Virus record (IMG/VR): IMGVR_UViG_3300008113_007076
Span: 1-40,620 of that record
Direction: 5' to 3' (one strand)
Length of the DNA stretch: 40,620 bases
From: a virus
Below, one piece after another: positions 1-40,620 of this stretch; within the stretch, counting starts at the first letter, position 1; each line of letters begins with the position of its first letter. The translations under genes and the position numbers were made by a program. The notes under the pieces were generated by a model. The model saw only the letters and a list, made by a program, of their open reading frames with translations, ran no database searches and was not told the DNA's origin.

Positions 1-1
1 T

Positions 2-1129
2 GTTGAAGGTGAATCAGGGATTATTAATGTCTCTCCACCATCAGAGCGTCCACATTACGAGCCATCAAAACGTCGCTTAACTTGGCCTAACGGAAATACC
101 GCAACACTTTTTACCGCAGATGAACCAGACTCTCTGCGTGGTCCTCAATTTACTCACGCATGGGGCGATGAGATTGCAGCTTGGCGTCAGACTCCAGATG
201 CTGCAGGTATGACCGCATTTGACAACTTGCGTGTTGGCACTCGTCTTGGTGCAAAACCAAAAATTGTTTGTACAACTACTCCAAAGAGAGTTCCACTTCT
301 TTATAAATTGATTGAAGAATCAACTAATTCAAAGAGCCTTTCAAAAGTTATTGTGACTAGAGGCTCCACAATGGATAACGCTGGAAACTTGTCTGGAACA
401 TACCTAGACACAATCATGGGTGTTTATGAAGGAACATCACTTGCTCGTCAAGAACTTTACGGTGAAATGCTTGATGATGTTGAAGGCACACTGTGGACAA
501 TGGAGATGATTGAAAGTTCTAGACAAGGACTTCTTCCTCCTCAGGCTCCACTTCGTTGTATTGGTGTTGACCCATCTGTTGCAGAAAACCCTCGAGACGA
601 GTGTGGAATTGTTGTTTGCGCATCTACAGCAGACCGTGATTTGTATAAGCGTCACGCATGGGTGCTAGAAGATGCAACAGTTCATGGTTCCCCAGAGGTG
701 TGGGCAAATAAAGTTGTTGAAATGGCTAGACGCTGGGGTGCTCCAGTGGTAGCTGAAGTAAACCAAGGTGGAGCATTAGTTCGTAATGCAATTAATGCAA
801 TTGACCCAAATGTTAAAGTTTTGGAAGTGCACTCAAAACACGGTAAAGCGCTTCGCGCTGAACCTGTCGTTCTTGCTTACGAGCAGAATCGAATTCATCA
901 TATTGGTTATCTTCCAGACTTGGAGTCTCAGATGACAACTTGGGTGCCAGGAGAGTCCAAAAAATCTCCAGACAGGGTGGATGCCTTAGTTCACGCAATG
1001 ACAGCCCTCCTAATCAAACCTCCGCAAGGGTTTGTTGGTGGCACATTGGTAGCCAAATCTTTTTCCTCACGACGCTTGCCTAATTTTAGAGCAGGTGGCG
1101 GAGGTCGAGTTTTTACTCCTAGAAGTTAA
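2..1129 (+). CDS. terL: Terminase large subunit, C-terminal part (5'-truncated by window edge)
   Basis: DNA-packaging motor ATPase/nuclease. The frame is open from base 2, well upstream of the first ATG at 209, so the gene begins outside the window and 209 is not the real start. The upstream part encodes LRGPQFTHAWGDEIAAW, a Walker B-type segment with the catalytic Asp-Glu (about 155-205). CTTTPKRVPL follows (about 268-300), the coupling motif typical of large terminases. The nuclease half shows the three expected acidic sites: IGVDPSV (about 560), VAEVNQGG (about 755) and DRVDALVHAM (about 975). The Walker A region is missing because it lies off the left edge. The C-terminus is basic and glycine-rich. 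The TAA stop overlaps the stop of the convergent primase gene by four bases. The identification is firm. Confidence 0.95.
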   Translation, partial: VEGESGIINVSPPSERPHYEPSKRRLTWPNGNTATLFTADEPDSLRGPQFTHAWGDEIAAWRQTPDAAGMTAFDNLRVGTRLGAKPKIVCTTTPKRVPLLYKLIEESTNSKSLSKVIVTRGSTMDNAGNLSGTYLDTIMGVYEGTSLARQELYGEMLDDVEGTLWTMEMIESSRQGLLPPQAPLRCIGVDPSVAENPRDECGIVVCASTADRDLYKRHAWVLEDATVHGSPEVWANKVVEMARRWGAPVVAEVNQGGALVRNAINAIDPNVKVLEVHSKHGKALRAEPVVLAYEQNRIHHIGYLPDLESQMTTWVPGESKKSPDRVDALVHAMTALLIKPPQGFVGGTLVAKSFSSRRLPNFRAGGGGRVFTPRS

Positions 1130-3747
1130 AACGCTCTATTGAAGTTATTTAAAGTGCTCCAATCAAGCTCAGCACTTTGAACAACTCTTGGAACTAGACT
1201 TCTTCCTCGAATAACAGCTCGAGAACCTGTTCCTTCAATGATTACTCCTCTTTCAGTCATTTTCTTTTGTAGAGAGCCTTGACTTAGAGGACGTTCTCCG
1301 CGCTCTTCACTCCACTGACGATAGACACCGTAGACAATTTTTAGAGCAACGTTTGCTGAAGGATTTTCATTAGTTTCTTCTGACAAGAAGATACCAATGC
1401 GGTCTTCGTTCTTGCGGTACATCTCAGCGGCTTCTGCTACTTGAGTACACCAACCCAATGCATCACGAGATGATGAACCTAGAATTTTTATCGCACCATC
1501 AACAGCCCATGACAAAACTGCTGGAAGTGCTCCTTCTGGGTCGAATATGTATGCCTTCAAATTAGGATCAGGGTTTTCAGGCACTCGTGTCATTGGCATC
1601 GGACGGATACGACGCCACATGGCATCATCCGTGATGATTGGGCGGTGGTTTGTCGTAACCCAGAGCTTGGCTCTAGATTCGAACGTGAATGGCTGTTCTC
1701 CTGGAGAACGAGCAGAGATTACAGATGAACCAGTTAACTTCTTAACTTGGTTTTCTTTAATTCTTTCATTATCTGGCAACTCATCTACCCAAACTAGACG
1801 ACGCCCACGCAACTGAGCCCAGTGATAAGCATCAGTATTACCACTGCTCATATCGTTTGCAGCAAGAATGTGAGAGTCAAGAGGCCACGCATATTGCTCA
1901 GTACCGAGACATTTCACAATTGCTTCAACAAGAGTGTTTTTACCAGAACCTGCTGGTCCATACACAAGAAACATAATGTCGTAGATGTTTGAACCAGTTA
2001 TTGAATACCCAGCAGCTTTTTGAAGCCAGTCTTGATATTCCTTATCGCCACCAGTTGCAAAATCTAAGAACTGCTGCCAACGAACATTTGTGTGTCCTCG
2101 AGTATATGTAACTGGAGCACGTCGAGTGATATGTAAGTCTGGTCTTCCTTTAAGAAGTTCACCAGTTTTTAAATCAATAACTCCGTTGAGAACGCCCAAA
2201 AGATTTTCATCGTTATCCCAACGACTAACAGGGATTTCAATTCTTGGGTCAGACTTTGCAGACTCGATTGCACCTTTCATTCTTGCATTTGAGCGAGATT
2301 GATGTGCCCATTGAATAACTGAAGCTTGTTGAGAATCTGGATACTGAATTACTTCAGCAGAAATAATTGGTGGAACTCTTTTAGCTAGTTCTTGAACTTC
2401 CAACGATTCTTTGTCTGGCTTCCAGTAGCCTTCTTTCCAGACAAACCAACCCAAACCGCTCGTATAACGAATGCCAGCGCCGAATACGTCAACAAGGCGA
2501 CGACCGTTACCTGTGTCAGAAAGCGAACGTTTGCTTTCATTTCCTCCGTCTTCGATTCGTAGAGCATCTGGGTCCTTTGGAACATTGATATTAGTTAGTG
2601 ATGTGGCTTGTTCAATGGAATCTCCATCTTCAATGCCAGCCATAACTGTACTTGAGATTGGACCAGTTCCCATTGGAAAAAATGTAGGTTCTTTTGGAGG
2701 TTGAACAACACCAGTCAGAGGTTGAACAACACCAGTTAGCGGTTGTAGCTCAGTTTGTGGCTGAGAGAGGCGCTCTGCTTGTTGTTTTTGCCATTCAGCT
2801 GTTTCTGGAGAAATGAATCCAATTTTTGGATTTGATGCCACAAAATCAATGGCACGGTGGACGTGGTGCAAAAGCCCATTAGTTCCATCTATGTGAAGAG
2901 GTGGTCTAATTTTTGTAGCATTGAATCGAATCATGTCCGACTCAATCATTCTTCTAGCGTCTTTACTAGTTCCAAATTTATTTGCAAGAGCGCATGTTAG
3001 TTTGTAAACATCTACGGCACGAGCACCTTCATCAATTCCTTTTTCAAGAATCCCAGAGATGTCAACTTTTTCATACTCTAGGTCGTCCCAATCTCCAGAC
3101 TCTAGAGTGAAGCTGGTTCGCTTAGATCTTTTACGTAGAGCAGCAAGTAATTGTTCTGGTGCTTCAGCAATTTCAACTTCCCAAGGTGCTTTTCCAGGAA
3201 CCCACTCATAGTTGACTCCAGAGAAGTGCTTACTTGGTGCAATAAGAACATACCCGTTGTGTTTGATATCAATTCCATTAAGTCCCATTTTGGAAAGATT
3301 TCCAATAAGACCTTCTGAATCATCGCAACGGTAGTAGATGTGACGACCACGAGTAGCAACACCTCGGTCATTTGTGTAAACACCAGTTATGGCTTCTACT
3401 GTTGGTGGCAATGCACCTTCAACTAGTTCTTCAAATTTGATAAAAGAATCAGGACCGCCAGAACGTGGGTCAATATCAATTACAAAAAATCCACTCTTAG
3501 AGCAGTGAACTCCAACGTTGTAGTTTGGGTTTTCAGTCCACCACTGTTCAACCCTAGCTGGGTCATGTGTAGACATAACATTCCACTCATTGAGAGCGGG
3601 ATGTTTTCCTACTTCTTTAGGTTCACCATGGGGCTTATTGCAAGTACAGCGCCCATTAACAATTCCGTGGCAGGGAAGAATGCTCCAGTCGATGCTCGAA
3701 TAAAACCTTGCGCCTTTGACAAGGCGTTCGGAGGACTCGTCGCTCAT
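1126..3747 (-). CDS. Prim-Pol / D5-like primase-helicase
   Basis: Replicative primase fused to a superfamily 3 helicase, 873 aa. The N-terminal bifunctional primase-polymerase domain carries the metal-binding FFVIDIDPRSGG (Asp91, Asp93) and RHIYYRC further on. A Cys/His-rich segment (about residues 26-40) precedes it. A proline/glutamine-rich linker with a perfect heptad duplication (QPLTGVV twice) joins it to a D5_N-like region. The C-terminal P4/D5-type helicase has Walker A GPAGSGKNT (about 597-605), Walker B RLVWVDELPD, and sensor/arginine-finger WVTTNHRP...WRRIRPM. The start is supported by a GGAGG four bases upstream of ATG in the reverse sense. It is the only reverse-strand gene in the left 35 kb and is divergent from the membrane-protein gene at 3914. 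The family assignment is secure; the exact primase chemistry is inferred from the family. Confidence 0.92.
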   Translation of the reverse strand: MSDESSERLVKGARFYSSIDWSILPCHGIVNGRCTCNKPHGEPKEVGKHPALNEWNVMSTHDPARVEQWWTENPNYNVGVHCSKSGFFVIDIDPRSGGPDSFIKFEELVEGALPPTVEAITGVYTNDRGVATRGRHIYYRCDDSEGLIGNLSKMGLNGIDIKHNGYVLIAPSKHFSGVNYEWVPGKAPWEVEIAEAPEQLLAALRKRSKRTSFTLESGDWDDLEYEKVDISGILEKGIDEGARAVDVYKLTCALANKFGTSKDARRMIESDMIRFNATKIRPPLHIDGTNGLLHHVHRAIDFVASNPKIGFISPETAEWQKQQAERLSQPQTELQPLTGVVQPLTGVVQPPKEPTFFPMGTGPISSTVMAGIEDGDSIEQATSLTNINVPKDPDALRIEDGGNESKRSLSDTGNGRRLVDVFGAGIRYTSGLGWFVWKEGYWKPDKESLEVQELAKRVPPIISAEVIQYPDSQQASVIQWAHQSRSNARMKGAIESAKSDPRIEIPVSRWDNDENLLGVLNGVIDLKTGELLKGRPDLHITRRAPVTYTRGHTNVRWQQFLDFATGGDKEYQDWLQKAAGYSITGSNIYDIMFLVYGPAGSGKNTLVEAIVKCLGTEQYAWPLDSHILAANDMSSGNTDAYHWAQLRGRRLVWVDELPDNERIKENQVKKLTGSSVISARSPGEQPFTFESRAKLWVTTNHRPIITDDAMWRRIRPMPMTRVPENPDPNLKAYIFDPEGALPAVLSWAVDGAIKILGSSSRDALGWCTQVAEAAEMYRKNEDRIGIFLSEETNENPSANVALKIVYGVYRQWSEERGERPLSQGSLQKKMTERGVIIEGTGSRAVIRGRSLVPRVVQSAELDWSTLNNFNRAF
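2699..2740 (-). repeat. 21-bp in-frame tandem duplication in primase linker
   Basis: Two adjacent copies of a 21-base unit encode QPLTGVV twice in the linker between the primase and helicase domains. The copies differ at only a few bases, so the duplication looks recent. A change in copy number would lengthen the linker by whole heptads without breaking the frame. Confidence 0.8.
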
Positions 3748-3771
3748 ATAACCTCCGTCGTCATGAATCCA

Positions 3772-3800
3772 AAGTTACTCGACTCTACAATATGAGTCAA
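3772..3800 (-). promoter_or_regulatory. Candidate promoter for the primase gene
   Basis: Read on the reverse strand, TTGACT (3800-3795) is followed after 17 bases by TAACTT (3777-3772). This gives a sigma-70-like -35 with a TAnnnT -10 of the actinobacterial kind. Transcription would start near 3765, about 18 bases before the primase ATG and just ahead of its GGAGG. It is a match by eye only. Confidence 0.4.
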
Positions 3801-3809
3801 GAGTTTTTT
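3777..3809 (+). terminator. Hairpin with T-run, candidate rightward terminator
   Basis: ACTC-GACTC (3777-3785) pairs with GAGTC-AA-GAGT (3794-3804) around an 8-base loop, with two unpaired bases on the right arm. Six T's (3804-3809) end the structure. This has the form of an intrinsic terminator for rightward transcripts, for example read-through from the terminase operon running antisense across the primase. It overlaps the candidate primase promoter, so the symmetry could instead be an operator. Confidence 0.35.
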
Positions 3810-3913
3810 CGGCGTGTAGCAAATATACCCTGTAAGAGGCTAAACAAAAGTAGCCAACTAGCTTTTACTATAAACTATATTGATAGTCCCATAGTCTGGA
3901 AGTCGGTACCTAA

Positions 3914-4312
3914 TTGTTAATCCCTTTAGCCAACTCATGGTGGGAACCAGGTACCCCAAATTTTCTGGATATTGGGGATATCTCAGCAATCTTGGTATTT
4001 CTAATTACCCTTACAGGAGCCTTTTTTGGCGTGACAAAATTTTGGCTAAAGCTACTCCGTCGAATCATTCGTGAAGAGATTGAAGTGGCTACACAGCCAA
4101 TTCATCCAAACGCGAATGGAGGGCTCAGTCTAGCAGATGTGGCTAGAAAAGCCAACAGGCTGGAAGAACAGTTAAGTGAGATGCATAAAGACAATCTTGA
4201 AACTAAGGATTTGTTGATAAAAGTTTTGTCTCAATCTGTGATAATTCCAGATACTCCGCCTATGGTTGAACAACCTGTGAAGCGGAAAAGCCGTAAGTCC
4301 GCTTCTTCCTAG
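3914..4312 (+). CDS. Small membrane-anchored coiled-coil protein (holin-like candidate)
   Basis: 132 aa with an N-out-looking short polar head, one strong membrane helix (about residues 22-44, ILVFLITLTGAFFGVTKFWL), a basic stretch (KLLRRIIREE), a Gly/Asn-containing turn, then a coiled coil (about residues 76-106) and a Lys/Arg-rich tail. The start is TTG directly after an in-frame TAA, with GGAAG about 10 bases upstream; no better start exists in frame. The build resembles the one-helix DUF2746-type membrane proteins often found near lysis or tail genes in actinophages, and a holin or holin-like role is possible. No endolysin is visible nearby, so function stays open. Confidence 0.6.
   Translation: MLIPLANSWWEPGTPNFLDIGDISAILVFLITLTGAFFGVTKFWLKLLRRIIREEIEVATQPIHPNANGGLSLADVARKANRLEEQLSEMHKDNLETKDLLIKVLSQSVIIPDTPPMVEQPVKRKSRKSASS
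4279..4305 (+). terminator. Stem-loop at the 3' end of the membrane-protein gene
   Basis: An 8-bp perfect stem (GAAGCGGA with TCCGCTTC, loop of 11) lies in the last codons of the preceding gene. A run of T's begins about 14 bases further on (from 4319). The distance to the T-run is long for a classical terminator, so the call is weak. Confidence 0.25.
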
Positions 4313-4393
4313 AAACACTTTTTTTCCGCGTTTTCGACACGCCAGAAGTCGCTAATTATTTTATTTTTATATCTTCACTGCTATCCTCATATC

Positions 4394-4424
4394 TAGAGTA
4401 ACTGTAAGGTTTACGGTAACTCTA
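4394..4424 (+). promoter_or_regulatory. Long near-perfect stem-loop upstream of the 4451 operon
   Basis: Arms of 14 bases (4394-4407 and 4411-4424) flank a 3-base loop, with one A-A mismatch and one G-U pair when read as plus-strand RNA. On the minus strand the wobble becomes a mismatch, so the plus-strand transcript forms the more stable structure. It ends 16 bases before the GGAGG that serves the GTG at 4451. There is no T-run after it. It may be a 5'-leader hairpin, an RNA-processing site or a dyad operator. The rest of the 138-base gap from 4313 holds an AT-rich stretch and no gene. Confidence 0.5.
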
Positions 4425-4450
4425 CACATAAGGAAAACTGGAGGATTTCA

Positions 4451-4726
4451 GTGAGTTTAGCTGATAAATTGAACAGTGCCACTCGCAGTCAACCGGGTTT
4501 GCCCTGCGGTGTAGGCAAGCTTTTGACAGAGTTAAAAGGTGAAGATAAAGAAGCCTTAGAGATTATTTTCTCCACTCGTTCCGTGTCTGGAACAGTATCA
4601 AATAGGCAAGTACACAAGATCCTTCTTGAGGAAGGATATGAAATTGCATTTGCCTCAATTTCACTCCATCGACGTAAGCAATGTCGTTGCTATACAAGTC
4701 GAGATAAGGCACATAAGGAGAACTAA
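4451..4726 (+). CDS. Small helix-turn-helix-like DNA-binding protein
   Basis: 91 aa, GTG start with GGAGG six bases upstream. The second half (VSNRQVHKILLEEGYEIAFA, then SISLHRRKQCRC) has the look of a winged or simple helix-turn-helix: a helix, a Gly turn and a second helix with a basic SISLHRR recognition-like segment. The C-terminus is Cys/Lys/Arg-rich. Proteins of this general type in actinophages are annotated as HTH proteins and sometimes as small terminase subunits. Here the gene is separated from the large terminase by the primase, so either is possible. Its TAA overlaps the ATG of the phosphoesterase gene by one base, implying translational coupling. Confidence 0.55.
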   Translation: MSLADKLNSATRSQPGLPCGVGKLLTELKGEDKEALEIIFSTRSVSGTVSNRQVHKILLEEGYEIAFASISLHRRKQCRCYTSRDKAHKEN

Positions 4727-5943
4727 TGTCGTCTTTAACCGAAAGACTCACTGAGCTAATTTCCCCAGGGCCAAGTGGTTCGGATATAAAAGCGACCAAT
4801 ACTCCTGAATCATGGAGACCTCGCCTCGAGATAGACCCAGAAAAAGGCGAAGGTTATTTTATCTCCACTCCTAGACCAGCAGGAAATAGTCCTGATGGCA
4901 TTGAATTATTAAAAGAATTTGATTTAGACCCGAATGATTGGACTATTACGTCCATCAGAAAATCTCGCTGGCAGAATCATAAAGGCGATTGGCTTGAAGC
5001 TTTTCGAGCAAGTCTTGTACCAACCAGCACAAAACAATCTTCTGAACTTGATTTTGATTTAGAAAAATTAATACAAGATGTGTCAAAGTGGAGACCATCA
5101 AAAGTCTCACAAAAAATTACAGGTGATTTAGCTTTTATTTTTGCTCCAAGCGACCAACAAATCGGAAAAAGGCAAGGAGACATAGGAACCGACACAACGG
5201 TATCAAGGTTACTTACTCTTACAGAGATGGGAGTCCAACGACTTCTTGAACTAAGAAAAATTGGAAGACCTATAGGAACAGTAGTTATTCCACTACCAGG
5301 AGACCATGTAGAGGGTAATGTTTCTCAAAATGGAAGAATTCAAGGACAAGCAGCCTCTGATTTAGGAATTACAGAACAAACTAGACTTGCTAGACGAGTT
5401 CTTATGGCTCAAATTAAAGCTTTTGCTCCTCTAGCAGAGCGCATCATAGTTCCAGTGGTTAATGGAAACCATGACGAAGCAGGTCGTCAAGTTATTACAG
5501 ACCCTTCAGATGGTTGGAATGTTGAGATTGCGAGCGCCGTTCAGGACGCTTGCGCTGAGAATGCAAATCTTTCTCATGTTGAGTTTAGATTCCCAGAGAA
5601 GTCGCATCAAACATTGTCAATAAATATCTGCGGAACTATGGTTGGCTTGTTCCACGGACACCAGTCAGGTTCCAATGTTATGAAGTATCTTCAAGAGCAG
5701 TCTGCTGGTCAAACCGCCCTTGGAATGTCTGATATCTGGATTTCTGGACACTTTCACAACTTTAAAACCATGGATATTGGTGAGCGTTTATGGCTCCAGT
5801 GCCCAACAGTCGACCCCGGTAGTGCGTGGTTTAGAGACCGCCACGGGCTAGAATCGCCACCCGGAGTTTTGACTCTTGTTGTAGGGGACGGCTATAACCC
5901 GAGAAGGGATATTAGCGTTCTTTCAGTGCCTAGGTCTGCATAA
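4726..5943 (+). CDS. Calcineurin-like metallophosphoesterase (Mre11-like)
   Basis: 405 aa. The C-terminal two thirds hold the full set of metallophosphoesterase motifs: SDQQIGK (Asp143; the usual DxH is DxQ), LPGDHVEG (Asp193), VNGNHDE (Asn248-His249), FHGH (His310, His312) and SGHFHNF (His342, His344). The roughly 130-residue N-terminal part is not recognised; it contains a segment around residues 66-100 rich in Asp and Trp. Phage proteins of this kind are usually taken to be nucleases or phosphodiesterases in DNA processing. The substrate cannot be read from the sequence. The gene is coupled to the upstream HTH-like gene by a one-base stop/start overlap. Confidence 0.85.
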   Translation: MSSLTERLTELISPGPSGSDIKATNTPESWRPRLEIDPEKGEGYFISTPRPAGNSPDGIELLKEFDLDPNDWTITSIRKSRWQNHKGDWLEAFRASLVPTSTKQSSELDFDLEKLIQDVSKWRPSKVSQKITGDLAFIFAPSDQQIGKRQGDIGTDTTVSRLLTLTEMGVQRLLELRKIGRPIGTVVIPLPGDHVEGNVSQNGRIQGQAASDLGITEQTRLARRVLMAQIKAFAPLAERIIVPVVNGNHDEAGRQVITDPSDGWNVEIASAVQDACAENANLSHVEFRFPEKSHQTLSINICGTMVGLFHGHQSGSNVMKYLQEQSAGQTALGMSDIWISGHFHNFKTMDIGERLWLQCPTVDPGSAWFRDRHGLESPPGVLTLVVGDGYNPRRDISVLSVPRSA

Positions 5944-5951
5944 TTTAAGAC

Positions 5952-5965
5952 ATAGACATGTCTAT
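5952..5965. promoter_or_regulatory. 14-bp perfect palindrome ahead of the fibre locus
   Basis: ATAGACATGTCTAT is a perfect 14-base dyad nine bases after the phosphoesterase stop. It includes the ATG of the small candidate ORF at 5958. A TACAAT hexamer follows at 5973-5978 without a good -35. It could be an operator controlling the large fibre operon, or chance. Confidence 0.3.
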
Positions 5966-6050
5966 AACAGCGTACAATAGAGAACGATTTAGGAATCTGC
6001 TTGCCTGTGCAGATTTCAATCCATGCTATCGAGACCTGGAGCACCACTGA
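5958..6050 (+). CDS. Candidate 30-aa micro-ORF coupled to the first fibre gene
   Basis: An ATG at 5958 opens 30 codons ending in TGA, and that TGA overlaps the ATG of the collagen-fibre gene at 6050 by one base (TGATG). The product would be polar and charged, with two Cys and the segment [16 protein letters not shown]. It fills the whole intergenic gap. No strong ribosome-binding site precedes it, so it may be a leader ORF or chance. It also contains a 7-bp stem-loop (5994-6015). Confidence 0.35.
5994..6015 (+). other. Stem-loop within the leader of the fibre gene
   Basis: AATCTGC and GCAGATT form a 7-bp perfect stem around an 8-base loop. The structure lies 23 bases before the GGAG that serves the fibre start at 6050. 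There is no T-run, so it is more likely a leader structure than a terminator. Confidence 0.3.
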
Positions 6051-7582
6051 TGAGTTTTTCTCCTGACGTAAACACAAGAAATGTTGTGGGTCAGTACCTC
6101 AAGAGTTCTGGCTCTCCCGCTTCAGGAACAGTTACTTTTACAGCATCTAGCCGTATTGAAGACGCAAACGATGCAATTATTGTATCTAGCCCAATTACAG
6201 CAACACTTGATAATACAGGCTCTTTCTCGGTTGAACTCCCTTGCACAGATGATTTAGACCTTAGCCCTCGTGGTTGGTATTGGACTGCAAAGGTAAGAGT
6301 TTCAGGAAGACGAGCAACAGAATTTAGATTTTATCTGCCAGAAGGCGATGGCAGTGATGTCGAGGTTACAAAGCTAGATACGGTTGACCGTATTACTACT
6401 TCCCCAGCGGGCATTGACGTCCTTCGTGGACAAGTTGGTCCAGCTGGTCCTCAAGGTCCTACAGGCCCAGCGGGTCCCGCTGGTGGACCTACAGGTGCTG
6501 TAGGTAGTACAGGTCCAACAGGAGCAACAGGTGCAACAGGCTCCGTCGGACCAACAGGTGCAACAGGTGCGACAGGTGCAGCATCAACTGTAGAAGGACC
6601 AACTGGACCTACTGGTGCCACTGGTGCCACTGGTGCTCAAGGTGCAGCAAGCACAGTCACTGGACCTACAGGTGCAACTGGTCCTGCTGGTCAATTCGGT
6701 GGTGTAACAGTTGATTACACATTCTCAACAAATACAACAGATTCAGACCCAGGTTCTGGTCGAGTTAAATTTAACAACGTTGATCTTGCAGCTGCAACAT
6801 ACATGTTCATTGACGATGAGCAAGATGGTGCAATTGATGTCCAAAGTCTTCTAACAACAATGATGGCTTCAACCAGTGAGTTGAAGGGCCACATTCGTAT
6901 CTCTCGTAAGGGAGATTCAAACTACTTTGCAATGCTTGCTGTCGATGGTTATACAGAAGACACAGGTTATTTCAAGGTAAATGTAACTTACCTAAGCGGT
7001 CTTGCAACTGCGTTTGATAATAACGACGATGTAATTATCACCTTCGCTCGTGTTGGTGATGTTGGTGCACAGGGACCTACTGGTGCCACTGGTGCCACTG
7101 GTGCCACAGGTGCAACAGGTCCACAAGGTGCAGCTTCAAATGTTGCTGGTCCTACAGGTGCCACTGGTGAAGTTGGTCCTACTGGTCCAACAGGTGCAAC
7201 GGGTGCTGCAGGTGTAGATGGTGCTACTGGTGCAACAGGTGCACAGGGTCCTACAGGTGTAAAGGGTGACCAAGGAGATGTTGGTCCGACAGGTGCTACA
7301 GGTGCTACAGGCGTAGGTGCTACTGGTGCTACAGGTGCGACAGGTGCGCAAGGACCTACTGGTGCGACAGGTGCTCAGGGTCTTCAAGGTATTCAAGGAG
7401 AGACTGGCCCTGCTGGTCCTACAGGCGCTACAGGCTCGCAAGGTCCTACAGGTGCAACTGGAGCAGCGTCTACAGTAGCTGGTCCAACAGGTCCTACTGG
7501 TGCTACAGGACAATTTGGTGGAGTCACACTTGATTACACATTTAGCAACAACACAGGTGACACAGACCCAGGTAGCAAATAA
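6050..7582 (+). CDS. Collagen-like tail fibre protein, N-terminal part (frame lost at ~7578)
   Basis: The start at 6050 (MSFSPDVN) is preferred over the ATG at 6023 because GGAG sits eight bases upstream. The first about 125 residues form a beta-rich, immunoglobulin-like anchor ([11 protein letters not shown]...SFSVELPC...WYWTAKVRV), a build seen at the base of phage fibres. Collagen triplets follow (Gly-X-Thr, mainly GPT and GAT). Then comes a globular module (about 6694-7065) with [19 protein letters not shown] and [11 protein letters not shown], and more collagen. A second copy of the module starts at about 7510 but is cut off: after DPGSK a TAA appears. The rest of that module continues in the next frame (+1), with about 55 codons missing compared with copies 1 and 3. 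The gene and the following ORF are therefore probably one broken fibre gene. Confidence 0.85.
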
Positions 7583-9195
7583 CTTTGCGTTCTACGCAAT
7601 TACTGGTGCAAGCATTGAGGCATCTGGATATTTCAAGATTCCAGTTTCACACCTTGATGGTCTTGCATCTTCATACTCAAATGGTGCAGATGTAATAATC
7701 ACATTTGCTCGTACTGGTGACAAAGGTGACACTGGTGCTACAGGTGCAACTGGAGCAACGGGTGCAACTGGTGCTACAGGTGCTCAAGGTATTACTGGAG
7801 AGACAGGAGCTACAGGTGCCACAGGAGCGGCTGGACCTACAGGTGCTCAAGGAAGCACAGGAGCAACGGGAGCAACTGGACCAACTGGAGCTCAAGGAAA
7901 TGTGGGCGACACTGGACCTACTGGTGCCGCAGGAGCCGATGGAGCAGTAGGTGCTACTGGTGCCACTGGTGCGCAGGGACCTACAGGTGCTACTGGTGCA
8001 ACGGGTGCTACAGGTAATTTTGGTGGAGCTTCATTTGACTTCACATTCTCTTCAACTACAACTGAAGCAGACCCAGGTGTAGGAAAACTTAGATTTAATC
8101 AATCTGATATTCAGATTGCTACATTCATGTTCATCGATGATGAATCTGACGGTGCAATTGATATTCAGGCATTCCTTCGTACAATCGATGACTCAACAAG
8201 CCCAATTAAGGGTCACTTCCGAATCAGCAATAAAACAAACTCTGCTGATTTTGGATTGTTTGCTATTACAGGAAATATCACCGAAAACAGCGGATATTTC
8301 ACAGTACCTGTTTCTTATGTCAGCGGTCTAGCAACATCCTTCTCAAATGATGAAGACATCATTATCACTTTTGCTCGTACTGGCGATATGGGTCCACAAG
8401 GTATCCAAGGACCTACTGGTGCTACAGGTGCTACAGGACCATCAGTAACTGGTGCTACTGGTCCAACAGGTGCTGCTTCAACTGTTGCTGGTCCAACAGG
8501 TCCTCAAGGTGAGGTAGGACCTACTGGTGCCACTGGAGCAGCGTCTACAGTAGCTGGTCCAACTGGTGCTACAGGTGCTACTGGTCCACAAGGTGAAGTC
8601 GGACCAACAGGTGCAACAGGTCCAACAGGAGCAGATAGCACAGTACCCGGTCCAACAGGTCCTCAAGGTGAGATTGGTGTAACTGGTCCACAAGGTGAAG
8701 TCGGACCAACAGGTGTAACTGGTCCTCAAGGTGAAATTGGTGTAACTGGTCCACAAGGTGAAATTGGTGTAACAGGTCCTCAAGGTGAGATTGGTGTAAC
8801 TGGACCAACTGGTCCAACAGGCGAACGTGGAATTAGTTCTCTATCTTGGACATACAAAATAGATGTAACAAACACCGCAGATAGAGATCCAACCAATGAC
8901 TATGTAGGTTTTGTAACTCTACCTTTTGAGTCAGCTACTCAAATTCTAGTAGACGACAATCCTTTTGGAATAAACACAACTCTTCACGATTTGTTCTTAG
9001 GCATTCAAAATGGCTACTTCACACTAACAAGTCAAACTAATGCTGGTACTTACGCCACATATGAGATTACTTCTTGTGTAGCTGGAACTGCTACTAATGA
9101 GACAACACCTGGAAGTTATGTAGTTTTCAACGTAACTTCTTACACAGGTTATGGCTCATTTACTCATGATGAATTAGTTACATTGTCGCTTGGAC
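6694..9195 (+). repeat. Four copies of a ~120-aa inter-collagen module
   Basis: Copies lie at about 6694-7065, 7510-7725 (internally deleted), 8020-8395 and 8836-9195 (divergent). Shared features are an opening YTF or YKI strand, a DPG(S/V) or DPTN turn, an IDD(E) or VDDN loop followed by a helix-like stretch, and a closing VxxxSGLA...DDVIITFAR. Collagen tracts separate them. The pattern fits duplication of a module-plus-collagen unit. Confidence 0.75.
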
Positions 9196-12110
9196 TTACT
9201 GGTCCTCAAGGTGAGGTAGGACCTACAGGTGTTACAGGTGCAACAGGTTCACAAGGTGACACTGGCCCTACTGGTCCTCAAGGTGAAATTGGTGTAACTG
9301 GTCCACAAGGTGAGCAAGGTGTAACTGGTCCACAAGGTGAAATTGGTGTTACTGGCCCTACTGGTCCTCAAGGTGAAATTGGTGTAACTGGTCCTCAAGG
9401 TGAAATTGGTGTAACTGGTCCTACTGGAGCTACTGGTGCGCAGGGTATTGCTGGTATTGGTGTAACCATTCTTGGTTCCTATCCAAATGAAGCAACTCTT
9501 ATTGCTGCAAACCCAACATACACAACCCCACCTGCCGACTGGGACAACTTTGCTATGTATGGACTATATGACTTAGTTACACATATAGGGCAAGTTTGGA
9601 TTCTTGCTGCCACTGGTGGTTGGACTGTTGGCGGTGCACCTGGTCTAGGTTACGGCTGGGCTGAATACACTCAACCAACATCAGGTGATGGTTATTTAGT
9701 AACTGGTGACCTCTATGTTTGGGATGCTGTAAACACTGAGTGGGACAACGTTGGAAATATTCAAGGTCCACAAGGTTCAACAGGACCAACTGGTTCTACT
9801 GGTGAGGCAGGACCAACTGGTCCAACTGGTTCACAAGGTGAACTTGGTAATTTTGCAATCTCTGATACAACACCACCTACAAATCCAAATAACGGTGATG
9901 CGTGGTTTAACAGCAACAACGGAAAAACTTACGTCTATTACGACGGTTATTGGATTGAGACTGGTGCAGCTCCAGTAGGACCAACTGGTCCTACTGGTCC
10001 TCAAGGTGCTGATTCAACTGTAACTGGACCTGCGGGTGCTACAGGTCCTACTGGTCCAACTGGTTACCGAGGAATTACAGGTCCTCAAGGACCAACAGGT
10101 CCAGAAGTAACTGGTCCTACTGGACCAACAGGTCCTACAGGTTCAACTGGACCTCAGGGTGCGATTGGTGCTACAGGTGCAACTGGTGCCCCATCAAATG
10201 TAACTGGACCAACAGGACCAACTGGTCCAACTGGTCCACAAGGAACAGCTTTAAGTCTTCTTGGAGAGGTTGCAAACGTAGGTGCTTTGCCTACAGGCGG
10301 AAACTCTCTCAATGATGGCTATGTAGTTGTTTCTAATGGAAATCTTTATGTGTGGGATGGTTTTGGTTGGGTTGATGCTGGACAGTTTGTAGGCCCTACA
10401 GGTCCTGACGGTCAATTTATCCCACAGGCAAACACTCCACCGTCAAATCCAGCAGCAGGTCAAGTTTGGTTTGATACAAACAATGGTGCCGTATTTGTTT
10501 ACTATGACGACTTCTGGGTAGAAGTTGGTAGTACCGAATTTGGTGGAGCTACAGGTCCAACTGGTGCACAGGGAACTATTGGAGCTACTGGTCCAACAGG
10601 TCCTCAGGGTGCTTCTCTAACATTTAGAGGAAACTTAAATACATCATCTCTTCTACCTACAGGCGGAAATCAGACTAACGATGCATACATCGTTACTGAT
10701 TCAGGAAACCTTTGGATTTGGAGTGGAATTGCTTGGACTGATAGAGGACGATTTGTAGGACCAACTGGTGCTACTGGTGCTACTGGACCAATTGTTACTG
10801 GTCCTACAGGTCCACAAGGTGTTGGTTCTCAAGCCAAGGGTTACTACAACACATACGCTGAGTTCATCGCTGGTGCTGGCGCAACTTCTGGTGAAGTTGG
10901 AGACTTCTACGTAATTTACGAAGAAGACACCATCTACATTTACACAGCAACTAATGGATGGATTGAAGCTGGTGCTTTGATTGGACCTACTGGTCCTACT
11001 GGTGCTAATTCAACAGTAGCTGGCCCTACTGGCCCAACAGGTGGAGCTGGTCCTACTGGAGCTACTGGTCCTCAGGGAACTTCAATCACCATGAAGTCAA
11101 GCGTTGCTAATGTTGGAGCTCTTCCAGCAACTGGTAACACAATTAATGATGGTCGTGCTGTTGATGCAGATGGTGACTTATACGTTTGGGATGGCGACAG
11201 CTGGAACAATGTTGGACAGATTGTTGGACCTACTGGTCCAACAGGTCCAGGAGTTACAGGCCCAACTGGCCCTGCATCTACTCAGCCAGGTCCTACTGGT
11301 CCTACTGGTCCATTTGGTCCTACAGGTCCAAAGGGTGGCGTTACATATCGATTTACTTCTACTGGAGACAATGGTTCATACTCAGTTGAAGGAATTGTTG
11401 GCAACAACCCAACACTAATTGCAGTACGTGGTGAGCGTTTATATATTGATGTAAGCCAAGTTTTAACTGCTAACCCACTTGCATTGAGACTAAGTCAGTT
11501 CTCTTCCTCAACAGTTCCAGGAACTGTTAATAACTCACCTACTCAAGGTAGGTCTGGTGCAAGTCCTGATACAACTATTATTTACGACGTTCCTTTGAAT
11601 GCACCAACATCTTTGGTTTATGTAGATGTTACAGACCCAAGCATCGGTGGAATTATTGAAGTTGTAGATAAGATTGGTCCTACTGGTCCACAAGGTCCAG
11701 TTGGTGCTACAGGTTCTCCTGTATCTGCAACATATGTTCCTGTTGCTGGTGGAGTGACTGGAACTCCATCTGTTTTTGGAGAATATGTAAAGTATGGTCA
11801 AGAAGTTGTATTCTCAGTTAGAATTGTGTACTCAAGCTCTACCTTTAGCGCAGCTCAGCTGACAGCGACACTTCCATTCCTACCTACTGGCGTTCAAGTA
11901 GTAACTGCTATTGGAGTATTGGACGTAGGCGGAGGTCAGAGTGGCGCTGTGTATGGAGTAAAGGCAGTATCTCAGGCTGAAGGTTCTGCAACTATGAAGA
12001 TTTGGTTTGAAGGAACAAACGGCCTGTTGACCGCGGTAACTGGAACAGCGCCAACTACACTTTCTACTAGCACAGTCCTTTACATAACAGGCTCTTACGT
12101 ATCGAACTAG
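7500..12110 (+). CDS. Collagen-like tail fibre protein, C-terminal part of the frame-disrupted gene
   Basis: The first GTG in this frame (7500) lies in a shadow of the upstream gene. Recognisable protein begins only near 7584 ([10 protein letters not shown]), inside the second fibre module, and no convincing ATG/GTG/TTG with a ribosome-binding site follows for hundreds of bases. This is best read as the continuation of the 6050 gene. The product alternates collagen tracts with globular modules: the remains of module copy 2, copy 3 (about 8020-8395), a divergent copy 4 (about 8836-9195), several LYVWDG modules (about 10252, 10615, 11086; longer variants near 9460 and 10822) and two YVYYDxYW modules (about 9850, 10417). 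The last about 250 residues are a collagen-free head: a beta-rich part (11338-11670), a short collagen bridge, then a compact domain ending ITGSYVSN. Expected role: adsorption fibre. Confidence 0.8.
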
Positions 12111-12131
12111 GAATGACAGAGAGGAGATAAC

Positions 12132-12833
12132 ATGCCAGCAATTGATTTTCCAAGTAACCCGACGTTGAATCAGGTTTACACAAATGGAGTTAACACCTAT
12201 TCCTGGGATGGTACTGCTTGGCGACTAGTTCGTACTAGTGCTCAAGGTCCTACAGGTCCTACAGGACCAGCAGGTGCAGACTCAACAGCTATTGGTGCAA
12301 CTGGACCTACAGGTGCGCAAGGACCGACTGGCCCAGAGGGACCAGCAGGAGCTCCTTCAACTACACCTGGTCCAATTGGGCCTACAGGTGCGACAGGTTC
12401 TTTTGCGATTGAACCTTGGACTTTATACACACCTGTTTGGTATGGCAGCACAACTAATCCACAAATCGGTAATGGAATTATTCAAGGTAGATATACCTAT
12501 GTAGGTGCAACAATTTTTGGAGAAATTAGAATTCAAGCTGGAACTTCTGGATTTAACAGAGGAAGTGGAACTTATTCTCTAAGCCTTCCTTCAAACGGTA
12601 TTGTCGAAAATTACCAGCCTGTAGGGCAAGTGGTTATGCGAGATGAAGGTCCAGGTATTACTTACTTTGGAACTGCAATTTTCAACAATAACTTTACAAA
12701 CAGAATTGAATTGTTTATGCACTCACAGTCTGCAACATTTGATGAAGGTGTAGCAGTTACTGAAAGCACTCCATTTTTGTTTAGCGGTAATGACAAGATT
12801 CTTGTCCAATTCACATATGAGTCAGTGGTATAG
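12132..12833 (+). CDS. Short collagen-like fibre with AIDFP anchor
   Basis: 233 aa, GAGGAG ribosome-binding site. It starts with AIDFPSNPTLNQVYTNG and TYSWDGTAWRLV, an about 35-residue anchor shared with the genes at 12848 and 15890. An about 50-residue collagen tract follows ([10 protein letters not shown]). The C-terminal about 140 residues form a beta-rich head starting WTLYTPVWYG and NPQIGNGIIQGRY, ending ILVFTYE-like (KILVQFTYE). I recognise this YTPxW...IGNGxxxGRY type as a common C-terminal domain in phage tail and receptor-binding proteins; no enzyme motif is visible. The shared anchor suggests this fibre attaches to the same site on the virion as its two siblings. Confidence 0.85.
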   Translation: MPAIDFPSNPTLNQVYTNGVNTYSWDGTAWRLVRTSAQGPTGPTGPAGADSTAIGATGPTGAQGPTGPEGPAGAPSTTPGPIGPTGATGSFAIEPWTLYTPVWYGSTTNPQIGNGIIQGRYTYVGATIFGEIRIQAGTSGFNRGSGTYSLSLPSNGIVENYQPVGQVVMRDEGPGITYFGTAIFNNNFTNRIELFMHSQSATFDEGVAVTESTPFLFSGNDKILVQFTYESVV

Positions 12834-12847
12834 GAGGCGAGTAGATA

Positions 12848-14737
12848 ATGGCAGCTATTGATTTTCCTAATTCTCCTACACCAAACGATTTATTTACTTC
12901 AGGTAGTCAAACTTGGCAGTGGGATGGAACTTCTTGGAACTTAGTTATTTCTCAAGTTGTTGGTCCTACTGGTCCACAAGGTCCTACTGGAGCAGCAAGT
13001 AATGTAACTGGTCCAACGGGTGCGACAGGCACTGTTCTCTTAGCATCAGACACTCCTCCAACTGGAGCTTCTGCAGGTGATGCTTGGTTAAACACTGCAA
13101 CTGGAAAAATTTATGTTTACTTTGATGACTACTGGGTTGAGTCTGCATCAAGTTTGAGCGGTAGCGAAGGTCCTACTGGACCAACAGGCGCTACTGGCCC
13201 TCAAAGTACAGTTCTAGGACCAACAGGTCCTACAGGTTCAACAGGACCTACAGGCCCACAAGGAAATACAGGCCCATCTGGTCCTCGAGGTTTTGACATA
13301 ACTGGGCCTACTGGCCCACAAGGTCCTACAGGTGCGCAAGGTGTTACTGGTCCTGAAGGTGAAAGAGGTCCTACAGGTCCTATTGGACCAATCGGAAATA
13401 CTGGTCCTCAAGGTGAAGAAGGTGTTACTGGTCCAACTGGTGCACAAGGTTTACAAGGTGCTACAGGTCCAACTGGTCCTCGCGGATTCGTTGGTCCTAC
13501 TGGCCCAGTAGGTGCTACTGGTCCGTCAGTGACTGGTGCAACAGGTGCAACAGGTGCTTCTGGCCCGACAGGTCCTGCAGGTGGACCTACTGGACCAACA
13601 GGCGCTACTGGTCCTACTGGTTCTGAAGGTCCAACTGGTGCTGCTGGTCTTCGTGGTGCTACAGGTGCTACAGGTGCAACTGGTGCTGCTTCTACTATTC
13701 CAGGACCGACTGGTCCTACAGGTCCATCTGTCACTGGCCCAACTGGTGCTGCTTCCAATATTCCAGGACCTACAGGTCCAACAGGAGCAACAGGTGCTGG
13801 ACCTACTGGCCCTACAGGTGCAGCGGGGGCAAGTTTTGCTGGAGTAACATCTACAAGCAACCTCTCTGTTTCTTTAGGATCTGAAAACTTTATTGTTAAT
13901 AAAGTTGATGCTTTTGCTGTCGGAACTCGAGCTCGCTTAGCTAGCTCTGCCTTTCCTCAGGATTATATGGAAGGCATCATCACCACAATTGTTGGCACAA
14001 CCATCACCATGTTTGTGGACAAGGTAAATGGTGAAGGTAATACATACGCAAGTTGGAATTTACTTCTCGGTGCTGGAGAAATTGGACCTACAGGTCCAAC
14101 AGGTCCACAAGGTGCATCTATTAAGTTCAAAGGTACTGTTCAATTTGACGTAAATCTTCCAGCAAGTGGAAATCAAATTAACGATGCTTATGTAGTTTCT
14201 GCAACAGGTGACCTTTGGGTTTGGAACGGAACTACTTGGCAAAATGTGGGACGTATTCAAGGTCCTACTGGAGGCACAGGACCTACTGGTTCACAAGGAC
14301 TAATTGGACCAACAGGTGCGACAGGTGCTGCTAGCACTGTAGCTGGCCCTACTGGCCCAACAGGAAGCACGGGGCCTACAGGCTCTACTGGTATTCAAGG
14401 ACCTACTGGCCCTGCATTCTTTAATCTAACTGGTCCTCAGTATCTATCTTCTGTAACTCTTACTGCCAATGACAATGCTTCTCTAGTTAAGCTAAACAGC
14501 TCTTCTCCTACTGTTGTAACTATTCCAGCAGATGGAACTAGCGGATATACATTCGACACTGGTTCTCAGATTGTTTTGACTCAACTGGGCAGCGCTGTTT
14601 TCAGTGTCACTGGTGCTGCAGGAGTTAGTGTTCTTAGTGAAGGAAGTCGCTATACAAGTAAGCAGCGTTATGCAGTCGCCTCTTTGATTAAGCTCGGGGC
14701 TAACTCATGGCTGCTAAGCGGAAACCTACAGGCTTAG
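12848..14737 (+). CDS. Long collagen-like fibre with AIDFP anchor
   Basis: 629 aa with an AGGAGG about ten bases upstream. The anchor is [17 protein letters not shown] plus [12 protein letters not shown]. It has a [10 protein letters not shown] module (about 13033-13155), a very long collagen tract, a small beta-rich interruption (13840-14080), one LWVWNGTTW module (about 14122-14256) and a second collagen tract. The C-terminal domain of about 100 residues (from [12 protein letters not shown]) ends in [20 protein letters not shown]. The same head type occurs at the end of the 31021 gene, where it reads VASAVKIGTNEWILVGDLA. This head is common at the tips of phage fibres and is likely a trimerisation or receptor-binding domain. 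Only one base separates its stop from the next ATG. Confidence 0.88.
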
Positions 14738-14738
14738 A

Positions 14739-15662
14739 ATGCTGATATCTACCCATGCAATGCATGCGACCCTGCCAGTAGCTTTTTTACCTACTAGCTG
14801 GTCACTTGTTCCTACCAGTTCTTTTGGCTCTACCAACATTAATTCAATTGCTACAAATGGCATGGGGCAATTTGTAGCAGTCGGTAGTTCTGGAAAACTT
14901 GCTACATCTAACGATGTTTCAACTAGTTGGACCCAGAGAACTTCTGGTTTTGCTGGTAGCAATATTTATGCAGTGGCATATGGAGACGATATTTATGTTG
15001 TTGGAGGAAGTTCTGGAAAACTTGCTACATCAACTGATGGAATAAACTGGACACTACGTTCATCTTCTTTTGGTGCTAGTGCAATCTTGGGAATCACATA
15101 CTCTCAAGCGGCAGGTTTGTGGATTGCTGTAGGCGGTTCTGGAAAGTTAGCTACTTCTATTGATGGAATTGAGTGGACTCAAAGACTTTCTTCTTTTGGA
15201 ACTTCTTTTATAAACAACGTCTACTCTGACGCAAATCTTATTATTGCTGTTGGATATGATGGAAAACTTGCAACATCAACAAATGGGGTCAGTTGGACTC
15301 AACGGGGGTCATCTTTTATATCAAGCACAATTTTCTCAGTTGTAGGAAATCCAGCAAGAGACAAGTACATTGCCGTTGGAGACTCAGGAAAGATTGCTAG
15401 CTCGACGAATGGTCTTACATGGATTCAATCTTTCCCCGCAAGCAGCTTTGGTTCCTCTCAAATTAGGTCTGTTGCAGCAAATAGCGAAAACTACTATTTA
15501 GCTGGAGGAACTGCAGGAAAAGTGGCTACCTCAACGGATTCTATTCAATGGATTCAAAGAAATTCTGGTGTAGGTATATCCAACGTAAATGATGTTTATT
15601 TCGACGAGTCTTTAGCCATTGTTGTTGGAAACGGTGGCAAAATTGCTTATTCAGGAGGGTAA
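14739..15662 (+). CDS. Seven-bladed beta-propeller adhesin-like protein
   Basis: 307 aa. Seven repeats of about 41 residues share G-x-x-GK(L/I/V)A(T/S)S followed by a turn (TDGINW, TNGVSW, TDSIQW) and W(T/I)xR. GK motifs recur in GSSGKLATSN, GSSGKLATST, GGSGKLATSI, GYDGKLATST, GDSGKIASST, GTAGKVATST and GNGGKIAYS. This is the pattern of a BNR/Ycf48-like propeller; seven blades would close a ring. No Asp-box catalytic set of sialidases is evident, so a binding role is more likely than glycosidase activity. There is no signal peptide. It sits between two AIDFP fibres and starts one base after the preceding stop, so it is probably a virion fibre tip or accessory adhesin. Confidence 0.8.
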   Translation: MLISTHAMHATLPVAFLPTSWSLVPTSSFGSTNINSIATNGMGQFVAVGSSGKLATSNDVSTSWTQRTSGFAGSNIYAVAYGDDIYVVGGSSGKLATSTDGINWTLRSSSFGASAILGITYSQAAGLWIAVGGSGKLATSIDGIEWTQRLSSFGTSFINNVYSDANLIIAVGYDGKLATSTNGVSWTQRGSSFISSTIFSVVGNPARDKYIAVGDSGKIASSTNGLTWIQSFPASSFGSSQIRSVAANSENYYLAGGTAGKVATSTDSIQWIQRNSGVGISNVNDVYFDESLAIVVGNGGKIAYSGG

Positions 15663-15664
15663 GG

Positions 15665-15841
15665 ATGTTTAGCTACAACTTGACATATGACAATCCAAGA
15701 GGTCCTATGGTTGAAGTTTTAGATGGTGCCAACGTGATTGACGAGAGTGGTCCGTGGGAGTCTATCGAGTCAGCCACCACTTGGGCAGAAGCATATGTGG
15801 GATTAAAAAATTCAAATGAATCAGAACCAGAAGTTGGATAG
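15665..15841 (+). CDS. Small acidic hypothetical protein (58 aa)
   Basis: ATG at 15665 with an excellent AGGAGG (15654-15659) five bases upstream; the ORF runs 58 codons to TAG. The product is acidic, with DGANVIDESGPWESIESA and TTWAEAYVGLKN in the middle and an Asn/Glu-rich tail. It looks like a small folded protein with a strand pair followed by a helix. I do not recognise a named family. The strong ribosome-binding site, position within the operon and lack of overlap make it a likely real gene, perhaps a fibre chaperone or accessory protein. Confidence 0.65.
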   Translation: MFSYNLTYDNPRGPMVEVLDGANVIDESGPWESIESATTWAEAYVGLKNSNESEPEVG

Positions 15842-15889
15842 TAATTATCCAAGTAAAATAGATAGTTAGTCCAGAAAGGAGCAAGCAGA

Positions 15890-16460
15890 GTGGCAGCAAT
15901 TGATTTTCCAACGCCCGTAGTAGTTGGAGAAGAGTTCACATCTGGCGGTCAAACCTGGGTCTGGACTGGACTAGTTTGGGAAGCTAAGCGTGTAACCCCA
16001 ACAAGGTCCTACAGGTCCAGTATCAGATGTAGCTGGTCCTAGTGGTCCAATTGGTCCTACAGGTCCTCAGGGTCCTACAGGTCCACAAGGTTTGCAAGGA
16101 GACCAAGGTCCTCGCGGTTTTACTGGTCCAACAGGAGCAGATTCAAATGTTACAGGTCCACAAGGTCCAACAGGACCTCGTGGTGTTACAGGTCCTACTG
16201 GTACTACAGGCCCACAGTCTGAAGTTCCAGGTCCTACAGGTCCTACTGGCCCAGTCGGTAAGTTTACTGCTAGCCCAACTCAACCTGATTTGTTGACTGC
16301 CGTTAATGGTGATGCTTGGTTTGATACAAACACCGCTATTACTTATGTTTTTTACAACGGAGTTTTTATTGAGACTCAGGGTGGTTCAACAGGACCAGCT
16401 GGAGCAACAGGTCCTGTAGGTTCTTTTGCGGTTAGCACAAGCTGGTGGTTAGGTACTTAA
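15890..16460 (+). pseudogene. Frame-disrupted short collagen-like fibre with AIDFP anchor
   Basis: A GTG at 15890 with AAAGGAG upstream opens the AIDFP anchor (AIDFPTPVVVGEEFTSGG, TWVWTGLVW). At about 15998-16002 the frame breaks: the original frame reaches TAG at 16040-16042. The +1 frame from 16002 gives [15 protein letters not shown] and continues without a stop as collagen to 16460. One extra base, or two lost, explains it. The rest includes a GDAWFDTNT...[10 protein letters not shown] module (about 16264-16385) and ends abruptly after a short collagen tract and [11 protein letters not shown], with no large head domain. The gene may be inactive, or its frame may be restored in other genomes. 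Confidence 0.75.
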
Positions 16461-16462
16461 TA

Positions 16463-16555
16463 ATGCAAAACACGAGCACTTTTTTAAAATCAAAGATTTG
16501 TAGCAGTGGTATTCTACTAACAGATCTCGTGTGTGGTGAGAGAGGTAATGATTAA
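16463..16555 (+). CDS. Candidate 30-aa micro-ORF coupled to the 16555 gene
   Basis: ATG two bases after the previous stop; 30 codons to a TAA that overlaps the next ATG by one base (TAATG). The product would have two Cys and a hydrophobic ILLTDLV stretch. Its 3' end carries the GAGAGAGG that serves the next gene. There is weak support for its own ribosome-binding site (AGG nine bases upstream). It could be a leader peptide or chance. Confidence 0.3.
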   Translation: MQNTSTFLKSKICSSGILLTDLVCGERGND

Positions 16556-19242
16556 TGCCCGGCTTTTTAGGTGGTAGCTCAGGCGGCTCAAGCGGTGTTG
16601 GTGGAGAAATTAACTTCCCAAAGGAGTTTATTGACCCAGTAACTAAACTTCGCGTATCCGAGCCTGAAAACCTCATCGATACCGACTTTGAATATGGTCT
16701 TCAGCCTACCAAGTGGGAAACTGTTGAGCTTATTAACAACACCCCATCATTCTTTTCTAAGTCTGGTGACACCACTATCCCCAACATCACTGCCATCACA
16801 ACTAACGATGGCACACGTGAAATTACCGTCAGCACTGGCCTCCCACACGGGCTTGCGGTCGGTATTCCTATTAACGTAACAGGAACAAAATCAATTACAG
16901 CCGATGGTGCATACATCATCAACTCTATTCCGAACCCAACTACTTTCACCTACCTATGTCGCGACATTCAGCTAGGCAATAACTCTATTGAGGACCTCTA
17001 CTCCTCAGTTATTACAGGTGAGTTTTTCCAAGGTTCGCAGCTACGTCTAGCAGACGCTGCTGGTATTACAACAGACGGTGAATCAATTTCAACACTTACT
17101 GTTACAACAGGTTCTACTCACGGTTTTTATGTTGACACTCCGTTCTACTTCCTGAACCTAAACTCAACTATTTCGCAGGAATTCCCTGCAAATAACAACG
17201 AAGCTAAGTCTTTTGACGCTTCTAACTCTGCTGTAGCACAGACATTTGACGGTTCTAACACTCTTTCTCAAATCAACATTGACTGGTCTAACTCTGCAAC
17301 TGTAGCTGGTGTTACTAGCACAGTTAATATGAATGCCCAGAACCTTGTGAACAACACTATTACTGTTGCTCACGGTACAGAAAATTTTGCAAATAGACCT
17401 GTTGGAACTCCGTTTTACCATGATGTTGTATCTGGAGGCGGATATTTTGCTACTAATCCTCGCGGCGTTGTCTTCCTAAAAACAGCAACTGCTCTAGGAA
17501 CTTCTAGCTCTACTTTCCAAGTTTCAGCAGTTCCAGATGGCGATGTCATTGAAATCCCAACCACAATGACAGGAACATTCCAGCTAGCTAACCAAGCACG
17601 TACTTTTGCTGGAAACAACACAAACTCTCTTACAGAAGTTGTGGTTGATATTGTTAAAGATGCTCCAAAAGTTTTTGATGGTGCAAACAGCTCTGTTCAA
17701 GTAGGTCAAGTAACTTCTTATAGTGGTTCTCTAGTAAACGTCACTTCAGCGCAAGCAGTTCCTCTTGAGTGGTATTTCGGAGCTATGGTTTTCTATACCA
17801 CCACTGGTACTGCTGCAAACGGACTTACAAATAACACCACTTATTTTATTGACTCATTCTTCTCTACTGGCGGGCTTAACTACGCCTTCACTTTAAAGCC
17901 TCTTCCAACTGGAACAACAATTACCTCAATTTCTGGTGGAACTGGTACACAAACATTTAAGCAAATTGGTGTTTCTCCAGATAAAGACATTTTCCACGTA
18001 AAAGACCATGGCTATGCTCGTTTTGACATGCTTCGCTATGTTTCACCCGAGAACGGTGCTTTTACAGTAGTTGACTCATCTCAAGTCAAAAATTTCTACT
18101 TTGTGGCTACAGTTATTGACCAACACAACTTCACTTTGAATCAGACCGTTGGTGAGCTAAGTCCGTTAACTATTTCAAGAACAGGATTTTCTAGATACGC
18201 AATTACTCCAACAACCGTAACGGCTATTGGTATGACTGCACCTATTACTTATGCAGTCACAAGCGGAACTCTTCCATCAGGTTTGAGTCTTAATCCTTCA
18301 ACTGGTGTTGTTTCTGGAACACCTACAGAAAATATCGCTGTTCCAGGTCGTCAAGTTATTATTACTGGTACAGACGTAGACGGAATCTCTGCATTTCAAG
18401 TACATACATATCAGTTTGATCAACCACCTGCTTTGTATTCATTCTCAAGCGTTACCTTTACACCGGGTGGTGCTGGCGGTGCTGGTGGACCTAACCTTTC
18501 TCAAGTTCGTTCTGGAGCTGGAAACCCTTCATGGGGTAACGAGTACATTCAAATGCCTGGTAACACAGGAACATTTGTATGGACAGTTCCAGAGGTTGCA
18601 ACATATCGCGTAGAAGCTTATGGAGCTGCTGGAGGTTGGTCACCTAGCTGGGGTACTCGTGGTGGCTACGGAACTCGTATGCGTGGAGATTTTGCTTGGG
18701 GTCTTGGTGACACTATCAAGATGGCTATTGGTCAAGCTGGAGGTAGCTCAAGCGAGAGCGGCGGTGGTGGCGGCGGTACATTCGTAGCTCGTCAATCTGA
18801 CAACTTGCCATACCTTGTTGCTGGTGGCGGCGGCGGTTCAGGCGCTGGTTGGTATTCATATTCAGATGCAACAACAGGTACCTCTTCTCGAGGCTCTAAC
18901 TCATATGGTGGAGCAGGTGGCGGCAACGGTGGTAACGGTGAAGCATTTGGCGGTGGCGGTGGCTTCTACGGAAATGGTGGTGGCTGGGCAGGACCTGGTA
19001 CATCATTCGTAAACGGTGCATACGGCGGTAACTACAACGGACCAAACGGTGGTTTTGGTGGCGGTGGAGCAGGTCGCGCATGGGCTGGTGGAGCAGGTGG
19101 CGGTGGTGGATACGCTGGAGGACCTGGTTCATGGTGGTCATCCGCTGGCGGTGGCGCTGGTTCATATAACAATGGAACCAACCAGAGCAACTCAGAAGTT
19201 TCTGGTGGCGGTAACGGTCAAATTTCAATCACGAGACTATAG
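16555..19242 (+). CDS. Large virion structural/adhesin protein with glycine-rich C-terminal domain
   Basis: 895 aa. The N-terminus is Gly/Ser-rich, then INFPKEFIDPVTKLRVSEP and ENLIDTDFEYGLQPTKWE, a type of opening I know from large phage structural proteins. Beta-rich repeats with a PHGLAVGIPINVTG...NGxYxV pattern follow. A putative Ig domain (PITYAVTSGTLPSGLSLNP, SGTP) lies at about residues 555-600. The last about 280 residues (from FSSVTFTPGG) form a glycine-rich domain: W-x-V-P strand, EAYGAAGG, IGQAGG, GGGGGGTFVAR, VAGGGGGSGAG. This layout resembles the glycine-rich region of ALK-type receptors, also found in phage adhesins. GAGAGAGG precedes the ATG. A role in host recognition is likely, the exact target unknown. 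Confidence 0.82.
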   Translation: MPGFLGGSSGGSSGVGGEINFPKEFIDPVTKLRVSEPENLIDTDFEYGLQPTKWETVELINNTPSFFSKSGDTTIPNITAITTNDGTREITVSTGLPHGLAVGIPINVTGTKSITADGAYIINSIPNPTTFTYLCRDIQLGNNSIEDLYSSVITGEFFQGSQLRLADAAGITTDGESISTLTVTTGSTHGFYVDTPFYFLNLNSTISQEFPANNNEAKSFDASNSAVAQTFDGSNTLSQINIDWSNSATVAGVTSTVNMNAQNLVNNTITVAHGTENFANRPVGTPFYHDVVSGGGYFATNPRGVVFLKTATALGTSSSTFQVSAVPDGDVIEIPTTMTGTFQLANQARTFAGNNTNSLTEVVVDIVKDAPKVFDGANSSVQVGQVTSYSGSLVNVTSAQAVPLEWYFGAMVFYTTTGTAANGLTNNTTYFIDSFFSTGGLNYAFTLKPLPTGTTITSISGGTGTQTFKQIGVSPDKDIFHVKDHGYARFDMLRYVSPENGAFTVVDSSQVKNFYFVATVIDQHNFTLNQTVGELSPLTISRTGFSRYAITPTTVTAIGMTAPITYAVTSGTLPSGLSLNPSTGVVSGTPTENIAVPGRQVIITGTDVDGISAFQVHTYQFDQPPALYSFSSVTFTPGGAGGAGGPNLSQVRSGAGNPSWGNEYIQMPGNTGTFVWTVPEVATYRVEAYGAAGGWSPSWGTRGGYGTRMRGDFAWGLGDTIKMAIGQAGGSSSESGGGGGGTFVARQSDNLPYLVAGGGGGSGAGWYSYSDATTGTSSRGSNSYGGAGGGNGGNGEAFGGGGGFYGNGGGWAGPGTSFVNGAYGGNYNGPNGGFGGGGAGRAWAGGAGGGGGYAGGPGSWWSSAGGGAGSYNNGTNQSNSEVSGGGNGQISITRL

Positions 19243-19257
19243 CAAAGAGGAACATAA

Positions 19258-22200
19258 ATGCCTATTAACGTGACAGCAGCTGGTGCTACTGGTACTCACT
19301 CTTTTTCTAGAGTAAACGTGAATCTTGATGAAGATTTTATCTACTTTAAGAACACAGCCCCAAACGTTATCCCAGCGGCGCTAGCTCCTGGAGTGGCATT
19401 TTTGTACACATCTGGTGTTGGTTCAGTTACAGGATTTACTGAGAATGGTCTTGTCTATGTAACTACAACTCAACCAAAGAAACTGCAATTTAGTACAACT
19501 TTTAATGGTTCAGCGGTTAATCTTACTAATAGCACAGCTGGTTCAATTAAGTTCAATACTCCAATTGTTTACGCAAATAAGCTAAACATTGACGCATCAA
19601 CACCAACAAATCAGGCAGTAAAGTACTACACAAACGGAACTCCTCTTACTGGTTTGACTAGTGGAGATACATACTTCCTAAAGAACGTATCAATTTCTGA
19701 GTTTGCTGGTTCACAGGCGCTTTACGCTTTCAGTACCCACACCTTTACAACCTGTGGAAAAACAGGTCGTGTTGGCCCTACCCAAACGGAAATGCGTAAC
19801 TCTTATAACACCACTTGGGACGATACATACATATCTCAAGGAGCATTTGTTGGTTATCAAGACTGGACAGTTCCTGTTTCTGGTATTTACAGCTTTAACG
19901 TTCGTGGCGCTTCTGGTTTTGATGGTAACGGAGCTGGTGGTGTAGGCCGCGGAGCTATTGTTGAAGGACGTGTTGCTTTAACTAAAGGTGAAATTATTAC
20001 AATCGCTGTCGGTCAACGCGGTGAACAAGGTGGAAGTGCTACATGGGGTGGCTCTGGTGGTGGAACATTTGTTGTTCGTAAAACTGGTAACGAGCCTTTG
20101 TTTATTGCTGGTGGTGGTTCTGCTGAATCAAACTCTGGTGCTGGACGAGATGGTGTTCTTACAAGACTTGGTGGTACATCTACCAATGGTCAGCAAGCTG
20201 GCGGTAGTGTTGGTTTTGGTGGTCGTGCACAAAGCCCTCTTGGTTATTCTGCTGCTGGTGGAGGTTTCTTCTCTCGCGGACAGAACGGTAGCTTTAGCTC
20301 AGAACCAACATTTGGTGGTGGTTCATTCCTAGACGGTCTAACCATGGGAACCAACATTCGCACTGGTGGTTATGGTGGTTTTGGTGGCGGTGGTCAATCT
20401 GACGGTAACCGCGTAGGTCAGTCTGGTGGTGGTGGTGGCTACTCTGGTGGTGGCGGTGCTCGTTCTACAACTGCAAACCAGTCTGGTGGTGGTGGTGGTT
20501 CATTTATCGTATCTACTGCTACAAGTGTTGCAACTTCTAATGGTTTATTTGATGGAGCAAACACATTTAATGGTTCTCCAATTTCAAATCTTTCTTCTTA
20601 CCACACAGGTGAAGGTCAAGTTATTGTAAGTCTAGTTTCTAGCTTTACAACTGGTAACAGTGTCCACCCAACAGCACAGGACGCAGAAAATGGTACAAAT
20701 GCAATTGCAGTTGCACCAGCTGGTTCTTCATACCACGCTTTTGTGCCAATTAGCTTGGACATTCAAAACGACCAAATCCATAGTGCTGCCCCACACACTC
20801 TTACAAATGGTGAAGCAGTTCAAGTGAACTTCAATGGAGTTCCTCCAGTTGGAATAACAAATGGATCAATTTATTACATAAATACAGTCAGTGCGTTTAG
20901 CTATCGATTGAGCACCACTCCTGCACCATCGTTTACAAATATTAATCTAACTGCTCCGTCTTCTCGAGAAGTCGCAACAACTGCTAAGTTGAGTCGTGTT
21001 GTTGTAAATACAGCTACTGATACTCTAACTATCAATAACCACGGATTCTTAGTAGACCAACCTCTACGTTACAACGTTGGTGATGGAACAGCTATTGCTC
21101 CTCTTATTGATCAAGCTACATACTATGTGGCTGAAGTTATCAATGCTAACCAAATTAGGTTGAAATCTTCTTTGAACGCACCTACTTACATCAACTTCAC
21201 TAACACTGGTACTGGTACTGGTCACAGCTTTATCTTCTTGACTGTTAACGCTCTTGAAGATACTTTGTACATTCCAAACCACGGACTAGTGTCTGGTCAA
21301 GCAATTCGCTACTCAAAGGGTGGAGTTTCAAACGTTGTTATTCCAGGTTTGACTGATAACAACACCTACTACATTGTTAAAGTTGACAACAGCATTGTTC
21401 GTCTTGCTACAAACAAAGCATTGAGCATTATTGCAAACATCACTAACCAAGACCCATGGCCAGCAACTGGTACTCATTCGCTGTTTATTACATCGCTTGA
21501 TTACACAACTGACACAATCACTCTTCCAAGTCACGGATTCTTGCAGGGAGAGCTTGTTGAGTATGACTCAAAGGGTCAGACAGTTGTCAATGGTTTGACT
21601 ACTGCTACTCCATATTACGTAATTTTCGTAGATGGTGACAACATTAAGTTGGCAACTACTCCTGAAAATGCTGATGCAGGTACAGCTGTTGATTTAACAG
21701 CAAGCCCAGCTGGTGTTGGACGCCATACTCTACGTTCTTTGTCAAAGACTCCAGATGGTATTTACACCATCACTTCTACACCTTCTCCTCAGACATTTAC
21801 TGTCGAGGCAGCTGGAAACGTTCCAATTATTACAAAGGTGTTTAACCCAAGAGGCACAATTGACCTTGAGCTAAATACTTTCTTTATTCCTTCTCACGGT
21901 TTTACAACTGGAACAAAAGTTACATATGACCAAGGAGATGCTGCAACCGATATTGCTGGTTTGACAAACAACACTGATTATTATGTTGTTGCAATCAACC
22001 GTGACTATCTACGTCTAGCAACTTCAGCGGAAAATGCTGCAGCTGGTATTACTCTTAACATCAGCGACCACGGTACTGGTGTTGGTCACAAGCTTATTAC
22101 TGACCAAATCAACGGTAACGTAACTGGTTCAGGAACCGTATCTGTTTCATCTGGTTCTGTTCTTGTTAACGGTACTGGTACTGCGTTCTCGAAGATTCTA

Positions 22201-25200
22201 AAAGTGGGAGACCGTTTCCGTCTATTCCCACCTAACATAACTAAGCAGCATGGAACTATGGTTTTTGGTGCTGCAGATGTAAACACAACTACAAACTTGA
22301 TTACAAAGAGCAACACTTTCACTACAGGAACACAAGTTGTGTTCTCTGCTGGTGGTGGAACCGCGCCAGCCCCTCTAGTAGAAGGAGCTACCTACTTTGT
22401 AAGAGCAGTTAGCGCTGGGTCTACTATGACTCTTCACCCAACATCAACTGATGCTACTAACAATACAAACATTATTGACCTCACAACAGTTGGTACTGGA
22501 AGTAATTTCTCGATATCTAGCACAGTAAAAACATTTGCTGACGCTGATGTGAACACAACTAACAACAGAATTGTTGACACTCACAACTTTGCTACTGGTG
22601 ATGTTGTTAAGTTTGCAGCAAATGGTGGTGTACCACCAACACCTCTAGTTGATGGTTACTACTACTATGTTCGTGCAGTTTCTAACACAGAAATTACTCT
22701 GCATACTACATTGAACGATGCTCAAAATAACCTTCAGGCTCTTGACTTCAGTACACAAGGTACTGGTACAGGGTTCACTCTTACAAACACTGTTCCAGTA
22801 GGTCCAATCATTCGTCGTATCACCGCGATTGGTGGAGATACTCAGATTACAGTGGACCGTCCGTATGCAAACGCATATAGCGCTGTTTCTTACTCATACC
22901 CAACATTCGTCTATGTACGTCCTCAGGGCTACTCACTACACCGTCCATTCGATGGCGGTGTTGAGATGTCAGTAGGTGCTAAGACATCGTTTGGTCAAAT
23001 TGTTCGTCAGACTCGTAAGTACTTCCGTTACCAGTCAGGTAAGGGTATTCAGTCTTCTTGCGGTGTTAACTTCCAGCCTTCAATTGACCTTGAGAGCATG
23101 AGACAGTTCAGCTCACTTACAGTTGAATGTAAGACTCGTCGTCCTCACGGACTTGTTTCTGGTCTCTTTATTGTAGTAAATGGTGCAGAAGATTCTTACG
23201 GAAATACAAGCACTGTTTACAACGGAGAGTTCCAAGTAACAGTTGTTGACCTAACAACATTCCGATTTACTTCTACAGAACCAATTATTGAAAACCGTGC
23301 TTACGGATTCCCTCAGTTCTATGTTCGTGAGTGGTCAAACGGTGCTGTTCGTGAAGGTATGTTCGACTTCCAGAACGGTGCATTCTTTGAGTTTGATGGT
23401 GAAGCTATCTACGCCGTACGTCGTTCATCTACTCAACAGCTAGCAGGTACAGCAGCTGCTCTACAAGGATCAGAGCTTATCTTTGGAACAAACACAGCGT
23501 TCCAAGCTCAGGTTGCAGTTGGTGACTTTATTGTTATGCGTGGTCAGTCTTACAGAATTACAGAGATTGAGTCAGATACACGTATGTCAATTCGCCCTGA
23601 GTATAAGGGTTCTTCTGGAACAGAAAAAGAATTCAACCCTCAGACTCAAGTCAATACAACCACTGACATCTTTACAATCATTGGTCATGGTTTTGCTGAT
23701 CGTCTACCAGTTATTTACAACTCCATTGACGGTGAGCCTATTGGTGGAATGATTAACGGTCGTACTTACTACGTTGATTTGATTAACAACAACAGCTTTA
23801 AACTTGTTGCTGACCCAGATTCTGAGATTAACGTAGATTTGTCTACTACAGGAACAACTACAGTTCACTCATTTGTACCTGCTAAGTCAGGTATTGTTAT
23901 GACAAAGACTGTAGATACCCGAGTTCCTCAAAGTCAGTGGAACATTGACGTTTGCGACGGTTCTGGTCCTACAGGTTACAACCTAAATATTTCTCGTATT
24001 CAGATGGCTTACATTGACTACTCTTGGTACGGTGCGGGTAAGATTCGCTTCGGTTTCAAGACTACAGATGGTCAAGTACAGTACGTTCACGAGTTCGTTC
24101 ACAACAACAACTTGTTCGAGTCATACTTCCGTTCAGGTAACTTGCCAGGTCGTTATGAAGTTGTAACTTACGAGAACCCAACTTACATTCCTTACCTCTT
24201 CCACTGGGGTACCTCGGTCATCATGGATGGTCGTTTCGATGATGACAACGCATACCTCTTCACTGGTTCAAGCCAGACTCTCGAGGTTAGAGGAACAACC
24301 GCTAAGTCATTTGCTTCATCTGGTATCAACCTAACAACTGACTTGTTTACTGTACAGAGTCACGGTTTTGCAACTGGTGATTTGCTACAGTTCCAGTCAA
24401 TTGCTACTAACGGATTCCCAGGTAATAACCTTTTGAACCCAGCAACTCAGGTTGTCGGTTCTAACACAAGAGCTAACTTGACTAACGATGCGTTGTATGG
24501 AGTTCTGGTCAACTCACCTAACTTGATTCACTTGACTCCTCCAAACGTAACTATTTCAAGAGGAGCTGGTTATAGTGGTGGTCAAGCTATCACAAGCGCT
24601 CAATCTGGTAATACTGTAACTATTACAACCACACTTCCACACAACCTATCAACTGGTATGTATGTCGGTGTATACGGCTCAACCCGTGTGCCAAATGGTC
24701 CGTTCTATGTGACAGTTTCTAACGCAACTACATTTACATACACTGCCTCAACGTCGGCAACAGTTGCTAGCGCAGCTGATAATACAATTATCATGTGTGA
24801 AGTTATCAACTTTACTACCCAAGGAAATACTCAGTACACCTACTTCTTGTATCCAAATGGCTCATTGAATAACACATCTGGTCCTAACTACCAGCCATTG
24901 TTATCAATTCGCCTCTCTCCTTCAGTATCTGAAGGTTTGACAGGTAAGCTTGGTGACCGAGACGTTATCAACCGAATGCAGTTACGTTTGCAGGAAATTG
25001 GTGTGTCTACGACACAGTTGGTTGACTGTAAGGTTCTTCTAAATCCACGTCTAAACAACCTAAACTTCGTGGGTGTAGATACACCTTCCTTGACTCAAAT
25101 TGTTGAGCACACAGCTCAGGACACAGTATCTGGTGGAGTTCAGGTTTACAACTTCCGTGCTGCTGGTGGTGCTAGCGGTGCTGAAGACACCACTGTGGTA

Positions 25201-25356
25201 GATGTTTCAAGCCTGTTTGAGTTGTCAAACTCTATTCTTGGTGGAGACTCAATTTTCCCAGATGGTCCAGACATCTTGACAATTGCAGTATCTAGATTGA
25301 CTGGTAACGCTACAGTAACCTCAGCGAAGATGTCATGGGCAGAAGCTCAGGCGTAG
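19258..25356 (+). CDS. Giant modular virion structural protein (2032 aa)
   Basis: The largest intact gene in the window. It opens with beta-rich repeats, then a second ALK-like glycine-rich domain (about 19723-20640: W-x-VPVSGIYSFNVRG, VGQRGEQGG, GGTFVVRKTGNEPLFIAGGG). About ten repeats of roughly 90 residues follow with the pattern HGFxxGxxVxY...GLTxxTxYYVxxVxxxxIxLATT...GTGxH. A non-repetitive core (about 22800-24290) holds IQMAYIDYSWYGAGKIRFGF and LPGRYEVVTYENPTYIPYLF. I associate that motif with big structural proteins of marine T4-like cyanophages; this is from memory and unverified. The end contains LSPSVSEGLTGKLGDRDVIN and SIFPDGPDILTIAV. No enzyme signature. It is probably a large baseplate or fibre-network protein. 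Confidence 0.82.
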   Translation: MPINVTAAGATGTHSFSRVNVNLDEDFIYFKNTAPNVIPAALAPGVAFLYTSGVGSVTGFTENGLVYVTTTQPKKLQFSTTFNGSAVNLTNSTAGSIKFNTPIVYANKLNIDASTPTNQAVKYYTNGTPLTGLTSGDTYFLKNVSISEFAGSQALYAFSTHTFTTCGKTGRVGPTQTEMRNSYNTTWDDTYISQGAFVGYQDWTVPVSGIYSFNVRGASGFDGNGAGGVGRGAIVEGRVALTKGEIITIAVGQRGEQGGSATWGGSGGGTFVVRKTGNEPLFIAGGGSAESNSGAGRDGVLTRLGGTSTNGQQAGGSVGFGGRAQSPLGYSAAGGGFFSRGQNGSFSSEPTFGGGSFLDGLTMGTNIRTGGYGGFGGGGQSDGNRVGQSGGGGGYSGGGGARSTTANQSGGGGGSFIVSTATSVATSNGLFDGANTFNGSPISNLSSYHTGEGQVIVSLVSSFTTGNSVHPTAQDAENGTNAIAVAPAGSSYHAFVPISLDIQNDQIHSAAPHTLTNGEAVQVNFNGVPPVGITNGSIYYINTVSAFSYRLSTTPAPSFTNINLTAPSSREVATTAKLSRVVVNTATDTLTINNHGFLVDQPLRYNVGDGTAIAPLIDQATYYVAEVINANQIRLKSSLNAPTYINFTNTGTGTGHSFIFLTVNALEDTLYIPNHGLVSGQAIRYSKGGVSNVVIPGLTDNNTYYIVKVDNSIVRLATNKALSIIANITNQDPWPATGTHSLFITSLDYTTDTITLPSHGFLQGELVEYDSKGQTVVNGLTTATPYYVIFVDGDNIKLATTPENADAGTAVDLTASPAGVGRHTLRSLSKTPDGIYTITSTPSPQTFTVEAAGNVPIITKVFNPRGTIDLELNTFFIPSHGFTTGTKVTYDQGDAATDIAGLTNNTDYYVVAINRDYLRLATSAENAAAGITLNISDHGTGVGHKLITDQINGNVTGSGTVSVSSGSVLVNGTGTAFSKILKVGDRFRLFPPNITKQHGTMVFGAADVNTTTNLITKSNTFTTGTQVVFSAGGGTAPAPLVEGATYFVRAVSAGSTMTLHPTSTDATNNTNIIDLTTVGTGSNFSISSTVKTFADADVNTTNNRIVDTHNFATGDVVKFAANGGVPPTPLVDGYYYYVRAVSNTEITLHTTLNDAQNNLQALDFSTQGTGTGFTLTNTVPVGPIIRRITAIGGDTQITVDRPYANAYSAVSYSYPTFVYVRPQGYSLHRPFDGGVEMSVGAKTSFGQIVRQTRKYFRYQSGKGIQSSCGVNFQPSIDLESMRQFSSLTVECKTRRPHGLVSGLFIVVNGAEDSYGNTSTVYNGEFQVTVVDLTTFRFTSTEPIIENRAYGFPQFYVREWSNGAVREGMFDFQNGAFFEFDGEAIYAVRRSSTQQLAGTAAALQGSELIFGTNTAFQAQVAVGDFIVMRGQSYRITEIESDTRMSIRPEYKGSSGTEKEFNPQTQVNTTTDIFTIIGHGFADRLPVIYNSIDGEPIGGMINGRTYYVDLINNNSFKLVADPDSEINVDLSTTGTTTVHSFVPAKSGIVMTKTVDTRVPQSQWNIDVCDGSGPTGYNLNISRIQMAYIDYSWYGAGKIRFGFKTTDGQVQYVHEFVHNNNLFESYFRSGNLPGRYEVVTYENPTYIPYLFHWGTSVIMDGRFDDDNAYLFTGSSQTLEVRGTTAKSFASSGINLTTDLFTVQSHGFATGDLLQFQSIATNGFPGNNLLNPATQVVGSNTRANLTNDALYGVLVNSPNLIHLTPPNVTISRGAGYSGGQAITSAQSGNTVTITTTLPHNLSTGMYVGVYGSTRVPNGPFYVTVSNATTFTYTASTSATVASAADNTIIMCEVINFTTQGNTQYTYFLYPNGSLNNTSGPNYQPLLSIRLSPSVSEGLTGKLGDRDVINRMQLRLQEIGVSTTQLVDCKVLLNPRLNNLNFVGVDTPSLTQIVEHTAQDTVSGGVQVYNFRAAGGASGAEDTTVVDVSSLFELSNSILGGDSIFPDGPDILTIAVSRLTGNATVTSAKMSWAEAQA

Positions 25357-25365
25357 GAGAGACAC

Positions 25366-27759
25366 ATGCCAATTCAGCGACTTGGGATTCAGAACCCAAC
25401 GGGTAATACTGATACTGTTCTTGCTACATTTTCTGAAGCGCACCTTGTTTCAGTAATTATTGCCAATAAAGGTGTAGTAGCAGTACCAGCATGTAAAGTA
25501 AGTATTTGGATTGCACCAGCTAATGCTGTAATCGCTCTTAACTTTGCGTACATTGCTTTTAACTTAGATGTACCTGTTGGCTCTTCTTTTGAAACCTTTA
25601 GATTTGCTGTCAATCCAGGCGACACACTTTGGGTACGTTCTAGTACATCAAATGCTTCATTTAGCTGTGTAGGTATCGCTCAAGAGGATTCAGCTCTTCC
25701 TGAAAACCTCGTACAAACTTTTACTAATAAAGAAATTAGAGGTTTGTATAACACTGTTTATATTGACATTGGAACAACAGCAGAGCGTCGCTCTACTGCT
25801 GAAGTTGGTTATGTTCGATTTAATACAGAACTAAATGGTGGTGCAGGTGCTCTAGAGCAGAAGACTACAAACGGCTGGGAAATTGTAGGTACTGGTGTAA
25901 CTTCTGGACCAACTGGTCCAACTGGAGCCGCTGGCGCTACTGGACCAACTGGTCCATCTGGTGGCCCAACAGGTCCTACTGGTACTACAGGCCCAACTGG
26001 TGCTACTGGTCCTGTTGGTCTAGGTGGTAATGAAGGCCCAACTGGTGCTACTGGTCCACAGGGTCCAGCTGGTCCGCAAGCAACAAGCATTAATTTATTA
26101 GGTGGAGTAGCTAACTTTGCTGCACTTCCTTCCACTGGGAATACCGAAAATGATGCATATGTAACTCTTGATACACGAGATGTTTATTTGTGGACTGGAA
26201 CTTCTTGGTCAAATCTTGGTCCTATTTATGGAGCAACTGGACCAACTGGGTCTACAGGTCCAACAGGTGCCGCATCTACCGTGGTAGGACCTACTGGTGC
26301 TACTGGCCCAGCAGGTGCTGCTGGTCCTACAGGCCCTCAGGGAGACGCATCTATTATTCCAGGACCGACTGGTGCACAGGGTGTAACTGGTCCAACGGGA
26401 GCTACTGGACCGACTGGTGCCACTGGCTCAACTGGTCCAACTGGCTCACAAGGTATTACTGGACCTGCTGGAACAAATATTGTTATGAAGGGTAGTGTTG
26501 CTGATTTCGCTTCTCTACCATCATCAGGAAACACTTTATATGACGCTTATGTAACTCTGGATACAGGCGATACTTACATGTGGACTGGTTCTGCATGGGT
26601 CAATCTTGGAGCAATTGCTGGACCAGTAGGTCCTACAGGTGCGACAGGTGCGACAGGTTCTACTGGTGATACTGGACCAACTGGTCCATCTGGTGGCCCA
26701 ACAGGTCCTACTGGTGCAACTGGACCTGTCGGTCCTCAGGGACCAGGCAGCTCTAGTGTTGCAGTAGTTGAGACAGTAGATTCAACTGCATTTGTCGGTC
26801 TTTATGAAGATTTAACAGGTATTCAAGGTGGTAAAACTAATCAAGGAATCACCTTCGATGCTTCTACACAAAAACTTATTGTGTCTCAGATTGAGACCCC
26901 TACAATCCTTCCTCCTGCTTCAGGAGTTGGAACATTTACTGTAAGTTCTCCAACAACTTTAACTCTTGATGCAGAGAGTGAAGTTATTTCTAACGCACCA
27001 TTTAAACTTTTAAGTTCTACTGTTGCTGCTCTATCTAGCTTAACTGCTAGTGCTGGTGCAATTATTTACGTAAGTGATGCACCAATTGGATCCCAGTTGT
27101 ATTACTACAACGGAACTCAATGGGTTGAGATTGAAGGAACTGGTCAAGGACCTACTGGACCAACAGGTGCTACAGGTCCATCTGGTGGACCTACTGGACC
27201 AACAGGAGCAGTCGGTTCAACAGGACCTACAGGCCCTGCAGTAACAGGACCAACAGGAGCAGTCGGTTCAACAGGACCTACTGGACCTACAGGTTCACAA
27301 GGTGTTACTGGCCCTACAGGACCAGCAGGTACTACTAACTTTGGCTCTTTGAATGACATCACTTCTGCTTCAGTAACTGTTGATGAAATTTATGAACCAG
27401 CAATTACTATGCTACGAGTTGTTAATCAAGGTACAACTGCCTATAGATTTACAAGTCACTACGGATTGTCTAACAACCCAACAATTTATGCTATCTCTGG
27501 AACTACTATTGCTTTCAATCTTGCTAATGCTGGTCACCCATTTGCAATCCAAACAGCAGATGGAAACAACTTTAGTGAAGGTTTAGTCCACGTAGACACA
27601 AATGGTGTTGTTTCTACCGATTCAAATGCTCAAGGTAAGAGCTCAGGAACTCTTTATTGGAGAATCAGACAAAACCTTACTGGTGGATATAGATATCAAT
27701 GTTTGTCACACCCAGCGATGGGCAACACTATCGTAATTAAAGATATCTCGGCTATCTAA
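25366..27759 (+). CDS. Collagen-like fibre ending in a cupredoxin-like domain
   Basis: 797 aa. N-terminal about 105 residues ([18 protein letters not shown]...[17 protein letters not shown]) match the start of the 29415 protein and form a shared anchor. Three collagen tracts are separated by two [14 protein letters not shown] modules (about 26086-26226, 26482-26616) and a beta-rich interruption (26755-27140). The C-terminal about 140 residues are cupredoxin-like: [19 protein letters not shown], then [19 protein letters not shown] and [12 protein letters not shown]. Putative type-1 copper ligands are His724, Cys779, His782 and Met785. The Cys-x2-His-x2-Met spacing is the same as in amicyanin. 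Copper binding is inferred from the ligand pattern, and whether it is redox-active or structural is unknown. GGAGA lies about six bases before the ATG. Confidence 0.85.
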
Positions 27760-27771
27760 TAGGACTGGTAC

Positions 27772-29364
27772 ATGAGTGAATACAAAGAGTACACAGTTAC
27801 TACAGAAAGTTTAGAGCTTACTGATGCTGTGTGGGATGCTCTGCTTACTGAGGGGAGTAATTTAACTACTATCCCTATTAGAGCCGTGGAAGTGGCAAAC
27901 GAGAGACCAGAAAACCCTCTAAACACTTCATACTGGCTAACAGATAGAGAAGCAGAGTTTCTAAGACAAGACCCTCGCGTTTCTGATGTACAAGACTTAA
28001 GCATTTTTAAACCACAAAAGTTAGCTTTTCAAACTGGAACTTTTGATAAAACTACAAATGAGACTGGTCCTAAAGTTAACTGGGGATTGTTAAGACATTC
28101 AAAGCCAGCAAATGTTTATGGAACCAGCCTTCTAGACCCAGGTGGAACCTATGACTATGTTTTAGATGGTTCCAACGTTGATGTTGTCATCATAGATAGT
28201 GGTATTCAAGCCAATCATCCAGAGTTTTTATACCCTGACGGTAGTGGTGCAAGCAGAGTAAACCTTGTAGATTGGTTTGCAGTTAGTGGTGTCTCTGGAA
28301 GTATGCCTTCTGGCTTTTATCAAGACTATGACGGTCATGGAACCCATGTGGCGGCGACTGTTGCTGGTCTTAATTTTGGATGGGCAAAAAATGCAAGAAT
28401 TTATTCTATAAAGCTTGAGGGCTTGAAAGCTCCAAGCGACCCTGGATCAGGTTTTGATGTTGACACCGCTTTTGATGTACTAATTGGTTGGCACAACAAC
28501 AAAACAAATGGAAGACCTACTGTTGTTGTCAACAGCTGGGGGTACGGGGTATTTCATAGAGCTGATTTAGAAGCTTTTTCATTTGGACTAGATGAGTCAG
28601 AAACTCTTTATGCTATAAATGGAGGAGCCTACCGAGGTGTTACTTGGGAAGGTACTGTATTAGACACTGCAAAAGGTCACACTGGTGCTCTTGTTGCCCC
28701 ATCTACTTATAGATACCCATTTAGAGTTGCTGCTGTTGATGCTGACATTAGAACTGGTGCTGAAGCTGGAATTTTATTTGTCAACGCTGCTGGAAATGAA
28801 TACATAAAAATTGATGTCCAAGGTGGAATTGATTACAACAATTACATCACTACTGACTTCGGTGCTTTTACATATCATAGAGGTGGTACACCAGGAGCTA
28901 GTATTACAGCACGAGAGAGTGTTTTCACTGTAGGTTCTATTGACCATCAAACAGTCACTGGAACTTCTACAGAGAGAAAGTCAAACTTTAGTAACTCTGG
29001 TCCAGGAGTGACAGTTTATGCCGCTGGGTCAAGAATTATGAGTGCAATGAGCCAAGTTAATGACGATAACTCTAACTACCCATACTTTTTAAATGGGTCT
29101 TTTAAACAACAACTTTTGTCTGGCACCTCCATGGCAGCTCCTCAAATTGCAGGGATAGCGGCTCTTGTATACCAAATGCACCCAGATTGGACCCCAAGAC
29201 AGGTCATTAACTTCATCAAAGATAAGTCATTTTCTAGTCTTTTTAAGACAGACCTTACAAACGACTATACGAATGTCCATAGCGTACATGGCGGGGCTAA
29301 CCTGATAGCCTACGTACCTATGGCTTCACAAAGAAAATTCTCCTTCCAAAGAGCCACGGTATAG
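27772..29364 (+). CDS. Subtilisin-like serine protease (S8) in the fibre locus
   Basis: 530 aa. All catalytic elements of subtilases are present: VDVVIIDSGIQ (Asp142), DGHGTHVAA (His189), NAAGNE (oxyanion Asn342) and SGTSMAAPQIAG (Ser453). The first about 80 residues contain YWLTDREAEFLRQDPRVSDV, similar to inhibitor-I9 propeptides that keep subtilases inactive until cleaved. There is no signal peptide, so it probably acts inside the producing cell or on the virion rather than by Sec export. An AGGA precedes the ATG by eight bases. Gene order (between two fibres with the same anchor type) suggests a virion-borne protease or a maturation protease for fibre proteins. The protease family is certain; the substrate is unknown. 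Confidence 0.92.
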   Translation: MSEYKEYTVTTESLELTDAVWDALLTEGSNLTTIPIRAVEVANERPENPLNTSYWLTDREAEFLRQDPRVSDVQDLSIFKPQKLAFQTGTFDKTTNETGPKVNWGLLRHSKPANVYGTSLLDPGGTYDYVLDGSNVDVVIIDSGIQANHPEFLYPDGSGASRVNLVDWFAVSGVSGSMPSGFYQDYDGHGTHVAATVAGLNFGWAKNARIYSIKLEGLKAPSDPGSGFDVDTAFDVLIGWHNNKTNGRPTVVVNSWGYGVFHRADLEAFSFGLDESETLYAINGGAYRGVTWEGTVLDTAKGHTGALVAPSTYRYPFRVAAVDADIRTGAEAGILFVNAAGNEYIKIDVQGGIDYNNYITTDFGAFTYHRGGTPGASITARESVFTVGSIDHQTVTGTSTERKSNFSNSGPGVTVYAAGSRIMSAMSQVNDDNSNYPYFLNGSFKQQLLSGTSMAAPQIAGIAALVYQMHPDWTPRQVINFIKDKSFSSLFKTDLTNDYTNVHSVHGGANLIAYVPMASQRKFSFQRATV

Positions 29365-29375
29365 GATTTTAAAGG

Positions 29376-29381
29376 TATAAT
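29376..29381 (+). promoter_or_regulatory. Isolated TATAAT hexamer before the 29415 fibre gene
   Basis: A perfect -10 consensus lies 33 bases before the ATG, but no -35-like hexamer is seen at 16-18 bases spacing. A 16-codon ATG ORF (29383-29433) starts just after it and overlaps the next gene's start. Weak evidence for an internal promoter. Confidence 0.2.
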
Positions 29382-29414
29382 TATGAGAAAAGCTGACGAA
29401 GTAAGGAGCGACAA

Positions 29415-31001
29415 ATGGCAGCAAAACGCTTAGGTCTTGCTACTCCCAATGCAAACATAGCTACTCTGCTTGCTACCAACGACACAGTTGGTGTTGCTTC
29501 TGTAATTGTTTCAAACAGAGCTAATATTCAGAGTCTTGTTACTATCTATGTTGAACCAGCCGAAGCCCTCGGTGTAGAGGCAACTCGTTCCTACATTGTC
29601 GACAATTTGGCTGTTTCTGTGGGCCAATCTTTTGAGACATTTAGATTTGCTTTAAATGCTGGAGACCAAATTTGGGTTAAGTCCAGCACATCTCTTGCTA
29701 ATTTTTCTGCAACTCTTGTTTATGACCAAGCTGGTAGAGCAAATATAACTTATTCTTCAAATCAACCAGGATTTCCTTCTGTAGGAGATATTTGGATTGA
29801 TTCTGATACTCAGGAAGTTAATTTTTATACGGGTTCAGGATTTAATACTGTAGCAAGTATTGCTCCTTCAGGTCCTACAGGTCCTGCTGGCCCATCTGGT
29901 CCTACTGGCCCATCGGGACCTACTGGTCCTCAGGGGTCTAGCGTTCGTATTCTTGGAACATATGCAACTCTTAATCTTCTTCAAGCTGATAACCCAATTG
30001 GTGCAATTGGAGATGCTTATGTTGTTGCTTCAGAATTTGTTTACGCATGGTCAGACCTTAACCAAGAGTGGGCGCTTGTTGGTCCAATTGGTGTAACTGG
30101 CCCAGCTGGTCCTACTGGTGCGACTGGTCCTCAGGGTATTGGTGGAGCAGATGGTGCAACAGGTGCTACTGGTCCTGCTGGTGAACCAGGAGGCCCTACT
30201 GGTGCTGCTGGTCCAACAGGTCCGACAGGTTCACTTGGACCTACTGGTCCAACTGGTCCTGAGGGACCCACTGGTCCAACAGGTTCTATTGGTGAGACAG
30301 GTATAGTTTCTGGTGCAGTTCCTCCAGCCGATGTATCAAGTATCTGGGTGGATACAACTGTAGATTCAGCAATTCTTATTCACGCTGCAACGCACGCTGT
30401 CGGTGGCGGTGATGAGTTAACTCTTGCTACAAGTCAAATTACAGGTTTGAATACAAGACTTGGTGATTTAGACGTTCTAACTAATGGTGAAGGCAGCATT
30501 GATAGAAAAGCTCCACTCACTGGTGTTGCATATGGAGCATCAGGAAACCTTATTCTAACTTATCGTCGAGCAATCAAAACAGAAACTATTACAAAACTTT
30601 CTATGGCTTGCGGTACTGCTGCTGGTGCAACCCCAACACTAGTGAAATATGGAATCTATTCAGTAAATGACTCTACTGGAGATTTAACTTTGGTAGCGTC
30701 TACTGCAAACGACACATCAATTTTTTCAACCGCTAACAGCGCTTTTGAAGTTAACTTAACTTCATCATTTACCAAGACAGCTGGTAATTTGTATGCATAT
30801 GCAGTTGTACTGGTGAGCACACAAACGCTTCCTACAGTTATTGGTCACGCACATGTTGCATCTGCTGGTGTTAACGCAATCTTGGCTTTACCTCCAAGAA
30901 TTACAGGTCTAGTTGCTGCTCAGACAGATTTACCAAGTTCTATTTCTGCAGGTTCTATAACAGCTTCTAACCGTGCACTGTGGACGCACGCCCTACCTTA
31001 A
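29415..31001 (+). CDS. Collagen-like fibre protein sharing the RLG anchor
   Basis: 528 aa, with AAGGAG (29402-29407) upstream. The N-terminal about 110 residues (RLGLATPNANIATLLAT...[20 protein letters not shown]) parallel the 25366 protein. A short module (QPGFPSVGDIWIDSDTQEV), a collagen tract, a degenerate YAWSDLNQEW module and a second collagen tract follow. Then comes a short segment HAVGGGDELTLATSQITGLN that looks like a fibre-shaft or coiled-coil transition. The C-terminal about 170 residues are a beta-sandwich-like head (LTKLSMACGTAAG-like, KYGIYSVNDSTGDLTLVAST, LYAYAVVLVST), a head type I recognise from actinophage minor tail proteins. Likely receptor-binding fibre. Confidence 0.85.
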   Translation: MAAKRLGLATPNANIATLLATNDTVGVASVIVSNRANIQSLVTIYVEPAEALGVEATRSYIVDNLAVSVGQSFETFRFALNAGDQIWVKSSTSLANFSATLVYDQAGRANITYSSNQPGFPSVGDIWIDSDTQEVNFYTGSGFNTVASIAPSGPTGPAGPSGPTGPSGPTGPQGSSVRILGTYATLNLLQADNPIGAIGDAYVVASEFVYAWSDLNQEWALVGPIGVTGPAGPTGATGPQGIGGADGATGATGPAGEPGGPTGAAGPTGPTGSLGPTGPTGPEGPTGPTGSIGETGIVSGAVPPADVSSIWVDTTVDSAILIHAATHAVGGGDELTLATSQITGLNTRLGDLDVLTNGEGSIDRKAPLTGVAYGASGNLILTYRRAIKTETITKLSMACGTAAGATPTLVKYGIYSVNDSTGDLTLVASTANDTSIFSTANSAFEVNLTSSFTKTAGNLYAYAVVLVSTQTLPTVIGHAHVASAGVNAILALPPRITGLVAAQTDLPSSISAGSITASNRALWTHALP

Positions 31002-31020
31002 GAGTCAATAGGAGAATAAA

Positions 31021-31482
31021 ATGCCAGTCTTAAAAAAATATGATCTTAACGATCAAATTTGGAAGCCTATTGCTGTTGGAGCCACTGGACCTACAGGACC
31101 TACTGGCTTTGTTGGGCCTACTGGACCAACTGGAGCTCAAGGTATAACTGGTCCTCAGGGAGATTGGTCAACTGCTCAACCTATCGTTACAAAAAGCGCT
31201 TCTTTTATTTTAGAGCTAACTAATGCTGGAAAAATTTTAAAATGTGATAGCGGCGCTTCTATGGTCGCAACAATACCTGTTGAGGCATCAGTTGCTTTTC
31301 AAGACGGTCAGAAAATCGATTTTATTCAGTATGGAGCAGGTCAGCTCACCATTGCTGGAGCAGTCGGTGTGACAGTGAGAGCAACTCCAACTAATAAATT
31401 GAGAGCTCCTTACTCTGTAGCTTCTGCGGTAAAAATTGGAACTAACGAGTGGATTCTCGTCGGAGACTTGGCGCTAGTTTAA
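31021..31482 (+). CDS. Small collagen-like fibre tip protein
   Basis: 153 aa, AGGAG six bases before the ATG. It begins MPVLKKYDLNDQIWKPIAVG, a short anchor, then only about 30 residues of collagen triplets, followed by an about 100-residue head. The head (FQDGQKIDFIQYGAGQLTIA, GVTVRATPTNKLRAPYSVAS, KIGTNEWILVGDLA) is homologous by eye to the C-terminus of the 12848 protein. It is possibly a short fibre or a donor of head domains to longer fibres. Its stop is one base before the next ATG. Confidence 0.8.
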   Translation: MPVLKKYDLNDQIWKPIAVGATGPTGPTGFVGPTGPTGAQGITGPQGDWSTAQPIVTKSASFILELTNAGKILKCDSGASMVATIPVEASVAFQDGQKIDFIQYGAGQLTIAGAVGVTVRATPTNKLRAPYSVASAVKIGTNEWILVGDLALV

Positions 31483-31483
31483 A

Positions 31484-32113
31484 ATGCCAATAAATGTCGG
31501 GTCTATTGCTGGTGCAGGTTATTTAAAAAATCCTGCCGAAGCTTTTAATTTAGATTACAGGGTTAATTATATTAAAAACCCGACTTTTGAAGTAGATATC
31601 TCTGACTGGACACCTTTTGCTGGGACTACATTAGTAAGAGATACAAACGAATTTAACACAGGTTCGGCTTGTCTTAAAGTTACAAACACCTCTGGAGGAG
31701 GTGTTCAAACAGTCGAAAGAATTGCATTTATTGACACCGCAGAAGAGTGGACTGTCAGCGCTTATGTGAAACTTGACACTCTAAATGACAATGCGACCTA
31801 CTATCTTCGTCATCTTCAATACACTACAAGCACTGCTTCAGCTGCTATATCTAGTGGAAATATTGGAATTCAAGCTCTAACTAGTGCTGACGGCTGGGTT
31901 AGATTGAGCGGGTCTTTTACTAGAACTTCTGGAGCTAACTTTTTTGCATTAAGAATTGTGACCACTTCAGCATCTAATACAGACGTATTTTTTGTTGACT
32001 CTGTTATGGCAGAAAGGTCTTCTACTTTGGGGACCTATTTTGATGGCTCACTAGACGGATTTTGGACTGGAACCCCCCACTCAAGCTATAGCGGTGCTAC
32101 CCCATACGTGTAA
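31484..32113 (+). CDS. Carbohydrate-binding-module-like virion protein
   Basis: 209 aa, ATG one base after the previous stop, with no ribosome-binding site of its own at normal spacing, so translation is probably coupled. It has a beta-sandwich pattern of the CBM4/9 or galactose-binding type: NYIKNPTFEVDISDWTPFAG, SACLKVTN, EWTVSAYVKLD, DGWVRLSGSFTRTSG and VFFVDSVMAE, then the closing tail YFDGSLDGFWTGTPHSS. This N-F-x-x-x-(V/D)xxW...ADGxxxxxP architecture is widespread in phage tail proteins that bind glycans. There is no enzyme motif. It ends the fibre operon, just before the transferase genes. Confidence 0.75.
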   Translation: MPINVGSIAGAGYLKNPAEAFNLDYRVNYIKNPTFEVDISDWTPFAGTTLVRDTNEFNTGSACLKVTNTSGGGVQTVERIAFIDTAEEWTVSAYVKLDTLNDNATYYLRHLQYTTSTASAAISSGNIGIQALTSADGWVRLSGSFTRTSGANFFALRIVTTSASNTDVFFVDSVMAERSSTLGTYFDGSLDGFWTGTPHSSYSGATPYV

Positions 32114-32145
32114 TTTAAGGTAAGCTATTTCACGAAAGGACGAAA

Positions 32146-32721
32146 ATGACATATCCCAACTGGTTTGAAAATGATGGTCAAGAGAACTTTAAAAACCATC
32201 TACTAGAGTTTTTAAATAAACCTGCTCGAATGTTGCAAATAGGTGCATACACAGGGGATGCTTCTGTGTGGCTTTGGGACAACATACTACGTCACAACCC
32301 AGACTCGGTGTTGATTGATGTGGACACGTGGGAGGGTTCTGACGAACCTGTTCATAATCAGATGAACTGGGAGTCTGTAGAAAGTTTTTATGATGTAAAA
32401 ACTTTAGTAGGGCAGCAGAGCAAAAAAATTATTAAAGTCAAGTCTACAAGTGATTGGTTCTTTAAAAATAATCTAGAGAAGTATGACTTTGTGTATGTTG
32501 ATGGAGACCATACTTCCTATGGTGTAATAAAGGATGCAATAAGCGCTTACGAGTGTTTAAATGTAAATGGAATAATAGCTTTTGATGACTATCAATGGTC
32601 CGCTGGGCTTGGCTATTTAAACGAGCCAAAATTGGCAATAGACGCGTTTAGTACAATTTATTCAGACCGACTCGAACTTTTAGTTGACGGGTATCAGCGT
32701 TGGTATAGAAAAATAAGATAG
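32146..32721 (+). CDS. Class I SAM methyltransferase-like protein (Methyltransf_24 type)
   Basis: 191 aa, AAAGGAC upstream. It has motif I-like RMLQIGAYTGDASVWL, an acidic second strand (VLIDVDTWEGSDE), then YDFVYVDGDHTSYGVIKDAI and NVNGIIAFDDYQW, the sequence pattern of the small Methyltransf_24 family often linked to glycan biosynthesis. The protein lacks an extra substrate domain. It is followed ten bases later by the glycosyltransferase gene, so the two probably act in one pathway, such as O-methylation of a sugar. The substrate is unknown. Confidence 0.78.
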   Translation: MTYPNWFENDGQENFKNHLLEFLNKPARMLQIGAYTGDASVWLWDNILRHNPDSVLIDVDTWEGSDEPVHNQMNWESVESFYDVKTLVGQQSKKIIKVKSTSDWFFKNNLEKYDFVYVDGDHTSYGVIKDAISAYECLNVNGIIAFDDYQWSAGLGYLNEPKLAIDAFSTIYSDRLELLVDGYQRWYRKIR

Positions 32722-32730
32722 GGTGCTCAC

Positions 32731-33807
32731 ATGAAAGTAGCTATATACACAATCGCATTAAATGAACGACAGTTTGTTGATAAATGGTATGAAGCTTCAA
32801 AAGAAGCTGATTACTTGTTAATAGCCGATACAGGCTCCACAGACGGCACCGTTGAGCGTGCAAAAGAGCTTGGAATTAATGTAGTTGATGTTCGAGTATC
32901 CCCTTGGCGTTTTGATGACGCTAGAAACGCAGCAATGGCAGCTTTACCAATCGATATTGATATGTGTATCTCCCTTGATATGGATGAAGTAATTACTCCT
33001 AACTGGCGTCCACTGCTTGAAGCTGCATGGCAACGTGGAGTAACACGTCCTCGCTATAAGCACATTTGGTCTTGGAATGATGATGGAACTCCAGGTTTGG
33101 AATTCAGCTACGACCACATCCACACTCGGAAAAATTACCGCTGGCGTCATCCAGTGCATGAGTGTCTATATGTTTACGGACGCGAAGAAGTGCAAGAATG
33201 GATTGAAGGTTTAGAAACTCACCATCACCCAGACCCAACAAAATCGCGCTCTCAGTATCTACCCTTGCTGGCTCTCTCTGTTCAAGAAGACCCATACAAC
33301 GACCGCAATGCGTTCTACTATGGTCGAGAACTTTATTTCTATGGTCGCTACCAAGAAGCAGCAGTAGAGCTAAAGCGACACCTTGAACTCCCAACAGCTC
33401 GATGGGCACCAGAGCGTGCTGCATCAATGCGTTTTATTGGTAAGAGCCTTCCTGCAGAGGCAGAGATTTGGTTCCGTAAGGCTATTGATCAAGCTCCAGG
33501 ACGCCGTGAACCTTTTGTTGATTTAGCAGAGTTGTACTATCAACGCAAGGACTGGCAGAAGTGTTATGAGGCAGCTAAAGATGCCATCGCTATTGCTGAA
33601 AAACCTTTAGAGTATTTGTGCGAAGCAAAAGCATGGGGAGCAGCCCCGCATGATTTTGCTGCAATTTCTGCTTACTATTTAGGTAAGTTTGAAGAAGCAG
33701 TAGAGCATGCAAAGAACGCTTTTAGCATCGAGCCAGATAATGAAAGACTTGCAGAAAACCTTAAATTCTGTCTTAGCGCTATAAATCCAGAAGAAAAGAG
33801 TGTCTAG
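32731..33807 (+). CDS. Family 2 glycosyltransferase with TPR-like C-terminus
   Basis: 358 aa. The GT-A fold N-terminus has TIALNERQFVDKWYEA, the nucleotide-sugar site ADTGSTDGTVERAKELG (about residues 32-48) and the DxD motif SLDMDEVI (Asp83, Asp85). The middle holds HxxHP/HHHPDPTKSR-like segments. The C-terminal half (from about residue 190) consists of helical repeats of TPR type (YYGRELYFYGRYQEAAVELK, AISAYYLGKFEEAVEHAKNA). GT2-plus-TPR enzymes often glycosylate proteins, the TPR part holding the target. The stop TAG overlaps the GTG of the halogenase gene by one base, so the two are translationally coupled. A virion protein or host surface could be the acceptor. Confidence 0.85.
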   Translation: MKVAIYTIALNERQFVDKWYEASKEADYLLIADTGSTDGTVERAKELGINVVDVRVSPWRFDDARNAAMAALPIDIDMCISLDMDEVITPNWRPLLEAAWQRGVTRPRYKHIWSWNDDGTPGLEFSYDHIHTRKNYRWRHPVHECLYVYGREEVQEWIEGLETHHHPDPTKSRSQYLPLLALSVQEDPYNDRNAFYYGRELYFYGRYQEAAVELKRHLELPTARWAPERAASMRFIGKSLPAEAEIWFRKAIDQAPGRREPFVDLAELYYQRKDWQKCYEAAKDAIAIAEKPLEYLCEAKAWGAAPHDFAAISAYYLGKFEEAVEHAKNAFSIEPDNERLAENLKFCLSAINPEEKSV

Positions 33808-35312
33808 TGAAATTTGTAGTCTGCGGTGGTGGAACGGCTGGATGGCTTACCGCTCTAACCATTCACTCTAGTAACCCAAAGTTTCATGAAGTAGTGGTTA
33901 TAGAATCACAAAAAATAGGAATTATTGGAGCTGGAGAGGCTACAAGCGGTCTTCTCTATGATGTATTAGATGGCTCTACCTTATTTGGAAATAATCAAAC
34001 AATAAATCCAAACAAAGTGGCTTTTGATTTTGCAGAGTTTGCTAAGAAAGTCGATGCTGTACCTAAGTATGCACTTAAGCACATCAACTGGGCTAAAGAC
34101 AAAGGCTCTTATTGGGCACCAATTAACGGCTCAGAAACTTCTAAGCGCTCTCCTGACCATCTGTTTAATTATGTTGTAGCAGAGTTTGGTCCTGAAAAAG
34201 CTTATCTATCTTCTGTATTAGGGCAGTCTTATGATCTAAATAAACTCCCACCTTCTGGAGGTTATGGGTTCCAGTTTGATGCCCACAAAGTAGCTAAGTT
34301 TTTACGAGAGTATATAACTACAACCACAAAAACTACTCATATAGATTCAATTATCAAGGATGTTACTGTCACTAGCGATGGTCTAGTTGAAAGCGTGACT
34401 ATCGAAGATGGTCAAGTTATTGAAGGAGATTTCTTCATTGACGCTACTGGATTTGTTAGATTATTGGCAAACAAAGTTGGTATTGGGTGGACAGACTACA
34501 AAAACCAACTTCTTGTAGACAGAGCTATGCCTTTTATAGTTCCATACAAAGAAGAAGAAAAAGTACAACCTGTAACAGTTGCAGAAGCTCTCTCTTCTGG
34601 TTGGATGTGGCGAACTCCTACAGGAGGCCGCCGAGGTTGTGGGTATGTCTATAGCAGTGCGTTTATTTCTGAAGATGAAGCTCAAAAAGAAGCTGAAAAA
34701 ATTATGGGGCATCCTATCGAGCCAATTAAGCATATTAAATATGAATCAGGCCGAGTGGACCAATTTTGGAAAGGCAATGTTTTAGTAGTTGGCCTTGCAA
34801 GCTCTTTTATTGAACCTTTAGAGGCAACCAGTATTCATGCAACTATTATGCAAATCTTTAGTTTCTGTCAAGAATATCTTTCAGATACAAAAGAGAAAAC
34901 TTTAAACCCTGCCTCAATACAAAAATACAATGCTAAAACTGAAAAAATGTATGAATACTATAAAGACTTTACAGTGTTCCACTATCAAGGTGGAAGAGAA
35001 GATTCTGAGTTCTGGAAAACTATTAAGTTCGACAAGATTACCTCTCCTGCTGTAGAAAACTACATCGAGAGGTCAAAGAGCAGAATCCCAAGTGTTCTTC
35101 ATTTTATGGATTTCTGGGGCGTTGATTCTCTGTGGAAGTGGACATTAGCTGGTCTTGGATATGTATCCAGAGAGCAAGCGATGGATGAGTTAGTTCAGTT
35201 TGACCAATTTGAATACGCTCAAAACCACTACAGAGCTTTTAGAGAAGACATGCGAAAAGCACATGAAAATAGTAGACCTTTTGAGATGAATCCGAAAGAC
35301 TTTATTATTTAA
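33807..35312 (+). CDS. Flavin-dependent tryptophan-halogenase-like enzyme
   Basis: 501 aa, close to the usual length of flavin-dependent halogenases. The FAD-binding GGGTAGWLTA opens the protein (residues 7-16), then VIESQKIGIIGAGEAT. PKYALKHINW (Lys87/Lys91) corresponds to the lysine region that holds and activates hypohalous acid. SGWMWRTP (Trp266, Trp268) is the WxWxIP halogenase signature with Thr in place of Ile. GLASSFIEPLEATSIH (about 330-345) is the conserved acidic segment. An Fd or NADH flavin reductase partner is not visible. The GTG start is coupled to the GT2 stop. Viral members of this family are known (a cyanophage enzyme that iodinates). Substrate not predictable; free Trp, a peptide or a phenol are all possible. 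The 3' end overlaps the reverse WhiB gene by eight bases. Confidence 0.88.
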   Translation: MKFVVCGGGTAGWLTALTIHSSNPKFHEVVVIESQKIGIIGAGEATSGLLYDVLDGSTLFGNNQTINPNKVAFDFAEFAKKVDAVPKYALKHINWAKDKGSYWAPINGSETSKRSPDHLFNYVVAEFGPEKAYLSSVLGQSYDLNKLPPSGGYGFQFDAHKVAKFLREYITTTTKTTHIDSIIKDVTVTSDGLVESVTIEDGQVIEGDFFIDATGFVRLLANKVGIGWTDYKNQLLVDRAMPFIVPYKEEEKVQPVTVAEALSSGWMWRTPTGGRRGCGYVYSSAFISEDEAQKEAEKIMGHPIEPIKHIKYESGRVDQFWKGNVLVVGLASSFIEPLEATSIHATIMQIFSFCQEYLSDTKEKTLNPASIQKYNAKTEKMYEYYKDFTVFHYQGGREDSEFWKTIKFDKITSPAVENYIERSKSRIPSVLHFMDFWGVDSLWKWTLAGLGYVSREQAMDELVQFDQFEYAQNHYRAFREDMRKAHENSRPFEMNPKDFII

Positions 35313-35853
35313 GTTGTTGCTTCTTAAGTTTTTTAGCTAAACGCTTTTTCTCCAGCTTTAGAGCTTTTTTCTCTCGAATGCGTGCTCTTTTTTCAGATTT
35401 ATCAATACGCTCTTGTTTATAAGCTTCGATAGCATTTACGCTAGTTCGACTGCGCCAAGAAAAGCCACATACCGTACATGTGACTATCTTGGCGACAGTC
35501 CACCTACCACCACCAGGAATTTCCTGAGAACTTGTTTCTAGCTTTGACGGACGAGCTGAACAATAAGGACAGTGCGGGTATCTACGGCGTTTTATCTCTT
35601 CACCCTTGTAAGAGACAGAGAGTGCTCGACGTATCTCGCTCTCGTCTTTGCCACCCCACGTACCCCAAATCTGTCGGTGCTCTAAAGCCCACTGCAAACA
35701 CTGAGCCCGTACAGGGCATTCGTAGCAGAGGTTTTTTGCATCGTACTTTTGCTTAGGGTCTTTAGAAAAAAACCAGTCTTTGAAATGAGTATTTTGAGGC
35801 TGAGCACAAAGGGCTTCAGACTGCCATTCTATGTTGTTAGCTGGTTTCCACAC
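35305..35853 (-). CDS. WhiB-family regulator with an extra C-terminal zinc ribbon
   Basis: 182 aa, much longer than usual WhiB proteins. The WhiB part has the four iron-sulfur cysteines Cys16, Cys43, Cys46 and Cys52 (C-x2-C-x5-C), followed by GTWGG (64-68). A second domain has two CxxC knuckles (HCPYCS, Cys95/98; TCTVCG, Cys126/129), forming a probable zinc ribbon. The last 40 residues are strongly Lys/Arg-rich and could bind DNA. The start is GTG with no Shine-Dalgarno, consistent with a near-leaderless transcript from the promoter at 35868-35895. It is convergent with the halogenase gene. WhiB proteins in phages are thought to redirect host sigma factor use; here the added domains may change DNA targets. 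Confidence 0.9.
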   Translation of the reverse strand: MWKPANNIEWQSEALCAQPQNTHFKDWFFSKDPKQKYDAKNLCYECPVRAQCLQWALEHRQIWGTWGGKDESEIRRALSVSYKGEEIKRRRYPHCPYCSARPSKLETSSQEIPGGGRWTVAKIVTCTVCGFSWRSRTSVNAIEAYKQERIDKSEKRARIREKKALKLEKKRLAKKLKKQQLK

Positions 35854-35867
35854 ATATTAGACTATAT

Positions 35868-35895
35868 ACTATAGAACCATAAAATAAGCAAGCAA
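35868..35895 (-). promoter_or_regulatory. Candidate promoter for the WhiB/zinc-ribbon gene
   Basis: On the reverse strand TTGCTT (35895-35890) and TATAGT (35873-35868) are spaced by 16 bases. Transcription would start about seven bases before the GTG, giving an almost leaderless mRNA, which explains the missing ribosome-binding site. Confidence 0.45.
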
Positions 35896-35900
35896 CACAC

Positions 35901-35920
35901 TATAAAACTATAAAACTATA
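35901..35920. repeat. TATAAAAC direct repeats upstream of the WhiB promoter
   Basis: Two and a half copies of an 8-base unit (TATAAAAC) lie just upstream of the -35 and overlap the stop of the neighbouring gene. They could be binding sites for a regulator, possibly WhiB itself. Confidence 0.4.
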
Positions 35921-36254
35921 ATTCAACCCAAGTAAACTCAAAGACTTCTTCTACATACTCACCGTACTCGGTTTCACCATTTGCATCACAGAAGGTGTAA
36001 TTATTTTCTCCTTCTATAATACCTGCCCAACCAATTTCTACATGTGAATCCACAATTGAATTGAAGCCATCTGATAGAGAATCAACTATGCCGTCTCTTT
36101 GCAGCGTTGATGCTAGACCTCTGCGAACTAGCTCATTTTCAAGATCAACATGCTCTTTAGTATAATAAATGCTATCAGTGTAAAGCTTTTGCTCGATGTA
36201 GCCTTCGCCATCCCAATGAATCCAGAGGGACTCGCCGATTCTTTTATCCTTCAT
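35916..36254 (-). CDS. Hypothetical acidic protein (112 aa)
   Basis: Acidic protein with beta-rich segments ESLWIHWDGEGYIEQKLYTD and a C-terminal EYGEYVEEVFEFTW. No family recognised. GGGAG lies seven bases before the ATG in the reverse sense. It starts two bases after the stop of the upstream gene, so it belongs to the leftward early operon. It contains no Cys cluster or enzyme motif. Confidence 0.7.
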   Translation of the reverse strand: MKDKRIGESLWIHWDGEGYIEQKLYTDSIYYTKEHVDLENELVRRGLASTLQRDGIVDSLSDGFNSIVDSHVEIGWAGIIEGENNYTFCDANGETEYGEYVEEVFEFTWVEL

Positions 36255-36256
36255 GA

Positions 36257-36577
36257 CTACTCCCTATCTTCTCCATAGTAGCCACCAAGTTCGTCTTCTT
36301 GGTACTCATCTTCCTCATACATTCGAGGCTCTTCAGAGTCCGCAGAGAATACAATCTTGTGCTCTTTTACATCAAAAATCCCAGCGATTGTTATTTTCCC
36401 GCAAATGGAGCAACTTTCAACTGTTCCTGTATTTATCTTTTGGGGGACATCTACACCTGATAAAGCCATTTTAATGTTGCCATGGTCATCCATACTGTGT
36501 GGCTCCCAGCGGGCGTGCTCTTTTAACCAGCACTGTTCACACACTGGTGTAGGAGTGACTATAGGTCCACCGCTCAT
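36257..36577 (-). CDS. Hypothetical zinc-binding protein (two CxxC)
   Basis: 106 aa. The pair CEQC (near residue 13) and CSIC (near residue 56) could form one zinc site. Between them is HARWEPHSMDDHGNI, and the C-terminal 30 residues are very acidic (YEEDEYQEDE). Small proteins of this plan occur in actinophage early operons without known function. It sits nine bases after the stop of the small WhiB gene and lacks an obvious ribosome-binding site, so it may depend on coupling. Confidence 0.7.
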   Translation of the reverse strand: MSGGPIVTPTPVCEQCWLKEHARWEPHSMDDHGNIKMALSGVDVPQKINTGTVESCSICGKITIAGIFDVKEHKIVFSADSEEPRMYEEDEYQEDELGGYYGEDRE

Positions 36578-36586
36578 ACAATAATT

Positions 36587-36865
36587 TTACGCTGTTTTCT
36601 TGTAGGGGAATGGCCTACGTTTGCTCTTTATATGCTTCCTGTCGGCAGGGCTTAAACCGCCCCACAAACCAAACTCTTCGTTTTCTAATCCCCACAAAGC
36701 ACATTCAACAAGATGTGCGCAACTCTTACAGATTTTTCTAGCACCTTCGTAATTTATCTCTGGTGTTCCTGGCAAACTGGGTTCATCTCTATCTTCAGCA
36801 AAAAAGAAGTTTCCTCCTACCTGAGCACAAAGGGGGTCTTCATACTGCCAAGGCGGACGAATCAT
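36587..36865 (-). CDS. WhiB-family transcriptional regulator
   Basis: 92 aa, canonical size. Cys13, Cys46, Cys49 and Cys55 (C-x2-C-x5-C) hold the predicted [4Fe-4S] cluster; GLWGG at 66-70 is the family turn; the C-terminus is basic (KHIKSKRRPFPYKK) as in DNA-contacting WhiB tails. It has an AAGGGA upstream. It is separated from the next upstream gene by seven bases. Presence of two different WhiB genes within 1.5 kb points strongly to an actinobacterial host. Confidence 0.93.
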   Translation of the reverse strand: MIRPPWQYEDPLCAQVGGNFFFAEDRDEPSLPGTPEINYEGARKICKSCAHLVECALWGLENEEFGLWGGLSPADRKHIKSKRRPFPYKKTA

Positions 36866-36872
36866 TTAGAAT

Positions 36873-37181
36873 TTATCCCTTCTTCTTCTTGTCTTCTCGA
36901 AGTCCTACTTCATAACCACATCCAGCATAGCCAGCAATATCAATCCATGTGTCTGGTTGGAAATCACCTTTATTTGCATAGCGAGCCATTTTCAAACCCA
37001 CCATCATCATTGCTACATCTTCATTTGAAATAGGAATTCCAAGAATTACAGACCAAATTTTTGCTGTTCTGTCGAAGTTATCTTCAGGGTCTCCATAATT
37101 GGTGTTTCTATCAGTAGAGATGATACGAGCTGCTTCTCTAAGAGCTTCTATGCGTGGGGGTGTTACTTCATTTTCTGACAT
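36873..37181 (-). CDS. DUF6378-type actinophage protein
   Basis: 102 aa. The pattern TNYGDPEDNFDRTAKIWSVI, then ISNEDVAMMMVGLKMARY and DTWIDIAGYAG matches a small helical family common in phages of Actinobacteria, to my knowledge DUF6378. No function is known; the conserved NYGDPxxNF and DxxIDIAGY motifs suggest a metal- or nucleotide-related helical bundle. AAGG precedes the ATG. The first 14 bases overlap the upstream gene. Confidence 0.8.
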   Translation of the reverse strand: MSENEVTPPRIEALREAARIISTDRNTNYGDPEDNFDRTAKIWSVILGIPISNEDVAMMMVGLKMARYANKGDFQPDTWIDIAGYAGCGYEVGLREDKKKKG

Positions 37182-37419
37182 CTTTTACCTTCGCAATCAC
37201 TTGTGCAGAGTATTCGTATACAGACGTAATGTCTTCTTTTTGAGTGACTATTAGTTCGTAATTGACTTGTTGAAAATTTTCTGGAGTGTCTTCTTCGTCA
37301 AAAAAATCATCTCCTTCGTCATTAGTCCCTAAAAATTTTGCAATAGCTATGTCAGCTTTTTCACGAAGCTCTTCATAACTATCACCCTGAACTGTTATGT
37401 TCAGGGTAATACTTTTCAT
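37168..37419 (-). CDS. Hypothetical protein (83 aa)
   Basis: Small protein with a predicted beta-alpha-beta layout: SITLNITVQGDSYEELREKA followed by a helix, a very acidic loop (DEGDDFFDEEDTPEN) and two strands (YELIVTQKE, YSAQVIAKV). No family recognised. Its ATG overlaps the stop of the upstream gene as ATGA and its 3' end overlaps the DUF6378 gene, so it is embedded in the operon. Confidence 0.7.
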   Translation of the reverse strand: MKSITLNITVQGDSYEELREKADIAIAKFLGTNDEGDDFFDEEDTPENFQQVNYELIVTQKEDITSVYEYSAQVIAKVKDVRK

Positions 37420-37838
37420 GTCAAGACCAGCTTCTCTAATTTAGCTGGTGGGTAGTGAGCCCCGTCAAGAACAGGTTCTTTACCATCATTACTTTTAATA
37501 ATGACGTCTCCGTACCTAACACCCACAACAACGCCTCGACGTCCGTTGTGAATTGATCCGAGCTCTCCATCAAAAGCATTAGCTTTGACTCGTACTTGTT
37601 CGGCTACTTTAATAAAACCTGCTTGTACTGGAATCCAAGTTTCATTTTTATTTTCTTTAACAACAATGTGACCTTTTGCTAGTGAAGCAAACATGTCAAT
37701 TGCTTTATTTTTAAATTCAGGAGTAAGGTCTAAAGACTCAATCAGTTCGATTAATTTCATTGTGGCATCGCCAACTGGCTTTCTTACCTTAGCTGCCTGT
37801 AATTGGGATTTAACCCAATCCATGTCTAACTTTGACAT
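37416..37838 (-). CDS. Hypothetical protein with KOW-like C-terminus (140 aa, start revised)
   Basis: The ATG at 37838 (MSKLDMDW) is chosen over the one at 37853. AAGGAGG lies four bases before the downstream ATG, and the promoter at 37856-37884 would start transcription at or just past the upstream ATG. The N-terminal 70 residues are helical. The C-terminal part (GSIHNGRRGVVVGVRYGDVI, then HYPPAKLEKLV) looks like a small KOW/SH3-like barrel. No enzymatic motif. First gene of the leftward segment that runs to the two WhiB genes. Confidence 0.72.
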   Translation of the reverse strand: MSKLDMDWVKSQLQAAKVRKPVGDATMKLIELIESLDLTPEFKNKAIDMFASLAKGHIVVKENKNETWIPVQAGFIKVAEQVRVKANAFDGELGSIHNGRRGVVVGVRYGDVIIKSNDGKEPVLDGAHYPPAKLEKLVLT

Positions 37839-37855
37839 TTGACCTCCTTTCATAC

Positions 37856-37884
37856 AGTGTATTAGTTTTTAGTTGTTTAGTAAA
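37856..37884 (-). promoter_or_regulatory. Candidate promoter for the 37838-35916 operon
   Basis: Reverse strand TTTACT (37884-37879), 17-base spacer, TACACT (37861-37856). The start of transcription would fall a few bases before the AAGGAGG of the gene at 37838. The element begins four bases downstream of the stop of the disrupted glycosyltransferase-like gene. Confidence 0.5.
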
Positions 37885-37887
37885 GGT

Positions 37888-38651
37888 TTAAGCTAACTGT
37901 TTTAGTGTTTTAGTTAATTTTTCGTTTATATCATCTTGGCTAGGGAGTTGATCAAGATATGATTGTTTTTGACTAAAAGCCAACTCTGTTCGTTCCACTG
38001 TGTCCATAAGCTCTACGCTTGTTGCAAGATGTCTCCACTCTTCTCCCATGTACCCAGTAATTTTCCAATCGTGAACTACAGGAACCCCCTGAGACAGAGA
38101 TTGAGCAAGTGCAGGAGACCACCAAGATTCATTATTTCTATAGGTAGATACAATCGTTCCGACTGCTCCACGGATGTGAGTAAGAGTCTCTGATTCAACT
38201 TCCCAAACGTCTTGTTTGATTGGGACAAACTCTTAATCTCGGCTTTAAGCTCTGGATTATCTACAACATCGGAATAACTTTTTCTTCTGTCGTAAAAACT
38301 TTTGAAAGTTGACGCTTCGTTGGTCCAAGCATTTAACGAAGGTGGGATTTTAAAACTTTCTGGGGCATCAATTAAAAGAGACAGATTTCCTATCTCTCTA
38401 CACTTATTTGCTGTTATAAAAGCAGGATAAATTTTGTTAGCAGAGATGCTGGTTGTTGGAGCAACACCAACTATTACCAAATCAAACTCCTCTAAGTATG
38501 ACTTTTCCCAGCTGATTTGAGGAGAAGCAAAAGTAACGTCAATACCAGCATTTTTAAAATTTTGACCTAGTAAATTACTAAAAGTAGGGGTTCTTTCTGC
38601 ATGCTTCTTAGAGGCTTGTTGTGCAGTACACCCAGTAATTAAAACTTTCAT
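37888..38651 (-). pseudogene. Frame-disrupted glycosyltransferase-like gene
   Basis: The start is taken at 38651 (MKVLITGC), served by AAAAGGAC, rather than the ATG five codons earlier. The first frame gives a Rossmann-like N-terminal half (TFSNLLGQNFKNAGIDVTFA, FDLVIVGVAPTTS, LSLLIDAPESF). At about 38219-38232 the frame slips: the original frame runs through noise to 38076. The neighbouring frame (-1) continues as PIKQDVWEVESETL, GAVGTIVSTYRN, WWSPALAQSLSQGVPVVHDW and on to TAA at 37888. The second half has the look of the C-terminal domain of a GT-B glycosyltransferase. A single missing base would restore one protein of about 255 aa. The glycosyltransferase call is moderate, the frameshift clear. 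Confidence 0.65.
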
Positions 38652-38674
38652 AATGTCCTTTTTCATTTATGTGA

Positions 38675-38707
38675 AGAGCCACCCAACGCTAAACGTTGGG
38701 CGGCTCT
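38675..38707 (-). terminator. Strong stem-loop after the ssDNA-binding protein gene
   Basis: In the reverse-strand transcript, arms of 14 bases (AGAGCCGCCCAACG and CGTTGGGTGGCTCT) pair fully with one G-U, around the loop TTTAG. On the plus strand that pair is a mismatch, so the structure fits the leftward transcript. It begins 15 bases past the stop. No U-tract follows, as is frequent for actinobacterial terminators. It may end or attenuate the recombination operon, or protect its mRNA. Confidence 0.6.
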
Positions 38708-38722
38708 AACACAGATGTCACC

Positions 38723-39256
38723 TTAAAACGGTGCTGCTGGTGCCGCCGCAGGTGCAGCAGCTGGTGCTGGTGCAGGTGCAGGGGCTGGTGCAGGGGCTGG
38801 TGCCGCTGCAGCTGGTGCTGGTGGTACTGCAGCTCCTGCAGTTGCTCCACCCGCTGCTGGGTAGTAGTTCTTAATTTCGTTCTTCTTGTTACCCTGATAA
38901 GTCTTCTGACCAATCTGAGCACGGAAGCGTCGACCCTGAAGTGCTGCTTCAATTTGTGCATTTGATGGTGCACGGTCGAAAAAGTCTTTTGCAAGACCTA
39001 GTGCGCTCATCTTACGGAAAAAGATTCCGAGAGCTGTTGGGTTCTCAGGCGAAATTGTTAGGTTGTCCCAAACAAGACGCTTTGCAAAAGCACCAGATTC
39101 AACTTGTGCCTTAAGCGAGAACATTGTCTTACCAGACTGCGTTACCTTTGCAACGGCTTCTACAACATTCAAGTCATAGTCGCCATCTGGTAGTGGCTCA
39201 TAGGATGCAGATTCACCTGCATTTTTAATGAGGTCTGCCCAATTGAGAGTACTCAT
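38723..39256 (-). CDS. ssDNA-binding-like protein (DUF669-type) with Pro/Ala tail
   Basis: 177 aa. The globular part (residues 1-130) has SYEPLPDGDYDLNVVEA, SLKAQVESGAFAKRLVWDNL and RRFRAQIGQKTYQGNKKNEI, a pattern typical of the DUF669/phage OB-fold proteins that bind single-stranded DNA. A tail of about 45 residues is almost only Pro and Ala and ends in APF, recalling the flexible linker and terminal Pro-Phe of bacterial SSB, though the acidic tip is missing. Its start overlaps the stop of the Sak4-like gene as ATGA, so the two are coupled partners in recombination. Confidence 0.75.
   Translation of the reverse strand: MSTLNWADLIKNAGESASYEPLPDGDYDLNVVEAVAKVTQSGKTMFSLKAQVESGAFAKRLVWDNLTISPENPTALGIFFRKMSALGLAKDFFDRAPSNAQIEAALQGRRFRAQIGQKTYQGNKKNEIKNYYPAAGGATAGAAVPPAPAAAAPAPAPAPAPAPAPAAAPAAAPAAPF
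38726..38830 (-). repeat. Pro/Ala-coding low-complexity repeat
   Basis: An irregular run of PA, PAPA and AAPA codons, including adjacent near-identical 12-base units, encodes the flexible tail of the ssDNA-binding protein. The copy number is likely to vary among relatives, and it is a candidate region for polymerase slippage. Confidence 0.75.
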
Positions 39257-40041
39257 GCGTTTGCTTCTTTCTTAGTAGTGGTGGTTTGTTCTGTTTGTGG
39301 TACTTGTTTTGGTCCGAAAATAGTGTCGAGCATGACATCAATAGATAGTTTGTCTTGCTCAACAATCGAGCCCAATCGGCCTTGAACTCGTTCTCCTGCT
39401 TCATACTCATTTGTGCGTTCAACGTACATACGACGAACCTTGTAAGGAGGTGAGAGCGGGTCAGGATTTGGGAAAGATTCGATAGCCAAAGCGCCAAGAA
39501 TGTCGTAGAAATATGGCGCTTGAATAGCGAGCTGACCCTGTAGGTAAGGTCTGTGCTTTCCATCCTGAGTCACACGAGACATTGCTGTAAGAACAACAGC
39601 CTCGAGTGGGTTAGTTGGGTGCATTGTTAGGTCGCGGAGGTCACGTAGAAGACCACCCATGTGGCGAAGCAACTCGCCCCACTGCTGCATCTTCATCTGC
39701 TCATTTCCAGCGATGCTGTCCATGCACTTAACTTGTAACTCTGAAATAGAGTCAATAATCAATGACTTAAATTGGTGCTTACCAAGTTGTAACCATTGAT
39801 AGGTTTTAATCACCGTGTCGTAATCACGTACTGTGACTACGCAGGTATCCCAAGTTCCATCTGCTACAGGTGGTTCCTCTCGCAGTGGGTCCCAGTACTT
39901 AACGACGATAGGCAAGAATCTGTGTCCGCCTTCAACGTCAAGCATGAGTCGTGGGTATGGTGCGGTTACGGCAAAAGTTGACTTACCAACCTTTGATTCT
40001 CCGTAAACCATTACGGTCAGAGACCGTTGGATTTCACTCAT
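39253..40041 (-). CDS. Sak4-like RecA-fold ATPase (AAA_24)
   Basis: 262 aa. Walker A is GESKVGKST (residues 14-22), Walker B is SLIIDSIS (around 93-100). MLDVEGGHRF and the segment TAMSRVTQDGKHRPYLQGQL are typical of the phage nucleotide-binding AAA_24/Sak4 family, shortened RecA-core ATPases that promote single-strand annealing together with their phage SSB. The C-terminal 30 residues (TEQTTTTKKEANA) are low complexity. It lies between the nuclease and SSB genes with a four-base overlap on one side and three bases on the other. Function in recombination or replication restart is inferred from the family. Confidence 0.85.
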   Translation of the reverse strand: MSEIQRSLTVMVYGESKVGKSTFAVTAPYPRLMLDVEGGHRFLPIVVKYWDPLREEPPVADGTWDTCVVTVRDYDTVIKTYQWLQLGKHQFKSLIIDSISELQVKCMDSIAGNEQMKMQQWGELLRHMGGLLRDLRDLTMHPTNPLEAVVLTAMSRVTQDGKHRPYLQGQLAIQAPYFYDILGALAIESFPNPDPLSPPYKVRRMYVERTNEYEAGERVQGRLGSIVEQDKLSIDVMLDTIFGPKQVPQTEQTTTTKKEANA

Positions 40042-40044
40042 GCG

Positions 40045-40620
40045 TCACTCGTTTCCTTTAGTTTCTTCTTGACCATAGTAAGCATATGGATCTGCTACTA
40101 CGAAGTTATCACTGATTGCTTGTTCTGCGGCACTGCCATCATCAACAAGTGTGCAAACAGTGAAGAATGGGCACTTCCATTTGCAGTCACGCGAAGGGCG
40201 TGGGTACGCATGGAAAGCTGGGTTCTCACCTTCATCCAATGCTGTTCTAACACGCATCATGTCGGCAATAGTGCCGTGTAGACGGTCCCAGAAGGAGCGT
40301 AGGGTGAAGATGTTGTGCCGTACTTCGATTTGGTCGTAGAACGGCGGACGTGCCGCTGCAGAACGTCGGACCTTCTTCAACATTGTGAAGATGCCTCCAT
40401 CTGAGCGTTCTGACTCATCCTTCTTGGTGGATTCCAAGAGCATGTAAGTCAAAATCTGTTCATTCATTGGTGCAAGGTTTGCAAACTCGCTTAAAGAACC
40501 GCCAACAGTTTTAAAGTCGCGGAACATACGAACGCCATCACCTTTGCGACGTACACGCATATCAAGCTTTCCAGTGAGTTCAACTTCTCCATTGAAAAGC
40601 GGTGCAGTAATAACTTCTTC
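40045..40620 (-). CDS. PD-(D/E)XK nuclease, Cas4/RecB-like (5' part beyond the window)
   Basis: The frame stays open to the right edge, so the ATG at 40560 is internal and the gene begins outside the window. The fragment covers the core catalytic region: LTGKLDMRVRRKGDGV and MFRDFKTVGG give the Asp and the D-x-K of the PD-(D/E)XK fold. The C-terminal CKWKCPFFTVC provides three closely spaced Cys, as in the iron-sulfur Cas4/AddB-type nucleases, whose fourth Cys would lie off the edge. With the Sak4-like ATPase and SSB it forms a coherent exonuclease-annealase-SSB recombination set. Confidence 0.82.
   Translation of the reverse strand, partial: EEVITAPLFNGEVELTGKLDMRVRRKGDGVRMFRDFKTVGGSLSEFANLAPMNEQILTYMLLESTKKDESERSDGGIFTMLKKVRRSAAARPPFYDQIEVRHNIFTLRSFWDRLHGTIADMMRVRTALDEGENPAFHAYPRPSRDCKWKCPFFTVCTLVDDGSAAEQAISDNFVVADPYAYYGQEETKGNE

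Follow-up and report, generated by a model that had tools for sequence, protein, structure and literature searches.

Three enzyme genes follow the fibre operon of the virus record IMGVR_UViG_3300008113_007076 in the order methyltransferase (MT), glycosyltransferase (GT) and halogenase (HAL), and the question is what these enzymes modify. The window, that is the whole stretch of 40,620 nucleotides that was analyzed, also encodes a series of collagen-like proteins (Table 1). The analysis makes it probable that the three genes constitute a virion-decoration cassette, where GT would glycosylate the threonine residues in the Y-position of the Gly-X-Y triplets of the fibres, with MT and HAL as tailoring enzymes.

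Table 1. Genes of the window that are discussed in the text
Feature	Position	Strand	Remarks
Collagen-like protein	6023..7582	+	75 triplets, 44 Y-Thr
Large collagen-like protein	7500..12110	+	169 triplets, 93 Y-Thr
Collagen-like protein	12132..12833	+	15 triplets, 7 Y-Thr; Pfam Collagen below cut-off
Collagen-like fibre protein	12848..14737	+	83 triplets, 45 Y-Thr
Collagen-like fibre protein	25366..27759	+	76 triplets, 50 Y-Thr
Subtilisin-like protease (Peptidase_S8)	27772..29364	+	Pfam E 1e-29
Collagen-like fibre protein	29415..31001	+	32 triplets, 16 Y-Thr
Short collagen-like fibre protein	31021..31482	+	10 triplets, 6 Y-Thr; matches PHROG tail and virion proteins
CBM_4_9 protein, final gene of fibre operon	31484..32113	+	209 aa; Pfam E 3e-10
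MT, small SAM methyltransferase (Methyltransf_24)	32146..32721	+	191 aa; proposed glycan or fibre methylation
GT, GT2 (GT-A fold) + TPR glycosyltransferase	32731..33807	+	358 aa; proposed collagen-Thr O-glycosyltransferase
HAL, flavin-dependent halogenase (Trp_halogenase family)	33807..35312	+	501 aa, GTG start; proposed fibre- or glycan-linked aromatic target
WhiB-like regulator, convergent to cassette	35305..35853	-	Pfam Whib E 3.5e-17

The initial annotation described three enzyme genes running in the same direction behind the fibre operon, and all three open reading frames were recovered, as was the one-base overlap claimed, which lies between GT and HAL (TAG/GTG). The gaps given as 10 bases are in fact nine bases between MT and GT and 32 bases between the fibre operon and the start of MT. 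The cassette does follow the operon, but the final gene of the latter encodes a CBM_4_9 protein and not a collagen. The gene for a subtilisin-like protease sits between collagen genes of the operon. A scan for promoters and terminators gave nothing exceeding shuffled sequences. Since the window contains a gene for a WhiB-like regulator, the host is probably an actinobacterium.

Counted as runs of at least four G-X-Y, the open reading frames of the window contain 481 triplets. Thr occupies the Y-position in 271 of these and the X-position in seven, while Pro is found at X in 227 and at Y in four, and the tracts are indeed rich in Gly-x-Thr as had been claimed. According to PMC8968730, however, bacterial collagens often have Thr at Y in any case (31.6% over all bacteria, 48.3% in Gram-positives), which counts against a GT-specific reading. 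Among viral collagen contigs from a GPx-anchored scan, a Y-Thr fraction of at least 0.4, a cut picked after the values were known, was found in 7/7 contigs with GT versus 12/47 without. At a cut of 0.5 the figures are 5/7 versus 12/47 (p 0.026), and a rank test gives p 0.0013. The scan yielded at least 120 stretches, of which 80 were analyzed and 54 had at least 15 triplets. GT was in the locus of three of the 54, the contig of one (L391) was already known to carry GT, and the remaining 50 were searched at contig level, giving three strong matches and five weak partial ones that were scored as GT-negative. One of the latter (L354) has a Y-Thr fraction of 0.70. In L460, which is outside the 80 analyzed and was left out of the count, GT lies between two GxT collagens.

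GT matches Glycos_transf_2 (E 1.3e-5) and several TPR models in Pfam, and phrog_13126 (E 3e-117), annotated as a beta-1,4-glycosyltransferase in PHROG. The AF2 model (pLDDT 93.9) displays strands up to residue 165 and helical repeats from 173 to 351, and its top Foldseek matches are the peptide glycosyltransferases SunS/ThuS (E 1.8e-15, TM 0.64 by query length). The residues D83-x-D85 and D33-T-G-S36 are invariant in 24/24 rows of the alignment. With a GT-A domain in front of TPR repeats in a single chain of 358 aa, GT has the architecture of the SgtA type. The genomic context is of this type as well, since the gene is found beside a GPT-rich collagen in the window, in 39/40 viral relatives, in L311 and L313, and in a Peribacillus plasmid. 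UDP-galactofuranose was considered as donor and rejected, as a UDP-galactopyranose mutase was found only in the phage DSL-LC01 (1/16 records).

The count of 39/40 distinct viral GT relatives with a collagen-like gene in the locus, within 5 kb in 38, comes from the GT scans alone and requires at least 5 kb upstream, so that 34/74 GT proteins with a shorter upstream region were left out; pooling the HAL, GT and MT scans gave 42/43. When the search was made with HAL, GT was found upstream in 20 of 21 loci and collagen in 18, the 21st contig starting inside HAL, and the grouping of GT, HAL and collagen is therefore not due to chance. The order MT-(small ORFs)-GT-HAL is kept down to approximately 55% HAL identity. 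DSL-LC01, whose GT relative was found by tblastn, has the layout collagen-HAL-GT-WhiB. No annotated collagen gene was found within 8 kb of the remote GTs of the phages PaBG and Lu11 (32-36% identity, tblastn). Further glycosyltransferase families cluster with GT and collagens, namely PF11397 (L082-type phages and L312), a Fringe-like family (L080) and Glyco_transf_25 (Mesorhizobium L343). The PF11397 cluster of L312 includes a sub-threshold match to a 2OG-Fe oxygenase.

The same association is seen in bacteria, where 36/44 loci with GT homologues contain a collagen ORF of at least eight triplets within up to 8 kb on either side; some of the eight loci without are short contigs. The median Y-Thr fraction is 0.96 in the 33 loci with at least 15 triplets, with X varying between Ala, Pro, Ser, Asp and Glu. 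In three genomes the only place matching PF01391 is found near GT, at about 1 kb in L309 (4.2 Mb), about 5 kb in L312 (4.6 Mb) and 12 bases, ORF to ORF, in L311 (1.1 Mb). The Peribacillus plasmid has an annotated collagen-like gene (Y-Thr 0.96) immediately upstream of GT. Among 392 genomes from the phylum of a Bacilli MAG, PF01391 was found in 12/12 GT carriers versus 74/380 others (Fisher 6.6e-9; 3.0e-8 without the seed), and in six of the 12 carriers no collagen lay within approximately 2 kb of GT among the matches listed. The collagen adjoining GT in G354 has a Y-Thr fraction of just 0.39, a search with PF01391 found nothing in the L314 genome, and the L346 genome has its collagen on a different contig. 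In the order of the L343 (Mesorhizobium) genome GT carriers are too few for a co-occurrence estimate (3/249). The co-occurrence counts are not independent, since the GTs of the phages are related by descent and Mesorhizobium makes up most of the genome set.

It could be argued that gene order alone accounts passively for this neighbourhood, the cassette and the fibre operon having only late expression in common. Most viral loci share one gene order and the WhiB context, as would be expected if they came from a single phage lineage, and in L075 and L076 MT-GT is inverted and lies on the opposite strand to the fibres. However, GT also adjoins collagen in phages with another gene order (L080, L294, L295, L302) and in unrelated bacteria, and GT and collagen co-occur genome-wide, leaving this explanation very improbable. 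Another proposal would be that GT, together with MT, modifies glycans on the host cell surface or phage DNA, leading to superinfection exclusion or nuclease protection. For cultured phages of Nanopelagicales, such targets of their glycosyltransferases have been put forward (PMC10202952), and the name of the PHROG family of GT agrees with them. On the other hand, the fold of GT is nearest to that of peptide glycosyltransferases, and members of the family also sit next to GxT collagens in Bacilli, alphaproteobacteria and actinobacterial MAGs, to which no role peculiar to phages can apply; host glycans or DNA thus seem improbable as targets. Because of the collagen neighbours, the co-occurrence, the SunS/ThuS-like fold and the SgtA analogue, GT most likely O-glycosylates the Y-position Thr of the collagen-like fibres. 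The glycosylation of GxT fibres suggested in the initial annotation thus has strong support, both from gene neighbourhood and co-occurrence, which hold for phages and for several groups of bacteria, and from the in-vitro-proven analogue SgtA/BclA3.

When it comes to MT (Methyltransf_24, E 9.5e-13), near and distant relatives differ. The MT scan, which took in 80/90 relatives, showed GT in the locus of 26/26 distinct near relatives and collagen in 24/26; the pooled scans gave 50/50 with GT, a figure that is partly so by construction. L310, a contig binned as an actinobacterium, carries an MT of 52% identity between two GTs and behind a GxT collagen, the order on one strand being collagen, a 173-aa ORF, sulfotransferase, GT, MT, GT. 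In contrast, neither GT nor collagen was found in any of 26 loci of a distant MT subfamily. Methylation of the fibres, as first proposed, is therefore moderately supported by the near relatives and L310, while the distant subfamily speaks against it.

HAL matches Trp_halogenase (E 5e-84, Pfam) and phrog_2928 (E 1e-90), and its AF2 model (pLDDT 91.8) matches Thal, RebH, PrnA and PyrH in Foldseek. The halogenases next to GT fall into two distinct lineages that occupy opposite sides of it, and 27/30 are located within -43 to +12 bases of GT. The FAD-binding GxGxxG residues G7, G9 and G12 as well as K87 are present in 30/30, and E339 in 29/30, DSL-LC01 having Asp; K87 and E339 are the catalytic Lys and Glu of this family. 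The exact WxWxIP motif is found in 12/30 and WxWxxP in 28/30, with WMWRTP in the HAL of the window. Motifs for free tryptophan were scored as described for the Trp-FDH groups A and B (PMC8269204), without a known Trp halogenase as positive control. Neither Trp1 (AT[IVF][PS]) nor strict Trp4 of type A or B was found in any of the 30, whereas loose Trp2 occurred in 10/30, including the HAL of the window, and loose Trp4B in 8/30, in both cases with uncertain register. In 128 distant viral halogenases Trp1 was found in one and Trp4 in none. NCBIfam gave sub-threshold matches only, one of them to QhpG (E 1.8e-5, 23.9 bits versus a cut-off of 240), which according to PMC7876137 is a flavoenzyme modifying peptidyl Trp; membership of that family was rejected and QhpG serves as an analogy only. 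Enrichment of Trp or Tyr was dropped as a signature of HAL targets, as fibres of HAL-carrying phages are not richer in either residue than those of phages without HAL, and Trp is slightly lower (medians 1.01% versus 1.30%, n 22 and 20, p 0.013). Halogenases of cyanophages and pelagiphages were likewise rejected as supporting cases; four records with 7 kb on either side had no annotated collagen gene. Their neighbours include 2OG-Fe oxygenases or phytanoyl-CoA dioxygenases, tRNAs, terminase and sheath genes. Since two halogenase lineages adjoin GT, have the catalytic Lys and have neither Trp1 nor Trp4, a fibre- or glycan-linked role of these enzymes is suggested.

MT and HAL might instead be separate cargo in a variable slot that ends the late operon, with GT alone acting on the fibres; they could for instance produce a halogenated, methylated small molecule inhibiting competitors or host signalling. 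Distant halogenase loci have collagen in 5/71 and GT in 0/71, which together with the distant MT subfamily agrees with this alternative, as do the lack of HAL in 20/43 GT loci and of Trp/Tyr enrichment in the fibres. Halogenase clusters of jumbo cyanophages have also been interpreted as secondary-metabolite or capsule-decoration systems (PMC7824862). Against it stand the two halogenase lineages flush with GT and the missing Trp1 and strict Trp4 motifs, although these are nearly missing in the distant viral halogenases too. Furthermore, no other metabolite-biosynthesis gene was recognized by Pfam in the cassette of the window. Separate cargo is thus rather unlikely, yet has to be reckoned with. 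The co-occurrence with GxT collagen expected for all three enzymes was found for GT but not for distant MT and HAL relatives; enzymes without such fibres, which the initial annotation had named as evidence against its reading, are common among the latter two and hardly seen for GT (1/40 viral, 8/44 bacterial). Halogenation of the fibres is accordingly no more than suggested, with the two lineages beside GT in favour of it and the 66/71 distant loci without collagen against.

If the three genes do form a virion-decoration cassette, the GT-A domain would be catalytic and the TPR arm would hold the extended collagen chain. The donor would be a nucleotide sugar of the host, probably UDP-GlcNAc if SgtA is a guide, and its hexose or N-acetylhexosamine would be placed on the hydroxyl group of Thr at Y of Gly-X-Thr, either before the trimers assemble or while they do so. 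The sugar is probably methylated by MT, and the target of HAL is probably an aromatic group that belongs either to the fibre or to something attached to the fibre. A bolder proposal, which can only be made tentatively, is that phages use halogenation to modify the virions they build. A locus for collagen-fibre glycosylation would have acquired flavin halogenases lacking the free-tryptophan motifs, on two occasions in the simplest case, and these enzymes would attach chlorine or bromine to peptidyl Trp/Tyr or to an aromatic group carried by the O-glycosylated fibres. Together with its relatives in bacteria, this locus would represent a swappable island of post-translational tailoring. Such an island, with methyl-, halo- and sulfo-transfer and second glycosyltransferases, would diversify the chemistry of surface collagens much like antigenic variation does elsewhere.

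Many tailed phages have collagen-like fibres. Hydroxyproline, which stabilizes animal collagen, is mostly missing from phage and bacterial collagens (compare PMC8968730), and the likely gain of glycosylation would be a stable, hydrated and protease-resistant triple helix without it, as well as a changeable outer surface. GT is tied to Gly-X-Thr collagens both in phages and in bacteria that their record titles assign to several phyla, which leads to the testable idea that Y-Thr is the glycosylation site. This tie also offers a concrete substrate for phage glycosyltransferases of a class for which DNA or cell walls are the usual guess (PMC10202952). The role of cyanophage halogenases has stayed speculative (PMC2984593), and the setting described here lets a substrate be predicted for phage halogenases. 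A literature search, with subscription journals mostly outside it, retrieved no paper proposing glycosylation of phage collagen or halogenation of fibres.

SunS and ThuS (PDB 7msn, 7msk) are the closest structures to the GT model, yet share 14-15% identity with it, and they are S-glycosyltransferases acting on Cys of bacteriocin peptides. The collagen hydroxylase-glucosyltransferase L230 of Mimivirus is a virus enzyme that modifies a virus-encoded collagen, but it acts on hydroxylysine and has an architecture different from that of GT. HAL shares fold, FAD motif, Lys and Glu with RebH, PrnA, Thal, PyrH and VirX1 (6qgm), and differs in its lack of the free-tryptophan motifs Trp1 and strict Trp4. 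Glycosylation of virion proteins by phage glycosyltransferases has been proposed for mycobacteriophages, there with a capsid protein as target and not collagen fibres (PMC11256854). In vitro, SgtA of Clostridioides difficile attaches beta-O-GlcNAc to the Thr residues of peptides with GPT repeats, and its gene is found immediately upstream of bclA3, encoding the collagen-like BclA3 (PMC7157674). That system belongs to the spore coat and not to a virion, and the available part of PMC7157674 describes no halogenase or methyltransferase. Compared by description, however, SgtA and GT agree in length (358 aa), in the order of the GT-A and TPR domains and in having a GPT-rich collagen-like neighbour.

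In the virus record (40,620 bases), the fibre operon is followed by genes for a methyltransferase (MT), a glycosyltransferase (GT) and a flavin-dependent halogenase (HAL). The operon and MT are 32 bases apart, MT and GT nine bases apart, and GT and HAL overlap by one base. Threonine is found at Y in 271 of the 481 G-X-Y triplets of the window, and at X in seven. The proposal is that GT O-glycosylates the Y-threonines, and that MT and HAL possibly act on the same fibres or their glycans. The subtilisin-like protease of the operon is kept in many relatives and could be involved in fibre maturation. The two WhiB-like genes, together with the kinship with DSL-LC01, an Actinomycetia phage assembled from a lake metagenome whose host is predicted to be actinobacterial in the available text (PMC10611076), point to an actinobacterium as the probable host. 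DSL-LC01 also encodes a UDP-galactopyranose mutase and a second GT across its WhiB gene; the mutase was not seen in the records of 15 other relatives.

Positions of features in the window and in related loci
Feature	Record	Position	Strand	Remark
Prim-Pol/D5-type primase-helicase	window	1126-3747	-	directly after terminase gene; surroundings mostly plus-strand
Fibre operon	window	25366-32113		collagen-like proteins, subtilisin-like protease, CBM_4_9 protein
Subtilisin-like protease	window	27772-29364		between collagen fibre genes
MT	window	32146-32721	+	
GT	window	32731-33807	+	
HAL	window	33807-35312	+	
WhiB-like gene	window	35305-35853	-	domain search
WhiB-like gene	window	36587-36865	-	domain search
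PF11397 GlcNAc-transferase	L312	9120-10907	-	C-terminal 2OG-Fe oxygenase match, sub-threshold
~220-250 aa family	L038	616-1359		same slot beside GT
~220-250 aa family	L066	9221-9964		same slot beside GT
~220-250 aa family	L057	11077-11787		same slot beside GT
~220-250 aa family	L082	7236-7904		same slot beside GT

Two scans of viral contigs (at least 300 aa, >55% identity) gave at least 74 distinct GT proteins among the matches listed. For 40 of these proteins the contig reaches 5 kb or more upstream; the locus of 39 of them contains a collagen ORF, the exception being L304, and in 38 this ORF lies within 5 kb. When the HAL and MT scans are pooled in as well, collagen is found in 42 of 43 viral GT loci. 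The association survives changes in gene order: GT is flanked by two collagen genes in L080, precedes collagen in L295, lies behind it without MT in L294, and in L075 shares with MT the strand that does not encode the fibres. As to the small family sharing a slot beside GT, profile searches gave no Pfam match for the L038 and L066 members and no NCBIfam match for the latter.

The bacterial genome scan gave 44 GT loci (38-54% identity), mostly from Mesorhizobium and Bradyrhizobium, but also from Dongia, other Rhodospirillales, Bacilli, Binataceae and Actinomycetota. Of these loci, 36 have a collagen ORF with eight or more triplets, in some cases several kb from GT; in most of these collagens Y is almost always Thr and X is variable, with a lower value (0.53) in L348. 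In L311, a Bacilli MAG, a GPT/GAT collagen stops 12 bases 5' of GT, L313 is similar, and on a Peribacillus plasmid the gene upstream of GT is annotated as collagen-like. Whole-genome PF01391 searches located the sole collagen place close to GT in three genomes; counterexamples are L314, whose genome has no match, and L346, where the match is on a different contig from GT. Among 392 genomes of the phylum of L311, PF01391 (E 0.001) was found in 12/12 GT carriers versus 74/380 other genomes (Fisher 6.6e-9; 3.0e-8 with the seed genome removed). Among the matches listed, collagen lies within ~2 kb of GT in six of the carriers and is elsewhere by contig, or not found, in four; the distance is ~21 kb in G316 and far in G128. 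Proteins near GT in the Mesorhizobium and Bradyrhizobium loci (L316-L344) contain as many as 219 GAT/GDT/GST triplets. Just upstream of GT there is often a gene encoding 1.2-1.4 thousand residues (in L334 with Pfam GT2, TPR and FkbM methyltransferase), and nine loci have a GT25-like ORF, confirmed by Pfam in L343 only.

The median Y-Thr is 0.61 in GT-containing phage loci (n=20, dereplicated at 85% GT identity), 0.96 in such genome loci (n=33), and 0.26 in control viral collagens found with a Y-blind pattern (n=51, among the matches listed). By contig, again among the matches listed, Y-Thr of at least 0.4 was found in 7/7 with GT versus 12/47 without (p 2.8e-4), and of at least 0.5 in 5/7 versus 12/47 (p 0.026); these statistics treat sequences as independent and ignore shared ancestry. 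In the literature, as far as the source was available, the mean is given as 31.6% across all bacteria and as 48.3% in Gram-positives (PMC8968730).

For MT (METHYLTRANSFERASE), the locus includes GT in all 26 distinct near relatives (at least 55% identity) and collagen in 24 of them; the 26 distinct distant relatives of the same scan have neither. On one strand of L310, a contig binned as Actinomycetota, the gene for a collagen of 173 triplets (Y-Thr 0.84) is followed by an ORF of 173 aa and then by a sulfotransferase, GT, MT (52%) and GT. This order suggests that GT, MT and collagen form a cellular module too; L310 may be chromosomal or part of a prophage. A distant methyltransferase subfamily (L116-L156, 41-52%) is found on other viral contigs without collagen or GT, mostly as a lone plus-strand gene amid minus-strand genes and often near a WhiB-like gene.

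GT is present in 20 of the 21 loci of the HAL scan, and the last contig starts inside HAL. On the strand of GT, at a distance of no more than 1.5 kb, there are 30 distinct halogenases: 21 follow GT and nine precede it, and in 27 the spacing is -43 to +12 bases; the catalytic Lys is found in all 30 and the Glu in 29. In a tree of 77 representatives, the 12 GT-adjacent ones form two groups, one per side of GT, and a single grouping was rejected (AU p 3.0e-5; a quick tree, with DSL-LC01 a long branch). The simplest reading would be two recruitments to the GT locus, and the tree is compatible with gain as well as with loss. In each of four viral contigs (L171, L183, L205, L213), a region of up to 17 kb contains three or four divergent ORFs for halogenases, a few of them incomplete, and among them many ORFs of ~200 aa; six of eight neighbours tested match 2OG-Fe(II) oxygenase models, four above the Pfam cut-off, and L171 and L183 have a chaperonin gene. 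This is a tailoring island far larger than the window cassette.

HAL has the Trp halogenase fold. None of the 30 GT-adjacent enzymes contains the free-Trp motifs Trp1 and Trp4, which are taken here from the available part of PMC8269204; since almost every one of 128 halogenases from distant viral loci also lacks them, this is nothing peculiar to the GT locus. Fibres as the target are argued against by the lack of collagen in 66 of 71 loci of distant halogenases, and by the lack of a Trp/Tyr excess in the fibres of phages with HAL. Halogenation of the virion is judged less likely than not. Other roles have been proposed in the literature, here as far as the sources were available: the DSL-LC01 halogenase was classed as an auxiliary metabolic gene, with mention of secondary metabolites, in a main text where the word collagen was not found (PMC10611076), and halogenase clusters of jumbo cyanophages were interpreted as metabolite or capsule systems (PMC7824862). 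Nanopelagicales phage isolates carry a GT, WhiB and collagen-like proteins, and for the GT a role in DNA protection or cell-wall change was proposed (PMC10202952). That the entire cassette acts on the fibres is somewhat favoured; the bolder question lies with HAL.

The AlphaFold2 model of GT (pLDDT 93.9) consists of a GT-A domain and TPR helices; Foldseek ranked SunS and ThuS at the top, and further down the list gave OGT and GmaR, matched by their TPR domains. Related GTs have as neighbours PF11397 GlcNAc-transferases (L082, E 3.5e-27; L312, E 8.9e-72), a Fringe-like transferase (L080) and a Glyco_transf_25 protein (L343, E 4.9e-20); PF11397 and GT25 are families that include Skp1 and collagen glycosyltransferases. 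The L312 protein, encoded near the sole PF01391 place of a proteobacterial genome, matches a 2OG-Fe oxygenase at 24.6 bits, below the Pfam cut-off of 27, and might be a bacterial enzyme that both hydroxylates and glycosylates collagen. GT is probably a collagen-Thr glycosyltransferase, and its sugar donor would, as a default guess, be host UDP-GlcNAc. According to the available text, SgtA of C. difficile matches GT in length and in the order of its domains, transfers beta-O-GlcNAc onto Thr, and also Ser, of synthetic GPT-repeat peptides, and is encoded immediately upstream of bclA3 (PMC7157674). SgtA-like collagen glycosylation is already known; what would be new is its occurrence in phages.
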